The notes under the pieces are model-generated. The model saw only the letters and a program-made list of their open reading frames with translations, ran no database searches and was not told the origin of the DNA. Shown here in pieces: positions 1 through 64,000 of a DNA stretch of 64,000 bases; within the stretch, counting starts at the first letter, position 1, and each line of letters starts with the position of its first letter. Source of the DNA: Stigmatella ashevillena (GTDB taxonomy: Bacteria > Myxococcota > Myxococcia > Myxococcales > Myxococcaceae); NCBI RefSeq assembly GCF_028368975.1, contig NZ_JAQNDM010000002.1:8674425-8738424 (forward strand), read 5' to 3'. A program made the translations under genes and the position numbers.

Positions 1-13
1 TCATGCGAACTGT

Positions 14-71
14 TTGACACCGAGCGAGGTAAATGGCAAACGACCGTTCACCTAACGCTCGTTAGGTAAAC
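14..71 (+). promoter_or_regulatory. Promoter region with TetR-type palindromic operator
   Basis: A perfect TTGACA lies at 14-19. Downstream, positions 46-71 form an inverted repeat with arms ACCTAACG and CGTTAGGT around a CT centre (50-67), extended by GTT/AAC on the outside with one mismatch. An AACG-NN-CGTT core is typical of TetR-family operators. It sits 40-65 bp before the crotonase start, so it should control the crotonase/hydrolase pair. A CAT at 2-4 could be the start codon of a divergent regulator that leaves the window on the left, but nothing of that gene is visible. No convincing -10 box was found 17 bp after the TTGACA. Confidence 0.6.
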
Positions 72-110
72 TGCTTCCGCTGCCTCTCCGCCACCCCATG
101 GAGCGTCACC

Positions 111-890
111 ATGACTTCGCTCGTGACTGAAGAGACCGATGGTTTTGTGCGCAAGATCGGCCTGAACCGCCCTGAGAAGCGGAACGCGATGAACATTGCG
201 CTCTTCGAGCAGCTGTCGGCAGCCTTCGCGCGGGCCGAGGCGGATGAAGCCGTTCGCGTGATGGTGATTTTTGCCCACGGTCCGATGTTCACCGCAGGCA
301 TCGATCTCATGGATGTGTTCCCACGTCTTGGCGAGGCCGACTCCCTGTTTCGCTCGGCGGGAGTGGATCCCTGGGGAACGCATGGCCCCGCGCGCACCAA
401 GCCGCTCATCGTCGCGGTGCACGGTAAGTGCCTCACGCTCGGCGTCGAACTGATGCTCGCCGGTGATGTCACCATCGCCTCCGAGGACGCCACGTTCGAG
501 CAGATTGAAATTGATCGCGGCATCTTCCCGTTTGGTGGTGGGACTGCTCGCTGGGTGCAAACGATGGGGTGGGGAAACGCGATGCAGTACCTCCTCACCG
601 GCGATGCGCTCGACGCGCGCGAGGCGCATCGGCTGGGGCTCGTGCAGCGCGTCGTGGCCCGGGAGGCGCTCTTGGAGACGGCGATGGGTCTTGCCCAGCG
701 CATCGCGTCGAAGCCTCCCCTTGCCATCAAGGCAACCCTTGAGAGCGCGCGTACCGCCGTGCTGGAGGGCGAGCGCGCCGCCGCTGCGAAGTTGTTCCCC
801 GCCGTCATGCGGCTCGCCGCGACGGAAGACACCAACGAGGCCTTCACGGCATTCATGGAGCGACGGCCCGCCACCTTCCACGGCCGTTAG
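111..890 (+). CDS. Enoyl-CoA hydratase/isomerase (crotonase) family protein
   Basis: A 259-residue crotonase-fold protein of normal length. It begins with the family's typical beta strand and the NRPEKRNAMN motif near residue 20, has the first oxyanion-hole segment around FTAGIDLMD (about residues 62-71), and the second around GVELMLAGD near residue 113. The glutamates used by true hydratases are not clearly placed, so the reaction (hydration, isomerisation or hydrolysis of an acyl-CoA) cannot be fixed. Cytoplasmic. The next gene starts 6 bp downstream on the same strand, so the two are probably cotranscribed from the palindrome-controlled promoter at 14-71. The subfamily name is uncertain; the superfamily is not. 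Confidence 0.9.
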   Translation: MTSLVTEETDGFVRKIGLNRPEKRNAMNIALFEQLSAAFARAEADEAVRVMVIFAHGPMFTAGIDLMDVFPRLGEADSLFRSAGVDPWGTHGPARTKPLIVAVHGKCLTLGVELMLAGDVTIASEDATFEQIEIDRGIFPFGGGTARWVQTMGWGNAMQYLLTGDALDAREAHRLGLVQRVVAREALLETAMGLAQRIASKPPLAIKATLESARTAVLEGERAAAAKLFPAVMRLAATEDTNEAFTAFMERRPATFHGR

Positions 891-896
891 ATTGGG

Positions 897-3800
897 ATGG
901 CTGGCGTTCGACAGGGCGTCTGGTGCTTCCTCGGGCTGATTCCGTGGCTTGTCGGTGCGACCCCCGTGCCGGCAGAGCCGGCGGAGCAACTGGTGGGAGT
1001 CTGGGGCAGCGAGCGCGTCCTCGGGCCACAGCTCCGAGGGGAATTGACGCTGGCGCGGGAGGAAGGCGCCTGGCGCGCGCGCATCGCGGGATTTGAAGTC
1101 CCGGCCCGGGTGGACGGCAGGAAGATTTCCGCCGTCTTCCCAGGAGCGCAGGGCGAGCTGCGGGGGACGCTGGCGGAGGACGGTCAGCGCGTCACCGGCC
1201 ATTGGATTCAACCGCGTGTGCTGATGAGCGGCATGAAGTTCGCCACGCCGGTGGAACTGCGTGCGCTTCAGGCGGGTGTCTGGCGTGGAGAGGTGGCCCC
1301 CCTGGAGGATCGGTTCTCGCTGTACCTGAGCATCCGGAAGCAGCCGGATGGCTCCGTGAGTGCTTTCATCCGCAACCCGGAGCGGAACTTTGGCAACCGG
1401 ATGGTGTTCCGGGTCGGCCTCCAGGGCAGCGCCGTCCGTCTCACGGCCACGCCGGGGAACATGCAGCTCGAGGGCACGTTCGACGCGCAGGCGGGGCGGC
1501 TGTCGCTGCTCCTGCCGTCCATGGACACGGTGTTCGACTTCACCCGCCGGGACCGGACCCAGGCCGTGGGCCTCTATCCCCGTACGCCCGCGCCGGGTCC
1601 CTACGTGTACCAGAGACCCGTCGCAGAGGAAGACGGCTGGGCGACGGCCTCGCTTGCCGATGTCCATATGGACGTCCAGCCCATCCGCCAGCTCGTCCAG
1701 CGCATCCTCGACCAGGAGCCCGGTCCGGAGTCCTCGCCCGCCATCCAGGGATTGCTCGTCGCACGTCACGGGAAGCTGGTGGTCGAGGAGTATTTCCAGG
1801 GCTTCGACAAGGAGCGCCCCCATGACCTGCGCTCCGCGGCGAAGTCCTACGCCTCCGTGCTGATGGGCATTGCGCTGGACCAGGGCGCCCCCTTCACCGT
1901 GGACACGCCCGTCGTCTCGATGTTCCCCGAGTACAAGGGGAGGGTGTCGAACCTGGATGCGCGCAAGCGCAAGCTCACCGTCGCGCACCTGATGACCATG
2001 TCGACGGGGCTTGCCTGCGACGACGAGGACCCGGCCTCGCCTGGAAACGAGGACCGGCTCGAGGAGGGCATACCGGACTGGTACAAGTACACGCTGGACC
2101 TTCCGATGGTGCGCGAGCCCGGGGAGAAGGCCGTGTACTGCTCGGCGAACATCAACCTGCTGGGCGGCGTCCTGCGCAATGCGACCCGCATGTGGATTCC
2201 GGAATTCTTCGCGAAGAACCTCGCCACCCCCCTTCAGATGCGCGGTTACCACATCGACCTGATGCCCACGGGTGAGCAGTACTTGGGGGGCGGCATCTAC
2301 ATGCGCCCGCGCGACGCGCTCAAGCTCGGGCAACTCTTCCTCTCCGGTGGAGTGTGGAATGGACGGCGTGTGGTGAGCCAGCGCTGGGTCGAGCGCTCTA
2401 CCGCGAACCACGCGACGATGGGGGACGGCCGGACGTATGGCTATACGTGGTGGCGCCATGAACTCCATGTCGGCGGCCGCATGTATTCGCAATACGAGGC
2501 CAGCGGAAACGGCGGGCAATTGGTGATGGTTGTTCCCGAGCTGGAGCTCGTCGTGATGTTCACTGCGGGCAACTACAACCACGCAGCCATCTGGAGGAAG
2601 TTCCGGGAGGAGCTCTTGCCCCAGTTCATCCTCGGTGCTGTCACCTCGCAGGCCCCCGTCGCCCAAGCCCAGACGGCGAGTGTTTCGTCTGTAGAGCGCT
2701 ACCAGCAGGTCGATGCGCTGTTCGCCCCGTGGACCGGTACCGCGACGCCGGGATGTGCCGTGGCGATCTCCCGCGATGGTGTGCAGGACTATGCGCAGGG
2801 CTACGGCATGTCGAATCTTGAGTACGGCGTTCCCATGACGCCGGATTCGATCTTCCACGTTGCCTCCATCTCCAAGCAGTTCACCGCTTTTTCGATTGGG
2901 CTGCTGGCACAGGAGGGGAGACTGTCGCTGAAGGACGACATCCGGAAATACCTGCCGGAGATGCCGGACTATGGAAAGAAGATCACCATCGCGAACCTGA
3001 TTCATCACACCAGCGGCCTGCGGGAACAGTTTCATCTGCTGAATCTGGCCGGCTGGCGAGGCGATGATCTGATGACCGAGCAGGACGTGTTGTGGGTCGC
3101 GGCGAAGCAGCGCGGGCTGAACTTCGAACCGGGCGCGGAGTACCTCTACAACAACACGGAGTACACACTGCTGGCAGTGATCGTCAAGCGCGTGTCGGGC
3201 AAGTCGCTGAGGACGTTTGCCGATGAGAGGATTTTTCGGCCGCTGGACATGAAGGACACGCATTTCCATGACGACCACACGGAGATCGTGCCGAAGCGAA
3301 CGTCGGCCTACGCTCCGCGGGAGGGAGAAGGGTGGCGCATCAGCGTCCCGGTGTTTGACCACTACGGCTCCACCAGCTTGTTCACCACGGTGGGTGATTT
3401 GCTGAAATGGGAGGAGAACTTCGTCCACGCGCGTGTGGGCGGACGAGCTCTGGTGGATTCGATGCAGACCGTGGCCACGCTGAGCAGCGGCGCGGCGACC
3501 GGCTACGGCGGCGGCCTGGGCATCGGCACCTATCGCGGATTGCGGATCTTCGGGCACAGCGGCGCGGATGGTGGCTATCGCGCGAATGTCATCGCCTTCC
3601 CGGACCAGAGGCTGGCGATCGTGGCACTGTGTAACGGCTCCACAGCCGTGCCAGGCGAGCTGACGCGGAAAGTGGCTGACGTGTATTTGCGTGAGCGCCT
3701 TGCCGCCGTGACGCCGCCCACCATGAAGGTACCGGAGGCGGCGCTTGCGGCGCTTGTTGGCATCTACTGGAGCCTCTTGTCGGACCAGGTCCTGCGGCTG

Positions 3801-4301
3801 GAGGTGAAGGACGGCGCGCTGCGGCGCGCCGGTTCTCCGGTTCCGCTGGTACCTCTCGACAGCGGCGTGTTCCGCGTGGGCGACTCAACGGAGGAATGGC
3901 GATTTCCTGCACTTGCCGCCGGAGCGCCGGTCGATGCACCGCGTGAACTGCACATCCGGGATACAGATGATTCGCTGCCGCCAAGGGTGTTCACACGGGT
4001 GACCACGCGGGTTCCGGCCGCCTCGGCAAGGGGGCCATTCGCCGGGCAGTATCGCAGCGACGAGGTTGACATGACCTTCACGGTGCTCATAGCGGACGGC
4101 CAGTGGACGATGCGATGGCCGCGTCAGAAGGCCGCTGCGCTCGAAGCCATCGGTGGAGATCGATTCGTCAGCGATGTGCTGGGGACGGTCACCTTCACGC
4201 GATCAGCGTCGGGCGAGGTGGATGGGCTGACGATCAGCACTCCCCGCGTGCGCCGCCTGCGCGCGGAACGGCTTGCCACGGGGAAGGGACGCAGCCGTTG
4301 A
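897..4301 (+). CDS. Exported protein with two tandem serine hydrolase (beta-lactamase/CubicO-type) domains
   Basis: A 1134-residue protein, more than twice the usual length of this family. It starts with a probable signal peptide (hydrophobic stretch about residues 8-25), then a non-catalytic region of about 220 residues. The first penicillin-recognising-enzyme-like domain (about residues 265-575) has SAAK (S313, K316) and a Y-x-x-N-like YCSAN. The second (about 590-960) has SISK (S657, K660), YNN and HSG, the three class C beta-lactamase-like motifs. A C-terminal beta-rich tail follows. The reading frame is continuous across both halves with a natural linker near residues 585-600, so this looks like a real fusion rather than a lost stop codon, although a fusion of two adjacent genes is also possible. 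Probable role: periplasmic or secreted esterase or peptidase. Start chosen 6 bp after the crotonase stop. Confidence 0.82.
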   Translation: MAGVRQGVWCFLGLIPWLVGATPVPAEPAEQLVGVWGSERVLGPQLRGELTLAREEGAWRARIAGFEVPARVDGRKISAVFPGAQGELRGTLAEDGQRVTGHWIQPRVLMSGMKFATPVELRALQAGVWRGEVAPLEDRFSLYLSIRKQPDGSVSAFIRNPERNFGNRMVFRVGLQGSAVRLTATPGNMQLEGTFDAQAGRLSLLLPSMDTVFDFTRRDRTQAVGLYPRTPAPGPYVYQRPVAEEDGWATASLADVHMDVQPIRQLVQRILDQEPGPESSPAIQGLLVARHGKLVVEEYFQGFDKERPHDLRSAAKSYASVLMGIALDQGAPFTVDTPVVSMFPEYKGRVSNLDARKRKLTVAHLMTMSTGLACDDEDPASPGNEDRLEEGIPDWYKYTLDLPMVREPGEKAVYCSANINLLGGVLRNATRMWIPEFFAKNLATPLQMRGYHIDLMPTGEQYLGGGIYMRPRDALKLGQLFLSGGVWNGRRVVSQRWVERSTANHATMGDGRTYGYTWWRHELHVGGRMYSQYEASGNGGQLVMVVPELELVVMFTAGNYNHAAIWRKFREELLPQFILGAVTSQAPVAQAQTASVSSVERYQQVDALFAPWTGTATPGCAVAISRDGVQDYAQGYGMSNLEYGVPMTPDSIFHVASISKQFTAFSIGLLAQEGRLSLKDDIRKYLPEMPDYGKKITIANLIHHTSGLREQFHLLNLAGWRGDDLMTEQDVLWVAAKQRGLNFEPGAEYLYNNTEYTLLAVIVKRVSGKSLRTFADERIFRPLDMKDTHFHDDHTEIVPKRTSAYAPREGEGWRISVPVFDHYGSTSLFTTVGDLLKWEENFVHARVGGRALVDSMQTVATLSSGAATGYGGGLGIGTYRGLRIFGHSGADGGYRANVIAFPDQRLAIVALCNGSTAVPGELTRKVADVYLRERLAAVTPPTMKVPEAALAALVGIYWSLLSDQVLRLEVKDGALRRAGSPVPLVPLDSGVFRVGDSTEEWRFPALAAGAPVDAPRELHIRDTDDSLPPRVFTRVTTRVPAASARGPFAGQYRSDEVDMTFTVLIADGQWTMRWPRQKAAALEAIGGDRFVSDVLGTVTFTRSASGEVDGLTISTPRVRRLRAERLATGKGRSR

Positions 4302-4425
4302 TGGCCGTGCGCGCGGTCTACCGAGAAGGTGCGCGGACCTGCCAGTACCAATGCCCAGAGAAGGTGGATGCCCCCCGGCTTGAGAAGGCGGGACACTTCC
4401 GACCTGGATCAACCATGCGTCCCGA

Positions 4426-4803
4426 TTGCTGATGCGCCACTTCGAGCAGCGGCTTCGCCCGCTCGATTTCGGGATGGCCTACCTCCCGGTCGTCATTGCT
4501 CTCGAAGAGAATGGGGCGCTCTTGCAGAAGCAGCTCGCCGAGCACGCCCATGTCGAGCAACCCACGATGGCCGCGCTTCTCACGCGGATGGAGCGCGACG
4601 GGCTCATCTCACGTGGACCGCATCCGAGCGACAAGCGCGCGAGCCAGATCTCGCTCTCGGCGAAGGCAAAGGCGCGTCTTCCCTTGGCGAAGGAGCAGCT
4701 TGGAGAGGTCGCCGAACAAGCGACCTTGGGCTTCAGCGAACGCGAGCGCGCGACGTTCATCGAACTTCTGCGCCGCGTGGTGAACAACCTCGATCAGGGT
4801 TAA
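4426..4803 (+). CDS. MarR-family transcriptional regulator, N terminus possibly damaged
   Basis: The 125-residue product holds a complete MarR winged helix: a helix around LLQKQLAEHAHV, a recognition helix with PTMAALLTRMERDGLI, and a wing with PHPSDKRAS. MarR proteins are usually 140-150 residues. Homology-like sequence (WINHASRLLMRHFEQ) continues upstream of the TTG at 4426 in the same frame as far as 4384, where it meets an in-frame TGA at 4381-4383. An ATG in the same frame lies at 4351, just before that stop. Either translation begins at a weak TTG (4426) or ATG (4432) without a Shine-Dalgarno sequence, or the gene carries a nonsense or frameshift lesion at its 5' end. Its target is unknown; the hydrolase gene upstream is the nearest candidate. 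Confidence 0.7.
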   Translation: MLMRHFEQRLRPLDFGMAYLPVVIALEENGALLQKQLAEHAHVEQPTMAALLTRMERDGLISRGPHPSDKRASQISLSAKAKARLPLAKEQLGEVAEQATLGFSERERATFIELLRRVVNNLDQG

Positions 4804-4884
4804 GCGGCGTCTCTTCCCTCTATCGCGCCCATCGCTCGCTGTCGGCTGCGGTCCGTACTGGCATCGACCATGCTGGCTGGATCC

Positions 4885-6324
4885 TTACGGGTTGTGCACA
4901 GGGCGTGAGGTGGGCTGGCGCTCATGAGGGGGGACGGGCAGATAGCACGTCCCCTGGAACATGGAGCCTTTGAGGGTTTCGCACTCTTCGCGCGCCAGTG
5001 CGGTCTTGATCCAACACCCGCCGTTGAGGGGAGTCTGCTGCGGGCGCGCACAGCGCCCCTTTGCGTCGGGCCGCCTCTGTCCTGGAAGCACCTCGGGGAG
5101 CGTGTCCTCCGTCTGCCCTCCTGGCGTGGAGAGGGGGGGAGCAACCACGGACGAAGCGGGCACTGCCTCGTCGCCGAGCCCTGCTGTGCCACCATCATCC
5201 AGGTGGACCTCCTCCGCCTCCTGTGTGAGGGCAGGGGGCGGCTGCGGAAACGTCAGGGGGGACTCCCTCCCAAGCCAGGTGCCCAGCACGAGGAGTGGCA
5301 AAAGCGCTGCTGCCGCAGCGAGATGAAGGGGCCAAGAACGGGTGTGAGATGGAGGTCCGGCCCGCTCGACCGGGGCTTCCGAGAGCGGCGTCTCTTGGAC
5401 AAAGAGCGAGCGGGTGCTGTCGGGATTTGAGCGCTGCGCGGCTTGCTCCAGTGCTTCGGCCAATTCCTCCGCAGTGCCGCGCTGCTCGGGGCGCAGCGAG
5501 AGCATCCGCAGGATCAATGCATTGAGCTGCACATCCACGCGGGGGTTGAGGACGATCGGAGCGGCTGAGGCAAGGCCCTCCAGGTGCCAGGTGCCTGCCT
5601 CATCCCGGAAAGGTTCGCAGAACTCTGGGTATTCGCCGGTGACGAGCCGGTAGGCGGTGACCCCCAAGGAGTAGAGGTCATCGGTCGGCTGTGCGGAGTA
5701 ATGGGCCTGGGGGTTGCGGAAGAACTGGAGTTCGAACAGGCAGGCCTCCGGAGAGCGGTAGGCAGGAGTGCCTGGAGGCAAGGTACCGGGGGTGAGGGTG
5801 GACGCGTCCGGGTAGCGGCCGGAGCCCAAGTCCGTGAGCAGGGCGAGGTTGTCGGAGTGGCGCACCAGGACGTTGTCGCCCTTGACGTCGCGGTGGAGGC
5901 ATCCTTGGGCGTGCAGGGCTTGGAGGGCGCGTGCCAACTGGGCCAGAAGCCGGAGCACTTGCTGAGAGGAGGGGAGGTGTCGCTGGGCCCAGTCATACAA
6001 TGGCGCTCCGTCTACCCAGTCCATCACGAAGAACGGATGGAGCGTGCCGCCCGGGTGTTGCCAGATACCAGAGTCTCTCAACCTGGGGAGGCTGGGGTGA
6101 TGCACGCGAGAGAGCAACTCCACCTCGCGTGCGAAGCGAGGGTCTCTGGGAAGCAAAGCGAGCTTGAGCGCCCCAGGAGGGGCACGTTCCATGTTGACTG
6201 GGACGGCCTGATAGACGGCTCCGTGGACGCCACCGCCCGCCCAGGCCAGCACGCGCCAGGATCCCACAAGGGTACCTGGGGGAAGAAGCGCAGGGTTCAA
6301 CTCGGGGGCTCGGGGAGTCTGCAT
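4885..6324 (-). CDS. Membrane-anchored Ser/Thr protein kinase
   Basis: A 479-residue eukaryotic-like kinase. Cytoplasmic catalytic domain at about residues 20-295: glycine loop AGGGVHGAVY (29-38), ATP lysine K54, catalytic loop HRDVKGDN (D146, N151), and DLG in place of DFG (D165). A single transmembrane helix lies near residues 330-350 and is followed by about 125 residues outside the membrane, rich in proline, with a cysteine-containing end (CARPQQTPLNGGC, C-E-T-L and a final GTCYLP). Such short Cys-bearing sensor tails recur in myxobacterial kinases. Start ATG at 6324 has GGAGG 8 bases upstream. It lies 30 bp after an araC-like gene on the same strand and may be transcribed with it. The signal sensed is unknown. 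Confidence 0.9.
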   Translation of the reverse strand: MQTPRAPELNPALLPPGTLVGSWRVLAWAGGGVHGAVYQAVPVNMERAPPGALKLALLPRDPRFAREVELLSRVHHPSLPRLRDSGIWQHPGGTLHPFFVMDWVDGAPLYDWAQRHLPSSQQVLRLLAQLARALQALHAQGCLHRDVKGDNVLVRHSDNLALLTDLGSGRYPDASTLTPGTLPPGTPAYRSPEACLFELQFFRNPQAHYSAQPTDDLYSLGVTAYRLVTGEYPEFCEPFRDEAGTWHLEGLASAAPIVLNPRVDVQLNALILRMLSLRPEQRGTAEELAEALEQAAQRSNPDSTRSLFVQETPLSEAPVERAGPPSHTRSWPLHLAAAAALLPLLVLGTWLGRESPLTFPQPPPALTQEAEEVHLDDGGTAGLGDEAVPASSVVAPPLSTPGGQTEDTLPEVLPGQRRPDAKGRCARPQQTPLNGGCWIKTALAREECETLKGSMFQGTCYLPVPPHERQPTSRPVHNP

Positions 6325-6354
6325 CGGGGGACCTCCAGAGGGAGCAGGGATACC

Positions 6355-7302
6355 TTATGCTGCGGGATTGCTCTTCATGATGAATGGGCTGCTGGCCGCA
6401 GGTGCGACTCCGAGCCGCGCGTAGCGACTCGGGGACTGGCCTACGTGGCGGCTGAACGCGGTGCTGAAGGTGCTCGCCGAGCCGTAGCCAACGCGCTCGG
6501 CGACCTCGGCGATTCCGAAGTCTTGGCGGCGGAGCAGATCCCTCGCGACAGCCATGCGCCAGGCGAGCAGGTATTCCATGGGCGGTAGGCCCATGGTGCG
6601 GCTGAAGCGCTCGAAGAAGGCCGAGCGCGAAAGCGCCGCAGTCTTCGCGAGCTGAGCCACCGTCCACGCGCGCGCGAGCTGTCCGTGCATTTGCCGTATC
6701 GCGGGTGCGAGCCGCGCATCGGCCAACCCACGCAGGAGCCCCGGAGGTGCGTCTTCACCCGAGGTCAACCGCAACGCTTCGATGAGCAGAACCTCCACGA
6801 GCCGCGTGAGCACGAGGTCGCGACCCGATCTCTGCTCGTTCGTTTCATCGCCGACGAGCCGCACCAGTACGGAGAGCCGTTCGACACCGCGCACGTGTAC
6901 CAGTGCTGGAAGCAGCGACACCAAGAGGGCCGCGTCAGGCGAGTCGAAGACGAAATAGCCTCCGAGCAGCCGCACGTCGGGGCGTCCACCGCGCGTGCCG
7001 TGGCGGACTTCATCCGTCGGTGCGGGCGTGACCTTGGGGTCGATGCGCTCTGGCCTCACCGGTTCAAAGCCCGACAGGGTGAAGCCCGGTGTCGCCGGCA
7101 GGAGTACGAAGTCGCCCGCTTCGAGTGTCAGGGCACGCTCGCCATCGACAGCGAGACGGCAGCGGCCATCGAGCATGGCACAGAAGCTCGGCTGGCCGAA
7201 GGCCGAGTAGCGAACACCCCAGCGGCCGGCGCCGCTGATGCGCTTTGAGAACACGGTGCGCGGCTGAAGCAACGCGATGACTTCCGAGAGAGGGTCGTTC
7301 AT
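6355..7302 (-). CDS. AraC-family transcriptional regulator with cupin-type sensor domain
   Basis: A 315-residue regulator. The N-terminal 190 residues form a cupin-like sensor (AraC_binding/Cupin_6 type; GDFVLLPATPGFTLSG near residue 62). The C-terminal 100 residues hold the two helix-turn-helix motifs of AraC proteins (TVAQLAKTAALSRSAFFERF, then IAEVAERVGYGSASTFSTAF, with the terminal SPSRYAR). It is divergent from the short-chain dehydrogenase gene starting at 7504, and regulators of this type next to a dehydrogenase commonly control it. An inverted repeat in the shared intergenic region (7307-7350) is a candidate operator. Confidence 0.9.
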   Translation of the reverse strand: MNDPLSEVIALLQPRTVFSKRISGAGRWGVRYSAFGQPSFCAMLDGRCRLAVDGERALTLEAGDFVLLPATPGFTLSGFEPVRPERIDPKVTPAPTDEVRHGTRGGRPDVRLLGGYFVFDSPDAALLVSLLPALVHVRGVERLSVLVRLVGDETNEQRSGRDLVLTRLVEVLLIEALRLTSGEDAPPGLLRGLADARLAPAIRQMHGQLARAWTVAQLAKTAALSRSAFFERFSRTMGLPPMEYLLAWRMAVARDLLRRQDFGIAEVAERVGYGSASTFSTAFSRHVGQSPSRYARLGVAPAASSPFIMKSNPAA

Positions 7303-7306
7303 GTCC

Positions 7307-7350
7307 GGACTCTAGCAAATGAAATGCGGACCCTCACGGGTAGAGAGTCC
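7307..7350. promoter_or_regulatory. Inverted repeat between divergent araC-like and dehydrogenase genes
   Basis: GGACTCT at 7307-7313 is repeated inverted as AGAGTCC at 7344-7350, with 30 bp between the arms. It begins 5 bp upstream of the AraC-type start codon, so binding there could give autoregulation. Candidate operator only; AraC proteins more often use direct repeats. Confidence 0.3.
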
Positions 7351-7411
7351 AGCTCTTCGCCGCTACGTTCCCCCCCATGAGCGCAACGCTCGTCGCGGCA
7401 AAGGAGTCGAG

Positions 7412-7507
7412 ATGAAGGCAATGGATGGATTTCGTGCACCGATGACGGCATGTCATCAAGACGAAGTGTCCGGTGGCGGCAAGTTTCGCGGGGGGGTAAC
7501 ACCATGA
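7412..7507 (+). CDS. Possible 31-residue leader ORF coupled to the dehydrogenase
   Basis: An ATG at 7412 follows a good Shine-Dalgarno sequence (AAAGGAG, 7400-7406). The frame runs 31 codons and ends in a TGA that overlaps the dehydrogenase start as ATGA (7504-7507). Its product (begins MKAMDGFRAPMT) matches nothing I recognise. The ribosome site plus the stop-start overlap suggest a translated leader, but an ORF this short can arise by chance. Confidence 0.3.
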   Translation: MKAMDGFRAPMTACHQDEVSGGGKFRGGVTP

Positions 7508-8247
7508 AGACGGTGCTCATCACGGGTTGCTCTTCTGGTTATGGCCTCGAGACCGCACGCCACTTCCACGCGCAGGGCTGGAACGTGGTCGCCACCATGC
7601 GAACACCGCGCGAAGGCGTCTTGCCTCGGTCGGATCGGCTCCGCGTCGTGGCGCTCGACGTGACGAAGCCCGAAAGCATCGCGGCTGCGCTTGAGGCCTG
7701 TGCGCCCATCGACGTTCTCGTCAACAACGCTGGCATTGGGCTCATGGGCGCCTTCGAGGCCACGCCGATGACCACGGTGCGCGAGGTGTTCGAGACCAAC
7801 ACCTTCGGCATGATGGCGATGACGCAGGCCGTGCTGCCCCAGTTTCGTGCGCGCAATTCGGGAGTGATCGTCAACGTGACCTCGAGCGCGACGCTGGCGC
7901 CCATGCCGCTGGTGGCCGTGTACACTGCGAGCAAGGTGGCCGTCGAAGGGTTCACCGCGTCGCTCGCGTTCGAACTCGAGGCATTCAATGTCCGGGTGAA
8001 GTTGGTTGAGCCAGGCTATTGCCCAAGCACGAGCTTTACGAGCAACGGGAGGCCCCGCATGGAGGGGCTGTTCCCCAAGGCGTACGCGCCTTTCGCAGAG
8101 CGCATCTTCGCTTCTTTTGGGCAGTTGGCTGCGGTGACGAGCGAGTCCGACGTGGCCGAGGTGGTGTGGCGCGCCGCGAACGACTCGACGGGGAAGCTTC
8201 GTTTCCCAGCCGGTCCCGACGCGGTGGCGCTCGCTCAAGCGACATAA
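7504..8247 (+). CDS. Short-chain dehydrogenase/reductase (SDR) family oxidoreductase
   Basis: A 247-residue classical SDR. Cofactor motif TGCSSGYG at residues 7-14, NNAG near residue 76, catalytic YTASK (Y140, K144) with the preceding serine in NVTSSAT. The start at 7504 is preceded by a G-rich ribosome site (GGGGGGG, then ACACC). Divergent from the AraC-type regulator. A short ORF with its own ribosome site ends in the ATGA that begins this gene. NAD(P)-dependent oxidation or reduction of an unknown alcohol/ketone. The C terminus is slightly short but ends naturally. Confidence 0.92.
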   Translation: MKTVLITGCSSGYGLETARHFHAQGWNVVATMRTPREGVLPRSDRLRVVALDVTKPESIAAALEACAPIDVLVNNAGIGLMGAFEATPMTTVREVFETNTFGMMAMTQAVLPQFRARNSGVIVNVTSSATLAPMPLVAVYTASKVAVEGFTASLAFELEAFNVRVKLVEPGYCPSTSFTSNGRPRMEGLFPKAYAPFAERIFASFGQLAAVTSESDVAEVVWRAANDSTGKLRFPAGPDAVALAQAT

Positions 8248-8263
8248 GCAACGCACCCCCGTG

Positions 8264-9172
8264 CTACCCGCGCGTCAGTGCGGCAACGAAATCCAAGAAG
8301 GCACGGACCGCGGCCGACATGAACTGCGCGGAATGATGGTACGCGTAAAGGGGATACATCTCGTCGGCCCACTCCGGGAGCAATTGAACAAGCCGACCGT
8401 CGGCAAGGAACTCGCGTGTGTAGAATTCGAGCACCTGCGCGATTCCTTGTCCCCCAAGACATGCGGCGAGCAGCGGACCGACCTGGTTCACCATCAGATG
8501 TCCCGTCGCGTTCACTCGGACGATCTTCCTCCCACGCATGAACTCCCATCCGAAGTGGCTTCCCGTGGAGGGATCTCGCATCAGAACGCACTGATGCTTC
8601 TCGATGTCACTTGGACGGCGTGGCACCCCATGCCGCGCGATGTACTCGGGCGATGCGCACGTGACGATGCGCGTGCGCATGAGCAGCCGGGCCTTCAACG
8701 CCGACGGTTCCGGGAGACCAAACCGGACGGCGACGTCGAAGCCTTCTCGGACGAGATCGCCCATGCGATCTCGCACGGCAAGCTCCACGAAGAGGCCGGG
8801 GTGCTGCGCGAGGAACGGTGCCAGGTGAGGCGTCAGCACGAACTGCCCGGTGCCTTGGTCGACGTTCACGCGCAGACGGCCGCGCACCTTGGCCGAGGCG
8901 TCCCCTGCCTCGCTCGTCGCCTCTTCGATGGCGCGGAGGTGGGACGCGATCGACTCGTAGAATCGACGGCCTTCGTCGGTCAGCGAGATGGAGCGGGCGG
9001 TACGATGGAACATGCGCACGCCGACGCGCGCCTCGAGGCGCGCGACCGCGCGACTGACGGCAGGCTGCGTGAGGCCCAAAGCCTCCCCCGCGCCGACGAA
9101 GCTCCCCGCCTCCACGACGGCGCGGAGGACGCCGAGCCCGTCGAGCGAATGACTGCCGAGTCCACGAGACAT
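8264..9172 (-). CDS. LysR-family transcriptional regulator
   Basis: About 302 residues. N-terminal winged helix (GLGVLRAVVEAGSFVGAGE, then LGLTQPAVSRAVARLE) and a C-terminal LysR substrate-binding domain (VREGFDVAVRFG is the conserved hinge region). Four in-frame ATG codons lie between 9172 and 9223. The inner one (MSRGLG) is preferred because the upstream ones fall inside a cluster of inverted repeats that looks like the operator. It diverges from the epimerase gene at 9355, the usual arrangement of a LysR regulator and its target. Confidence 0.9.
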   Translation of the reverse strand: MSRGLGSHSLDGLGVLRAVVEAGSFVGAGEALGLTQPAVSRAVARLEARVGVRMFHRTARSISLTDEGRRFYESIASHLRAIEEATSEAGDASAKVRGRLRVNVDQGTGQFVLTPHLAPFLAQHPGLFVELAVRDRMGDLVREGFDVAVRFGLPEPSALKARLLMRTRIVTCASPEYIARHGVPRRPSDIEKHQCVLMRDPSTGSHFGWEFMRGRKIVRVNATGHLMVNQVGPLLAACLGGQGIAQVLEFYTREFLADGRLVQLLPEWADEMYPLYAYHHSAQFMSAAVRAFLDFVAALTRG

Positions 9173-9181
9173 ACTTTTCGC

Positions 9182-9205
9182 CATGCTTAGCATGCCGAGC
9201 ATGCT
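9182..9205. promoter_or_regulatory. Paired palindromes upstream of the LysR gene, probable operator
   Basis: CATGCT-T-AGCATG (9182-9194) is a perfect inverted repeat with a one-base centre, and AGCATGCT (9198-9205) is a second perfect palindrome just beside it. They lie 10-33 bp upstream of the preferred LysR start and between the two divergent genes, as expected for LysR autoregulation and target activation. Confidence 0.45.
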
Positions 9206-9354
9206 GCTTGTAAGGGTCTCCAAGAGGACTCATTTTCTCGCTCGAACAAGGCCGCGACGGGTTCACGCGCCCGGCCTCACGGCGTGAAAGCGTCAGCGCG
9301 AGGGTCTGCGCCGTGCACGCCCCGAGGACTGAGACGAAAAAGGAGAAAGTCGCG

Positions 9355-10251
9355 ATGCGTATCTTTGTTACCGGGGCCACGGGCTTTGTCGGTTTTGCCA
9401 TCGTTCAGGAACTTCTCGGCGCAGGACACAAGGTGCTCGGCCTGGCTCGCTCGGATGCAGGTGCTGCGTTGCTCAAGGCGGCCGGAGTCGAGGTGCATCA
9501 CGGTTCGGTCGAGGATCTCGACAGCCTTCGCAGCGGAGCGTCCGCATCGGATGGCGTCATCCACACGGCCTTCAATCACGACTTCTCGAAGTACAAGGAG
9601 GCCTGTGAGCTCGACCGGTGCGCCATCGAGGCGCTCGGCGCTGGGCTCGCTGGCTCGGACCATCCCCTGATCGTCACCTCGGCGATGGGGATTCTGCCAA
9701 AGGGGCTCCTTGGCACCGAAGAGACGGCGCCCGTGTCGGGGGCCCACGCGCATCCTCGCGCGGCCACAGAGGAGGCAGTGGATGTGGTGGCGGCACGTGG
9801 TGTGAACGTCTCGGTCGTGCGTCTGCCTCCCTCGGTCCATGGTGATGGCGATCACGGTTTCGTTCCAATCCTCATCGGTATCGCGCGACAGAAGGGTGCC
9901 TGCGCGTATCTGGGCGACGGAACGAACCGCTGGCCTGCGGTGCATCGGCTCGACGCTGCGCACCTCTATAGGCTCGTGCTCGAGAAGGGCTCCGCAGGAG
10001 CCCGATATCACGCGGTCGCCGAGGAGGGCATCCCGCTCCGGGACATCGCATCCGCGATCGGTCGTCGCCTGAACGTGCCGATTGTCAGCAAGGCCCGTGA
10101 CGAGGCGGCGCAACACTTCACCTGGTTCGCGGACTTCGCGGCGCTCGATGTCCCTGCCTCAAGCACGCGGACGCAAGAGCTGCTTGGCTGGCGCCCGCGA
10201 CAACCTGGGCTCATCGCCGACCTCGAGCACGGTCGCTACTTCGAGACCTGA
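9355..10251 (+). CDS. NAD-dependent epimerase/dehydratase family protein (extended SDR)
   Basis: A 298-residue extended SDR. It opens with MRIFVTGATGFVG, the Rossmann dinucleotide motif, followed by an NAD-binding half and a substrate half. The start at 9355 has AGGAG 9 bases upstream (9341-9345); an upstream in-frame start at 9313 lacks such a site. Family relatives include uncharacterised NAD(P)H-dependent reductases near LysR genes. The usual YxxxK is not obvious in this subgroup, so the reaction cannot be assigned. Likely controlled by the divergent LysR protein. Confidence 0.88.
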   Translation: MRIFVTGATGFVGFAIVQELLGAGHKVLGLARSDAGAALLKAAGVEVHHGSVEDLDSLRSGASASDGVIHTAFNHDFSKYKEACELDRCAIEALGAGLAGSDHPLIVTSAMGILPKGLLGTEETAPVSGAHAHPRAATEEAVDVVAARGVNVSVVRLPPSVHGDGDHGFVPILIGIARQKGACAYLGDGTNRWPAVHRLDAAHLYRLVLEKGSAGARYHAVAEEGIPLRDIASAIGRRLNVPIVSKARDEAAQHFTWFADFAALDVPASSTRTQELLGWRPRQPGLIADLEHGRYFET

Positions 10252-10278
10252 ACGCAGTGCTCGCCAGGGTGAGGACGC

Positions 10279-10920
10279 CTACGCGAGGTCCTTGCGGGGT
10301 TGCACGCCAAACTTGCGCGCGTACTCCCGGCTGAACTGGTTCGGGCTCTGGTAGCCGACCTCGTACGCGGCATCGGAGACGGAGGCTTCGGCCGTCATGA
10401 GCAGCCGTCGCGCCGCCAGCAGGCGGAGGTCTTTCTGGTACTGAAGCGGCGTAGAGGATGTGACGGTCCGGAAGTGCTTGTGAAACGACGACGTGCTCAT
10501 CCCGACCCTCCGCGCGAGCTCGGGGATCGCGATAGACGAACGGAAGTCGCGGCGAATGTGGGCGATGGCGCGCGCGATGGCGCTCGCGTGGCTGTCATTC
10601 CGGATGAGGCTCCGCAGCATCCCGCCGAACGGCGCGATCAGCAGGCGGTAGTGGATCTCTTTCACGATCAACGGACCGAGAATGCGCGCGTCCGTGGGGA
10701 TGTGGCGAGCGCGAGGTACCGACCGAGTTCGACGTCGAGCAGGAGCGACAGGTACGGCGCTTCAAGGAGCGGTCGCCGAGCGTTGTTTCTTTCCTGCCTT
10801 GGAGGATCAGGCAGACGACGGGTTCATAGAGAGAGGCCTCGAAGGCCGTGGGGCGATGATGCAGAAGGAGCCGCAGACCGGGCAGCGGTTGCACGGATTG
10901 CGGCAAAGTCCCCTTCTGGT
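10279..10920 (-). pseudogene. Broken AraC-family regulator (AraC_N type)
   Basis: Pieces of one regulator are spread over different frames. The amino end (QPLPGLRLLLHHRP through LILQGRKETTLGDRS, about 10780-10910) is in one frame. A short middle piece ([19 protein letters not shown]) is in a second and lacks the intervening family sequence. [17 protein letters not shown] and the full C-terminal helix-turn-helix region (10279-10671) continue in a third. At least two frameshifts and internal deletions are therefore needed. The DNA-binding half is still open from an internal GTG or ATG but lacks its sensor. The gene faces an aldo-keto reductase stump and probably once regulated it. Confidence 0.8.
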
Positions 10921-10925
10921 GCGGA

Positions 10926-11546
10926 ATGAACGAGAGCCTCAAGCGGCTTGGCCTCGACTACGTCGACCTCTACCTCATCCATGCGCCCTTCGAGCGCGAA
11001 CAGCGGCTCGCGCAGTGGCGCGGTCTCATCGAGCTGAAGAAACAGAAAAAGGCGCGCGCCATCGGCGTGAGCAACTTCAGCATCGCGCACCTCGAAGAGC
11101 TCAAGGCCGCAGGGCTCGCGGTGCCTCAAGCGAATCAAATCGAGCTTCATCCCTGGTCGCAGAAGCCTGAGCTGGTTCGCTACCTGGCGGACAACGGCAT
11201 CGCGCCGATCGCGTACAGCAGCCTGGTGCCGCTCTCGACGTGGCGTATCGCGAAGGGGCACGACAGCGCGAAGACGAACGAGATGAGGGCCGCAGGCGAG
11301 CAGGCGGACTCGCCGTTCAAAGCCATCGCGGCGAAGTACGGCAAGAGCGAGGCGCAGGTCCTGCTTCGCTGGGCGATCCAGAAGGGCTACCCCGTGCTGC
11401 CCAAGAGCACCAATCCCGCGCGCATCCGGCAAAACGCCGACGTCTTCTCGTTCGCGATCGACGACAAGGACATGACCGCGATCGAGAAGATGGATCGCGG
11501 CGACGGCGTGGCCTGGGCCGCGGGGGATCCGACCCACGCGCTGTGA
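10926..11546 (+). pseudogene. Aldo-keto reductase lacking its N-terminal quarter
   Basis: 206 residues against about 270-280 for the family. It opens inside the conserved LKRLGLDYVDLYLIH segment, so the N-terminal strand with the catalytic Asp and Tyr and the following Lys are gone; only the His of LIHAP remains from the catalytic tetrad. The rest (GVSNFSIAHL, NQIELHPW, VLPKSTNPARIRQN) is well preserved and ends naturally. The left edge coincides with the head of the broken AraC gene on the other strand, so a deletion at about 10920 probably removed the start of this gene. Confidence 0.8.
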
Positions 11547-11863
11547 GCGAGTCGGGCGTGAGAGCGCCCGCGTCACGAAGGTGCTGAGTCAGCGCCGCGG
11601 ACGGGCGAGGCGGCGCCGCGAGATGCCTCACACGAGCAGCAGGAGCGCGCCCCAGCCCAGGCCCGATGGTGCGCCCGCGCCGGTACTGTAGCCCCTGCCC
11701 AGCTCCTGCGGCGGGTCCACTTTCCCTGGCATGCGCTGAAGTACGGGCTTCACCCATATCCCACCACTCAACCTCAGGAGGAGCTGCCTTGCGAGTTCGG
11801 GAGTCACCGCGCTGCTACGATGCTGCGCGCTGAGTGATCCCCATCCCACTCGACATAGAATTC
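11547..11863. other. Intergenic region upstream of the first NRPS gene
   Basis: About 300 bp without a recognisable gene. It should hold the promoter for the synthetase, but I see no clear -35/-10 pair, operator or hairpin. Confidence 0.4.
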
Positions 11864-14800
11864 ATGCGCCTCCCATCTTTGATTGCACCGCGGCATCACC
11901 CAACGATCGTTGATCTGTTGCAGCTTCGAGCTCGTGAACAGGGGAACCAGATCACCTATCGTTTCCTGGGCTCCGGCGATCCCGAGGGGGCAGTCGAGGA
12001 ATGGAGCCTTGCTCATCTGGACCTCCTGGCTCGTTCGATCGGGGCGGCACTTCAGGAGGCGAACGCCCGGGGCGAACGGGCGTTGCTGATATATGCTCCG
12101 GGCCTGGAGTTCATCGCCGCCTTCATGGGTTGCTTGTATGCTGGCGTCACGGCGGTCCCCTGCTATCCGCCCGATCCTTCGCGGCTCGACCGGACGTTGC
12201 CTCGAATGCGCGCAATCGTCAGAGACTGCGAGGCGCGCTTCATCCTCACGACCACGCCCATCCTGGAGATGGTGGGCGCGCTTGCAACCTACGCCCCGGA
12301 GCTGCTCAAGGTGCGCTGGATTGCAACGGACTCGACGAGCCATGACCTGGCCAGCGCATATCGCCGCCCGGATCTCGATGAGGGGTCCCTGGCTTTCCTT
12401 CAGTACACGTCTGGCTCCACGGGCACTCCCAAGGGGGTGATGGTCAGCCACGCCAACCTCATGCACAACGAGCGGATGATCGAGATGGGATTCGAGATCA
12501 ACCACTCCGCGGTCATCGTGGGGTGGCTGCCGATGTTCCACGACATGGGTCTCATCGGCCAGGTTCTGCAGCCCCTATACCTGGGGGCGTCCGTCACGCT
12601 GATGTCGCCGCTTGACTTCCTGCAACGGCCGTACAGGTGGCTCCAAACAATCTCTCATCTGCGCGCCACGGTGAGCGGCGGGCCCAACTTTGCCTATGAG
12701 CTTTGTGCCCGCAAGGTGACTCCCGAGGAGCGAGCCACGCTCGATCTGAGCTCTTGGGATGTGGCGTTCACGGGGGCCGAGCCGGTCCGCCGGGAGACCC
12801 TCGACCGCTTCAGCGAGACCTTCAGCGCCTGCGGCTTCCGCAGGGGATCCTTCCACGCCTGCTATGGATTGGCGGAGGCGACCCTGTTCGTCTCCGGCGC
12901 GTCCCGGGAGGCGGGCCCTGTCATCCACGAAGTGGACAGGGCGGCCCTGCAGCGCCACCAAGTCGTGGAGGCGCGGGGGGAGGGGGCAGACAGCCAGTGG
13001 ATGGTGTCATCAGGCTGTATTGCCTCGGAGGTGAGGGTGGAGATCGTCAATCCCGAGACTTCCGAGGCGTGCCGCGCCGGTGAGGTGGGGGAGATCTGGG
13101 TGGCAGGGCCCAGCGTGGCCCTGGGGTACTGGGGCCGCCCCGAAGAGACCCAGCAAGTCTTCCATGCGAGGTTGGCCAACAAAGGCACAGGGCCCTTCCT
13201 GAGGACAGGAGATCTGGGCTTCTTCATCGGCGAGGAGCTGTTCATCTCCGGTCGGTTCAAGGACGTCATCATCCTCCGTGGCCGCAATCACTATCCACAG
13301 GATATCGAGCACACGGTGGAGCGGGCACACCCCTGTGTCCGACCGGGGTGCTGTGCCGCCTTCTCCGTGGAGGTCTCGGGCGAGGAGCAGCTGATCGTGG
13401 CCGTCGAGGTGAAGCTGCACGGGGAGGAGCGAGCTGCGACCGTGGCAGACGCCATCCGCCGCGCCGTCGCCGATCACCATGAGGTGCACGTGCACGCTGT
13501 CGCGCTTTTGCGGCCCGGCACCATCCTCAAGACCACGAGCGGCAAGATCCAGCGCCGAGGCTGTCGGCAGCTCTACCTGGAAGGCGGCCTGGAACTGGAG
13601 GAACTCTCCATCCGCGGCGAGCGCGTGAGCTATGTCGCCCCTTGCACGCCCGTGGAGGCCTCGCTCACCCAGATCCTCGCGGAGGTGCTGGAACTCGAGC
13701 GCGTGGGAATGGAGGACGATTTCCTGGTGCTCGGCGGCAACTCGCTCTCCGCGATGCAGGTGTCCGCCCGCATTCGCGACGGTTTGCAGGCCGAGCTGCC
13801 GATCCGCACCCTGTTCGAGCACCCGAAGGTGTCGCACCTCGCTGAGGTGATCGAACGAGCGCTGGGCGCGGCAGCCGAGGGGAGGCGCAGAGAGGGGGTG
13901 CTCCTCACCCGGGCTCCTCGCAACCAACCTCTCCCGCTCTCCCACGCGCAGCAGCGGCTGTGGTTTCTGGACAAGCTCCACCCCGGCTCCGCCGAGTACC
14001 TCGTCTCCGAGGCGCTCCGCCTGGAGGGACCCTTGATGGTGGAGGTGCTGGAGGCCGCGCTCAACGAGGTGGTGCAGCGGCACGAACTCCTGCGCACCTC
14101 GTTCCCGGAGCGGCAAGGCGTGCCCTACCAGCACATTGCTCCCAGCCTGAAGGTGGCGGTGGACGTGGTGGATCTCGGCTCGCTTCCGGCTGAGCGCCGT
14201 GAGGCCGAGGCGCGGCGGCTGGCCACGGCCGAGGCGCGACGACCCTTTGACCTCTCACGCCTCCCACTCGTCCGGTGCAGTGTGTTCCAGCTCACGGGCC
14301 ACGATCACGTGATCTGCTTCGTTCTGCACCACCTCGTTGCGGACGGCTGGTCGCGCAACCTCCTCCTCCGTGAGCTCCATGTGTTGTACGAGGCCCTCTC
14401 CAAGGGCACGGAGGCCGTGCTGCCCACGCTCTCGCTCCAATACGCAGACTACACTGTCTGGCAGCACCAAGCGCTCCTGGAGGCGGAGCGCTCGCGAGGA
14501 ACTGACTACTGGGTCCGACAGCTCGCCAACCTCCCAGGTCCCCTCGATCTGCCGACGGACAAGCACACCCCGAACGGCGTGGAGTCGACCGGTGGCCAGC
14601 TCTCCATGACGCTGGGGAGCGAGCTCACCCATGGGCTTCAGGCGCTCTGCCAGGAGAGAAAGGTGACGCCCTTCATGGTGCTCCTGGCCGCATGGAGCGC
14701 TTTGCTCCACCGCTACACAGGCGCGGAGGACATCCCCGTGGGCTCGCCGATCGCTCTCCGGCCGCGCCTCGAGCTCGAGCCGCTCATTGGCCTCTTTCTC

Positions 14801-17800
14801 AACACGCTGGTGATGCGCACGCGGCCGTCCGCCTCCATGCCATTCCTGGAGTTCCTGGAGCAGATCCGTACCACCGTCCTCGAGGCGGAGGCCCACCGCG
14901 AGGTCCCCTTCGAGCACTTGGTGGCCAGGCTGCAGCCGGAGAGGAACCTCGAGCGGAGCCCCTTTTTCGAAGTGATGGTGAATGTCTTTCAGCTCTCTCC
15001 GGTGCGAGACTTCTCCCCGCAGGGGCTCCAGGCCCGACCTTTCCAGCTCAAGGAGACATCCGCCCGTTTTGCTCTCACCTTGTATGGCCTTGAGCACGCC
15101 GGCCATCTCGAACTCGTCCTGCTCTACCGCCAGGATCGCTTCTCGCCAGCGCGGGCAGCCTGCATGCTGGAGCAGTTCGAGCATCTGCTGCGCCAGGTCA
15201 TGGCGGCGCCTGAGCGGCCGCTCGGCGCCTGCTCGCTGGTGACCCCTCTGTCCCGTCTACGGCTCCCCGATCCGACGGTCACGCTCTCCCTGGTTCCTTA
15301 CGAGCCCGTCCCGAACCTGCTGCGTGCGCAGGCGAGGCACTTCGCGCAGAAGAGCGCCATTTACCACCAGGGCAGGACCTGGAACTACGAGACGCTCGGT
15401 GAGGCCATGGCCGCTCTGGCGCGTGCCCTGCTCGCACGTGGGCTCGAACCGCACGATGTGGTTGCCGTCACCGGGCCAAAAAGCTTTGGCCTCATCGCCG
15501 CCATGTCAGCGGTGCTGGCCGCACGGGGGGTACTGCTCTCCCTTGATCCCAGGCTGCCTGGCGAGCGGCAGCGGCTGATGCTGCGCCGCGCCGGGGCCCG
15601 TTATCTGCTTCACGTTGCCAGCGAAAGTGAGCACCCGGAATCGCTCTTCGATGGACTCACTCGACTCGAGGTCTCCCCTGCGGAGGGCCGCCTCCTGGAT
15701 GCGCCGCCCACGGGGGAGCCTGCCCCGTGCCCACTCCCGGAGATCCAGCCCGAGGACCCGGCCTACATCTTCTTCACCTCAGGGACCACCGGCCTACCCA
15801 AGGCTGTCCTCGGCTGGCACACCGGACTCAGCCATTTCCTGCACTGGCAGCGAGAGTCCTTTGGCATTGGCCCCGCCGATCGCGCGGCACAGCTGACAGC
15901 CCTCTCTTTTGATGTGCTCCTGAGGGATGTCTTCACCCCTCTGACGAGCGGGGCCACGCTCTGCATTCCAGGCGAGGAAGAGCTGGGCGATCCCTGCGCG
16001 CTCCTGAGCTGGATGGAGCACCAACGCATCACCCTCCTGCACACCGTCCCCACGCTGGCCCGGAGCTGGTTGGAGTACGTGCCGGAGCAGGTACACCTGG
16101 GCACGCTCCGATGGGCGTTCTTCGCAGGCGAGCCGCTCTCCCACTCACTGGTGGAGGGCTGGCGGAGCAGGTTTCCAGGAGCTGGCGGCATCGTCAACCT
16201 CTACGGCCCTACCGAGACGACGCTCGCGAAGTGCTGGTTCGTCGTGGGCCCGGAGCCTGAGCCGGGAGTGCAACCCGTAGGCTTGCCACTTCCTCACACT
16301 CAGGCCCTCGTCCTCAACAGGGCGGGCGGGCTGTGTGGCGTGGGAGAGATCGGTGAGATCACGATACGCACTCCCTACCGCAGCCTCGGTTATCTGGGCG
16401 ACCGGGCGGAGACGGAGCAGCGCTTCTTCCCCAACCCCTTCCGCTCAGAGAAGCTCGACGACAAGGACCTGCTCTATCGTACCGGGGACATCGGCCGCTA
16501 CCGGCCGGATGGCAACCTGGAGATCCTTGGCCGCATCGACCATCAGATCAAGGTGGCCGGAGTCCGCATCGAACCCGAAGAGATCGCTGAGGTGCTCTCG
16601 CAGCACGCGGATGTTGGTGCGTGTGCCGTGGTCGCCAGGCATCACCCCCGAGGCCACTTGGCGCTCGTTGCCTATGTGGTTCCCAGCACGGCCCGGGTGC
16701 CTCTGCCCTCGGAGCTCATCACCTTTCTCGGAGAGAGGCTCCCATCCGCGATGGTGCCCTCCCTGGCCGTCGTCCTTGAGCAGCTGCCCCTCACACCCAA
16801 TGGCAAGCTCGATCGACAGGCCCTCCCGGAGCCGGACTGGACAGCCCCCTCACGGAGGGGGGCACCCGTCGAGCCGCGGACCGAGGCCGAGCGGGCGCTC
16901 GCCGGGCTCTGGTGCCGCCTGCTCGGCCTCGCCAGCGTAGGAATCCACGACAGCTTCTTCACCCTCGGCGGCCACTCCCTCCTGGCCATGCGACTGCTCG
17001 CCGAGGTGGAGAAGGCGTTCGGCACCCGGTTTCCCGTGAGGGCCCTCTTCGAGGCCCCGACCATCGCTGGGCTGGCGGCGCTCCTCGAGCAGCGGCAGGC
17101 ACGGCAGGTGCCCGCCCTGGCTGAGGTCACGCAGGGACTGCTCCCGGATGTGGGTCGGCGCTTCGAGCCGTTCCCCTTGACCGATACCCAGGCAGCCTAC
17201 TGGGTTGGGCGCAGCGCAGCGCTGGCCTCGAGCGGCATCTCCACGGAGAGCTACACCGAGTTCGAGCTGGTGGACTTCGACGTGCCACGGCTGAGCGCAG
17301 CGCTGAATCGGCTCATCCAGCGGCATGACATGCTCCGCGCCATCATCCGCCAGGATGGCCGACAGCAGGTCCTGGCGGAGGTCCCCTTCTACACCATCGA
17401 GAGCCTCGATCTGCGCGGCAGATCCGCCAGGGAAGTGGAGACCGCGCTGGCGGACATCCGCGAGAGAATGTCCCATCGCGCGCTGCCTGGCGACCGCTGG
17501 CCGCTCTTCGAGCTACGCGCCTCCCTGCTCGAGGGAGGACGGGTCCGGCTGCACGTGGGCCTGGACGCGCTGATCGTCGACGCATGGAGCGCGCTCCTGC
17601 TGGGCCATGAGCTGATGAGCCTGCTCGAGGCTCCGGAGGAGGTGCCGCCGCCGCCCGAGCTTTCGTTCCGTGACTACGTGCTCGCCGAGCTCGCTTCCCG
17701 GGAGTCCCAGGATTACCACCGCGCCCGGGACTACTGGCGGGCTCGCCTTCCGGAGCTCCCTCCAGCTCCCGAGTTGCCGCTGGTGGACACGGGAAGGAAG

Positions 17801-20800
17801 GCAGGCGGCTCGCTCTTCCGTCGTCGTGCCTCGGTGCTGGCTCAGGCGGACTGGAGCCGCTTGCGCGCCCGCGCCGCCGAGGCGGGCCTCTCTCCCTCGG
17901 CGCTGCTGCTGGCGGCCTACTCGGAGACACTCGCGTGCTGGAGCCGCTCGGCCCGGTTCACCCTCAACGTGACCCTGTACAACCGCCGATCCTCACATCC
18001 GCGCGTCAATGATCTCATCGGAAACTTCAGCACCCTGAGTCTGCTGGAGGTCGATCTGCGCAGCCGCGAGCCGTTTGCAGACAGGGCGCGCCGCCTCCAG
18101 GAGCGGCTCTGGAGTGACCTCGACCACTCGGCCTTCTCCGGAGTACAGCTCATGCGGGAACTCGCGCGCAGCGGGCGCGCCTCGGTCGAGGCCGTCATGC
18201 CCGTCGTCTTCACCAGCACATTGGGAATGCCCACGCCCGCAGGCAGGAAGCTGCGCTTGCCGCCCATCGTCCACGGCATCACCCAGAGCGCCCAGGTGTT
18301 CCTCAACCACGGTGCCTCCGAGCGAGAGGAGGGACTCGAGCTGCGCTGGGACGCGCTCGAAGAGAGGTTCCGGCCTGGCGTGCTGGAGGAGATGTTCTCG
18401 GCCTATGTGCGCCGGCTCGAGCGCCTTGCACGAGAGCCCGCGGCGTGGCTGGAACCCTCTGCCCTGGAGACGCCCCGCCACCTGCTGGCGCTCCAGACGG
18501 GGGAGACGGCCCGACGGCCGGACACGCGGCTCCACTCTTTCTTCGAGGAACGGGCGCGGGAGCAGCCCGAGCGACCCGCGGTCATCTCCCCTGAGCGGAC
18601 GCTCTCCTATGCCGAGCTCTACCGCCTCGCCGTCCACCTGGGAGATCGCTTGCACGCTCGCGGGGCTCGGCCCGGTCAGCTCATCGCGATCCTCATGGAG
18701 AAGGGGTGGGAGCAGGTCCTGGCGGTGCTCGGCGTCCTCTACTCCGGCGCCGCGTACCTTCCCATCGCTCCCTCACTGCCGCCCGAGCGCATTCGCTACC
18801 TGCTGCAAAACGGCGAGGTCCGCTTCGTGCTCACCCAGTCCGTGCTCGGCAGGGCGCTCTGCCTACCGCAGGATGTGGAGTGGATCGCCGTCGACCAGGA
18901 GCAGGCAGCCCTCGACGCCCCGACCCCTGCCGAGCCGCGCCAGCGAAGCGACGACCTGGCCTATGTCATCTACACCTCCGGCTCCACCGGCGAGCCCAAG
19001 GGGGTGATGATCGACCATCGCGGGGCCGTCAACACGATTCTGGATCTTAACAGCCGACTCGGGCTGAGGCCGGGAGATCGCGTGCTCGGCGTCTCCTCGT
19101 TGAGCTTCGATCTGTCTGTGTATGATATCCTGGGGACACTGGCCGCGGGCGCGGCCTTGGTTCTGCCCGAGCCCTCGGGCAACCGCGACCCGCAGCACTG
19201 GGCCCGCTGTATCACTCGGCATGGCGTGACGGTGTGGAACTCGGTGCCAGCGCTCATGGAGATGCTCGTCGAGTGGGCGTCACACATTGACCCGGGAGCA
19301 CTCCGGCCCCTCCGACTCGCCCTGCTGTCGGGTGACTGGATTCCCGTCTCCCTCCCCGAGCGCGTGCGCCGCCTCAACCCAGGGATCGAACTCCTGAGCC
19401 TGGGAGGTGCAACCGAGGCCTCCATCTGGTCCATCGTCTACCCCATCCAGGGCGTTGAGGCGTCCTGGGCCAGCATTCCCTATGGCCGGGCCATGGCCAA
19501 TCAGGGGGTCTACGTGCTGGATGAACACTTCACCCCTCGCCCTGTCTGGGCTGTCGGCGAGCTGTATATTGGCGGCGTGGGGGTCGCCAGGGGCTACTGG
19601 CGCGATTCGGTGCGGACTGAGCAACGGTTCCTGGATCACCCGGAGCTCGGGAGGCTCTATCGCACCGGAGATCTCGGGCGCCTGCTGCCTGACGGTCACA
19701 TCGAGTTCCTGGGACGAGAGGACACTCAGATCAAGCTCCGCGGTCACCGTATCGAGCTGGGAGAGATCGAGGCCACCTTGCTGCGGCACCCCCGGGTGGC
19801 GGAGGCGGTGGCAACGGTGTTCACCGAGCAGGGAGACAGGAGGCTGGTGGCGTATGTGATTGCTCGCGAAGGAGGAGAGGCGCCGACGGAAGAGCGCCTG
19901 CGAGAGCACGTCGCCGCCACCCTTCCTGCGTACATGGTGCCCACGAGGCTGACCTTCCTGGAGTCCCTCCCTCTCACGGCCAACGGCAAGGTGGATCGAA
20001 ATCGCCTGTCGGCCCCGGTGCCGCCGCGCTCCGAGGCGTCCGCAAAGCCACGCACGGAGAAAGAGGAAGCACTGAGCCAGATCTGGCAGGAGGTCCTCGG
20101 CGCTCCAGGAGTCGGCCTCGAGGCCAACTTCTTCGAGCTGGGGGGCGACTCGATCCTCGCAGTCCAAGTCGTGGCGCGCGCAGCGCGGGCCGGGCTGCGG
20201 CTCAGCGTGCGGCAGTTCTTTCAGCATCCGACGATTGCCAGCCTGGCAGCCGTGGTCGAGTCCTGCGCCCCCAAGGCAGAGGCCGAGGAGGAGTTCGACG
20301 GGGAGGTTCCCCTCACCCCCATCCAGCGCTGGTTCTTCGAGCGCGACTTCGCCGATCCCCACCACTGGAATCAGGCCCTGCTCCTGGAGTGGCGCAGGCC
20401 CGTGAGCCCGGCAGCCCTGCGCCAAGCGCTTGCGGCGCTCCTTGAGCACCATGCCGCGTTACGCATGCGCTTCCACCAGGAGCAAGGGCGGTGGGTCCAG
20501 GTGCAGGCACCCTGGAGCGGCGAGGTCGCGTTCGACCAGATGGATCTCTCGGCCCTGGCAGGCGCGGAGCAGGAGGCCCGCCTCCAGGAGGTCGCCGCAG
20601 AGAGACAGGCGAGCCTCTCGCTGGAGCAGGGCCCCGTGCTCCGCGCCACGCTGCTCAATCGCGGCCCGGGGCAAGCCCCCCTGTTCCTTCTCATCGTCCA
20701 CCACCTCGTGGTGGACGGTATCTCCTGGCGAATCCTGTTGCAGGATCTGCAGGTGGCACTCGAGCAGATCGAAGCCTCTCCGAGAGGAGCCGCCCTCGCG

Positions 20801-21649
20801 CTGGGGCCGCGGACGGCCTCGCTCCGGAGCTGGGCAAAGCGGCTGCGCGAGCACGCGCAGTCAACCGAGGTGGCGGAGGCAGCCTCGTACTGGCTCTCGC
20901 TTCCCTGGCAGAAGGTGAGGGGCGCGCCTGTGGACCATCCGGGTGGCGACAGCACGGTGGCCTCCGCTCGGCGGGTGGAGCTCCTCTTTACCCCGGAGGA
21001 GACCCAGGTGCTGCTCCACGGCGCGCCGCGAGTGTGCTCTGCACGGGTTGATGACCTCCTCCTGACCGCCCTGGCCCATGCCATGGCGCGGTGGACGGGC
21101 TCTCCCGCAGTCCACTTCGAGCTCGAGGGACACGGCCGCGAGCCCCTTTTCGAGGACATGGATGTCAGCCGCACGGTGGGTTGGTTCACCTCCCTCTACC
21201 CAGTGCTCCTGGATCTGGGAGGGTGCCAGAGCCCGCGCGAAGAGCTCCAGTCCATCCAGGAGCAGCTGCGCCAGATTCCGGGAAGGGGAGTGCCCTATGG
21301 CCTGGCGCGGTACCTCCGAGGAGAGGAGGGGCTGGCCCGGCGGCTGAGCGCGCTCCCCAAGGCCGAGGTGAGCTTCGACTACCTGGGGCAAACGGACGCG
21401 ATGGCGGCGGGCGCGCTGGCATGGACTCGCCTGCCGGCAGGACCGACGCGCAGCCCGCGGGGGCGTCGGCGAGATCGGGTGGAGGTCATTGGAGTCGTGG
21501 CGGGCGGGCAGCTCCACGTGACATGGACATACAGCATTGGCTTGCACGAGACGGCAACGATGACACGTCTGTCAGACGATTTCGCTCGGTCGCTGCGAGT
21601 GTTGCTTGCAGAGTGTGGGGGGACTGAAAATGAAGGCACATCCTGCTGA
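11864..21649 (+). CDS. Hybrid lipopeptide NRPS: FAAL-ACP-C-A-PCP-Cy-A(Cys)-PCP-E
   Basis: A 3261-residue synthetase. Domains by position: fatty acyl-AMP ligase (11.9-13.64 kb; YTSGSTGTPKGVM, WLPMFHDMGL); carrier (13.65-13.86; GGNSL); condensation (13.92-15.2; HHLVADG); adenylation 1 (15.3-16.83; FFTSGTTGLPKAV, YRTGD, NGKLDR); carrier (16.87-17.1; GGHSL); heterocyclisation (17.16-18.4; HHxxxDG replaced by DALIVD, plus GNFSTL and VVFTSTLGM); adenylation 2 (18.52-20.0); carrier (20.05-20.27; GGDSI); epimerisation (20.3-21.62; HHLVVDG, EGHGRE, SFDYLGQ). Read against GrsA numbering, adenylation 2 has pocket D-L-Y-N-L-S-L-I-W-K, the known cysteine code, which fits Cy. Adenylation 1 reads D-V-R-H-F-A-L-L-A-K, which I cannot assign. 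Expected intermediate: fatty acyl-X-thiazoline, epimerised. No thioesterase or reductase is present, so release needs another protein. Start ATG 11864 preferred over GTG 11834; neither has a strong ribosome site. Confidence 0.93.
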   Translation: MRLPSLIAPRHHPTIVDLLQLRAREQGNQITYRFLGSGDPEGAVEEWSLAHLDLLARSIGAALQEANARGERALLIYAPGLEFIAAFMGCLYAGVTAVPCYPPDPSRLDRTLPRMRAIVRDCEARFILTTTPILEMVGALATYAPELLKVRWIATDSTSHDLASAYRRPDLDEGSLAFLQYTSGSTGTPKGVMVSHANLMHNERMIEMGFEINHSAVIVGWLPMFHDMGLIGQVLQPLYLGASVTLMSPLDFLQRPYRWLQTISHLRATVSGGPNFAYELCARKVTPEERATLDLSSWDVAFTGAEPVRRETLDRFSETFSACGFRRGSFHACYGLAEATLFVSGASREAGPVIHEVDRAALQRHQVVEARGEGADSQWMVSSGCIASEVRVEIVNPETSEACRAGEVGEIWVAGPSVALGYWGRPEETQQVFHARLANKGTGPFLRTGDLGFFIGEELFISGRFKDVIILRGRNHYPQDIEHTVERAHPCVRPGCCAAFSVEVSGEEQLIVAVEVKLHGEERAATVADAIRRAVADHHEVHVHAVALLRPGTILKTTSGKIQRRGCRQLYLEGGLELEELSIRGERVSYVAPCTPVEASLTQILAEVLELERVGMEDDFLVLGGNSLSAMQVSARIRDGLQAELPIRTLFEHPKVSHLAEVIERALGAAAEGRRREGVLLTRAPRNQPLPLSHAQQRLWFLDKLHPGSAEYLVSEALRLEGPLMVEVLEAALNEVVQRHELLRTSFPERQGVPYQHIAPSLKVAVDVVDLGSLPAERREAEARRLATAEARRPFDLSRLPLVRCSVFQLTGHDHVICFVLHHLVADGWSRNLLLRELHVLYEALSKGTEAVLPTLSLQYADYTVWQHQALLEAERSRGTDYWVRQLANLPGPLDLPTDKHTPNGVESTGGQLSMTLGSELTHGLQALCQERKVTPFMVLLAAWSALLHRYTGAEDIPVGSPIALRPRLELEPLIGLFLNTLVMRTRPSASMPFLEFLEQIRTTVLEAEAHREVPFEHLVARLQPERNLERSPFFEVMVNVFQLSPVRDFSPQGLQARPFQLKETSARFALTLYGLEHAGHLELVLLYRQDRFSPARAACMLEQFEHLLRQVMAAPERPLGACSLVTPLSRLRLPDPTVTLSLVPYEPVPNLLRAQARHFAQKSAIYHQGRTWNYETLGEAMAALARALLARGLEPHDVVAVTGPKSFGLIAAMSAVLAARGVLLSLDPRLPGERQRLMLRRAGARYLLHVASESEHPESLFDGLTRLEVSPAEGRLLDAPPTGEPAPCPLPEIQPEDPAYIFFTSGTTGLPKAVLGWHTGLSHFLHWQRESFGIGPADRAAQLTALSFDVLLRDVFTPLTSGATLCIPGEEELGDPCALLSWMEHQRITLLHTVPTLARSWLEYVPEQVHLGTLRWAFFAGEPLSHSLVEGWRSRFPGAGGIVNLYGPTETTLAKCWFVVGPEPEPGVQPVGLPLPHTQALVLNRAGGLCGVGEIGEITIRTPYRSLGYLGDRAETEQRFFPNPFRSEKLDDKDLLYRTGDIGRYRPDGNLEILGRIDHQIKVAGVRIEPEEIAEVLSQHADVGACAVVARHHPRGHLALVAYVVPSTARVPLPSELITFLGERLPSAMVPSLAVVLEQLPLTPNGKLDRQALPEPDWTAPSRRGAPVEPRTEAERALAGLWCRLLGLASVGIHDSFFTLGGHSLLAMRLLAEVEKAFGTRFPVRALFEAPTIAGLAALLEQRQARQVPALAEVTQGLLPDVGRRFEPFPLTDTQAAYWVGRSAALASSGISTESYTEFELVDFDVPRLSAALNRLIQRHDMLRAIIRQDGRQQVLAEVPFYTIESLDLRGRSAREVETALADIRERMSHRALPGDRWPLFELRASLLEGGRVRLHVGLDALIVDAWSALLLGHELMSLLEAPEEVPPPPELSFRDYVLAELASRESQDYHRARDYWRARLPELPPAPELPLVDTGRKAGGSLFRRRASVLAQADWSRLRARAAEAGLSPSALLLAAYSETLACWSRSARFTLNVTLYNRRSSHPRVNDLIGNFSTLSLLEVDLRSREPFADRARRLQERLWSDLDHSAFSGVQLMRELARSGRASVEAVMPVVFTSTLGMPTPAGRKLRLPPIVHGITQSAQVFLNHGASEREEGLELRWDALEERFRPGVLEEMFSAYVRRLERLAREPAAWLEPSALETPRHLLALQTGETARRPDTRLHSFFEERAREQPERPAVISPERTLSYAELYRLAVHLGDRLHARGARPGQLIAILMEKGWEQVLAVLGVLYSGAAYLPIAPSLPPERIRYLLQNGEVRFVLTQSVLGRALCLPQDVEWIAVDQEQAALDAPTPAEPRQRSDDLAYVIYTSGSTGEPKGVMIDHRGAVNTILDLNSRLGLRPGDRVLGVSSLSFDLSVYDILGTLAAGAALVLPEPSGNRDPQHWARCITRHGVTVWNSVPALMEMLVEWASHIDPGALRPLRLALLSGDWIPVSLPERVRRLNPGIELLSLGGATEASIWSIVYPIQGVEASWASIPYGRAMANQGVYVLDEHFTPRPVWAVGELYIGGVGVARGYWRDSVRTEQRFLDHPELGRLYRTGDLGRLLPDGHIEFLGREDTQIKLRGHRIELGEIEATLLRHPRVAEAVATVFTEQGDRRLVAYVIAREGGEAPTEERLREHVAATLPAYMVPTRLTFLESLPLTANGKVDRNRLSAPVPPRSEASAKPRTEKEEALSQIWQEVLGAPGVGLEANFFELGGDSILAVQVVARAARAGLRLSVRQFFQHPTIASLAAVVESCAPKAEAEEEFDGEVPLTPIQRWFFERDFADPHHWNQALLLEWRRPVSPAALRQALAALLEHHAALRMRFHQEQGRWVQVQAPWSGEVAFDQMDLSALAGAEQEARLQEVAAERQASLSLEQGPVLRATLLNRGPGQAPLFLLIVHHLVVDGISWRILLQDLQVALEQIEASPRGAALALGPRTASLRSWAKRLREHAQSTEVAEAASYWLSLPWQKVRGAPVDHPGGDSTVASARRVELLFTPEETQVLLHGAPRVCSARVDDLLLTALAHAMARWTGSPAVHFELEGHGREPLFEDMDVSRTVGWFTSLYPVLLDLGGCQSPREELQSIQEQLRQIPGRGVPYGLARYLRGEEGLARRLSALPKAEVSFDYLGQTDAMAAGALAWTRLPAGPTRSPRGRRRDRVEVIGVVAGGQLHVTWTYSIGLHETATMTRLSDDFARSLRVLLAECGGTENEGTSC

Positions 21650-22469
21650 GGGCCCGATGGGAGCTGTGGGGCACCTCCGCTGTCCGCGTGACGGATCGCG
21701 GCTGAGCGTGTCGGAGGAGCACGCGCTGGTGTGCGAAACGAGCGGGCATCCCGTTGGGGCGCGCTGGGGGATCTTCGACTTCTCACCCCCTGGCTCACCT
21801 CATGCTTTTGGCCCCTGGGTGACGCGGCTGTACGACACGCTCCTGGTGAGGTGGCACCAGCCCCGGCTCTTTGGAGTGAGCTACCGGGAGCTCGTGGAGT
21901 TTCACGTGCAAGCCATGGGACTGGCCCGAGGCGGCACGATCCTCGATGTGCCCTGCGGCTCGGGGCTCTTCTCCATCGGTGCAGCCGCGCAAGCGGGTGT
22001 ACGGCACTACCTGGGTGTGGATATCTCGCTGCCCATGCTGCAGGTGGCAAGAAAGCGCTGCACGCGTTACGGCCTGGAGCCCACCCTGACACGGGCCGAA
22101 CTGTGCGCGCTTCCGCTCGCTGCGGAATCCGTGGACGTGGTGATCTGCAGCCTGGGGTTACAGTTCATTGAGCGGCGGGAAGAGGCTCTCCGGGAGATGC
22201 GGCGCGTGCTGCGGCCCGGAGGGTGGCTGCTCGGCGTGGCCCCGGCGCTCGGCCTCCACCCTCGCTATGATCGGCGACACGCGCGCCGCGCGCGCAAGGA
22301 CTTTCCTGTGGCGCCTGCCGAGCTGGGCGCAGAGCTCGAACTCGCCAGGTTCGTGCTGGATGAGCCCCTGCGCACCCAGGGGGCGCTGGTCTTCTGGAAG
22401 GCGCAAGCCTTTCAGGCGGGCGCATGCTCAAGCCGGTCCGAGAGGACGGCGGCACGACGGGGTGAGTGA
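21630..22469 (+). CDS. Class I SAM-dependent methyltransferase, coupled to the NRPS
   Basis: 279 residues. A short N-terminal segment with CPRDG and a further cysteine resembles the Trm112-like/RlmA-type front domain. A Methyltransf_11 fold follows, with SAM motif LDVPCGSG near residue 104, GVDIS, and LRPGGWLL. The start at 21630 has a GGGGGG ribosome site about 7 bases upstream and overlaps the end of the NRPS gene by 20 bp, so translation is probably coupled. This places it in the lipopeptide pathway as a tailoring enzyme, N-, O- or C-methylation unknown. The low-complexity basic C terminus is atypical. Confidence 0.85.
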   Translation: MKAHPAEGPMGAVGHLRCPRDGSRLSVSEEHALVCETSGHPVGARWGIFDFSPPGSPHAFGPWVTRLYDTLLVRWHQPRLFGVSYRELVEFHVQAMGLARGGTILDVPCGSGLFSIGAAAQAGVRHYLGVDISLPMLQVARKRCTRYGLEPTLTRAELCALPLAAESVDVVICSLGLQFIERREEALREMRRVLRPGGWLLGVAPALGLHPRYDRRHARRARKDFPVAPAELGAELELARFVLDEPLRTQGALVFWKAQAFQAGACSSRSERTAARRGE

Positions 22470-22483
22470 GAAACAGGGCCAGA

Positions 22484-22795
22484 TCAGCCCGGGCGCGTCG
22501 GCAGCCGAACCGAGTACTCGGTGCCCGAGCGGAAGGGCATCGTCATCGACGCGAAACCGTGGCGCGGCTCGCGCACGTAGGCGATGTAGTCGCGGTAGTC
22601 GGCCTTGAAGGAGCCGACGTTGTCGGTCACCACCACGGCGCCCAGACGCAGGGCAGGGGCAACGAGCTTCAGCACGTTGAGGGTCGGCAGGGGAGACACA
22701 TCGTTGAGCATGAAGTCCACCTCGCCGAGGTCCGCCCGCAGCGTCTCCGTCGCATCACCCACGCGAATCTCGGCGATAGGTGGAGTCGCTGAGCG
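22484..22795 (-). pseudogene. C-terminal stump of an O-methyltransferase
   Basis: About 100 residues corresponding to the last half of a small (Methyltransf_24/OMT_3) O-methyltransferase: EIRVGDATETLRADLGEVDF, then VLKLVAPALRLGAVVVTDNV and ADYRDYIAYVREP. The SAM-binding N-terminal half is missing, and a stop codon lies just upstream of the homologous part. It is convergent with the NRPS-linked methyltransferase. An ATG at 22762 could still start a 92-residue product, but this would lack the cofactor site. Confidence 0.7.
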
Positions 22796-22884
22796 CTACG
22801 CGCACCAGCGCGCTCCCGGGCCTCGCGACTTTTCTCGGGGGTGGGGTTGGCGCTTCCACGGGGCCCTCGGATTAGGCTGGAAGG

Positions 22885-23469
22885 ATGGCCCTTCCTCCCC
22901 ATGAGTACGCCCGTGCGGCGCTGGATGCGGAACTGCACGTGCAGGTCACGGTGGACCGCGTCGAGCTTCCCCCCACCACCCCGGGCGAGGCGGTGGTGAC
23001 GGGACACATCGCCCGGGTGTTCCGAGGCTCGCCCTCGCTGTGCTCCACGCCTGTCTCCTTCACGGTCCCTGTATGCCGTGAAGACGATGTCATGACTCCC
23101 AGCGGAATCATCTGGACGCTTCCCGAGATGCTGGAGGAAGCCCCGGTGATGGAGGTCTTCCTCGATTCGCACGAGGGGGGCTTCCGCAATGCCTCCTACG
23201 ACAACCACCTCCTCAGGGTGGATAGCTCTCTCAGGCGGACCATGGGAGCGCAACGATGTGACCAAGAGTTCAATCTGGTAGGCCTCGCTGACTGGTGCTC
23301 GTCCGAGAAGCTGGTTCCTGGGATTCAGCAGGAGTCAATGCGGCTCTGCCCTCGACGGCGGGTGGGTGGGCGCCAATACTGCTGGAATGCTCACGCTCTA
23401 CGGTTTCGGCTGCGTCAACTCGAAGGTAGTGGGGGTCACGCGCGATCTGCGTGTTCTGTGGACGCTTGA
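22885..23469 (+). CDS. Hypothetical protein, 3' end doubtful
   Basis: An open frame of 194 residues with an ATG at 22885. The first ~130 residues have ordinary coding character (about HVQVTVDRVELPPTTPGEA and IWTLPEMLEEAPVMEVFLDS), suggesting a beta-rich small protein. The last ~30 residues overlap the start of the downstream glutathione transferase by 83 bp and look like non-coding frame, so the original stop was probably lost by a frameshift near 23300. No family recognised and no signal peptide. Confidence 0.45.
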   Translation: MALPPHEYARAALDAELHVQVTVDRVELPPTTPGEAVVTGHIARVFRGSPSLCSTPVSFTVPVCREDDVMTPSGIIWTLPEMLEEAPVMEVFLDSHEGGFRNASYDNHLLRVDSSLRRTMGAQRCDQEFNLVGLADWCSSEKLVPGIQQESMRLCPRRRVGGRQYCWNAHALRFRLRQLEGSGGHARSACSVDA

Positions 23470-24049
23470 GGAGCTCGGCGTGCCCTATCGGGTGCACGGC
23501 GTGGATCATCCTGCGGGGGAACTCCGGAGCGAGGGGTACCGGCGGCTGAACCCCTTCTCCCAGGTGCCGGTGCTCGAGGACGAGGGCTTCGTGCTCACCG
23601 AGTCGGGTGCGATCCTACTGTACCTGGCGGAGAAGACGGGCAGGTTGATTCCTGCGGATCTCCAAGGCCGCGCCCAGGTGACGCGCTGGTGCTTCGCCGC
23701 GCTCAACAGCGTAGAGCCCCCGCTGTTCCAAATTCTGATGATCGACCTGCTCGGCGCCGCGGATCCCACCGGCGCGCAGCGGCGTCCCGAACTGGTCAAG
23801 TATGCCGGGCGCGTGCTGAGCGCGCTGGAGGACTGGCTGGGGGACCGTCCGTATCTCGCCGGCGAGGCGTTCACCGTGGCGGACATCCTGATGGTTACGG
23901 TACTGCGTGAGGTACGCAACGCGGGCGTGCTGGATGGATTCCCGCAGGTCTCCGCCTATCGCGAGCGCTGTGAGGAACGGCCTGCCTGGCGGCGGACGCT
24001 GGAGGCCTATGAGCAGCGTCTAGGGGCCCCGGTGGGCAGCGCGCGCTAG
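23387..24049 (+). CDS. Glutathione S-transferase family protein
   Basis: A 220-residue two-domain GST. N-terminal thioredoxin-like domain with DLRVLWTLEELGVPY, the cis-proline segment FSQVPVLED, and LTESGAILLYLAEK (glutathione gamma-glutamyl contact). All-helical C-terminal domain with GEAFTVADILM. The start at 23387 (MLTLYGF) matches the beginning of the fold. It resembles the GST at 48321-48959 (same VNK/S-x-x-x-x-x-TRDLRVLW start), so the two are probably paralogues. Likely role: conjugation or detoxification; substrate unknown. Confidence 0.9.
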   Translation: MLTLYGFGCVNSKVVGVTRDLRVLWTLEELGVPYRVHGVDHPAGELRSEGYRRLNPFSQVPVLEDEGFVLTESGAILLYLAEKTGRLIPADLQGRAQVTRWCFAALNSVEPPLFQILMIDLLGAADPTGAQRRPELVKYAGRVLSALEDWLGDRPYLAGEAFTVADILMVTVLREVRNAGVLDGFPQVSAYRERCEERPAWRRTLEAYEQRLGAPVGSAR

Positions 24050-24096
24050 CGCGAGACGAACTGACGGACGAGCCGTGGGTCGCGCGGGCGACGGCC

Positions 24097-24453
24097 GTGG
24101 AGTCCCTGAGTCCCGAGGATGCGTGTCTCGTCGTCGAGGGCCATTACATGAAGTGGGCGACGGTGCTCACCGCGGAGTGTAGGAGCGTCACGCTCGAGGC
24201 CACGCGCCCCGGGGTCGTGAAGTTCCGGGGGCTGGTCGTGGCCGACGCATGGGACGATGCGCTCCTGGGGGGGCTACGTCCCGACGCTGTGTCTTTCGAA
24301 GAGCCCACGGGGCTGGGGGTCGCGGGGTTTTCGCACCAACTCCTGGACTGCCAGTTCGACGCTCCGACGGGCCCGGAGCCGGCGAAGGAGGCCCTCGCCC
24401 AGGTGGAGCAGCTCCGGCGCGCCTGGATGGACGACGCGTTCGCGGCGGTGTGA
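24097..24453 (+). CDS. Hypothetical protein fragment
   Basis: A 118-codon frame from a GTG with coding-like composition (around HYMKWATVLTAECRS and WDDALLGGLRPD). The same frame stays open upstream of the GTG with sensible sequence, so this may be the tail of a longer lost gene. No family recognised. It lies 50 bp after the GST and is followed by another decayed frame. Confidence 0.35.
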   Translation: MESLSPEDACLVVEGHYMKWATVLTAECRSVTLEATRPGVVKFRGLVVADAWDDALLGGLRPDAVSFEEPTGLGVAGFSHQLLDCQFDAPTGPEPAKEALAQVEQLRRAWMDDAFAAV

Positions 24454-24465
24454 GAGGCGCGCGGA

Positions 24466-24822
24466 CCTGCTTGGTGACGACCTCTCGGCGCGGATGGAAC
24501 GCACCACGCGCATCGGAGACATGCTCGGCTACCCGTACATTCCTGCGATGAAGGGGCAGGGCGCGAGGTGTCCTCTCAGCTCCCGGAGGAGCTCCTCCTC
24601 GTGAAGCGGCAGGACCTGAACTCCGAGTACAGCAAGCAGGTGCGCGCGGCGCTGCACCAGAGCGTGGAGAAGCTCACCGGAGGTAAGCTGACGGCGGAGT
24701 TCTAGGCGCGCCGGGACATCGACGTGCTGGGCGAGGCTTTCCGCGCGGCCCGTGCCGCGAAGGTGGAGATGCTCGCGGATCCGATGGTCCACGTGAACCT
24801 TGAGTGGGGGGACGCCCCATGA
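24466..24822 (+). pseudogene. Decayed gene of unknown function
   Basis: Coding-like peptides occur in two frames: DLLGDDLSARMERTTRIGD-MLGYPYIPAMK up to about 24560, then ELLLVKRQDLNSEYSKQV through KLTGGKLTAEF, an in-frame TAG, and finally RRDIDVLGEAFRAARAAKVE ending at a TGA at 24820-24822. One frameshift and one stop codon are needed to join them. The final stop overlaps a following ATG (MNLLNWIGPG) as in coupled genes, but that frame decays within a few codons. No family recognised. Confidence 0.35.
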
Positions 24823-24946
24823 ACCTGCTGAACTGGATTGGCCCGGGCGGTTCAGCTCAGTGCCGGGATGGGGCACGGGGAATGTTTACAAAGGAGCGGT
24901 CTTTATTCTGCGCCCTGGCCTGCATGATTTGCGCCCGCGCTTCGAT

Positions 24947-25321
24947 ATGGGCGAACCTCTCACGCACAAGCGCAAAGGGAGGCGCACGCATGAGCACGGC
25001 GCGAAGGACGAAGAAGGCCTCGCCGCCCTGAGGGCCTGGGACGCGAAGCACCGGGACGTCATCGTCTACGAGGGCGGCCCGCTCGGCAAAACCAAGCGGA
25101 CGTCGCCGGATGGCGTGGCGGACGTCGTGAACGAGCTGACCGTTTTCGTCGTCGTGCGCGCGCCGTCGCATGAAGCCGCGGCGAAGTTGTTCGAAAATCA
25201 TCCGCATTTCACGATCTTCTCGTGCGACGCGGTGGACGTGATGCCGTTGCTTTCGGGGCCGCCCGAGGCGGAAGCCCGCGCGCCGTCACCCGGTCGGCGG
25301 GGCGCCGTTAAACACCGCTAG
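24947..25321 (+). pseudogene. YCII-related protein with a lost N terminus
   Basis: The last ~95 codons resemble YCII-related (YciI-like/DGPF-type) proteins: LAALRAWDAKHRDVIVYEGG, NELTVFVVVRAPSHEAAAKL and a final FTIFSCDAVDVMPLLSG. The usual first strand is absent and replaced by low-complexity basic sequence, so the gene appears truncated or frameshifted at its 5' end. Its 3' end overlaps the convergent GST gene by 36 bp. Confidence 0.5.
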
Positions 25322-25939
25322 TTGCGCAGCGAACGCACGTTTGTAGGCCGGTCGCGCTTCGGCGCGGGCGATATAGGCGGCGAGGTTCGGATACGCCTCG
25401 AGAATGCCCGACCCCTGCAGCCTGCGCAGAACCGTCACCATGAGAATGTCGGCCGCGCTGAAGGCGCCGTCGAGCCAGTCGGCTCCGCCGAGGCGAGCGG
25501 AGAGATCGTCCAGCCGTTTCCGGATGATGTCGTCCAGCGCGCGCAGGCGATGCTCGTACCAGGGCTGGTCGCGCTCGAGAATCATCACCAGACTGCGGTC
25601 GAAGATCGGCGGCTCGACCGTGTTGAGCGCCGCGAACATCCACGCGATCGCGCGCGCGCGGCCATTCGCATCTTCCGGGAGCAGGCCGCCATGGCGCTCC
25701 GCGATGTGGAGGACAATCGCGCCGGACTCGAACAGGGCGAGATCGCCCTCCTCATAGGTCGGGATCTGACCGAACGGATGCAGCGCCTTGTGCGCGGGCT
25801 CCTTCATCGCATCGAACGACAGCAGACGGACGTCGTAGGGCTGTCCCACCTCTTCCAGCGCCCAGCGCACCCGCATGTCCCGCGCCAGTCCCTTGCCGCG
25901 ATCAGGCGAGCGTTCAAAGGCGGTGATCGTGATGGTCAT
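25286..25939 (-). CDS. Glutathione S-transferase family protein
   Basis: A 217-residue GST. Start at 25939 (MTITITAFERSPDRG). Thioredoxin-like half with MRVRWALEEVGQPYDVRLL, FGQIPTYEEGDLALFESGA and a helical half with GAFSAADILMVTVLRRL. The frame runs on upstream for about 125 codons without family resemblance, so the inner ATG is preferred. Distinct in sequence from the other two GSTs of the window. Confidence 0.9.
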   Translation of the reverse strand: MTITITAFERSPDRGKGLARDMRVRWALEEVGQPYDVRLLSFDAMKEPAHKALHPFGQIPTYEEGDLALFESGAIVLHIAERHGGLLPEDANGRARAIAWMFAALNTVEPPIFDRSLVMILERDQPWYEHRLRALDDIIRKRLDDLSARLGGADWLDGAFSAADILMVTVLRRLQGSGILEAYPNLAAYIARAEARPAYKRAFAAQLAVFNGAPPTG

Positions 25940-26386
25940 GTTCTGCTCCGTGATCGCTCCAAGGACAATTGGCGCGGCGTGAGTCCGGTTGCATCCGGCT
26001 TTGCGATGGCGCGATACCTGCATTGTCGGCTCGGAGACTCCCAACGCCTTGGCCTCCCCCGCGAACATGTCGCCTGTCTCCAGCGTGTGCAAGCCGTAGC
26101 ACACGGCGGCGGTCCTCTGCCGGTACCTGAGCGTCTCCCGTAGCGGTGTGAGCCTGCGCCGCTTCGTGCGGACCACTGACTCGGCCCATCGCCACCCGGT
26201 GGTACCCAACATCCTGGAAAGGAACTTCCAACCCGGAAAAGCCCCACTGCGCGTGGGTGGGTCACATCTCATGCGAAGGGGCACTGGGGACACGTTGACA
26301 GTTGGAGTGCTGGTTGTCATATTGTGTTCGTGCTGGCGCTATTCCACCGTTGGCGCTGCCAGACAACTGGCGGCGGAGACCTCCGC
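25940..26386. promoter_or_regulatory. Divergent intergenic region with a good promoter for the SDR gene
   Basis: About 450 bp without a gene I trust. On the plus strand TTGACA (26295-26300) and CATATT (26318-26323) are separated by 17 bp, a near-consensus housekeeping promoter about 60 bp before the SDR start. The local sequence is noticeably AT-richer. The minus strand keeps an open frame (about 25950-26265) with faint coding character that I do not recognise. Confidence 0.5.
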
Positions 26387-27370
26387 ATGACCACCGCACA
26401 ATTTCCCATCGGTTCCCCCTTCGGGGCGGCCAGTACGGCCCAAGACATCCTCAAGGGCGTGAACTTAAGCGGCAAGACGGCCATCGTGACGGGTGGCTAC
26501 TCCGGCATCGGGCTGGAAGCCGCCCGCGTGCTCGCCTCTGCTGGCGTCAAGGTCGTCGTGCCGGCGCGCAACATCGAGAAGGCCAAACAGACCCTTGCCG
26601 ACCATCCCGAGATCCTCATCGAGCCCATGGACCTGATGGATCCCACGTCCGTTGATGCCTTCGCCGAGCGATTTCTTGCTGCCAACAAGAAGCTCGACAT
26701 CTTGATCAACAACGCCGGCAGCATGGCCTCGCCGCTTGCTCGCGACGCCCGGGGTAATGAGAGTCAGTTTTCCACGAACGTGCTGGGCCATTTCCAGCTC
26801 ACCTGCCGCCTCTGGTCGGCCCTGGTCGCCGCCCGAGGCGCCCGCGTAATCGCGTTGAGTTCTGCAAACCACCGCATCAAGGTCGCCGATTTCCTCCACG
26901 ACCCGAATTTCGAGCACGGCGAATACGACTCCTGGAAGGCGTACGCCAATACCAAGGCGGCCAATGTGCTGTTCGCCGTCGCTCTCGACAGCATCGGCCA
27001 GCGTCATGGCGTCCGGGCCTTTTCGGTTCATCCGGGTGGCATTTTCGACACCGGCCTATTGCGGCACACGGACGTGTCGCTCGCCATTGCCGCCGGCATG
27101 GCCGACAAGGACGGGAACGCGATCATCGACCCTGAGAAGGGCTGGAAGACGCGTGAGCAAGGTGCGGCCACGATGGTCTGGGCCGCGACCAGCACCTTGC
27201 TCGAAGGCAAGGGCGGAGTCTACTGCTCCGATTGCGAGGTCGGCACTCAGCTGGCCGAGGACGAGGGGCCGCTCAGCACGACAGGCGTGACGCCTGGCGT
27301 GAAGGATTCCGTCAACTCCGGTCGGTTGTGGCAGCTCTGCGAGCAACTGACGGGTGCTCGCCTGGATTAG
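26387..27370 (+). CDS. Short-chain dehydrogenase, retinol-dehydrogenase/protochlorophyllide-reductase-like
   Basis: A 327-residue SDR, longer than classical members and like the RDH/POR-type oxidoreductases often seen beside TetR genes in soil bacteria. Motifs: TGGYSGIGLE near residue 35, NNAGS, SSAN, and catalytic YANTK. Start 26387 has GGAG about 8 bases upstream. A truncated TetR gene begins 6 bp after its stop. NADP-dependent reduction is the usual activity; substrate unknown. Confidence 0.9.
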   Translation: MTTAQFPIGSPFGAASTAQDILKGVNLSGKTAIVTGGYSGIGLEAARVLASAGVKVVVPARNIEKAKQTLADHPEILIEPMDLMDPTSVDAFAERFLAANKKLDILINNAGSMASPLARDARGNESQFSTNVLGHFQLTCRLWSALVAARGARVIALSSANHRIKVADFLHDPNFEHGEYDSWKAYANTKAANVLFAVALDSIGQRHGVRAFSVHPGGIFDTGLLRHTDVSLAIAAGMADKDGNAIIDPEKGWKTREQGAATMVWAATSTLLEGKGGVYCSDCEVGTQLAEDEGPLSTTGVTPGVKDSVNSGRLWQLCEQLTGARLD

Positions 27371-27375
27371 CCACC

Positions 27376-27651
27376 ATGCCAGCGACGATGACAGATGACG
27401 AGGCCGCCGCGCGGTGGTGCTTCCTCAACTTCGGCTTCGCGAAGACGGCCTTCGAGGATATTGCCAAGCGCGCGAACCTCTCCCGCACGCTGCTCTACCG
27501 GATCTTCAAGGACAAAGAGGACATCTACCGGGCCGTCTTCGTGGACTGGCTGGTTTCTCGGCACCCTGCCGCGAATCAGACGGCGAAGGGGCCGGGCAGC
27601 GCCTATGAGCGTCTGCTCCGCGTGTGTCGTCTAGTGGTGCTGGAGCCCTGA
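27376..27651 (+). pseudogene. Truncated TetR-family regulator
   Basis: A 91-residue product holding only the N-terminal DNA-binding domain (FLNFGFAKTAFEDIAKRANL, then SRTLLYRIFKDKEDIYRAVF). TetR proteins are normally about 190 residues; the ligand-binding/dimerisation half is missing and the frame stops at 27649. The break is next to a 34-bp sequence repeated at 35161-35194. Without the C-terminal domain it is unlikely to work as a regulator, though the HTH could still be made. Confidence 0.75.
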
Positions 27652-27799
27652 GTTGGATAGCGCGGCGTGAGGATCGCGTGCGTCACGCGCTCGCCGTGAT
27701 GCACGGTTGGATGCAGGCGTGATGCTGCGACCGAAATCTGGGTAGGCTCATCGGTTAATCGCGCGCTCGAAGGGGGCACGGCGAGTTCCTACGTTCAAC

Positions 27800-29719
27800 A
27801 TGTCCACCATGTCCTGGCGCTTCGTCTTTGTCCTCTGCATCCTATCGCTGCTGTCCCCCCAGGCGGCGGCGCAGGAGGCGCGTCTGGCTGGAAAGTCCGC
27901 GCTCCTGCTCATTCCCGAGGATACGGCGCTGCCCGCCATGGCGACGCTCGTCGCCAGTCTCCGCTCCTCCTTGTGGGAGGCCCAGGACGGCCCGATCACT
28001 CTGGATGTCGAGAGCCTGGATCTGGGTTGGGCCCGCGGGCCTGCCTACACACACGCCCTGCACACCTGGTATCTGACCAAGTACCGGGAGCGTCGGCCGG
28101 ATGCCCTCATCGCCTTCCGCTCCGACGCCGTCCAGTTGGCCCTGCAGCTGCGCCGGGAGCTGTGGCCGGATATCCCGATGATCGTCCTCTCCGAGGACGA
28201 GCGGCTCTGGGAGCAGCAGCCTCGCCCGGAACGGGTGGCGGGCCTCTGGCTCCATTATGACATGCGGGCCACCACGGAGCTGGCCCTGCAACTGCTGCCC
28301 AGCACACGGAGGCTGGCGCTCGTCAACGGCTCTAGCCCCTGGGAGCGCGCTCAGCAGGAGCAGATGGTGCGAGAGCTGCGACCGCTGCTGGCACAGCGGG
28401 GGCTGGAGTTCATCGACCTGAGTAACCTGCCGCTGGCCGAGCTGCTCGAGCGCGCGAGGACCCTGCCGGACGACACCACGGTCCTCACCTTCACCTTCAT
28501 AACGGACCCCAGCGGGAGACCCTTCGTGGGGCGCGATATCGCACGCATGTTGCTCTCCGCCAGCAACCGGCCCTGCTTCGCCCTCCACGACACCGTCCTG
28601 GGTCTGGGGGTCGTCGGCGGAGCGCTCGTCAGCTATGAGGCCGTGGGCCAACAGCTGGGCATGCTCACCTCCCGCGTATTGCGCGGAGAGCAGGAGGAAT
28701 TCCTCGCGCCCCTGAAGCCGGCACCGGTGGACACGCTGACGGTCGATGCCCGCGCGCTGCGGCGCTGGGGCATCCCCCGCGATCAGGTGCCTCCCGGGGT
28801 GCGGCTCGCCTTCGACGAGCCCTCGCTCTGGGAGCGCTACCGCTGGTGGGTCTTGGGGGCCCTGACGATCAGCGGCCTGCAGGCGCTGCTGGCTGGGGGG
28901 CTCATGGAGGAGCGCCGCCGCCGCATGCGTGCCCAGGCCGAGCTCCTCGAGCGCCAACGCCTGGAGAAGCTCGCGGAGATGGAGGTACGTCGAACCCTGG
29001 ATCAGCTGGCCCACGTGAGCCGGGTGACCGCCCTGGGCGAGCTGGCCGCCTCACTGGCTCATGAGCTCAACCAGCCCCTGGCCGCAATTCTCAGCAACGC
29101 CCAGGCCTCACGCCGCCTGCTGAACGCAACCCCCGCGGAGTTGGACGAGGTGCGCGAGGCCCTCGGGGACATCATCTCTGACGGCAAGCGCGCGGGCGAA
29201 GTGATTCACCGCATGCGCGCGCTGCTCAAGCGGGGGGAGCCCCGGCAGGAGCTCCACTCGCTCAATGACCTGGTGTGCGAGGTGGCGCGTCTGCTGGGCA
29301 ACGACATGCACCTGCGCGGCGCGACCCTGCGGCTGGCGCTGGCCCCGTCGCTGCCCGCTGTCCAGGGGGACGGAATCCAACTCCAACAGGTGGTGCTCAA
29401 CCTGCTCATCAACGCCATGGATGCCATGGCCGATGTCCCCGCGGGTCAGCGCCAGCTCCAGGTCCGCACCGTCTCACCAGGCCCGGGGCAGGTGGAGCTG
29501 TGCGTGCAGGACTCGGGAGGAGGGATCGAGCCGTCGCGGCTGGCCCTCATCTTCGAGCCCTTCTACTCCACCAAGGAGCTCGGGCTGGGCATGGGGCTGT
29601 CTATCAGCCGCTCCATCGTCGAGGCGCACGGCGGCCGCTTGCAAGCCGAGAGCCCTCCCGGGCAGGGGGCCCTGTTACGGTGCGTGCTTCCTGCGGCGCG
29701 CACGGAGTCCTCGCCATGA
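27800..29719 (+). CDS. Sensor histidine kinase with periplasmic ABC-substrate-binding-like domain
   Basis: A 639-residue membrane kinase. Signal peptide/first TM at about residues 6-25; a ~310-residue periplasmic region resembling ABC_sub_bind proteins (SALLLIPEDTALPAM, IPMIVLSEDE, LAYTFIT-like strands); TM helix about 350-372; coiled linker; HisKA box SLAHELNQPLAAI with H421; and a HATPase_c domain (NLLINAMDAM, DSGGGIEP, FYSTKELGLGMGLS). The HELNQPL form is typical of FixL/DctB-type kinases. The stop overlaps the start of a FixJ-like regulator as ATGA, so the two form one operon and a cognate pair. Signal unknown, probably a small periplasmic solute. Confidence 0.92.
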   Translation: MSTMSWRFVFVLCILSLLSPQAAAQEARLAGKSALLLIPEDTALPAMATLVASLRSSLWEAQDGPITLDVESLDLGWARGPAYTHALHTWYLTKYRERRPDALIAFRSDAVQLALQLRRELWPDIPMIVLSEDERLWEQQPRPERVAGLWLHYDMRATTELALQLLPSTRRLALVNGSSPWERAQQEQMVRELRPLLAQRGLEFIDLSNLPLAELLERARTLPDDTTVLTFTFITDPSGRPFVGRDIARMLLSASNRPCFALHDTVLGLGVVGGALVSYEAVGQQLGMLTSRVLRGEQEEFLAPLKPAPVDTLTVDARALRRWGIPRDQVPPGVRLAFDEPSLWERYRWWVLGALTISGLQALLAGGLMEERRRRMRAQAELLERQRLEKLAEMEVRRTLDQLAHVSRVTALGELAASLAHELNQPLAAILSNAQASRRLLNATPAELDEVREALGDIISDGKRAGEVIHRMRALLKRGEPRQELHSLNDLVCEVARLLGNDMHLRGATLRLALAPSLPAVQGDGIQLQQVVLNLLINAMDAMADVPAGQRQLQVRTVSPGPGQVELCVQDSGGGIEPSRLALIFEPFYSTKELGLGMGLSISRSIVEAHGGRLQAESPPGQGALLRCVLPAARTESSP

Positions 29720-30330
29720 CACAAGCCCCCGCCACCATCTTCCTTGTGGACGATGATGAGTCCGTGTTGCGGGGGCTGAGGCGGCTGCTGCGGGCCGTCG
29801 GCTATGCCACGAAGCCCTTCGCCTCGCCCTCCGAGTTCCTCGCGCAGCTGTCCGGGGACACGCCGGGTTGCGCCGTGCTGGACCTGCGGATGCCGGGGCT
29901 GAACGGGTTGGAGCTGCAGCAGGCTATGGAGTCCAAGGGCTGCCACCTGCCTGTCATCTTCATCTCCGGCCACGGGGATGTGCCGGCCAGCGTCAGGGCC
30001 ATGAAGGCCGGCGCCGTGGACTTCCTCCTCAAGCCCTTTGATGAGCAACAACTGTTGGGAGCCATCTCCCAGGCCTTGCTCAAGGACGCGGCGGCCCGCG
30101 TCGGCCGCGCCGAGACAGCCGCGCTGCATGCCCGTCATGCCGTCCTCACTCCCCGCGAGCGCGAGGTATGCGCGCTGGTGGCCCAGGGGCTGACCAACAA
30201 GGAGGTCGCCCAGCGGCTGGGCACCACGGAGAAGACCATCAAGGTGCACCGCGCCCGCGTCATCCAGAAACTGGACGTGGACTCGGTGGCGGAGCTGGTG
30301 CGGTTCGTGGACCGGCTGGGCCAGGGCTGA
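29716..30330 (+). CDS. FixJ-type response regulator (REC-LuxR)
   Basis: 204 residues. Receiver domain with the acidic pair DDD (12-14), phosphoacceptor D56 in VLDLRMPG, and K in LLKPFDE; then a LuxR-type helix-turn-helix (LTPREREVCALVAQGLTNKEVA through TEKTIKVHRARV). The start at 29716 overlaps the kinase stop. The kinase form and the FixJ-like layout point to a direct phosphorelay controlling sigma-70 promoters. A shrunken relic of this gene and its flanks occurs at 35161-35295. Confidence 0.93.
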   Translation: MTQAPATIFLVDDDESVLRGLRRLLRAVGYATKPFASPSEFLAQLSGDTPGCAVLDLRMPGLNGLELQQAMESKGCHLPVIFISGHGDVPASVRAMKAGAVDFLLKPFDEQQLLGAISQALLKDAAARVGRAETAALHARHAVLTPREREVCALVAQGLTNKEVAQRLGTTEKTIKVHRARVIQKLDVDSVAELVRFVDRLGQG

Positions 30331-30441
30331 GCCCGCGCTGTGTAAGCACTAGGTCCAATATCCATACCCTGACACTCTGATAGGTTCCTCGCTCGCGACG
30401 AATGGAGCTTCGAGCGATCCGCCCTCGAAGAAAAGGAGCCT

Positions 30442-31797
30442 ATGGCGACGAGCGCTGGTTTGGACTTTGAGACTGCATACGAGATCGGCTGCGAGGGATA
30501 TACATATCTCTATCCCATCGTGTTGATGGACGTGACGCGTCGGCAGATGACGAACGTCAAGGAGATCGACCTCCCCACCTGGCGAAGCCCGGCCAACGTG
30601 TTCATGAATAACCCGCGCTTCCCGGGGCCGGAAGACCGCACCGTGGTGCGACCCAACTTCGACACGCTCTATTCGAGTGCGTGGCTCGATCTCGTGCGCG
30701 AGCCCATGGTCATCAAGGTCCCTGCGTCCGATGGGCGCTACTACCTCTTGCCCATGCTCGACATGTGGACGGACGTCTTCACCTGCCCCGGCCCCCGCAC
30801 GACGGGGACCGCGGCCCAGGAGTTCGTCATCGTCGGCCCGGGGTGGAGCGGGACGATCAACCCGGCCCTGAACCTGCAACGGATCGACGCGCCTACGCCG
30901 TATGTCTGGATCATCGGACGAACGCAGTGCAAAGGTGAATCGGACTACGCCAGCGTGCACGAGTTCCAGAATGGCCTCCAGATCATCCCTTACTCCGCCT
31001 ACGAGGCCGGGCTGCCGCCGCCGCCGCCCGTCGGGTCAGACACCGATGACATAAGCCTCGAAGAGCCGTTGGTGATCGTAGAGAAGATGACGCCCGAGGC
31101 GTTCTTCGCCTATGGCGCGGACCTGATGCGCCAGAATCCAGCGCACTTCAATGACTACCCCATCCTTGCGCGTCTGGCGTGGGCAGGCTTCGTGGCGGGC
31201 CAGCCGTTCAACCTGAACGCAGCCCCGGCGGCGGTGCAAGACGCCTTCAGGAAAGCGGCCCCCGACGCCCTCGCCCGGATGAAGGAGAAGCAGCGCTCCA
31301 TCACGCCGCTGACGAATGGCTGGACATACGCGAACGAGCTGATGGGGACCTACGGGACGAGCTACCTCCGCCGCGCGATCATTGCCCTGATCGGACTGGG
31401 CGCCAATCTCCCGGAGGACGCAATCTACCCGGTCGCCTACGTGGATTCCACGAGCACCGTGCTGGACAGCGCCATGCGTTACACGCTGCGCTTCGAGGCC
31501 AACAGCCTGCCACCGGTGAACGCCTTCTGGTCCGTGACGCTGTACGACGAGCAGGGATTCCAGGTCCCGAACGCCATCAACCGCTTCTCGCTGGGCACGC
31601 GAAACAACCTGACCGAGTCCGATGGCTACGTGACGGTGTACGTCGAGCGCTCCATGGACGAGACCGATCCGAGGCAGTCGAACTGGCTGCCGGCACCACA
31701 GCAGGGCGTGTTCAACCTCACCATGCGGCTGTACTCGCCGAAGCAGGAGGGGATCAATGGAGATTGGCACCCGCCCGCGATCTCGCGAGCGACGTGA
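30442..31797 (+). CDS. DUF1254/DUF1214 domain-containing protein
   Basis: 451 residues covering both domains of the family: N-terminal DUF1254 (GYTYLYPIVLMDVTRRQM; NFDTLYSSAWLDL) and C-terminal DUF1214 (NSLPPVNAFWSVTLYDEQGF; ending in NGDWHPP). Members are widespread in soil bacteria; their biochemical role is not established. No obvious signal peptide, unlike many relatives. It stands alone between the regulator gene and a region of transposase remnants. Confidence 0.92.
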   Translation: MATSAGLDFETAYEIGCEGYTYLYPIVLMDVTRRQMTNVKEIDLPTWRSPANVFMNNPRFPGPEDRTVVRPNFDTLYSSAWLDLVREPMVIKVPASDGRYYLLPMLDMWTDVFTCPGPRTTGTAAQEFVIVGPGWSGTINPALNLQRIDAPTPYVWIIGRTQCKGESDYASVHEFQNGLQIIPYSAYEAGLPPPPPVGSDTDDISLEEPLVIVEKMTPEAFFAYGADLMRQNPAHFNDYPILARLAWAGFVAGQPFNLNAAPAAVQDAFRKAAPDALARMKEKQRSITPLTNGWTYANELMGTYGTSYLRRAIIALIGLGANLPEDAIYPVAYVDSTSTVLDSAMRYTLRFEANSLPPVNAFWSVTLYDEQGFQVPNAINRFSLGTRNNLTESDGYVTVYVERSMDETDPRQSNWLPAPQQGVFNLTMRLYSPKQEGINGDWHPPAISRAT

Positions 31798-31929
31798 CCA
31801 CTAAGCTAAATTCCTTGCCAGCAGAGACTTGACCTGAGCGAAGGCACGCATGGAGAACTCGAACGTGGTCCGGGTCATGAGGGAGTTCGAAGGCATCGAG
31901 TTGGGACACAAGCGCCATCGAGCGAGAGG

Positions 31930-32417
31930 TGCCCTTGGGGTTTCGCGAAGCCTCCAAGAGCCCGGCGACTCGCAAGCGCTACCCTCCCAGGGAGGCACGA
32001 CTGGCAACGCTCGCGTTCGCCGCCCGGCGGGTCAGACTGCTTCGTCCCGTAGCCCTGGCGAGAAAGGCCTATCCGGACTTTCTTGACGTCAACGTTGTGC
32101 GTGTTGAAGAGTTCAACAAGGCGCTCAATACGGGCTGCAAGGCGGAGGCTCGTCAACTCATCGAGTTGGGTGCGCTCCTGAACGCCATTGCCATTTTGAC
32201 TCCTATCGCGTGGGCCATCCTGCACTTGCGGCCCATGCCAAAACACGGAGGTTCTTCCAAGACGGCCGCGCGGCGCCACCAGTCGTGACGCCCTTTACGC
32301 CGTCGCTGCCTTGGGTGGACATCTCAAGCGCAACGGTGCTCCGGGCTGGCTGACGCGCCTTCGGGGCTACAGGACGCTGACCGATCTTATCCTCGGATGG
32401 CAGCTACGAGATGTGTA
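31930..32417 (+). pseudogene. IS4-family transposase remnant
   Basis: C-terminal part of an IS4-type DDE transposase in at least two frames: EARLATLAFAARRVRLLRP, then EEFNKALNTGCKAEARQLIE and LLNAIAILTPIAWAILHLRP, and, after a frameshift near 32280, DALYAVAALGGHLKRNGAPG through LILGWQLRDV ending at 32417. The glutamate-containing motif (E-F-x-K-A-L-x-T-G-C) is recognisable. The N-terminal catalytic part is gone. Confidence 0.7.
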
Positions 32418-32589
32418 GAATCTTGAGATTTCGATAGGAGCGAGTGGAACCACATCAGGTCCACGCACAGCGTTTGACGGCGACTTCGGCTCGGCAGTGG
32501 GTGCCGAACTGGGATGGACTCTGGGCAGGCGAATCCTCCACCTCGGCGTGACAGCGCACCCGACGGAGGGATGAGCAAACAGCGGTCGT

Positions 32590-32860
32590 GAGAGTCATCA
32601 ATGGCTCGATGGGCCCCGAGCTGCGGGAGCATGTCGTTGTCCTGAACGATGCCCACGCTTGGTGTCCGCTTCGCGAGTACCAGTGCGACGACAACGCGAG
32701 CCGGACGCACCCTTCGCTCAGTCAGGATACGTCTGGGCGACGTGAGGCGCATGGCCAGGAGCGTGGAGCGAAGGTGACCGCGCTGCGGGGGAGTCTTCGG
32801 ACTCCACCGCCTTGGTGCCGCGGTTGGATCCCGTTGTTCGAGCCAATAGGAGTGTGCGCG
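32590..32860 (+). pseudogene. Integrase-core (rve-type) transposase remnant
   Basis: The peptide REHVVVLNDAHAWCPLREYQ followed by DNASRTHPSLSQDT and ALRGSLRTPPPWC resembles the C-terminal end of rve/IS481-like transposases (R-x-H-x-x-L-x-x-D-T). The rest of the gene is not visible. It merges without a stop into the frame of the following lipoprotein, which must start at its own ATG. Confidence 0.5.
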
Positions 32861-32956
32861 AGTCATCGAATGTGGATTGACAGAATGGCCAGCGCCGTCA
32901 GAGAACCCGGTGTTCCATGCTCACCGCGCTCGTGTCGGGCGCTACAGGGAAAGTTC

Positions 32957-34405
32957 ATGTCATATTTGTTTTCGAGATGGCTCGCAGCGACAGCCGCCGC
33001 ATTGCGCGTTGGATTGGTGCTTGGCGTGGCTGCCGCCACCCTCGCCGCTTGTCACGATAACGAGCCGTCGAACAACGTACCGCCGGTGGCCCGCGACGTC
33101 ACTCTCGCGACGGTGGAAGACACCCCCCTTGAGATGCACCTGTCGGCCAGCGGCAGCGGGGCACTTACTTTCACTATCGTCGAGGCACCGGACCACGGCA
33201 CGTTGAGTGAGGTCCGCGCGGATGGCTCCATCACCTACACCCCTGGCGCCGACTACAATGGCGAAGATGCGCTCATCTTTCGTGCGACCGACCGCACGGG
33301 CCAAAGCGCTCAGGCCACGGTGACCATCACCGTCACCCCAGTGAACGATGTGCCCACCATCTCCCCAGTGGCCGACCAGAGCATCACTGCTGGCGGCTCG
33401 ACCGGAGACCTGGCCTTCACCGTGGGCGACGTGGAGACCGCCGCCGACAGCCTCACGGTTACCGCCACGTCCTCCAATGCCGACCTGGTGCCCAACGACC
33501 CCAGCAATCTCGTCCTCGGTAGCGCCGGCTCCAGCCGCACCGTCAACGTCGTCCCCGCCGCCGGCGCCAGCGGCTCCACCACCATCACCCTCTCGGTGAG
33601 TGACGGCTCCGCCACCACCTCCACCACCTTCACGGTCGACGTGACCGGTCTTGCGAGCCTCTACTGGATAACCGCCGCCGGCTCGCTGTGGAGGGTTGAC
33701 GTGAATGGCACGAATGCCCTGGAGCTCGATTCCGGCATCAGCGGGGCATCGACTGTCGCAACCGACCCGGTGACCCGTACCATCTTCTACAAGCGCGACA
33801 GTGCCATCGTTCGGGCGGACAGTGATGGGGCGAACCCGGTCGCTATCGTGGCGAACGGAGGCTTCCCCAGCGGGCTGGCCGTCGATTCGACGAACCGCAA
33901 GCTGTACTGGTCCGATTTCAACGGCAAGCGGATTATGCGCGCAGAGCTGGACGGAAGCAATCCAACGCAGGTCGTCGGCGGCATCGATAGCCCGTCTGCC
34001 ATCGAGTGCGATGTCCCGAATGGCAAGGTGTATGTCATTACCTATAACAACACCCAGCTCGTGCGATTCAATCTCGATGGTACCAGCTTGGAGATCCTCG
34101 CTTCGAACCTGGGCGGCCAGGGCGTGGGCCTGGCGGTCGACTCGAGCGGCGGGAAGGTGTACTACTCGACCCGCGGCAACAGTATCTATGTCGCCAACCT
34201 GGACGGCTCCAACGCCGCCGCCCTAGTCACCAACCAGACCTCAGCGCACGGGATTGCCATCGATGTCACGGCCGGGCGGCTGTATTGGGCGGATTGGCTG
34301 GATGGAGCGGTCCGGAGCGCCAATCTGGCCGATGGCAGCGATATCCAGACCGTGAGCTCGGGCAGCGGCAGGAACTTGGGTCTGGCCTGGATGCCCGCGC
34401 CGTAG
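32957..34405 (+). CDS. Lipoprotein with cadherin/Ig-like and YWTD-type beta-propeller repeats
   Basis: 482 residues from the ATG at 32957; upstream in-frame sequence is transposase debris. Signal peptide with lipobox LAAC (C32). Residues about 45-125 form a tandem-95/cadherin-like repeat (VEDTPLEMHLSASGSGALTF; DYNGEDALIFRATDRTGQ); residues 128-225 form an Ig-like VSDG repeat. Residues 230-480 contain low-density-lipoprotein-receptor-like repeats (LYWITAAGSLWRVDVNG; KLYWSDFNGKRIMRAELDGS; RLYWADWLDGAVRSANL), forming a propeller. Probably outer-membrane, facing the surface, with a binding or adhesion role; partner unknown. Confidence 0.85.
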   Translation: MSYLFSRWLAATAAALRVGLVLGVAAATLAACHDNEPSNNVPPVARDVTLATVEDTPLEMHLSASGSGALTFTIVEAPDHGTLSEVRADGSITYTPGADYNGEDALIFRATDRTGQSAQATVTITVTPVNDVPTISPVADQSITAGGSTGDLAFTVGDVETAADSLTVTATSSNADLVPNDPSNLVLGSAGSSRTVNVVPAAGASGSTTITLSVSDGSATTSTTFTVDVTGLASLYWITAAGSLWRVDVNGTNALELDSGISGASTVATDPVTRTIFYKRDSAIVRADSDGANPVAIVANGGFPSGLAVDSTNRKLYWSDFNGKRIMRAELDGSNPTQVVGGIDSPSAIECDVPNGKVYVITYNNTQLVRFNLDGTSLEILASNLGGQGVGLAVDSSGGKVYYSTRGNSIYVANLDGSNAAALVTNQTSAHGIAIDVTAGRLYWADWLDGAVRSANLADGSDIQTVSSGSGRNLGLAWMPAP

Positions 34406-34443
34406 CCAGGCGCCGGTGGCATTGACGAGACGCACGCAAGCAG

Positions 34444-34793
34444 TTGGCGGACGTGCCACAGCAACTGGCCGCCCTGGCCAGCATGTCTGTGCCGGAGTTA
34501 GCGGAGAAGTACCTGGAGATGTATGGCGAGCCCACGCGCAGCCGCAACAAGGGCTACCTGCAGAAGCGCCTGGCCTTCCGGGCCCGAGCGCTGGCGGATG
34601 CGGCAGGTGGGGGAGACGAAGCCCTCCGCGCAGCCTGCGGCGCCTGCTTCCACAGAGCGCGACACGCGCCTACCGCCCCCGGGCACGGTGCTGACACGCG
34701 TGTACAAGGGCACACAGCTCCAGGTGACGGTGCGGGAGGACGGCTTCGAGTACGAGGGCCAACGGCACCGCAGCCTCTCCAACATTGCTAAGT
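34444..34793 (+). pseudogene. Broken DUF2924 gene
   Basis: The first part (QQLAALASMSVPELAEKYLE, GEPTRSRNKGYLQKRLAFR) is the DUF2924 N terminus. After a frameshift near 34620 the second part (PPGTVLTRVYKGTQLQVTV, DGFEYEGQRHRSLSNIAK) follows in another frame. The usual C-terminal ITGTxWNG is absent: the sequence breaks exactly where a 25-bp inverted repeat begins (34791). DUF2924 genes normally accompany serine recombinases on mobile elements; no recombinase is left here. Confidence 0.75.
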
Positions 34794-35061
34794 TCGAGTT
34801 TCGCACTTTTGAGAGGGATAAAACCAGCCCCTCGGGTAGGAGCACACGATGGCTCACGTTCCATCTTGAGGCATTCGCCCTCGGGCAGGATGACTCTTCA
34901 ATGGATGCCTACGCTGTACCAATGCTTCCGATGTCGGAGTTTTCAGCGCCCCTCGGAGCTCCATAGGTCCTTCAAAACCCCCTCGATCTCTCCCCTGAAA
35001 GACCTGTTTCTCCTCTGAGCATTACCCTTTTGAACGCTCTCAAAAGTGCGAAACTCGAACT
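34791..35061. repeat. Segment bounded by a perfect 25-bp inverted repeat
   Basis: Positions 34791-34815 (AGTTCGAGTTTCGCAC...) are repeated exactly, inverted, at 35037-35061; 25 of 25 bases match. The 221 bp between hold no gene I recognise. The left arm marks the point where DUF2924 homology stops, and the right arm lies where a dispersed repeat (see 35062-35166) carries an extra ~20 bp relative to its copy at 54 kb. This looks like a small non-autonomous insertion or a rearrangement scar; no target-site duplication is evident. Confidence 0.6.
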
Positions 35062-35166
35062 GGAGACTGCGACAGAAACACGAGAAACATCCTTGGGTTG
35101 CGCACCGCGTTCACATTCGGGGCCGATGAAGTGGCCGCGAACTTCGCCTCCTGCCTGCCCGGATAT
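35062..35166. repeat. Dispersed repeat, copy C
   Basis: GAGACTGCGACAGAAA-CACGAGAA, then TCGGGGCCGATGAAGTGG and CCGCGAACTTCGCC ending in CCCGGATAT. The same blocks in the same order occur at 54084-54189, and the TCGGGG-CCGATTGAA block also at 50451-50480. The blocks are alternately conserved and diverged, suggesting old copies of one element or of a common integration target. Confidence 0.55.
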
Positions 35167-35295
35167 CGCGGCGTGAGGATCGCATGCGTCACGCAGCGCA
35201 CACGGAGTCCTCGCCATGATACAAGCCTCCGCCACCATCTTCCCCAGAAGCTGGACGCTGTGTAAGCACTAGGTCCAATATCCATGCTCTGGCAC
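35161..35295 (+). repeat. Shrunken relic copy of the 27.6-30.4 kb two-component locus
   Basis: Three blocks occur here in the same order and orientation as in the intact locus. 35161-35194 matches 27655-27688 (32 of 34 bases). 35196-35244 matches 29696-29744 (the start of the response regulator gene, 46 of 49). 35244-35257 and 35258-35295 match 30264-30277 and 30338-30375 (end of the regulator gene and its 3' flank). About 2.6 kb between the blocks is missing. It is therefore a duplicate that has lost the TetR/kinase/regulator coding sequence by internal deletions. Confidence 0.8.
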
Positions 35296-35391
35296 CCAGA
35301 GTAGAGGGTGGCCGCGCTGACGTGACCCGGTACCTGCTCTGGTTGCTGGTCGTCTGAGCCTTTCCCCACCCTGAACCAAAAGCCACTTCGC

Positions 35392-37263
35392 ATGAAAAAC
35401 CGACCCATCTCACTTCTTGCCTTCTGCTTGGCGCTGGCAGTCATTGGCTGCCATGAGCAGCCGTCTCCATCTCCTTCAGACGATTTCTCGCTCAGAGTCG
35501 TCCTCGCGGAGACCCGCATCTCCGCGGGGATGAAGACCATCGCGAAGGCCCAGCGGGTCTATGACGATGGTCGCGTCGTCGACCTCGACGCCTCCACTTC
35601 ACAGCAATGGACGTCGTCCGCTCCTCAGGTGGCCTCCGTCGAACTGCAACCGGATGGCACTGTCAAAGTGACGGCTCTCAAGCCCGGTAGCGCCATCATC
35701 ACAGTCAACGCGGACGAAGCCTCGGGCGAGGCAACCCTTGAGGTCACCGCCGCTCGCCTCCTCTCGCTGCAGGTGTCACCCTCTATTGCCTCTGTGTCCG
35801 TAGGCATCACGCAGCAGTTCACCGCCCAGGGCAGCTACAGCGACGGCTCCACGGTCGATGTGACGAGCAGCGCGACGTGGACGACGAGCGACACCGCCAT
35901 TGCCACCGTGAGCAGCACGGGCCTGGGCACTGGCGTGGCCGCGGGTGGGCCCGTCACCATCACCGCCACCCTGGGTGGTGTGAGCGGCACGGCTCAACTC
36001 ACCATCACGCCTCCGCCGCCCGTGCTCACCTCCATCAAGCTCACTCCCACGACGGCTTCGGTGCTCTCGGGCTCGACACAGCAGTTCACCGCCCAGGGCA
36101 GCTACAGCGATGGCACCACGGTCGATGTGACGACCCGCGCGACATGGACGACGAGCAACAGCGCCATTGCCACCGTGAGCAGCACGGGCCTGGGCACCGG
36201 CGTGGCCGTGGGTGGGCCCGTCACCATCACCGCCACCCTGGGTGGCGTGAGCGGCACGGCTCAACTCAGCGTCACTGGGTGGACGTCCGCAGGGGCCATG
36301 TCCATGAGCCGCTACAACCACACCGCCACGCGGCTCGACTCGGGCCGGGTGATCATCGCTGGGGGGCGCAATGGGACGACCACCTTGAGCAGTGTGGAGT
36401 TGTACGATCCAGCGACCAACTCCTGGTCTCTCGTCAGTGCCATGTCCAAGGGCCGCTTCGCTCACGCCGCCGTACTGCTCTCCTCTGGTTACGTGTTCGT
36501 CACTGGGGGCGTCGGCGCCCTGACCAGCGCGGAGATGTATGATCCGGAGAGCAACTCCTGGTTTCTGGTAAGTCCCATGAGCGGGAGCCGCTACGGTCAC
36601 ACCCTGACGCTGCTTTCCTCGGGCCAGGTGCTCGTCACCGGCGGCATCGATGGCAACAACGCCGTGGCCACTGTGGAGGTGTTCGAGCCGCTCGCCAACA
36701 TCTGGGTTCAGCACAGCGTCATGAGCACCGCCCGCTTCAACCATACGGCCACATTGCTCCCCTCGGGCAAGGTCCTTGTCTCAGGGGGGACCAATGGCTC
36801 CGGGAGCTTGAGCAGCGCCGAGGTGTACGACCCAGCCACCAATACGTGGGCTCCAGCTGGCGCCATGGTGACGCGCCATAGCCTTCACGCGGCCACGCTG
36901 CTCCCCTCCGGCAAGGTGCTCATCTCAGGGGGGCAATCGCTCGCCGAACCCTCTTCCTCTGAGCTGTATGATCCAGCCACCAACAGCTGGTCTGCGGCTG
37001 GCTCCATGGTCGAAGGCCGCTCCCGCCACGCCGCCACTCTGCTCTCTTCGGGCCAGGTGCTCGTCGCGGGGGGCGACGGCAGCAGCTATTACAACACCGC
37101 GGAGCTGTACAACCCGGCCACCTCTTCCTGGTCCGCAACCATCTCCATGGCCGAGTCCCGCGGAGCTCACACCGCGACGCTGCTGACCTCAGGCAGGATT
37201 CTCGTCGTGGGTGGCGAAGATGGAACCCACCCACTTGCCACGGCGGAGGTGTACGTGCCCTGA
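35392..37263 (+). CDS. Kelch-repeat lipoprotein with bacterial Ig-like domains
   Basis: 623 residues. Signal peptide and lipobox VIGC (C20). Residues about 30-125, 125-205 and 210-298 are Big_2-like domains (SAIITVNADEASGEATLEV; TVSSTGLGTGVAAGGPVTIT). Residues 300-623 contain six to seven Kelch units of the form RxxHTATLLxSGxVLxxGGxxG...AEVYDPATNSW, enough for one propeller. Repeats like these are common in myxobacterial surface lipoproteins and are thought to mediate binding. The second and third Ig units are nearly identical at the DNA level. A relic repeat ends about 95 bp upstream of the start. Confidence 0.9.
   Translation: MKNRPISLLAFCLALAVIGCHEQPSPSPSDDFSLRVVLAETRISAGMKTIAKAQRVYDDGRVVDLDASTSQQWTSSAPQVASVELQPDGTVKVTALKPGSAIITVNADEASGEATLEVTAARLLSLQVSPSIASVSVGITQQFTAQGSYSDGSTVDVTSSATWTTSDTAIATVSSTGLGTGVAAGGPVTITATLGGVSGTAQLTITPPPPVLTSIKLTPTTASVLSGSTQQFTAQGSYSDGTTVDVTTRATWTTSNSAIATVSSTGLGTGVAVGGPVTITATLGGVSGTAQLSVTGWTSAGAMSMSRYNHTATRLDSGRVIIAGGRNGTTTLSSVELYDPATNSWSLVSAMSKGRFAHAAVLLSSGYVFVTGGVGALTSAEMYDPESNSWFLVSPMSGSRYGHTLTLLSSGQVLVTGGIDGNNAVATVEVFEPLANIWVQHSVMSTARFNHTATLLPSGKVLVSGGTNGSGSLSSAEVYDPATNTWAPAGAMVTRHSLHAATLLPSGKVLISGGQSLAEPSSSELYDPATNSWSAAGSMVEGRSRHAATLLSSGQVLVAGGDGSSYYNTAELYNPATSSWSATISMAESRGAHTATLLTSGRILVVGGEDGTHPLATAEVYVP
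35809..36270 (+). repeat. Tandem ~270-bp duplication inside the Kelch lipoprotein gene
   Basis: Two Ig-like units about 270 bp apart share long identical stretches (for example the CAGCAGTTCACCGCCCAGGG block at both 35811 and 36081 and the block coding TVSSTGLGTG). Identity is roughly 90 percent or more by eye, implying recent duplication or gene conversion. Confidence 0.75.
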
Positions 37264-37553
37264 GCGCACAGCCTTTCTCCCTGTGCCAGGAAAGTTGTCG
37301 CCTTGGAGTACGCGCCGAGCAGACGCTGCTGCACAGAAGAGCAACATTTACGCATAGGGCGAATAGAAGGCCTGTGGAGGGTGAGGGCTGGTGCAGAGGT
37401 GCCGAGGAGGGGTGCTGACAGGTGCCGCCGAGCGGTGCGCCAAGCCGGTGCACAGGCCGTGCAGTCCTCTTTGGGCACACGCCCGCTCAGGCCGCGCTCC
37501 CATCAGGAGCGAGGCAGGGGCTTGGGTATGTGGGCAACTGCTGCCTGGCACTC

Positions 37554-37705
37554 AACACCCTGCCATCTGAGCAGGCCCCTTCGCCGGGGCGAGCTGAGCA
37601 GGCCGCGTGGGTAGTTCCAGGTGCTCCAAAATAGCGCGCATCCCGTCGGGGTGCCGTCAGGTACGCCAGCACCCGGCGCCAGCCTGGGCTGGTGCGCTGG
37701 GAGAA
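37554..37705 (-). pseudogene. IS91-type transposase C-terminal remnant
   Basis: Read on the minus strand, WRRVLAYLTAP is followed, after a one-base slip in a C run, by DGMRAILEHLELPTRPAQLA and PAKGPAQ, ending at a TGA at 37554-37556. This is the conserved tail of IS91-like Y2 transposases. The rest of 37264-37871 (about 600 bp) shows no gene. Confidence 0.6.
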
Positions 37706-37871
37706 GCGAGAGGACACCTACGTAGCGATGCTGCTCCAGTCCACCACCTCTTTACAGGCCTTCAATCCTTCCTATGCTCTCCGTGGCAGTATGGCTCCCG
37801 TCATAGGAGGAACGCATAACGAGAATCAGACACGGGTGCGTCTCGCTGAGTACCTCCGGTCACGCATCGGC

Positions 37872-39092
37872 TCAGTCGGTTGAGGTCGAGACGAACTCGA
37901 TGCACGAGGTGGGCAGCCCGGAGTCGGGCCGAGGGGCGACCAGCCTTGTAGGAAGCTGTTCGGTCGTGCAGCAGCGTTCGAGATAGGCGACCACCCGCCT
38001 GCCTTCGTCGCTGTCTGCGGACACGTGTATCGGCTCGTTGGCCGGATTGATGATCGCGGGCAGGAAGCCGGCGGAGATGCGCCCGGACGGCGCGATGTGG
38101 ATCACCGCCGCGCCGGTCAGCCTCGAATCCTGGTGAAACGGCAGCAGTGGGTAGCCCTGCCGCGGGCGAATCATGAACTCGCCGAACTTGCGGGCCCATG
38201 CTGCCATCTCTTCCGGCCGTCCCACGCCCAGGTAACCGTCTCTCGCGATGCGCTCAGCAAGGTTCGGCAGGTCGAACACATAGTGTCCCAGACCGTAGAA
38301 GATGGGTTTTCCGGAATGGAACTCGACACCGCGGAGCATGTGATGATGGTGGCCCACGACGACGTCGGCCCCGTTGTCGATGGCGAGCCTGGCTGTCCGT
38401 CGTTCGTGGTCGGTCAGCGAGAACGGCAGGGTGGAGTCACCCCAGTGGAAGCTGACGACGACGATGTCGGCCTTCGAGCGTGCTTCGGTGATGCTATTGA
38501 TGAACGCCTTCTGATCCTCGACCAGCGGCTCGGTGCTCACCAGAGGGGCCATGCCCGGATTCCATGCGTTCAGATCCAAGGGAGTGTACCGGGTGTGGGC
38601 ACGGAAGGGAGCCAGACCGGGGACACCCGGGCGCGCCTCATAGCCGTAGGGAAACACGGAGCTGAAAGCCAGAAAGGCCAGCCGGGCTCCATTGCGCTCG
38701 AGGTACCCGGGCGCGGTGGCCTCCGCGAGATTCGCGCCCGCGCCCACCGTGGCGATGTCCAGGTCGGCCAGTGTCCGGCGCATGGACAGCAGCGCGGCAT
38801 GTCCCCCGTCGAGACTGTGGTTGTTGGCCAATGACATGATGTCGAAGCCCGCCTTGGCCAATGGGGCGGCGTTCGCTGCGGGCGCCGTGAGCGTCGAGCC
38901 GGCGCTGGGGGCACGCTGGATGTCGTCGCTGAAGACGCCTTCGCAGTTGCCGAAGACGACGTCACCGGAGCTCAGGACGTCGCGGGCGGAGTGGAAGGCC
39001 GTCGCCGGGTCGTCGCGGTCCACGAAGACATCGCCCACAGCGAGGATCGACAGCCCGGGTCCACCGGGATGAGCGATGTTGTTTGAGGCCAC
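37872..39092 (-). CDS. CapA-family (poly-gamma-glutamate synthesis-type) protein
   Basis: 406 residues of the PGA_cap metallophosphatase-like family: LAVGDVFVDRDD at the start, GNCEGVF, SLANNHSLDGG, VSFHWGD and GHHHHMLRGVEFHSGKPIFYG-type histidine cluster near residue 245-270. These are the conserved blocks of CapA/PgsA relatives. No signal peptide or membrane anchor is visible, unlike PgsA, so a cytoplasmic or non-capsule role is possible; related proteins occur in natural-product clusters. Divergent from the second NRPS operon with about 230 bp between starts, so the two may share regulation. Confidence 0.88.
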   Translation of the reverse strand: MASNNIAHPGGPGLSILAVGDVFVDRDDPATAFHSARDVLSSGDVVFGNCEGVFSDDIQRAPSAGSTLTAPAANAAPLAKAGFDIMSLANNHSLDGGHAALLSMRRTLADLDIATVGAGANLAEATAPGYLERNGARLAFLAFSSVFPYGYEARPGVPGLAPFRAHTRYTPLDLNAWNPGMAPLVSTEPLVEDQKAFINSITEARSKADIVVVSFHWGDSTLPFSLTDHERRTARLAIDNGADVVVGHHHHMLRGVEFHSGKPIFYGLGHYVFDLPNLAERIARDGYLGVGRPEEMAAWARKFGEFMIRPRQGYPLLPFHQDSRLTGAAVIHIAPSGRISAGFLPAIINPANEPIHVSADSDEGRRVVAYLERCCTTEQLPTRLVAPRPDSGLPTSCIEFVSTSTD

Positions 39093-39325
39093 GGTTCACT
39101 CCCACATCCTGCTCGTATGCGTTCCTCGTGCCTTCTACCAGATGAGGGTGCCGCGGATGCTCATTCGCTGTGGGACACAGTCCGGGGCGTCCGTGAGACA
39201 AGGGCCGGATCCATTCAAGGCTGTCGCAGTGGATTTTCGCGTGTTAGAGGTCCGGGGAAGCGAGCTGTGCCGGACGGCCCTCCGCGCGGCAGCCGCGAGG
39301 TGTGTCATTGATTCCAGGAGCTCCC

Positions 39326-42300
39326 TTGCCCCCCACGCCCCCGTCCACCCTGGTGACAGGAACCGAGTACGAACGCCTGCTCTCCAGCCTCCGTTTGAAG
39401 AGTCCCTGGGCGCTTGAGGGTCACACCCCGGAGGAGGTGCGGAGGGTGCTGGACGGCGGAGCGCAGGCTGCCCGCGTGAAGGGCGGAAGGGTCGACCATG
39501 GACCGTGGCGTTCGGTGGTGGACGTCATCGCCGCGCAGTGCCGGCGGCATGCCGACCGCGTCGCGCTCTCGGAGGGTGCCTCTGAAACCACCTATGCGCG
39601 GCTGGAGGAGCGGACCTGTGCCCTGGCCGCCAGCCTGCGGGCCCGGGGCATCGGGCGCGGAGACGTGGTCGCGGTGGTGCTGGAGCGGGGCCCTGCCTTC
39701 GTCGAACTCGCCATCGCCGTCTGGCGCGTGGGTGCGGCCTATCTGCCCCTGGCGCCGTCACATCCCCAGGCGTGGCGCGAGGACATCCTTCGCAGGGTCG
39801 GCGCGGCGCTCGTGGTGGGCTCGCCCGCCAGCGAGGTGCCGGGGGTGCCCTTCCTGGAGTCGGGTGCCGACGTGGGCTCCGGCGTGGCGGCCGTGGAGGA
39901 CACGGCGCTTGTCCCGGAGGATCTCGCATACATCATCTGCACGTCGGGTTCGACGGGGGAGCCCAAGCTGGTGATGACCGAGCATCGCGGCGTCGCCAAC
40001 CTCCTCCATGCGCAGCGGGACTTCCTGGGCGCGTTGGGGCCGGACACGCGGGTGCTGCAGTTCTTCCACCCGTCGTTCGATGCCTCCCTGTTCGACCTGC
40101 TGATGGCGCTGCCCAACGGAGGCCGGCTGGAGACGCTGGATGCGTCGCCGCTCTCCGGAGCGCCGCTGGCCCACGTGCTGGTAGACCGGCGCATCACCCA
40201 CGCGGTGCTGCCCGCGACGGTCCTGCGCACGCTGCAACCGGGCGGCTTCCCCGACCTCCAGGTGGTGATGAGCACCGGGGACGTGTGCCTTCCAGAGACG
40301 GCCCGGCAGTGGGGTGCGCACCACCGCTTCATCAACGGCTATGGCCCGACGGAGGTGACGGTGGCCAGCACGCTCCATGCGGTGCAAGCTGTGGAGGGGG
40401 AGCGCGTGCCCATTGGCCGCCCCCTCTCCAACGACCACGTGGTCATCCTCGATGAGCACCTACACCTCGTCCCCGACGGGGTGCCGGGCGAGCTGTGCAT
40501 TGGCGGGGAAGGTGTCGGGCGCGGGTATCTGGGGCGGCCCGACCTTACCGCCGAGCGGTTCATTCCGGATGCGTTCGGTCCGGTGCCGGGAGGGCGGCTG
40601 TACCGCAGCGGCGACCTGGGCCGGTGGCTGCCGGACGGCACGCTGGAGTTCCTGGGCCGGCGCGACGACCAGGTGAAGATTCGCGGCGCGCGCATCGAGC
40701 TGGGCCAAGTGGAAGCGGCCCTGGCCGCGCTGCCGGACGTGCGGGACGCGGTCGCCCTCATCGACGACACTCGGGAGCGCCTGCTGGGCTACGTGATGCC
40801 CATCACCGGAGCGGCGCTGTCCGGCGACGCGGTGCGTGCGGAGCTTCGACGCAGTCTGCCCGGCTACCTGGTGCCGGATGTCGTGGTCGTGGTGGAGGTC
40901 TGGCCCCTGAACACCAGCGGCAAGGTGGACCGGGCGCAGCTGCCCCGCCCCCCACGCGCGGAGCGGACGGACTACCAGCCGCCGGAGTCGCCCGGCGAAG
41001 TGGCGCTGGCGGCAATCGCCGCGGCGCTGCTCGGGATGGAGCGGGTGGGGCGCGATGACAACCTGTTCGAGCTGGGAGGGCACTCGCTGTTCGCCACCCA
41101 GCTCGTGGCCCGGGTGCGACGTGTGCTGGGCGCGCAGTTGGAATTGAGCGCGGTGCTCCAGGCCCCCACGGTGGCCCGGCTCGCGGCGCTCTTGAAGGAG
41201 GCGCAGGGTGGGGTGGACCTGGGCCCTTGGGGCGGTGCTGCGGGAATGGCGCTCACGCCTTCGTTTGGCCAGGAGCGGGTGTGGCTGATGCACAAGCTCA
41301 ACCCGGACGCGCGGGCCTACCACACGCAGGCGGTGTTCCGTCTCGGGGGCGCGCTGGACCTCGCCGCGCTGCACGCGAGCCTCACCGACATCGTGCGTCG
41401 CCACGACGTGATGCGCTCCCGCTTCCCCGAAGTGGATGGAGAGCTGCGGTGTGAGCTGGAAGCCCCGTGGGAGGTGGAGCTCCCCCTCCAGGACTTCAGC
41501 GGCGTGGACGAAGCGCTGCTGGCCACCCGGGTGGCGGAGGCTGTCCGGGACGCGGTGCAGGCCCCGTTCGCGCTCGCCGAAGGTCGGCCCTTCCGCTGGC
41601 GGCTGCTGCGACTGGGCGCGCAGGAGCACCTCTTCGTGCACGTCGAACACCACATCGTGCACGACGGCTGGTCCTTCAACGTCTTTGTGCGCGAGTTGCT
41701 CAACGGCTACGCCGAACATGTTCGCCACGGCCAGGTGCGACGCCCCGCGCTGGCGGTGCAGTACTCCGACTATGCGCGCTGGCAGCGGGAGTGGGTGGGG
41801 ACCGAGGCCGCCGCGGCGCAGCGCCGCTTCTGGCGTCAGGAATTGGAGGGCGCGGAGACTCGGCTTCAGCTCTCCCTCCGCGCGGCTCCCGGCGGAAGAC
41901 GGTTTCGCGGTGTGGCGCCACGGGTAGAGCTGGACGGCGACCTCGCGCGCCGCCTCCAGGCCCTGGCGGACCGCAACCACGCGTCCCTCTTCACCACGCT
42001 CCTCTCCGCGTTCTTCGTCCTCCTGCACCGGTACACCGGCTCCCAGGATCTGCTCGTCGGCTCCTCGGTCGCCAACCGGCGCTGGCAGGACACCGAGGGC
42101 ATGCTGGGCATGTTCATCAACACGGTCGTACTGCGGGGTCGGCTGGACGGGGACCCTTCGTTCGAGGAGTTCCTGGCGCGGATGCGGCGCACCACACTGG
42201 AGGTCTATGACCACCAGGAACTGCCCTATGAGCAGATTTTCGCGCAGTCGCCCGCGCGGCATCAGGGTGGCTTCAATCCGTTGATCCAGACGATGTTCAA

Positions 42301-44473
42301 CTTCCACGACTCGTCGGTGGGCACGCTCGACGCGTCACCCCTCGACGTCTCCTTCGTGGAGGGACTGGGCAACGGCTCGGCCAAGTTCGAGCTGTCCGTC
42401 GTCGCGGTGCCGCTCTACGCCGAACCGGGGCACATCCAACGGCTGGCCGGGGACGTGGTGAGCATTCCCCGTTCAGAGGCCCCCGTGCGCTCCAGTCCCC
42501 GCTCTTCCCTGAGCGGCATCCTGCTCTCGTGGGAGTTCGACTCCGACCTCTTCGAGGACTTCTTCATCACCGGCATGCTGTCCGCGTATCAGCAGCTGCT
42601 GCGCTCCATCACCGACGCGCCGGACGCCCGCGTGTCCAGGCTGTCGCTGATGAACGACGCGGACCGGCGCGCACTCGTCAGCGTGGGCCCACGCCAGGAG
42701 GCCCCCTCGTACCGGGTGCCCGACCTGTTCGCCCACTGGACCCGCCGCGCGCCCGACGCCCCCGCGGTGAGGTCCGGCGACTGCGTGCTGACCTATGCCG
42801 AGCTGACGCGTCGGGCGGAGCACCTGGCGCACCACCTGCGCGGCCTGGGCGTCGGCCGTGAGGCGCTCGTGGCGGTGTGCATTCCCCGCTCGGCGGAGCT
42901 GGTCGTGGCCCAACTGGGAATCCTCATGGCAGGGGCGGCTTTCTTGTCGCTGGATCCAGGCGCTCCTCCGGCCTGGCTGGAACCGCTCATGCAGGAGGCC
43001 GGGGCCCGCGCCCTGGTCACGACGGCGGTGCTGGCGGGCCGGCTCACCGGCCTGCCCACCGTCGTGCTGGATGCGATGCCCCCGGCGTCGTCCGGGCCGC
43101 CGTTGCCGGAGGGGAGTCCGTCGGACCTCGCCTACGTCCTCTACACGTCCGGGTCGACGGGCAGACCCAAGGGCGTTCAAATCGAGCATCACTCGGTCGT
43201 GTCCTTGCTGTACCGGACGGCCCTGGCCGAGGACCTGGGACCTGGCAAGACGATGCTGGCGATGGCGTCGGTGTCCTTCGATATCTCGGTGCTGGAGGTC
43301 TGGGGCGCGCTGCTCAACGGCGCCACGGTCCACTTCCTGCCGCCGGGCTGGGACGTGCCAGGGCTGGCCCGCTGTCTCATCGACCAGCGCATCACGCATG
43401 CGGTGATCCCCCCCGTGGTGCTGCCCCGGTTGGCGGCCGACGCTCCGGAGGCCTTCGCCGCCCTGGATCGCGTGGTGGTGGGCGGGGATGTCTTCCCCGT
43501 GGAGGCGTTCCGCACGCTCCAGCGCGGAGGCTTCACGAAGGTGACGAACGGCTACGGCCCCACGGAGATCACCGTCATGGCCAGCGGACACCGGCTCGAC
43601 GACGGGCTCGACCCCGAAGCCACCCACGTGCCCATCGGGCGACCGCTGTTCAATGCCCACCTCATGGTGCTCGACGCGCACGGGCAGGTGGCTCCGCCGG
43701 GCGCCGTGGGGGAGCTCTGCATCGGTGGGGCCGGTGTCGCGAGGGGCTACCGCGACCTGCCGAACCTCACCGCCGAGCGGTTCGTGCCGGATCCCTTCGG
43801 GTCACATCCTGGTGCGCGGCTCTATCGCAGTGGGGACCTGGCCCGGTGGTTGCCCGGAGGCGTCATCGAGTTCCTGGGCCGCCGTGATGAACAGGTAAAG
43901 GTCCGTGGCGTCCGGGTGGAGCTGGCCGAGGTGCGTGCCGCCCTGGCCGCGCATCCCGGCGTGGTGGATACCCTCGCGCTCGTCGACTCGCGCGGGGAGG
44001 AGCCTCGCCTCGTGGGCTATGTCGTGGCCGGGTCGGCAACCCCGGTGTCGGCGCAGGCCGTGCGCGAGGACCTGGCGCGCAGAGTGCCGGCGCATCTGGT
44101 GCCTTCGGAGGTCGTCGTCCTGGAGTCCTGGCCGCTGACTCCAAACGGGAAGGTGGACCGCTCGCGGCTGCCCGCGACCGACCGGCGCCCGGACGCGCCC
44201 TACACGGCGCCGAGGACCGAGGCCGAGGTCCGCGTCGCGGCGGTGGTCTCCGAACTCCTGGGCGTGAGCCGGGTGGATGTCCATGAGAGTCTGCTCGCGC
44301 TCGGCATGCATTCGTTGCAGGCGATGCGGCTGGCCTCTCGGCTGAGCCGGATGGTGGGACGGGAGGTCGGGCTCGCCACGATCCTCACCGGGCCGACCAT
44401 CGCGCAGCTGGCCCACGCGCTCGCCGAGGCCCCGGTCGCGAAGCCACTCATCAAGAGGCTGCCACGCGTATGA
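39326..44473 (+). CDS. NRPS: A-PCP-C-A-PCP
   Basis: About 1715 residues. Domains by position: adenylation 1 (39.50-40.96 kb; CTSGSTGEPKLVM, NGYGPTE, YRSGDL), carrier (40.99-41.2; GGHSL), condensation (41.24-42.64; intact HHIVHDG), adenylation 2 (42.70-44.17; YTSGSTGRPKGV, NGYGPTE, YRSGDL, NGKVDR), carrier (44.2-44.44; GMHSL). With no condensation domain in front, module 1 loads. Pocket residues by eye: D-A-F-V-M-T-G-V-A-K and D-I-L-V-V-G-G-V-M-K; I cannot assign a substrate. Start TTG 39326 is chosen for the AGGAG 5 bases upstream; GTG 39302 lacks one. The stop overlaps the next gene as ATGA. No thioesterase. Confidence 0.92.
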   Translation: MPPTPPSTLVTGTEYERLLSSLRLKSPWALEGHTPEEVRRVLDGGAQAARVKGGRVDHGPWRSVVDVIAAQCRRHADRVALSEGASETTYARLEERTCALAASLRARGIGRGDVVAVVLERGPAFVELAIAVWRVGAAYLPLAPSHPQAWREDILRRVGAALVVGSPASEVPGVPFLESGADVGSGVAAVEDTALVPEDLAYIICTSGSTGEPKLVMTEHRGVANLLHAQRDFLGALGPDTRVLQFFHPSFDASLFDLLMALPNGGRLETLDASPLSGAPLAHVLVDRRITHAVLPATVLRTLQPGGFPDLQVVMSTGDVCLPETARQWGAHHRFINGYGPTEVTVASTLHAVQAVEGERVPIGRPLSNDHVVILDEHLHLVPDGVPGELCIGGEGVGRGYLGRPDLTAERFIPDAFGPVPGGRLYRSGDLGRWLPDGTLEFLGRRDDQVKIRGARIELGQVEAALAALPDVRDAVALIDDTRERLLGYVMPITGAALSGDAVRAELRRSLPGYLVPDVVVVVEVWPLNTSGKVDRAQLPRPPRAERTDYQPPESPGEVALAAIAAALLGMERVGRDDNLFELGGHSLFATQLVARVRRVLGAQLELSAVLQAPTVARLAALLKEAQGGVDLGPWGGAAGMALTPSFGQERVWLMHKLNPDARAYHTQAVFRLGGALDLAALHASLTDIVRRHDVMRSRFPEVDGELRCELEAPWEVELPLQDFSGVDEALLATRVAEAVRDAVQAPFALAEGRPFRWRLLRLGAQEHLFVHVEHHIVHDGWSFNVFVRELLNGYAEHVRHGQVRRPALAVQYSDYARWQREWVGTEAAAAQRRFWRQELEGAETRLQLSLRAAPGGRRFRGVAPRVELDGDLARRLQALADRNHASLFTTLLSAFFVLLHRYTGSQDLLVGSSVANRRWQDTEGMLGMFINTVVLRGRLDGDPSFEEFLARMRRTTLEVYDHQELPYEQIFAQSPARHQGGFNPLIQTMFNFHDSSVGTLDASPLDVSFVEGLGNGSAKFELSVVAVPLYAEPGHIQRLAGDVVSIPRSEAPVRSSPRSSLSGILLSWEFDSDLFEDFFITGMLSAYQQLLRSITDAPDARVSRLSLMNDADRRALVSVGPRQEAPSYRVPDLFAHWTRRAPDAPAVRSGDCVLTYAELTRRAEHLAHHLRGLGVGREALVAVCIPRSAELVVAQLGILMAGAAFLSLDPGAPPAWLEPLMQEAGARALVTTAVLAGRLTGLPTVVLDAMPPASSGPPLPEGSPSDLAYVLYTSGSTGRPKGVQIEHHSVVSLLYRTALAEDLGPGKTMLAMASVSFDISVLEVWGALLNGATVHFLPPGWDVPGLARCLIDQRITHAVIPPVVLPRLAADAPEAFAALDRVVVGGDVFPVEAFRTLQRGGFTKVTNGYGPTEITVMASGHRLDDGLDPEATHVPIGRPLFNAHLMVLDAHGQVAPPGAVGELCIGGAGVARGYRDLPNLTAERFVPDPFGSHPGARLYRSGDLARWLPGGVIEFLGRRDEQVKVRGVRVELAEVRAALAAHPGVVDTLALVDSRGEEPRLVGYVVAGSATPVSAQAVREDLARRVPAHLVPSEVVVLESWPLTPNGKVDRSRLPATDRRPDAPYTAPRTEAEVRVAAVVSELLGVSRVDVHESLLALGMHSLQAMRLASRLSRMVGREVGLATILTGPTIAQLAHALAEAPVAKPLIKRLPRV

Positions 44474-45984
44474 CGACCGCATTCCCGATGTCGTTCGCCC
44501 AGCAGCGATTGTGCTTCCTGCACCGGATGGACCCCACCGGGGCGGCCCACGCCACCGTTCGCTGCCACCGCGTGACGGGGCCCCTGGACCCGCAAGCCCT
44601 GCGGGAGGCCCTGGACGTGCTGGTGGCCCGGCACGAACCGCTGCGCACCGTCTTCCCGCTGGGGACGCACCAGCAGGTGTCTCCGGAAGGGCACGGGCAT
44701 GTTCACTTCCTGGAGGTCGCGACCGAGGCCGAGGCCCTGCGACGCGCGCACGAGGAGGCGGCCCGGCCGTTCGAGCTGGAGCACGGTCCCTTGCTGCGAC
44801 TCACCGTGATGCGGCTGGAACCCCGGACGCACGTCCTCGTCTTCGCCGTGCACCTGTTGGTGGCGGACGGCGCATCGCTCCAGGTCTTCACCGAGGAGCT
44901 GGCCATCGCGTACCGGGCGGCGCTCCTGGGGGAACCCACCGGCCTGCCCGAGCTGCCCGTGCAGTACGTGGACTGGGCCGCATGGCAGCGCGAGCAGCTC
45001 ACCGCCGAGCGGCGCGAATCGCTGTCGCACTGGTGGAGGGAGCAGCTGTCGGGCGTCCCCCTGTTCCTAGACCTCGTCTCCCTGCGTCCCGTGCTGGGGC
45101 GGGGACGGCGCATGCACCGGGTGCTGCCCGCCGCCGTCGCCCACGGCGTGCGCGCCCTCGCGAGCACCGAGCGTCAGACGGTGTTCACGGTGCTGGCCGC
45201 CGCCTGCGGCCTCGTGCTCGGGCACCGTGCGGGACGGGAGCAGGTGCTGCTGGGACTGGCCGTGGCCAACCGGGACCTGCCCGAGGTTGAGCGGGTGCTC
45301 GGGTTCTTCGTCAACACCGTCGTGCTCCAGGTGGACCTGCGCGGCGACCCCGATTTTCGCGAGCTGCTCACCCGGGTGGCGGCGGCCACGGTGGCTGCAT
45401 ACGCGCACAAGGACCTGCCCTTTGAGCAGCTCGTCGCGGACCTGGCCCCGCCGAGAGACCCGACGCGGTCTCCCGTCGTCCAGGTCAACTTCGCCTACCA
45501 TCCGGCAGGCACGGCGGGAGCACTGTCATTGCACGGCTGTGAGGTGACGGAGCCCCTGCTGGACCTCCCCTCCGCGAAGTTCGAGCTCACCTTGCGGGTG
45601 GAGGAACGCTCCGACGGCCCGTACACCGTGTGGGCCGAATTCGATGAGAGTCTCTTCGACCCCGCCTTCATCGCGGGGCTGCTCGCGGCCTACGAGGAGG
45701 TCCTGCGGACCGCGACCCCCCATGCGCGGACATCGCTTCCGCGCTCCCCGATGGGGACGAGGGAACAACACCTCAGCCGCATTTTCGCTGACGTGCTGAA
45801 GGTCGCCTCGGTCGCTCCGGACGACGACTTCTTCCAGTGCGGCGGCCATTCCTTGCAGCTTGTCGAAGTCGCGCTCCGAATCCGGAGCGAAATGGGCGAG
45901 GACCTCAGCCTGCGCGAGCTGTACCAGCACCCCACCGTGGCGGGCGCCGCTGCCCGGCTCGACCGAACAGGAGCACCCCGATGA
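44470..45984 (+). CDS. Free-standing C-PCP protein with degenerate HHxxxDG motif
   Basis: 504 residues: a condensation-superfamily domain (residues 1-425; FPMSFAQQRLCFLHRMDP, RHEPLRTVF, FFVNTVVLQVDLRG, DLPFEQLVADL) and a carrier domain (about 430-495; GGHSL). The active-site motif reads H-L-L-V-A-D-G (128-134): the second, catalytic histidine of HHxxxDG is leucine (CTG at 44854-44856). In condensation domains this residue is needed for peptide bond formation; degenerate relatives such as the X domains of glycopeptide synthetases instead recruit P450s. Here the next gene, overlapping by ATGA, is a P450. No adenylation domain accompanies it, so its carrier must be loaded in trans or by peptide transfer. 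Confidence 0.9.
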   Translation: MTTAFPMSFAQQRLCFLHRMDPTGAAHATVRCHRVTGPLDPQALREALDVLVARHEPLRTVFPLGTHQQVSPEGHGHVHFLEVATEAEALRRAHEEAARPFELEHGPLLRLTVMRLEPRTHVLVFAVHLLVADGASLQVFTEELAIAYRAALLGEPTGLPELPVQYVDWAAWQREQLTAERRESLSHWWREQLSGVPLFLDLVSLRPVLGRGRRMHRVLPAAVAHGVRALASTERQTVFTVLAAACGLVLGHRAGREQVLLGLAVANRDLPEVERVLGFFVNTVVLQVDLRGDPDFRELLTRVAAATVAAYAHKDLPFEQLVADLAPPRDPTRSPVVQVNFAYHPAGTAGALSLHGCEVTEPLLDLPSAKFELTLRVEERSDGPYTVWAEFDESLFDPAFIAGLLAAYEEVLRTATPHARTSLPRSPMGTREQHLSRIFADVLKVASVAPDDDFFQCGGHSLQLVEVALRIRSEMGEDLSLRELYQHPTVAGAAARLDRTGAPR

Positions 45985-47180
45985 GCCCTTCCTATCCCTT
46001 CCCCAAGGACTGGAGCCTCCCACTGGAGCCTCCCGCTGAATACAAGCGGCTGCGGCAGGAAGCCCCGGTCTGCCCCGTGCGGTTGTGGGACGGAAACACG
46101 CCGTGGTTGGTGAGTCGCTACAACGACGTGTTGACGGTCCTGGGAGATCCCCGGCTGGTCGTGGACTCCACACTGCCAGGGTTCCCGCACCTGTCGCCCG
46201 CGGCGGCGGCACGGCAGGGGAGGCCGCTGGCCTTCTTCCTTCGCCCTGATGCGGAGTACCGGGTGCAGCGGGCCATGCTCGTGCAGGAGTTCATGCCCCG
46301 GCGGATGGAAGCCCTGAGGCCGCGCATCCAGGCCACCGTGGACGCAGCGCTCGACGCGATGCTGGCCGGCCCGAAACCGGCGGACCTGATGGCGGTGTTC
46401 GCGCTCCCCGTTGCCCTGCAAGTCATTGGCGACCTGCTCGGCGTGCCCCATGACGGCGCTGACGACCTGCATGTCCTCAGTCGGACCGTCGGCTCCCGCG
46501 CGTCCTCCCGCGAGGAGGCGAGGGCGGCCCTGATGGCCCTGGATGACTTCTTCCTGCGGTTGGTGGAGGCGAACCTGCGTGAGCCTGGCGACACGCTCAT
46601 TGGTCGCGTCGTCACGGAGCAGGTGGCGACGGGAAGGCTGAGTCCTCCGGACGCGGCCTCCCTGTTCCACTCGCTGTACTACGCCGGGCACGGACCGTCC
46701 GCATACATGTTCGGCCTGGGGACGCTGGCGCTGCTGATCCACCCCGAGCAGCTCAGGAAGTTCCGTGAGCTGGAGGACCCAGCCGCCATCACTGCGGCGG
46801 TCCAGGAACTCCTGCGCTTCGTCAATGTCTCCCATCTCGCCCGGCAGCGCGTCGCCACGGTGGACGTCACCGTGGGTGGCCAGCTCATTCGCGCCGGGGA
46901 GGGCATCCTCGCGCAGCCGGACTCCGCCAACCGCGACGGAACGGTCTTCGAGGAGCCGGACCGCTTGGACCTCCACCGGGAAGCGCACCGCAACTTCGCC
47001 TTCGGCCATGGCATCCACCTGTGCACGGGGCGCGCGCTGGCCCTCATTGAGTTCGAGGTGGTGTTCAAGACGCTGTTCCAGCGCATCCCCACGTTGCGGC
47101 TGGCCGTGCCGCTGGAGGAGGTCCGCTTCAAGAAGGATGAGAACCTGCTCGGCGTGCACGAACTGCCGCTCACCTGGTGA
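45981..47180 (+). CDS. Cytochrome P450 of the second NRPS locus
   Basis: 399 residues from the ATG that overlaps the C-PCP stop (an upstream in-frame start would overlap that gene much further). Haem loop FAFGHGIHLCTG with C348; ExxR as ELLR; I helix YYAGHGPSAYMFG (A235-G236-H237-G238-P239-S240). The normal acid-alcohol pair (AGHET) is replaced by G and P, as in a few P450s with substrate-assisted or unusual oxygen activation. In NRPS loci such enzymes hydroxylate or cross-link carrier-bound residues. Translationally coupled to the degenerate C-PCP protein, suggesting it acts on a substrate presented by it. Confidence 0.9.
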   Translation: MSPSYPFPKDWSLPLEPPAEYKRLRQEAPVCPVRLWDGNTPWLVSRYNDVLTVLGDPRLVVDSTLPGFPHLSPAAAARQGRPLAFFLRPDAEYRVQRAMLVQEFMPRRMEALRPRIQATVDAALDAMLAGPKPADLMAVFALPVALQVIGDLLGVPHDGADDLHVLSRTVGSRASSREEARAALMALDDFFLRLVEANLREPGDTLIGRVVTEQVATGRLSPPDAASLFHSLYYAGHGPSAYMFGLGTLALLIHPEQLRKFRELEDPAAITAAVQELLRFVNVSHLARQRVATVDVTVGGQLIRAGEGILAQPDSANRDGTVFEEPDRLDLHREAHRNFAFGHGIHLCTGRALALIEFEVVFKTLFQRIPTLRLAVPLEEVRFKKDENLLGVHELPLTW

Positions 47181-47269
47181 CCCGCATCCCTCTACTACCT
47201 GACCGCGCACCGCGAGCTTGAGACTCGATGCGTTCCTTCCCTCCCGCCTGTCGGTCGCCGCGAACATCG

Positions 47270-47500
47270 TCAGCCAACGGGACGGATAGAGCGAAGGCGG
47301 GTAGCAAGCATCATCTTCTCGTAGACGCCCCCGGCCTGCCGCTCACCGAGTCCGTGACGGCTGCCAACGTCCACGACACGCACGAACTCTTCCCACTCGT
47401 CGACTCCGTGCCCGCGGTGAGGATGCCCTCGGGCCAGCGGCGCCTGCCTGCGGTACGCTGGCAACGCACGAGGGCGCCCCGGCGCACTCGCGCTCCCATG
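47270..47500 (+). pseudogene. IS5-family transposase fragment
   Basis: TDRAKAGSKHHLLVDAPGLP, then VTAANVHDTHELFPLVDSVP, matches the middle of IS5-type transposases around the first and second catalytic aspartates. Both ends are missing and the sequence degenerates after about 47430. It lies directly downstream of the P450. Confidence 0.7.
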
Positions 47501-47508
47501 GAGAGAGC

Positions 47509-48051
47509 ATGAGCCCACCGGACCACCCGCCCCTCGACACCGTGGCCATCGTCGCCAGCATCAAGGCCACGGCCAAAAAGACCTGGGAGGAGTCCGTGGA
47601 TACGAGGCGGGGGAATCCAGCCGACGCCGGGTTCATCAGCTGGGATACCCGCCTCAGCGACCCGCTTCCCATGACGTGGCCCCTCGTGGAGCCGACGTTT
47701 GCTTTCTACGCGTACGCGAGAGGCATGAATCCCATGCGCCTGCGGGACGGGGAGTTCGTCGGCCCCACCTGGGCCAGAATCACTTGGTCGACGCACGGCC
47801 AGAAGCTGGAGCTCATCCGCCTGGACACTCGGCTCACGTCTCACGGAGTCCAGGGCGTACGGCCGCTGCGGAAGGAGGAACTCGAGATCTTGAGGGTGAA
47901 GCCGCTTGAAGTGCTCCTGGGCCCGCGGACGAAGGCCGAGGAGCAGCAGCTCAAGTCCTATTACTGCCTCCAGCGCTCCGTCGGAAACATCCCCCCCGAA
48001 GCAGTCACCGCCCATGCCGCGTTCTTCGAGTGGCTAGGCTGTGGGCCCTAG
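47509..48051 (+). CDS. Hypothetical protein
   Basis: 180 residues with normal coding character, ATG at 47509 preceded by GGAGAGAG. No signal peptide, membrane segment or family motif recognised. Notable stretches: LIRLDTRLTSHGVQGVRPLR and LRKEELEILRVKPLEVLLGP. Convergent with a dehydrogenase stump whose stop codon overlaps its own by three bases. Confidence 0.6.
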   Translation: MSPPDHPPLDTVAIVASIKATAKKTWEESVDTRRGNPADAGFISWDTRLSDPLPMTWPLVEPTFAFYAYARGMNPMRLRDGEFVGPTWARITWSTHGQKLELIRLDTRLTSHGVQGVRPLRKEELEILRVKPLEVLLGPRTKAEEQQLKSYYCLQRSVGNIPPEAVTAHAAFFEWLGCGP

Positions 48052-48215
48052 GTTTCCGCTTCGACGGTGAGGACGACGCGCCCGAGGTTCTCCCGACCCT
48101 CCAGTGTCGGGTGGGCCCGCGCGGCCTCGGCGAGCGGGAAGGTGGCGTGCACCGACATGCGCAGCCGACCCGTACTCCACAGTTCCAGTACCGCGAAGCT
48201 CAGCCCGGCTGTACG
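48048..48215 (-). pseudogene. C-terminal stump of a zinc-type alcohol dehydrogenase/quinone oxidoreductase
   Basis: The last ~50 codons read SFAVLELWSTGRLRM, ATFPLAEAARAHPTLEGREN, LGRVVLTVE, the typical end of medium-chain dehydrogenases (PLAEAARAHxxLExRxxxGKxVL). Nothing of the catalytic or nucleotide-binding part remains. Confidence 0.65.
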
Positions 48216-48320
48216 TCCGGCTGCTTCGCCAGGAACGCGGGCAGCTTGTTGCACGCCGCCTTGATGCGCACCCGCATGGGAAACGGCGCCAAGTCCGCCC
48301 CGAAGCGCTGCGCCCCGCTC
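48200..48320 (-). pseudogene. C-terminal stump of a maleylacetoacetate isomerase (zeta GST)
   Basis: AQRFGADLAPFPMRVRIKAAC, then NKLPAFLAKQPDVQPG, resembles the C-terminal helix and conserved L-P-A-F...QPD ending of maleylacetoacetate isomerases. Only about 40 codons remain, wedged between the intact GST and the dehydrogenase stump. Confidence 0.5.
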
Positions 48321-48959
48321 TCAGTCCGCTTCGACGCGGTCGCAGTAGGCGTCGAACGTCTTCTTCCAGGCCGGGCGCGCGATGCAGCGCTTCTGGAAGG
48401 CGAGCACGTTTGGATAGTCCTTGACGACACTCTCGTCGATGCCGGCGCCCAGCACATGCGTCATCAAGAGGTCCGCGACTGTGAACTCGTCGGTCGCGAC
48501 GAACTCTCTGCCCGCGAGCCAGCCGTCGAGCTGCTTCAGGCGCATGTCCCCCCACTGGTGAAGCGCATCGCTTGCCTTGGTGCCCTTGCCGCCGTTCAGG
48601 TCGGCGAACCACGCGGTCAGGATCGGGACTTCGATCGTGTTCAGCGCCGCGACGCACCAGCGCAGCACCTGCGCTTCGCCGGCGAGGTCGCGCGGCATCA
48701 GCTTGCCGCTCTTGCGGGCGAGGTAGAGCAGGATTGCGCCCGACTCGGTGACGACCACGCCATCGTCGTCGATCACCGGAATCTGTCCGAACGGATTGAG
48801 CGCGCGATACGCGGGCGTATCGAGGTCGTGCTTCGGATGATCCATCCCCACGATCTCGTAGGGCAGACCCATCTCCTCCAGCGCCCACAGCACGCGCAGG
48901 TCGCGGGTCTTGCCGCGGGCCATCTTGTTCACTCGGGAGAAGCCGTAGACCTTGAGCAT
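48321..48959 (-). CDS. Glutathione S-transferase family protein
   Basis: 212 residues: MLKVYGFSRVNK, TRDLRVLWALEEMGLPYEI, FGQIPVIDDDGVVVTESGAI and a helical domain with DEFTVADLLMTHVL. Close in pattern to the GST at 23387-24049, including the C-terminal ARPAWKKTFDAY. Complete and normal length. It stands among gene stumps, so its context says little about its substrate. Confidence 0.9.
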   Translation of the reverse strand: MLKVYGFSRVNKMARGKTRDLRVLWALEEMGLPYEIVGMDHPKHDLDTPAYRALNPFGQIPVIDDDGVVVTESGAILLYLARKSGKLMPRDLAGEAQVLRWCVAALNTIEVPILTAWFADLNGGKGTKASDALHQWGDMRLKQLDGWLAGREFVATDEFTVADLLMTHVLGAGIDESVVKDYPNVLAFQKRCIARPAWKKTFDAYCDRVEAD

Positions 48960-49039
48960 GCGCGCATCCTACTTCGCGCAGATGGCTCGTGCAGGTCTCG
49001 TTGGGCTTCACCTCACCGCCGATTCCGATCGGCGCCTGC

Positions 49040-49201
49040 TCAACCGGCTGACCGGGTGAGGACTTCCTCCACCTGTCGTCGACGCTCCTCGGCCGAAGCC
49101 CCGGGGTTGTAGTCCGCCAGCGCTTTCGCCCGAGTGGGGTAGAAGTGCCGGAGCTCGCCCACCCATGCCGCAGCTGGCTCCCGGACTCGGACCTCAGTCA
49201 C
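49040..49201 (-). CDS. Small ORF or gene tail, unknown
   Basis: 53 codons from a GTG with coding-like composition (VREPAAAWVGELRHFYPTRA; DYNPGASAEERRRQVEEVLT). It follows the wrecked integrase on the same strand. It could be the tail of a lost gene. No family recognised. Confidence 0.3.
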   Translation of the reverse strand: MTEVRVREPAAAWVGELRHFYPTRAKALADYNPGASAEERRRQVEEVLTRSAG

Positions 49202-50206
49202 TGGAGGATGGGCTCTTCGTACCTCGCTAGGTCCTCGCCGCGCCGTCCCAGCTCAGCCAGAATCAGATGGGAGAGGTGGCACGCAAATCCGGCCCCCTCG
49301 ACGACCGTGGCGGGCTCCGCGCACGCGGCTCTCACCGCGAGGCCGAACTTCTCGATGGACAGACTGCCGAGCTCACGCAGCCGTCGCGCCGCATCCACCA
49401 CCTCGGCCAAAGCGCCCGTGCGGAGTGCCTCGCCGTTCTTGTGCGAGGGACACACGAGCAGGCCAGCCACACCCTCGACATCGCCCTGTCGCGGGTAGGG
49501 CTCCATGCGGCCATCTTCTGCGAACCGTTGAAGCTCGCTGACGTGCCAGCCGGTGTCGGCGAGGATGTCCAGGGCGTCGCGCCACCGCCCGGCCAGGTGC
49601 TCGCGGGCGAGGAGGTAGTGCTCCCAGGGGGATCGCCTTCACGCGCTTCCACTGCTCTGGCTTCGCCTGCGGCACGGAGAGCCGCCCGAAGGTCGGGTCC
49701 TCGGCCACGGTAAGGACGTGCTTCACCTTGCGCAGGTAGCTGTAGACGCGCTTGATGATGGCGATGCGATGGCCCCGGGCCTTCTGGCCTTCCAGCGCGG
49801 GCAAGATGTCATCGAGGAGGATGAGCTTGCGCAGGTTCCGGCCCTTGAACTGGTCGGCCCACCACGCGAGGTAGCCCTGCTGCTTCTTCACCCAGCGCAC
49901 GCTGTTCTTGTCCACGTCGCGGGAGTGGGTGAGGAACTCCGAGGCGAGCGCCACGTCGAGGTAGAGGGGCTGCTCCTGTGGAGCGCCCGTCGGGCTGTAC
50001 CCGTCGGGATCGGCCTCGAACCGCTTGAGTTGCTCCATCGCGGCGCGGAGGGTGTGAGCGCGGGTGCTGACCTTCTACGTCTTCCTGTTGATCATGCGGC
50101 GGATGACGTAGACCTTCCGGCCCTTCGCATCGACGCGGACGTACCCTCCGTCCCCAAGTCTCCGCGTACCACTTGCCCGCCTCGCTGGCCGCGTCCTTCC
50201 CCATGA
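49198..50206 (-). pseudogene. Wrecked tyrosine recombinase (phage-type integrase)
   Basis: Read on the minus strand: GKDAASEAGKWYAETWG (about 50200), a frameshift, an in-frame stop near 50075, then MEQLKRFEADPDGYSPTGAP through YLDVALASEFLTHSRDVD and LAWWADQFKGRNLRKLILLD (N-terminal core-binding domain). A further frameshift near 49620 leads to REHYLLAREHLAGRWRDALD, TGWHVSELQRF and KNGEALRTGALAEVVDAARRL (catalytic domain). The box I arginine position reads H, and the HxxRH/tyrosine region is not recognisable. It is surely inactive. It lies just left of repeat copy A and marks the edge of an old integrated element. Confidence 0.75.
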
Positions 50207-50278
50207 GCGCCTCTACGGAGAAAACCCATGGGGGGTTGCCCAAATTTTGCCCACGGGGACGGGAAGGCAAAAGAAAAG

Positions 50279-50304
50279 GGCCCTGGATTGTTGTCCAAGG
50301 CCCC
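50279..50304. terminator. Hairpin beside the integrase remnant
   Basis: GGGCC-C-TGGA and TCCA-A-GGCCC form an imperfect stem around a short loop, preceded by an A-rich run. It corresponds in place to the perfect terminator at 54002-54029 in repeat copy B. Confidence 0.5.
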
Positions 50305-50339
50305 GGATTTCTTCAGGAATCTTGCTTCCCGAACGAAGC

Positions 50340-50480
50340 CCTGCGCGAACTCGTTCTCGGTTTTTCTCTGAGAGGACTCAAACTCTCTGAGAGCCGAAAA
50401 CCGAGTGATATCCAGCGGTTTCAAAGAAGGGGCTGGGGGCCCCTTTCAATCGGGGACCGATTGAATGTCCGCAAACTACA
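50340..50480. repeat. Dispersed repeat, copy A
   Basis: CCCTGCGCGAACTCGTTCTC at 50340-50359 is identical to 54051-54070, and TCGGGGACCGATTGAA with its following block (50451-50480) matches 54140-54169 at 25 of 30 bases. Both copies follow a terminator-like hairpin. Copy A adjoins the wrecked integrase. Confidence 0.65.
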
Positions 50481-50948
50481 TGGTGGAGGGCCTCCCTTCC
50501 ATGGTTCTGCTCCTCCCGGCGTCGGCTTCACAAGGAGTGCGTGGTGGTGGCGCGCGTGGGCTCGCGGGCGACGCGCTGAGGTGGGTGAACGTCGCATGCT
50601 TCGAGGCGCGCGCAGGTGCAGGGACGAAGCTCTGCCCAGGCGGCTTCGTGGCCCATGGCGGTCGGCCTGGCCCGCGTCCACGGCCGCCGCAGGTGGCCGT
50701 TGGGCCAGCCGCGCCTGACCGCCGGGCGCTTGGCTCCGTCCGCTACTGTCGCGTCCACTGCCACCGGACGAAGGGGCTTGGAGTGGGGCGAGGGGCAGGT
50801 CTGGTTTCTGCGCGCAGTGCGCAGCAGATCCGGGTGATGGATTGGATGGTGTCGAGTTTCTGCGAGCCGATACCCACCGGGGATGGGGCATTGCGTCGAT
50901 GGCTCGGGCTGCTGCGCGCTGGGCGCGCTTTTCGTAGAATCCCACGCC
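50481..50948. other. Gene-free stretch
   Basis: About 470 bp with open frames on both strands but none with a recognisable family or ribosome site. I see no promoter or repeat apart from the repeat copy at its left edge. Confidence 0.4.
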
Positions 50949-51503
50949 ATGGGCCTCCTCACCTTCGGTCTCAACGTGACTTTGGACGGGTGCATCGATC
51001 ACACCCAGGGCATTGCGGACGACGAGCTGCACGACTATTGGACGCAGCTCATGGAGCAGAGCGGGGCGATGCTCTTCGGGCGCAACACCTACGAGCTGAT
51101 GGAGGGTGCCTGGCCCGCGGTGGCACGCGACGAAAAGGCGCCGCGCGCGATGCGCGAGTGGGCACAGAAGCTCGAGGCGAAGGCGAAGTACGTCGTGTCG
51201 GGCTCGCGGAGCGACTTTCCGTGGCAGAACACGATCAAGGTGGAGGGTGAGCTTCGCGAGGCGATCTCGGCGCTGAAAGCGAAGACCGAGCGGGGTGTCC
51301 TCGTCGGAGCGCCCAAGCTCGCGGCTGCGCTCGAGGAGTGGGGGCTCATCGACGAGTACCGCATCGTCGTTCATCCCATCATCAGTGGCCGCGGGCCGAC
51401 GTTGTTTCATGGCCTGTCGAGTGCGCGGCATCTCGAGCTCCTCTCGACGCAGCGGTTCAAGTCCGGCGTGCAGGCGCTCCACTTCCGTCGCAAAGCGGGA
51501 TGA
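50949..51503 (+). CDS. Dihydrofolate reductase-family (RibD C-terminal-like) protein
   Basis: 184 residues of the RibD_C/DHFR-like family: MGLLTFGLNVTLDGCIDHTQ at the start, MLFGRNTYELM, KYVVSGSRSDFPWQNT, GVLVGAPKLAAALEEWGLID, and PIISGRGPTLF. NADPH-dependent reductase fold; these stand-alone members have no settled substrate and are not true folate enzymes. Start at 50949 matches the fold; an upstream in-frame ATG at 50883 adds unrelated residues. Its stop overlaps a GFA stump as ATGA. Confidence 0.88.
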   Translation: MGLLTFGLNVTLDGCIDHTQGIADDELHDYWTQLMEQSGAMLFGRNTYELMEGAWPAVARDEKAPRAMREWAQKLEAKAKYVVSGSRSDFPWQNTIKVEGELREAISALKAKTERGVLVGAPKLAAALEEWGLIDEYRIVVHPIISGRGPTLFHGLSSARHLELLSTQRFKSGVQALHFRRKAG

Positions 51504-51583
51504 GCGTGGAAGGACCCGAGCGCTTCACCGGCGGCTGCCTGTGCGGCAGCGTCCGCATCGGCGCGTCGGGGTGGGGTTGCTGA
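51500..51583 (+). pseudogene. GFA-family N-terminal stump
   Basis: 27 codons starting in an ATGA overlap with the reductase: ERFTGGCLCGSVRIGASG is the characteristic zinc-binding start of GFA (glutathione-dependent formaldehyde-activating-like) proteins. The frame then stops at 51581; the remaining ~100 residues and other zinc cysteines are missing. The gene was truncated after operon formation. Confidence 0.65.
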
Positions 51584-51956
51584 GCTCCAGCCTGCAGGCG
51601 CTGAGTGGCGCGTGCGGTGGTTGCATGGGACGGCGGACCTCAACCGCCAGGGCAACGGCACGGCCACGGTGCGGGTGACGGCGCCGGGGATGTACCGCGT
51701 GCGGAGCGTCGCGAGTGCCCGGCGTGCCCGGGACGCCTATGTCGAGGTGACGGACGCGGATGGTGTCCTCCACGCTACCGTCCTTGGGGTGGACGACGAG
51801 ATACCACGCAAGACGGGGCCCGTGCTTCAGTCTCTGGAGGAGCGATTCGGCATCACCTCTGCCCGGGTCGCACGCGCGGCCCAGCGACGTGATGCGGCCG
51901 ACGCCCTCGCTGACCAGCTCGAGGCGGGCTGCGTCCACGTCACGTCGCACTGCTGA
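51577..51956 (+). CDS. Hypothetical protein, likely a gene fragment
   Basis: Coding-like frame that starts right at the GFA break (AELQPAGAEWRVRWLHGTA) and runs to 51954; the first ATG-like start is at 51612. It includes TATVRVTAPGMYRVRSVAS, VTDADGVLHATVLGVDDEI and LEERFGITSARVARAAQRRD. No family recognised. Probably the 3' part of a longer gene joined to the stump by deletion. Confidence 0.4.
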
Positions 51957-52018
51957 ATGCGGTCTTGGCGCACCTATGACGCAGCGACCGAGTTTGGGGA
52001 GCTGCGCACTGAATCCTC

Positions 52019-52897
52019 CTACGACGACTCGCCCACCACCGCGCGCCGGATGCCCTTCAGCTTGTCAGGGTTGCGCGTGACGTAGATGGCGACGATCCGG
52101 CCGTCCTCGATGGCGAATGCCGTGGTCTGCAGCATTCCATCCGGATCCAACGTGACGTACGCGGGCAGGCCGTCGATGGTGCCCTCGTGTACGAGCTGCG
52201 CCGAGCCCACGGCTGGAATGCGCCACACTCCTTCGAAGAAGCGCACCAGCTTCTCTCGTCCGTAGATGGGATTGGGGATCGCCTTCGCTTTTCCTCCGCC
52301 GTCGGCGTACAGGATGACGTCCTGGGCCAGCAGTGCCTGGAGTGCCTGCGTGTCGCCGCTCCGGGACGCAGCATGGAATGCCAAGGCCAGCTCGTGGCCC
52401 TTCGCCTCCGTCACGGGGAAGCGGGGCTGGGTCTCCTGCACATGGTCACGTGCCCGGCTGGCGAGCTGGCGGCATGCCGCGGGAGCGCGGTCGATGGCTT
52501 TCGCCACCTGCTCGAAGTCCATGCCGAACACGTCGTGCAGGAGGAACGCGGCGCGCTCCAGCGGGGACAGGCGCTCCAGGGCCATCATCAGGGTCAGCGT
52601 CAAGTCATCGCCCTCCACTGTCTCGATGATGGGCTCTGGAAGCCAAGTCCCCACGTACTCCTCGCGCCGGACGCGCGCGGACTTCAGGACGTCCAGGCAC
52701 AGGCGCGTCACCGTGCGGACGAGCACGGCTTCGGCGTCCCGCACGACTTCGCGGTTCGTCTGGTGCCAACGGAGATACGCCTCCTGCACCACGTCCTCTG
52801 CCTCAGCGACGATGCCCAGCATCCGGTACGCGATGCGGAGCAGCCGGGGGCGGAGCGGGTCGAAGACGTCCGCGGGATTTGAATTAGGCGGCTTCAC
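52019..52897 (-). CDS. ECF41-type RNA polymerase sigma factor with SnoaL-like C-terminal domain
   Basis: 292 residues from the GTG at 52897. Sigma region 2 (LRPRLLRIAYRMLGIVAEAE, DVVQEAYLRWHQT) and region 4 (LERLSPLERAAFLLHDVFGM, DFEQVAKAIDRAPAACRQLA), joined by the ECF41 linker motif WLPEP. The C-terminal SnoaL-like domain has DGGGK and the terminal NPDKL. All three are signatures of group ECF41, where the fused domain regulates activity in place of an anti-sigma factor. It overlaps the AhpD-like gene upstream by 14 bp, the known partner type, and the operon carries an ECF41 promoter (53392-53419), implying autoregulation. Confidence 0.93.
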   Translation of the reverse strand: MKPPNSNPADVFDPLRPRLLRIAYRMLGIVAEAEDVVQEAYLRWHQTNREVVRDAEAVLVRTVTRLCLDVLKSARVRREEYVGTWLPEPIIETVEGDDLTLTLMMALERLSPLERAAFLLHDVFGMDFEQVAKAIDRAPAACRQLASRARDHVQETQPRFPVTEAKGHELALAFHAASRSGDTQALQALLAQDVILYADGGGKAKAIPNPIYGREKLVRFFEGVWRIPAVGSAQLVHEGTIDGLPAYVTLDPDGMLQTTAFAIEDGRIVAIYVTRNPDKLKGIRRAVVGESS

Positions 52898-53345
52898 TGC
52901 GAGGGTGCACCGGGTGCACGGCTCGGAAGCCGAGGACCAGTCGGTTCGCGGTGTTGATGACGCCAATCATCAGGGACAGCTTCACGATCTCCTCTTCGGT
53001 GAAGTGCGGTTTGAGCGCAGCGTAGTCCTCATCCGGGGCATGTGTCGTGGAGATGAGCGTCAGGGCCTCGGTCCAGCCCAGGGCCGCGCGCTCGCGCTCG
53101 GTGTACAGTGGCGACTCACGCCAGCCGTCCAGCAGGTAGATGCGCTCCTCGGTCTCCCCATGGGCGCGGGCGTCGCGGGTGTGCATGTGGATGCAGAAGG
53201 CGCAGCCATTGATTTGAGACGAGCGGATCTTGACGAGTTCGCAGAGGCTCGGCTCCAGCCCTAGGGCCTCCACCTTCTTGCTGAAATCCAGCATGAGGTT
53301 GAGGGCGTCGGGTGCGACCGCGAAAGCATTCATCCTGGGCTTCAT
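52884..53345 (-). CDS. Carboxymuconolactone decarboxylase-family (AhpD-like) protein
   Basis: 153 residues. Core AhpD-like fold with redox motif C-A-F-C followed by IHMH (CxxCxxxH) near residue 52-58, preceded by LCELVKIRSSQINGCAF. The start at 53345 has GAGGAC 7 bases upstream. The CxxC suggests a peroxidase or disulfide-reductase activity. It is the first gene of the ECF41 operon; ECF41 sigma factors normally neighbour a carboxymuconolactone decarboxylase, oxidoreductase or epimerase gene, which they transcribe. Confidence 0.92.
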   Translation of the reverse strand: MKPRMNAFAVAPDALNLMLDFSKKVEALGLEPSLCELVKIRSSQINGCAFCIHMHTRDARAHGETEERIYLLDGWRESPLYTERERAALGWTEALTLISTTHAPDEDYAALKPHFTEEEIVKLSLMIGVINTANRLVLGFRAVHPVHPRSEAA

Positions 53346-53391
53346 GTGTAGGTCCTCGTTCTGGGGGAGCGAAGTGCCCTTCCATGCCCAG

Positions 53392-53419
53392 GACGACGCA
53401 TCCGATGCCGCGTGTGACA
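53392..53419 (-). promoter_or_regulatory. ECF41-type promoter
   Basis: On the minus strand TGTCACA (53419-53413) is followed after 17 bp by CGTC (53395-53392). These are the -35 and -10 elements reported for ECF41 sigma factors. A start point near 53385 would give a leader of about 40 bases before the AhpD-like gene. A second CGTC one repeat unit earlier would give a 14-bp spacer and is less likely. Confidence 0.7.
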
Positions 53420-53487
53420 TGGCTATTTTAAATGCCTAAATGAACCCAGGATGCGCTCCCGGACGAGGACCGTGAACGACGTACGGA

Positions 53488-53640
53488 AATGCCTGCCTTC
53501 GACTTCCCCACCCTCAAGGAGGTCGAGCGGCTTGTCGCCGATGCCGAGCCCGGCTGGCAACCGGTGCTGTGCCGGTCGAGAAGCGGCCAAGACAATCTGA
53601 ACGCCGTCTCGGAGAGTCTGCGCCGCGCGACGAAATCGTG
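53488..53640 (+). pseudogene. Possible tyrosine recombinase stump
   Basis: A 50-codon frame begins FDFPTLKEVERLVADAEPGW and QPVL, which resembles the linker and start of the catalytic domain of phage integrases, then diverges before box I. Too short to be certain. It lies on the far side of the islet from the wrecked integrase. Confidence 0.4.
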
Positions 53641-54001
53641 AGTGCCCGGTAACTACCAGCCGCGTTTCGCTCTCTCGGTTAACAGGCGACCCGATTCGGC
53701 ATCCTGAAAGAGGGAAATGGCGTAACCCTGGAAGGTACGACATCGAAAGCCCTGGATTGTCAGAATCGGCTGCCTGCGGTGGTTAACAAAGCTGTTAACC
53801 ACTCTCGGCCTCTCTCTCCCCAAAACGGGCGAAAGAGCGGTCCAGAGAGCCCAATCGGTGGCGGAGGAGAGGGGGCATCTTGCTCTGCGGGGTTGAGAGC
53901 CGAGAGCGCCCTTTTCAGCACCGCGAGCCAGAATCCCTTGGGATTCAGGGGCTTAAGCACGAAGGCCCCGCGATATTCGTCGCGAGGCCCGTGTTAAACA
54001 A

Positions 54002-54029
54002 AAAGGCCCTGCCGGTTGGCAGGGCCTTT
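54002..54029. terminator. Strong bidirectional Rho-independent terminator
   Basis: AAAGGCCCTGCC and GGCAGGGCCTTT form a perfect 12-bp stem around GGTT, with A and T runs on either side, so it can act in both directions. It isolates the islet from the WD40 gene. Confidence 0.8.
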
Positions 54030-54050
54030 CATTCAGCTCCACGGATGAAT

Positions 54051-54189
54051 CCCTGCGCGAACTCGTTCTCTGCGCTCTCTCTAGAGACTGCGACGGAAAA
54101 CACGAGAAGAATCATAGGGTTATGCGAGATCAGAAAAATTCGGGGTCCGATTGAAGCTCCGCGAACTTCACTTCTTGTGTCCCGGATAT
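54051..54189. repeat. Dispersed repeat, copy B
   Basis: Contains all blocks of the repeat family: CCCTGCGCGAACTCGTTCTC (54051-54070, identical to copy A), GAGACTGCGACGGAAA and CACGAGAA (shared with copy C), TCGGGGTCCGATTGAA with CCGCGAACTTC (A and C), and CCCGGATAT (C). It is the most complete copy. Confidence 0.65.
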
Positions 54190-54224
54190 AATTCTGGTTT
54201 GCGGATACGCTCTAGACTGAAGCG

Positions 54225-55190
54225 ATGTGGCGCCGGTATCCCCAATGGCTCGAGGCGGGCGAACCCGACGGAGATCCGCTCGGGGCGCCGATGCTGTGGC
54301 CCGACGGGCGTCATATCGCCGCGAACGGGCTCGGGCGCATCTTCCTCTGGAGTCTAGCGACCGGTGAGTGCACGCGGGTCCTGAAGACGGGCGCCATCTT
54401 CCGGGATGGAGAGCCTTCGTTCCGGCTGGCGGGTGAAGCCGCGCTGGGCCGCGTGCTCGAGGCGCACAAGATCCGCGGCCTGGCCATATGGGACTCCAAG
54501 GACTGGCGACGCGTGCAGACCTTCGAGGGCCATGGCGAGGAGGTCCAGGCCGCCGCGTTCGTCAAAGAGGACCGCGTCGTCTCCATCAGCGGCGACAGCA
54601 GTGCGCGGCTGTGGGACGCATGGACGGGCGAGCCCCTGAACACGCTGGAGACCGGACCGCTCTACGCGCTCGCGCATGCTCCCGCCCGGGGCCTCGTCGC
54701 CGTGGGCGGAAGCAACGGCGCCGTGCACCTGCTCGAAGGCCTCACGCTCAACGTCCGCGCCCTCTTCCACCTCCGCGTGGCCACCGCGCGCCATGAGCCC
54801 CTCGGCGCCGAGCGCAAAAAGCAGATCGGCATCGTGTGGAACCGCCCGTCGAACACCCTCCGGGCGCTGGCCTGGCACCCCGACGGAGAGCACCTCCTTT
54901 GCGGGTCCTGGGACTTCGTGGCCCGCATGTTCCACAGCCGCACCGGCCGCGTCGTGCGGCAATGGCAGGGCCATGCGCACTGGGTGAACTCCGTCGCGGT
55001 GGAGCCCGCGCGCGGGCTGCTGTGCACCGGGAGTTCCGATGGCACCGTGCGCGTCTGGTCGCTCGACTCCACCGAGTGCCTCGCCGTGCACGACGTCGGC
55101 CACGCAAACCTGGGCGGCCTGCTGGTGCACGACCGGACGCTCTACGTGACGTGTCAGCGGGAGCTGTTGTCGGTGCCTCTGGACTATTAG
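54225..55190 (+). CDS. WD40-repeat protein
   Basis: 321 residues with WD40 blades: [91 protein letters not shown], and [19 protein letters not shown]. About six to seven blades, enough for one propeller. No signal peptide, so probably a cytoplasmic scaffold. It starts 35 bp after repeat copy B. Confidence 0.88.
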
Positions 55191-55483
55191 CCCCGAACAT
55201 CCAGGAGGATATGTTGTTTCTCGAAGCCGTCGATGGGCAGGAGCCCCTCAGCGAGTGTGTCCTCCGGGCCATTGCACACGCGGGAGCCTGGGAGGTGCAG
55301 CGGGAACGTCGGCGCGATGTGAGCGCTCCATTTTGAGGCTCTTGCGGTGGTTCCCACGCCGAAGCGCACGCTCACGGTGGCGGCGCGGAAGTGGGAGAGG
55401 ATGAAGGCCGCGACGGAGCCCATGTGGGCTGGGCCTTCGCCGCAAGGGGACTGACGAAGTCGAGCTGTCGGCGACACCTTCAA
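55187..55483 (-). CDS. Hypothetical protein, possibly a C-terminal fragment
   Basis: 98 codons, convergent with the WD40 gene and overlapping its stop. The part from about residue 35 ([45 protein letters not shown]) looks coding, with an ending that resembles the last strands of pepsin-like or retropepsin-like folds. No catalytic motif is present. Low certainty. The stretch to 55579 holds nothing else except a palindrome, GCCCCTGCAGGGGC, at 55548-55561 just before the ribosome site of the next gene. Confidence 0.4.
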
Positions 55484-55579
55484 CTCAATGCATTCGCCTG
55501 CGGCCCAACGCCCTTGTCGGGCCGAAGGTGGAACAGCTGCTCCTACCGCCCCTGCAGGGGCCTTTCACGGGAGGCGTCG

Positions 55580-57028
55580 ATGTTCATGCGTTGGAGCTGG
55601 GCCGCCGTGTGGGTGTGGCTGTTACCCGGAGCGGGGTGGGCGAAGGAGATGGCCCCCTCGGATAACTTTGACGCCACCATTCGCAGACTGGAGGAGGCCA
55701 TTTCGGCGGGGGCTTCCGGTGAGGAAGAGGCGAGAGAGGCGCAGCCCAAGGAGGAGGAGGCTTCTCCGCCCGCCACGTCCGACTCGACACCCCCGTGGAC
55801 GAACCTGCTGCGCATGGACGCGGCGACGTTGACGCTGCTCCCTCAGAGGGGTTCGGGCGACGACGAAAGCTTTGTGCAGTTGGAGCCCATGGTTGCTTTG
55901 GGGAAGGGGGAGTCGTTTCGCCTCATTCTCGGGGCGCCGGTGCGGCTGCGGCTGTGGGGCAGAGGGGAGGGCGCGGGCCCCGTCAGGAAGGAGGACTGGG
56001 ACAAGCTGTCCGACTGGGGGCAGGTGGTGCGCCTTTTCATGGTGGGAGGGGACACGCCCCACTCGGTGTGGCTGGGGATGATGGAGGGCTATTCCCTCTT
56101 GTCCGGGCACCTGGTGCGGCGCTACGGCAACCGCGTCAACCCCGACGCCCACCCAGCCGGAGTCATCGCGACGGGGACACTGGGGCCAGTGTACGCGGAG
56201 GTTTTCGCCTCGGACGTGCTGAGCGCTCGCCTGATGGGGTCGGAAGTGGCCCTGGACGTGCAACACCTCCTCTTCGGCCGCCCTCCTGTCCCAGGACGCT
56301 ACACGCTGGCGCTGTCGGCGGTGCATGACTGGGGGAGGGGAGGAGGCACCTCAAGGCCCATGACGCTGGCGCACCTGGACGCAACCGCCGTGGTGCTGCG
56401 GCGAGGGCGCAAGGGCAGGAGGGTGGAGGCGCACCTGCTGGGCGGGTGGGGCGGACGCCCGGGCGAGGGCGGGGCCTGGGGCGCGGTAGCGGGCGTGAGT
56501 GTGGATGCGTTGACGCCGACGGTGGACCTGCGGGCCCGCCTGGAGGGGCGCCTGCAGCGCGGAGGCTTCCGTCAGGGGGCCTTCGGCCCAGACTACGAAC
56601 TGGCGCGCTTTCAGGTGGCGGGCCCGGCCTCCGTGCCGCTGGCGGAGGCATCCTTCCCGCAGGGGGCCTCCGCCTACGGGGAGGTGATTCTCAGCTGGGA
56701 CGCGGTGCGGCTGAGTGGCATGCGCCAGCGGCACCTCTTCCTCTCCCTGGGAGTGGAAGCCTTCTCCTGGGGTCGGATGGACGTGGATGGGCGGGTGGAG
56801 GTGCAACTCTTCCACCGGGACTTGAGCCTGGGCATCGGCGGGCTGGCGACGGCCATGGGCCAGCCCGGAGCGCGCTACCTCATTTCGGGTGAGGCCCGGT
56901 GGCGCTTCCTGGGAGGCAACCTGTACGCACTGGGGCAGGGCGGCACGCTGCTGTTTCCCACACAGGAGGGGACGCTGCGGCCGGGTGCTTTCGCGGCCGT
57001 GGGGCTGGGGGTGGACAATGCGCGCTGA
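55580..57028 (+). CDS. Exported, probably outer-membrane beta-rich protein; SitB-like position
   Basis: 482 residues from the ATG at 55580 (GGGAGG upstream). Signal peptide at residues 1-21 (ends GAGWA), an acidic low-complexity segment, then alternating amphipathic strands to the C terminus (for example SFRLILGAPVRLRLWGRG; YTLALSAVHDW; HLFLSLGVEAFSWGRMDVDG; FAAVGLGVD), consistent with an outer-membrane beta-barrel. It is the first of three overlapping genes. In Myxococcus sitBAI loci an accessory SitB gene precedes the lipoprotein toxin SitA and improves its delivery; position and export fit, but homology cannot be judged here. Confidence 0.8.
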   Translation: MFMRWSWAAVWVWLLPGAGWAKEMAPSDNFDATIRRLEEAISAGASGEEEAREAQPKEEEASPPATSDSTPPWTNLLRMDAATLTLLPQRGSGDDESFVQLEPMVALGKGESFRLILGAPVRLRLWGRGEGAGPVRKEDWDKLSDWGQVVRLFMVGGDTPHSVWLGMMEGYSLLSGHLVRRYGNRVNPDAHPAGVIATGTLGPVYAEVFASDVLSARLMGSEVALDVQHLLFGRPPVPGRYTLALSAVHDWGRGGGTSRPMTLAHLDATAVVLRRGRKGRRVEAHLLGGWGGRPGEGGAWGAVAGVSVDALTPTVDLRARLEGRLQRGGFRQGAFGPDYELARFQVAGPASVPLAEASFPQGASAYGEVILSWDAVRLSGMRQRHLFLSLGVEAFSWGRMDVDGRVEVQLFHRDLSLGIGGLATAMGQPGARYLISGEARWRFLGGNLYALGQGGTLLFPTQEGTLRPGAFAAVGLGVDNAR

Positions 57029-59201
57029 GCGACTGCTGCGCGGCGGATCTGGCCTGGTGCTGGCCCTGGCGCTCCTCACGGCGGGGTGTGCCTCGCTGCC
57101 CTCTCGGGCCTTGGGTGCTGTCTCGGGAGCGGCGCCCATGGCGGCCTTGCGGCGCGGTGCCGTCGCGAGTCTCCCCGAGGGCGATGCGCTTGAGGACTTC
57201 GACGACGAGGAGGCCGCGGCCGGACCGCTCCTGCACCGCCGCCGGGCCGCGCCGTCTCCGCCGAGTCCCGGGGGAGGCGAGACGGAGCCCCTGCGTGTGG
57301 TGGACGCCCTGGCAGGAGCGTGCGGGGAAGTGCCCTCGGGCTGGCCGCACCTGGACTCGGAGGGGGAGGTGTTGGGGCCCTTCTTCGAGTGCACCACGCC
57401 CGCGGCCTTCCTGGCCTTACAGCGCCAGGCGGACATGCCCCGGCTGGTGGAGGTTCTCTCAGACTGGAACGCCGTCCGGCTGGGCGCCCTGGGCCCCTTG
57501 GATGCCGAAGCCGCCCGTGTCCTGCTCAAGAAGCGCGCGGCTTTCCTCGCCACCTCCGTGGAGAAGCACGGCGTGGCCAAGGCGGAAGTCCTCGCCCTCT
57601 TCGTCCTCCACACCGCCCATGACGACGAGGTGCGTCAACTGCTGCGCCTGCTGGCCAAGGACAAGCTGCTCAAGCGCGCCCTGGGGGCCATGGAGGGGGT
57701 GCGCGAGGAGCTGAAGCAGCGGGGCCTGGCCCTCACCGACTTTCCCGAGCGGGACTTCCGCGCGGGCGACATCGCGCGGGGGCTGGGGCGGGCCGCGGAT
57801 GACGTCGCGGCCTCCATTCCCCTCGTCGGCGGAAGCCGGAGCGTGGACGCGTCCGCGCTACCCGCGCAGCTCCCACCGCCCTACCAGAAAGCATACCGAG
57901 AGGTGGAGAACGCCCAGTACCTGGGGGCCTTCGCACCGGGCAACTTGGCCCTGGCGTCCTTTGACCACCTCACCTTCGGGGTGCCGCTGGGCTTCTACCA
58001 CCTTGCGGCGGGGACGGCGCAGGGCGGGGCCTCGCTGGCCAAGGGAGAGTACGAGGAGGCCACGCGGCAGTTGGCGCCTGTGGCCCTCATGGTGAGCCTG
58101 TACGCGGGAGGCAAGGGAGCGCGCTCATTCCGTGAAGCCGGCCTCTCCCGGCTGGAGGGGGCTCGGCTCCGGGCGGTGGTGCCCCGCGTGGAGGCGCTGA
58201 AAGCGGTGTTGGAGAGGTTGGAGGCGCGACTTGGGGAGAGCGCCGTTGGGGAGCTTGCCCGCCACCTCCAGCAGAACCGGGAGGCAGCCATTCTGGTGGG
58301 GGAGTGGGGCGAGTCGGGCGCTCTGTCGCTGTACGAGGCGCGAGGCAACGTCGCTCAGGCACAGGCCACATTGGCGGTGCGGTACCGCGAGCCCCCCGGT
58401 GCTGCGTCCACCGGCGGGGGCTCCGGGAGAAAGGGTGGTACTCGGCCCTCTGTGCCTACCGAGGCGGCAGGCCTCCCGGCGGAGGTGGCGGAGGCGAAGT
58501 TCAAGCAGTGGGAGGCGGAGTTTCCAGGAGAGCGACTGTCGATGGACGTGGCGGAGCTGACGAGGCACCGCCAGGCCCTGCAGAAGGCGGCTCCTGCCGA
58601 AGTCCCTGCGGAGCCACTCTGGGCCGACTACGTGGCGTACCTGGAGACGAGGGCGACTGAAATCAAGCAGGGGATTGCGGAGAAAGGGCCCCTGAAGTGG
58701 GCGGGCTACCGGCTCGTGCGCGACAGGTACGTCCGGGGCTTGGCCTTCGAGAGGACGATGATCGTCCTCCTGGAGGCGGATGCAGCCTTACCGCGGGCGA
58801 AGCGGCGGTGGCTCAAGGACTTCGACCAGCCGCGCATCGAGACGCACGTGGGGGTGGCGAAGGCGGACCTTCGCTTCGCGGATGTACTCGTCATCGAAGA
58901 GGGCCCCTCTGCTGGCCCGCAGCCCCGCGTGGAGACGTTCAGCTTCAAGAGTAGGGACCTCGCGCAGATGAAACCAAAGGAGTTGACCGCGCAGATGACC
59001 GCGGACGCTCGCGACGCCCTGCGGTATTACGGAGAGACGCTGAACATTCGCCGCCCCGGGATGGAGATGGAAGCACAGATCCAGAGGGTCAGTCTCATAT
59101 ACGAGGGGGGCGACATGAAACCTGTCGATTTGGGGATATGGAGAACGGCGGCGGAGCACGTTGAGAATAGGATCAAGGGAGTGGAGGTGTCGCTTCAATG
59201 A
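57018..59201 (+). CDS. Lipoprotein with PD-(D/E)XK nuclease-like C terminus; candidate SitA-type toxin
   Basis: 727 residues; the start overlaps the previous gene by 11 bp. Signal peptide and lipobox LTAGC (C24). A long helical middle (about 90-560) includes a hydrophobic glycine/alanine-rich segment near residues 315-365 (GAFAPGNLALASFDHLTFGV). The C terminus (about 600-727) has KADLRFADVLVIEEG followed by VETFSFKSRDL, the spacing of a PD-(D/E)XK active site as in VRR-NUC/REase toxins. The stop overlaps the start of a DUF3396-type immunity gene. Lipoprotein plus C-terminal nuclease plus adjacent immunity is the design of SitA toxins passed between myxobacteria by outer membrane exchange. The nuclease call rests on motif pattern only. 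Confidence 0.75.
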   Translation: MRAERLLRGGSGLVLALALLTAGCASLPSRALGAVSGAAPMAALRRGAVASLPEGDALEDFDDEEAAAGPLLHRRRAAPSPPSPGGGETEPLRVVDALAGACGEVPSGWPHLDSEGEVLGPFFECTTPAAFLALQRQADMPRLVEVLSDWNAVRLGALGPLDAEAARVLLKKRAAFLATSVEKHGVAKAEVLALFVLHTAHDDEVRQLLRLLAKDKLLKRALGAMEGVREELKQRGLALTDFPERDFRAGDIARGLGRAADDVAASIPLVGGSRSVDASALPAQLPPPYQKAYREVENAQYLGAFAPGNLALASFDHLTFGVPLGFYHLAAGTAQGGASLAKGEYEEATRQLAPVALMVSLYAGGKGARSFREAGLSRLEGARLRAVVPRVEALKAVLERLEARLGESAVGELARHLQQNREAAILVGEWGESGALSLYEARGNVAQAQATLAVRYREPPGAASTGGGSGRKGGTRPSVPTEAAGLPAEVAEAKFKQWEAEFPGERLSMDVAELTRHRQALQKAAPAEVPAEPLWADYVAYLETRATEIKQGIAEKGPLKWAGYRLVRDRYVRGLAFERTMIVLLEADAALPRAKRRWLKDFDQPRIETHVGVAKADLRFADVLVIEEGPSAGPQPRVETFSFKSRDLAQMKPKELTAQMTADARDALRYYGETLNIRRPGMEMEAQIQRVSLIYEGGDMKPVDLGIWRTAAEHVENRIKGVEVSLQ

Positions 59202-60532
59202 AGGTGCTTGAATTTCAAGAGTTGGGCGTGGCGGACCGGCTTAGGCTTTCATTCGAAGGCACCTTCAATCCCAATGCTGACCTACAGGCAGAATTGGAGC
59301 CACTCTTCCATGCACTCGAGGTGCATGCTGGGGAGTGGATGCCGGACATTGTCGAGGGTAAACGGCGACGAAAGTACTCCCGCGCCGCTGTCTGGAAGGC
59401 TCTGGAGGAAGAGCGTGACGAAAGCAGTACGACCATCGGTCTCTATCGAACGAAGGCGCCCGCGCTGGATATGACGCTTCGGCTTTGGTTCCCGCCGCTC
59501 CCGCAGAGGCTGCACGTTTGGATTGCGGTTCAGCCGATGTCATTTTTCACGGACACGGAAAGTTGTCGCGAATTCGTGGATATGGTCCGTACTTGGGCCG
59601 GCCGGTATCCGCTCACCTATGCCATGGCTAATAGCTTGTCCGATGACCAGATGTCTGGCGCTCCCGACTTCGGCCGCGATGAGAGAACTTCGCGAAGAGA
59701 CGGATTCGATAAGATCTATGAGGTGTGCTGGCTGAACGTCTTCGGTCCGAAGTTGGTGGAGACTGTAGGCCGCGAGCGAATGCTCTCGACTCCTGCACAC
59801 CGAGTTGAAGAACTCCCCAACGGCTCCATTCTTCTGGTGACGTGGCCCACCGCTGCAGATTTCTCAAGCGACGAAGCGCGCGTGGCCCAGGCCCGTGCCC
59901 ACGTCCACCTACGGCCGGACCTCGAATTCGACACGGTGCTTCGCACGTTGAGGGAGCGCAGTGCTGCGCTCGCACCTGTGGAGCCCAACTTCCACCCAGA
60001 ATTGGCGCCGCTTCTTTCTCGAGTGGTGGACAGGTCCCCGATACACGAGCGGCAGCGGAAGATCGCCGAGTTCAACGCCTTCCGGCCGCCCGCGCCGGAG
60101 GAGTGGCTTCCGGTTGCTCTTCCCTCAGACGTGGAGAATCCCGAGCGCGTCCTCAGCTACTACGGCAACCTGTCCGAGAGTCTCGTGGCTGCGCTGCATA
60201 CCCAGGTGCCCTCCATCATGGTGGAGACGCCGGAGTTCCTCTCCGACTTGGACTTCTACTTCTGGAGGGAGAACTTCCCAGAGCGGTACAAGCGAGAACT
60301 CATCGACGAGCACACCGCGCCAGCTCTAGGGGCCTACCTTGGCGGCATGCTGGTGCGGCGGTTGGGAGGGAGGTGGGTGCTGCGGCAGAAGTTGGAGGAG
60401 TCCCAGGTGCGCGTCGGCAAGCGCGTCTGGTTGCCCTTCCTCCGCGCCCACCGGTACATGCAGTCCCGCCAGTCGTTGCTGGACTACTCGCTCACGCAGC
60501 TTTTCCGGGAGGCGGAGCGGCACCGGGGTTGA
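59198..60532 (+). CDS. DUF3396/TsiV-type immunity protein with extra C-terminal domain
   Basis: 444 residues, starting in an ATGA overlap with the lipoprotein gene. Residues about 60-265 resemble DUF3396, annotated as immunity to VRR-NUC-type nucleases (TLRLWFPPLPQRLHVWIAVQ; FVDMVRTWAGRYPLTYAMAN; FGPKLVETVGRERMLSTPAH; LLVTWPTAADFSSDE). Residues 275-444 form a second domain (PEEWLPVALPSDVENPERVL; LGAYLGGMLVRRLGGRWVLR) that I cannot name. No signal peptide, so cytoplasmic, where a nuclease would act. The first ~600 bp and the end of the toxin gene are visibly less GC-rich than the rest of the cassette, consistent with a swapped toxin/immunity module. Confidence 0.8.
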   Translation: MKVLEFQELGVADRLRLSFEGTFNPNADLQAELEPLFHALEVHAGEWMPDIVEGKRRRKYSRAAVWKALEEERDESSTTIGLYRTKAPALDMTLRLWFPPLPQRLHVWIAVQPMSFFTDTESCREFVDMVRTWAGRYPLTYAMANSLSDDQMSGAPDFGRDERTSRRDGFDKIYEVCWLNVFGPKLVETVGRERMLSTPAHRVEELPNGSILLVTWPTAADFSSDEARVAQARAHVHLRPDLEFDTVLRTLRERSAALAPVEPNFHPELAPLLSRVVDRSPIHERQRKIAEFNAFRPPAPEEWLPVALPSDVENPERVLSYYGNLSESLVAALHTQVPSIMVETPEFLSDLDFYFWRENFPERYKRELIDEHTAPALGAYLGGMLVRRLGGRWVLRQKLEESQVRVGKRVWLPFLRAHRYMQSRQSLLDYSLTQLFREAERHRG

Positions 60533-60853
60533 CTGACGGTCGCCTTTGGGCACGTTCACCGGTCGGCAGGGGCGGCCGTGAGGGGGATTGCCGCGCCATC
60601 GCAGTGGGAGCTGAGCCACTGAATTCCGACTGGATGCAGGGCCGCTCTGGGGGTGGGAGAACGAGTTGCTCGTCCCGTACCTTCTGCCCACCAGCCCGGT
60701 TGCCGCTTACAGCTTGCCTCTCATTGGGGGCGCCTTCCTGTGGTGCGGCAAGGTGTGCTGCTGGAACTCCGTTGTGGCTCCCTGACTGTGGGATTTGAGC
60801 CCACTGCGCGAGTGCCCGCGATGGTAGCGTGGCAATCTAGAACACCGACCGAT
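60533..60853. other. Intergenic region left of the IS1182 element
   Basis: About 320 bp without a recognised gene. It should contain the left end of the insertion sequence, but I could not find a convincing terminal inverted repeat with the 62.48-62.6 kb side. Confidence 0.35.
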
Positions 60854-62470
60854 TTAGGAGCCAGTCACCGGGCCCCCCTTCTGCAGACTGGGCGCGGAGA
60901 GCCGTTGCCACGACTCGATGTTCTGAAGGGCGGCAGCGCGACGCAAGTCAAAGACGTTCTTGCGTACGCCGCGATAGCGGGCGCGAGGCCCCTGCCTTCG
61001 CGACAGATGAGCCAATCGGTGTTCGACGCTGACGCGCTGGCGCAAGCACGCTCGCCCAGCAGAACTCTTCGTCAGCTTGCGTAGCTGGTGCAGAAGAGAC
61101 TCGTTCTCAGCGATGGACACCGTCCTGCCTTTGCCGGGTGCAGCACTCGTGCACTTCTCTCGAAGCGGACAGCTCGCGCACTTCTGTGCCTCAAACTCCA
61201 CCACATGGCCCAGCTTGAAGGGCTGAGTCTGCCCAGCAGGGCACGTCACCGTCCGTCGGCTCATGTTCAACTGGAAAGCGGACTTGGCGAACAGCTCTCC
61301 GTTCTGGCTGCCCCAAGCCTTGCAGACTACCTCGCCGCCTTTCTTCTGTACCTCCTCCACTACGGGGCTGTTGATATACCCTCTGTCTATATACAGCTCT
61401 TGAATCTGTAATCCCTGCCTCTCGATGTCCTTCTGGAGCGCTTGTGTTGCCTCCTGCTCGGGACGATTCGCGGGCGTCACTTCACACGCAAGGATGAGGT
61501 TCCCCTCCAACTCCGTGGCGATATGCTGCTTGTAGCCGTTGAAACGCTTGCTCTGACTCTTGCGGCCGTGGCGCATTTGCCCATCTTCAATGGACACACG
61601 CCTGTCTTCGGCCACTCCCCGGCGGATGCGCATTCCTCCTCCGTTTGGGTCTGGCTCCAGATTCTGGCCACTCACCTGCTCCAGCGTCTTCAGGTGCTCG
61701 GAAAGCGGCTCCTGCTTTACCTGCTCCGGCAGATTCTTTCTCAGCCACTTCTTCAAGCACTCCACCTGCTTGTACAACTTCTGGAGCGCTCGGGCTTTTT
61801 GCTCCCGCTCGTTCCAGTCCACATCCAGCGCTTTCTTCACGCTCGACTCCAGCAGCACTGGGATGCCTGCTTCTTGGCACACCAAACTCATTGGAATTTC
61901 CAAGTGCTTGGCCACGCACATCACCACCTTGCGCGCCGCATGCCCCAACAGGTTGATCGTATCCTCCACTCGCCCCGCTCCCTCCAACGGCTTCGAGTCG
62001 ATGGCCACTTTCAACAGGCTCTTGGTTTGGCGCGCATCCCAGCTCATCCGCTGGCGTGCCACCTCCACCGTTCTTTCCAACAGCCTCTGGTCCATGTGCT
62101 CCCGAATGAGACGGTGCCGGAAGTCGTAGAAGGCTCCCTGGCTGAAAGCAGGCTCTGTTTGTCCCAGGCAATCCAGCACCATTTGCACTCGCAGGTCGAA
62201 CACCGTCAGTTCCACCATCGTGGCGTCCGAGGCGCCCAGGTAGCCCTGTAACAGGGTCGCCATCGCCATCAGTCCCGGCGGCACTGGCTCCTTTCCCGCT
62301 CCGGTGTCCCGATACATCCCTTCCAGTTCTTCCTGAAAGGCTTCATCCAACAGCTCGTGGCGATGTTGGCGCAGGAACGCAAACAGCTTTCCCTTTCTCC
62401 CCATCCTCTTCACGAACTGCTCTTCTTGCTCAGTCAATGGCTCGGGGGGCCTCCACCGCGTGATCCCCAT
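60854..62470 (-). CDS. IS1182-family transposase
   Basis: 538 residues, full length. N-terminal region typical of IS1182 (FLRQHRHELLDEAFQEELEG; ATLLQGYLGASDATMVELTV), first catalytic aspartate in KVAIDSKPLEGAGRVED, second in LYIDRGYINSPVVEE, a zinc-like cysteine cluster (CASCPLREKC) and the final glutamate in RVSVEHRLAHL. Start ATG 62470 (GTG two codons upstream) with GAGAGG before it. The frame is intact, so the element may be active. It separates the toxin cassette from the DUF2381/kinase pair. Confidence 0.9.
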   Translation of the reverse strand: MGITRWRPPEPLTEQEEQFVKRMGRKGKLFAFLRQHRHELLDEAFQEELEGMYRDTGAGKEPVPPGLMAMATLLQGYLGASDATMVELTVFDLRVQMVLDCLGQTEPAFSQGAFYDFRHRLIREHMDQRLLERTVEVARQRMSWDARQTKSLLKVAIDSKPLEGAGRVEDTINLLGHAARKVVMCVAKHLEIPMSLVCQEAGIPVLLESSVKKALDVDWNEREQKARALQKLYKQVECLKKWLRKNLPEQVKQEPLSEHLKTLEQVSGQNLEPDPNGGGMRIRRGVAEDRRVSIEDGQMRHGRKSQSKRFNGYKQHIATELEGNLILACEVTPANRPEQEATQALQKDIERQGLQIQELYIDRGYINSPVVEEVQKKGGEVVCKAWGSQNGELFAKSAFQLNMSRRTVTCPAGQTQPFKLGHVVEFEAQKCASCPLREKCTSAAPGKGRTVSIAENESLLHQLRKLTKSSAGRACLRQRVSVEHRLAHLSRRQGPRARYRGVRKNVFDLRRAAALQNIESWQRLSAPSLQKGGPVTGS

Positions 62471-62607
62471 GGTCACCTCTCTCAGATGTTACTTGCCAAG
62501 TAGGGTGGCCACCTGATCAAATCTGGAGGTTCTTGTCGATCCCTTCGTTAAACGCTTGAATTTACTGGAGCTGGAAACCGATCCGTGTCCTAGGAGGTCA
62601 CCCATCA

Positions 62608-63477
62608 TTGTTCCAACCGCTTAGATTGTCCCTGGCGCTCGTGCTCCTCTGGGGGACTGCGGCACCAGGTGAGCCCGCGCCTGGGGAGCGCATTGAGCGC
62701 GCGCGGACCGTCACCGTCGCGAGAGGCCCCGACGAGCCGTTTCCAGAGGTTCACGTCGCGGGGGATGTGCCCACGCTGCTCCTCTTTCCCTCGCCGATTC
62801 AGAAGAAGAGCCTCACCTTCGACGAGTCGAAGATCCGGATTCGAGACGCGGGCGAATTCACGATCGTCCTTCAAGCCGTGAGGGACTTTCGAGAGGGCGA
62901 GCGCCACGAGATTGGGGTCTTCTTCGCAGACGGGAGGGTGCCGTCGCGGGCCACCTTCGTGCTTGTCACCGACCCAAAGGAAGTGGACACCCGGATCGAC
63001 GTGCAGCGCCCCGAGCCGCCCGTCGCGCCGTGCCCAAACGAAGCTCGGCCCCGCGTGCCGCTGCCGGAGGATTTCGTGTTGCTCGGCTATGTGGATAAAG
63101 CGGGCGTGACAGTGGTGCCCATTAAGGATGTTGAGGATGCGGCTCAGGGCCTTAACGCAAGCTCGGGGCACTTCTATCGCGGTCAGGGTTGGGCCCTGGT
63201 GTCGCTAAAGATTGATAATCACTCCACGAAACCCAAGTGGGCACCGCGAGAAGCAAAGTTTACGGGAGCACGAGGGTCGTCGTTTCAGGCGCGGCTGGTG
63301 GTGGACGGTGAAGGCATGATCAAGCCTGGGGCGTATGTGAGAGTGCTTGCCGTAGTGGACGAACCCATGCTGAGCACTGACACTCACTTCACGCTTGAGT
63401 TGCGTGGGGACGATGGCCGCAGTCTTCGGGTTCCGGACGTGCGCTTCCCGAAGTTTGTCATGGGAGGAGAACAATGA
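62608..63477 (+). CDS. DUF2381 family protein
   Basis: 289 residues of the Myxococcus-type DUF2381/TIGR02268 family: signal peptide (about 1-20), VTVARGPDEPFPEVHVAGDV, LLLFPSPIQ, FREGERHEIGVFFADGRVPS, and a C-terminal half with FYRGQGWALVSLKIDN and GEGMIKPGAYVRVLAVVDEP. The start is TTG at 62608, chosen because AGGAGGT lies at 62592-62598, nine bases upstream, and no ATG fits. The stop overlaps the start of a Ser/Thr kinase as ATGA. Paralogous DUF2381-kinase pairs recur in myxobacteria; the exported protein may be an input to the kinase. Confidence 0.9.
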   Translation: MFQPLRLSLALVLLWGTAAPGEPAPGERIERARTVTVARGPDEPFPEVHVAGDVPTLLLFPSPIQKKSLTFDESKIRIRDAGEFTIVLQAVRDFREGERHEIGVFFADGRVPSRATFVLVTDPKEVDTRIDVQRPEPPVAPCPNEARPRVPLPEDFVLLGYVDKAGVTVVPIKDVEDAAQGLNASSGHFYRGQGWALVSLKIDNHSTKPKWAPREAKFTGARGSSFQARLVVDGEGMIKPGAYVRVLAVVDEPMLSTDTHFTLELRGDDGRSLRVPDVRFPKFVMGGEQ

Positions 63478-64000
63478 CAGCGACTCTGTTCAGGCTGCCG
63501 TCAGGCACTGTTGTTGACGGCTGGCGCGTTTCAAGGGAGCTCGGCAACGGTGGGTTTGCCGTCGTCTTCTTGGTGGAGAAGAACGGCAAGCCGCATGCGC
63601 TCAAGGTGGCGCGCCACCGCGAAACCAGCGGGGATGACAAGCAGACGCATGCCCGGATGGTGCGTGAGGCGACAACACTCCTCATGTTGGACCATCCCAA
63701 CATCATCCGGCACAGGGGGTATGGATACGCTGAAACGGGCAACATGTATGTCGCGTTGGAATATGTGGACGGATGGACGCTGGCGGAGTGGAAGGAGCGC
63801 AAGCACCCCACGATCCACGAGATCTTGCGAGTCTTTGTCAAGCTCGCTTCCGCGCTGTCGTACATGCATGAGCGGGGTGTACTTCATCGGGATTTGAAGC
63901 TGGTCAACGTCTTGATCCGGAAGAGCGACGGAGAGCCCATCATCATCGACTTTGGCTGCGCGACCTACACGCTGGCCGAAGACCTGACGGAAGAGGGGCT
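63474..64000 (+). CDS. Ser/Thr protein kinase, partial (runs off the window)
   Basis: The first 175 codons of a eukaryotic-like kinase. Glycine loop ELGNGGFAVVF, ATP lysine in HALKVARH, catalytic loop HRDLKLVN, and metal-binding DFGCA. All catalytic residues seen so far are present. It overlaps the DUF2381 stop by ATGA and is therefore in the same operon. The C-terminal part, including any transmembrane or sensor domain, lies beyond the right edge. Confidence 0.92.
   Translation, partial: MTATLFRLPSGTVVDGWRVSRELGNGGFAVVFLVEKNGKPHALKVARHRETSGDDKQTHARMVREATTLLMLDHPNIIRHRGYGYAETGNMYVALEYVDGWTLAEWKERKHPTIHEILRVFVKLASALSYMHERGVLHRDLKLVNVLIRKSDGEPIIIDFGCATYTLAEDLTEEG

Follow-up and report, generated by a model that had tools for sequence, protein, structure and literature searches.

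How does a lipopeptide assembly line finish its product when the last module joins a cyclization-family (Cy) domain to a cysteine-type adenylation domain and then ends in an epimerization (E) domain? The synthetase considered here lies in a 64,000-nucleotide stretch of DNA (the window). Pfam resolves three AMP-binding, three Condensation and three PP-binding stretches in it and, together with motif patterns, bears out the single-protein order FAAL-ACP-C-A-PCP-Cy-A-PCP-E given in a preliminary description, as well as the terminal position of E and the lack of a cis-acting release domain (Table 1). The mechanical open reading frame (11834–21649, forward strand, 3271 residues) begins with a GTG; since the ATG at 11864 is common to the source genome and a sister genome (G096) and the GTG is not conserved, the synthetase likely runs from 11864 to the stop at 21649. 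The preliminary description had extended this one protein from 11864 to 22469; its start is retained, but 22469 is the stop of a methyltransferase gene whose ATG at 21630 lies inside the 3′ end of the synthetase.

Table 1. Features of the synthetase–methyltransferase pair, in window coordinates.
Feature	Position	Strand	Basis
FAAL-ACP-C-A-PCP-Cy-A-PCP-E synthetase	11864..21649	+	ORF and Pfam; likely start from conservation in G096
Fatty acyl-AMP ligase (FAAL) domain, predicted	11891..13603	+	Pfam AMP-binding; NCBIfam FAAL models
Acyl carrier protein (ACP), LGGNSL	13646..13873	+	Pfam, motif pattern; bounds set by hand
Condensation (C) domain, HHLVADGWS	13922..15268	+	Pfam, motif pattern
A1 adenylation domain, code DVRHFALLAK, substrate X	15341..16858	+	Pfam, code extraction
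PCP1, LGGHSL	16895..17089	+	Pfam, motif pattern
Cy-family domain, DALIVDAWS	17162..18445	+	Alignment to solved Cy domains, motif
Thr2127 (P0001 numbering), dyad Thr kept	18212..18214	+	Cy alignment
Asn2158 (P0001 numbering) in place of the dyad Asp of characterised Cy domains	18305..18307	+	Cy alignment
A2 adenylation domain, cysteine code DLYNLSLIWK	18542..19993	+	Pfam, code extraction
PCP2, LGGDS	20051..20239	+	Pfam, motif pattern
E domain, HHLVVDGIS / EGHGRE / VSFDYLGQ	20279..21619	+	Profile match, motif pattern
Short C-terminal tail without DFP-type linker motif	21620..21646	+	Comparison of E-domain ends
SAM-dependent methyltransferase, start overlapping synthetase end	21630..22469	+	ORF, Pfam

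The N-terminal ligase scores 383–531 bits against the NCBIfam FAAL models, yet stays under their whole-protein cut-offs; fused with an ACP N-terminally to a C domain, as in FAAL-loaded lipopeptide synthetases, it would make this protein one of them. The adenylation codes were placed by hand following the GrsA numbering. Code extraction agrees with the earlier reading of the second pocket as DLYNLSLIWK, the cysteine code; the pocket is the same in the source genome and in G096 and reads DLWNLSLIWK in a third orthologue (G100, from Hyalangium versicolor), while the A1 code, DVRHFALLAK, is identical in all three. Neither DVRHFALLAK nor four near spellings were found in the open-access papers searched, and comparison of A1 with the PDB named no specific relative, the high score of LgrA being a sum over two domains. 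An A1-like frame in G155 proved to be a distinct protein of 1100 residues.

The best solved relatives of the Cy-family domain are the Cy domains of EpoB, Irp2 and BmdB, followed by PchE and HMWP2. A pattern search recovers the DALIVD motif noted previously (DALIVDAWS, the DxxxxD signature, with its first Asp at residue 1911), and the dyad Thr is present, as it is in 146 of 162 other aligned domains. The dyad Asp (BmdB D1226 and EpoB D449, with which PchE D480 is aligned in PMC8807600) is replaced by Asn in all three orthologues, where alignments place Asp in EpoB, Irp2 and BmdB, and for this reason we class the domain as Cy-family rather than as a proven cyclising domain. Among 73 myxobacterial Cy domains (from 41 of 195 Myxococcota genomes, with at most nine candidates scored per genome; two, L049 and L052, end at contig ends), the site holds Asp in 69, Asn in three and Glu in one, the three Asn domains being exactly the three that are followed by E, that is, the three orthologues. 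A public set comprised 97 Cy domains from 77 genome_contigs loci, drawn from the best 80 of 424 relatives of a query that included the E domain; the 92 not followed by E have Asp (88), Glu (three) or a gap (one). Asn is absent from the other 70 myxobacterial and 96 public domains. It is kept across orthologues that are 55% identical over Cy-A-PCP-E, and it is a single evolutionary event, not repeated evidence. Three further sites differ in the orthologues: the helper Gln is Gly (as in six of the 162 other domains), the latch Thr is Ser or Gly (elsewhere Thr in 142 and Ala in 20) and the floor-loop Asp is Asn. Since Gly replaces the helper Gln elsewhere and the floor-loop site is variable (Asp in 110 of the 162), the dyad Asn is the sole family-specific change.

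A full-size E domain after a Cy module had been called uncommon, and within the Myxococcota sample it is: only the three orthologues, one family among the 73 Cy domains, have an E domain later in the same frame. Five of the 97 public domains (L125–L129) are followed by A-PCP-E, a share that is not a frequency because the query held the E domain and the set comes from the best 80 of 424 relatives. L129 is the H. versicolor record, its Cy domain being 100% identical to that of G100, and it has the dyad Asn; L125, L126 and L127 have Asp and L128 has Glu. The arrangement is therefore not unique to this synthetase family, as L125–L128 demonstrate, and loss of the dyad Asp does not always accompany E, since L125, L126 and L127 keep it. 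L128 is changed at both dyad sites (Glu for Asp, Asn for Thr), so a link between E and loss of the Asp may still hold in part, though few sequences bear on it. A FastTree phylogeny of 170 Cy domains, with long branches and many open forks, requires at least three gains of E. When 292 cyanobacterial genomes were surveyed, with no more than two candidates scored per genome, the query alone was matched at high identity over the span from Cy to E, and other rows that reached the E part were 36–52% identical. Searches of open-access literature for terminal E and for Cy-A-PCP-E yielded no title or abstract opening that describes the present arrangement.

Several of these loci have features of their own. 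L125 (8378–13036) and L127 (frame from 8372) are cyanobacterial Cy-A-PCP-E proteins with the Cy Asp intact and a tail-less E, and the gene after that of L125 appears, by eye, transporter-like. L128 (4318–14868) is an acidobacterial A-PCP-Cy-A-PCP-E protein with a tailed E, followed by a C-A-PCP gene; its locus has what looks by eye, from the letters, like a thioesterase-like end. Tandem Cy-type domains occur within giant frames of five myxobacterial genomes (L113–L117).

What the dyad Asn does to ring closure is the main uncertainty at this locus. Mutation of the Asp–Thr dyad or of the nearby Gln severely affects cyclodehydration, according to PMC9547227, and PchE D480A is described in PMC8807600 as especially harmful to cyclization while also nearly abolishing peptide formation; no tested case of Asn at this Asp was found in the literature consulted. 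With the Asp replaced in all three orthologues, we predict slow ring closure to a thiazoline or none at all, the main product being an open thiol peptide, and, given the effect of D480A on peptide formation, the Asn enzyme might also condense poorly. The preliminary description had proposed an epimerised acyl-X-thiazoline: the cysteine code, the Cy-family DxxxxD motif and the terminal E agree with it, but the thiazoline itself had been judged on DxxxxD and becomes doubtful with Asn at the dyad in all three orthologues. The Cy domain might nonetheless cyclise despite its Asn, with E setting or equilibrating C4 of the thiazoline and an acyl-X-thiazoline being freed in trans from an assembly line that is not truncated. 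DxxxxD, the dyad Thr and most other Cy features are retained, and Cy-A-PCP-E with an intact dyad exists in L125, L126 and L127, which shows that a ring-dead Cy is no precondition for E; the change at the helper Gln is not telling either, both because Gly occurs in other rows and because BmdB functions naturally without that Gln, as stated in PMC9547227. These points count against an open product. Set against ring formation are the Asn itself, which the three orthologues share and which every other row with a residue at that site lacks, and the pyochelin-type route to a D-thiazoline, which, as outlined in PMC6604713, uses a different, methyltransferase-like epimerase inside the A domain. With ring closure the main uncertainty, we regard a thiazoline product as unlikely while still a serious contender.

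The E domain has the expected HHxxxDG motif (HHLVVDGIS) and EGHGRE, is preceded by an LGGDS carrier and shares 47–50% identity with several further E domains from the genus. A search of seven genomes of the genus returned 30 E domains at E ≤ 1e-60, ten of them at a protein C-terminus and 20 internal. Only 8, 9 and 11 residues follow the match in the three orthologues, versus 30–36 residues with a DFP-type motif in all seven other C-terminal E domains (two of which, L237 and L240, gave no match to the HHxxxD pattern). A similar linker follows 16 of the internal domains (DFP in 15, SFP in one) but not the other four (L244, L245, L254 and L255); absence of the linker is consequently not unique to this family overall, only among protein-terminal E domains of the genus. 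Outside the genus, the tail is present on the E domain of L128 and absent in L125 and L127. Because E stops 8–11 residues before the end of the protein without the usual tail, this end looks like the real end of the line rather than a hand-over point, and terminal E domains without a thioesterase are known from the thermoactinoamide synthetase ThdB and from AnaPS (as described in PMC7253712).

Hand-over to an orphan DCL partner, raised in the preliminary description, is correspondingly weakened. In such a split assembly line E would pass its chain to a C domain encoded elsewhere, for which the genome (10.95 Mb) offers 53 Condensation matches, and a review states that E invariably has a DCL domain downstream (PMC11546977). 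None of the three orthologues, however, has a C-terminal linker or COM-like donor segment of the kind that L128 and the seven other C-terminal E domains of the genus carry, and their neighbouring genes differ in all three genomes. In section 10 of PMC12402864 it is said that COM domains always occur together with an integrated E domain. It was correct, locally, that nothing but a methyltransferase follows the synthetase; a second NRPS begins 17 kb further on (39302–47180, forward strand; NRPS part 39302–45984) and consists of A-PCP-C-A-PCP, then C-PCP, then a P450. Its three frames contain neither an A domain for the last PCP nor a thioesterase. The C-PCP protein (44470–45984) was rejected as a dedicated partner: at E ≤ 1e-90, with at most seven candidates scored per genome, it is matched in 27 of the 195 Myxococcota genomes but not in G096. 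We consider a split line improbable.

The synthetase and methyltransferase form a block of 10,658 nt (11809–22466) that is 94.7% identical in the congener G096, where the genes on either side differ from those in the window. The G100 synthetase is C-A-PCP-C-A-PCP-Cy-A-PCP-E: it has an extra C-A-PCP where FAAL-ACP stands here and keeps the last two modules with their A1 and cysteine-type codes, and its methyltransferase homologue (48%) lies on the opposite strand, overlapping the 3′ end of the synthetase. For the methyltransferase up to 12 candidates were scored per genome, and at E ≤ 1e-25 three of the 195 Myxococcota genomes gave matches; these are also the three with the best Cy matches. Between the source genome and G096 the overall dN/dS is 0.205; the Cy domain has 0.17, the E domain 0.24 and PCP1 the highest single-domain value (0.37, from few sites). 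The preliminary description had allowed that the cluster might be truncated, or that relatives keep a release module lost here; neither G096 nor G100 carries an added release module at the synthetase locus, and flank searches in seven genomes of the genus gave partial matches only, with no empty insertion site. A truncated or decaying cluster that makes nothing useful is very improbable, despite the missing release domain and the upstream aldo-keto reductase and AraC frames that match their families only in part, because the block is conserved, the same C-terminal architecture and ending recur among different neighbours in three genomes, the G096 frame is free of stops and dN/dS is low.

Pfam found no release function in the genes flanking the pair (an aldo-keto reductase frame, GSTs, a short-chain dehydrogenase and regulators). 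A protein of 1134 residues with two beta-lactamase-family stretches (897–4301, forward strand) was a candidate for release, given that surugamide is cyclised by SurE, a standalone PBP-like enzyme (PMC11191687); it was rejected when tblastn gave no match at 1e-3 in 30.0 kb (G096) and 33.0 kb (G100) around the synthetases. The genome has 21 PF00975 matches, 18 above the cut-off, four of which lie in frames of 263–318 residues, and none in the window. Release in trans would be consistent with such free thioesterases, no one of which is assigned to the step. Elsewhere in the window, the two frames in 10279–11546 are partial family matches, one to an AraC-type HTH and no more, the other to an aldo-keto reductase profile without its first 91 positions; a second copy of 22785–23214 (430 nt), 97% identical, lies at another place in the genome; the frame 22885–23469 has no Pfam match; and 62592–63991, 40 kb from the synthetase here, is 68–72% identical to DNA about 7 kb from the G100 synthetase.

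Starting from the domain order, the cysteine code, the Asn substitution, the missing tail and the conserved two-gene block, we favour, at a little under even chances, a self-contained two-gene lipodipeptide system with poor or absent ring closure. FAAL would activate a fatty acid and load it onto the ACP, the C domain would join the acyl chain to residue X, and the Cy-family domain would join acyl-X to cysteine, probably as an open peptide. The terminal E would then epimerise the cysteinyl residue attached to the PCP, yielding either acyl-X-D-Cys or a mixture of L and D forms, and the chain would leave in trans through a separate putative enzyme, the adjacent methyltransferase probably tailoring the chain or the product. 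Going further, and more tentatively, evolution may have turned Cy into a plain cysteine-condensing domain by the Asp-to-Asn change which, with a tail-less terminal E, would form a minimal end-of-line module for acylated D-cysteine thiols, in a two-gene cassette able to sit at different places in a genome.

If this lipodipeptide reading is true, DxxxxD and a cysteine code are insufficient to predict a thiazoline from sequence, and the family would serve as a natural experiment on which Cy residue is responsible for cyclization rather than for condensation. In addition, it would be an exception to the COM statement in section 10 of PMC12402864. The two genes should be easy to express, making the ring question directly testable.

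Among known systems, the Cy domains of EpoB (epothilone), Irp2/HMWP2 (yersiniabactin), BmdB (bacillamide) and PchE (pyochelin) resemble the present domain in DxxxxD and the dyad Thr and differ from it in carrying the dyad Asp (for PchE by the D480 equivalence given in PMC8807600). The D-thiazoline modules of the PchE, HMWP2 and MicC type likewise pair a Cy module for cysteine with epimerisation, but their epimerase is methyltransferase-like and lies inside the A domain, as presented in PMC6604713 and PMC8807600, whereas the one here is a C-family E domain placed after the PCP. The same Cy-A-PCP-E order recurs in the two cyanobacterial records (L125 and L127) and in MAGs of a Pyrinomonadaceae member (L126) and an acidobacterium (L128); L125 and L127 also end without a tail, yet, with L126, they keep the Asp that is Asn here, and L128 departs from the window in its Glu and Asn at the dyad sites and in its tailed E before a C-A-PCP gene. 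ThdB and AnaPS share the ending, a terminal E with no thioesterase; their products are cyclised peptides (in the account of PMC7253712), whereas here acylation of the N-terminus is expected and the line closes with a Cy-type module.
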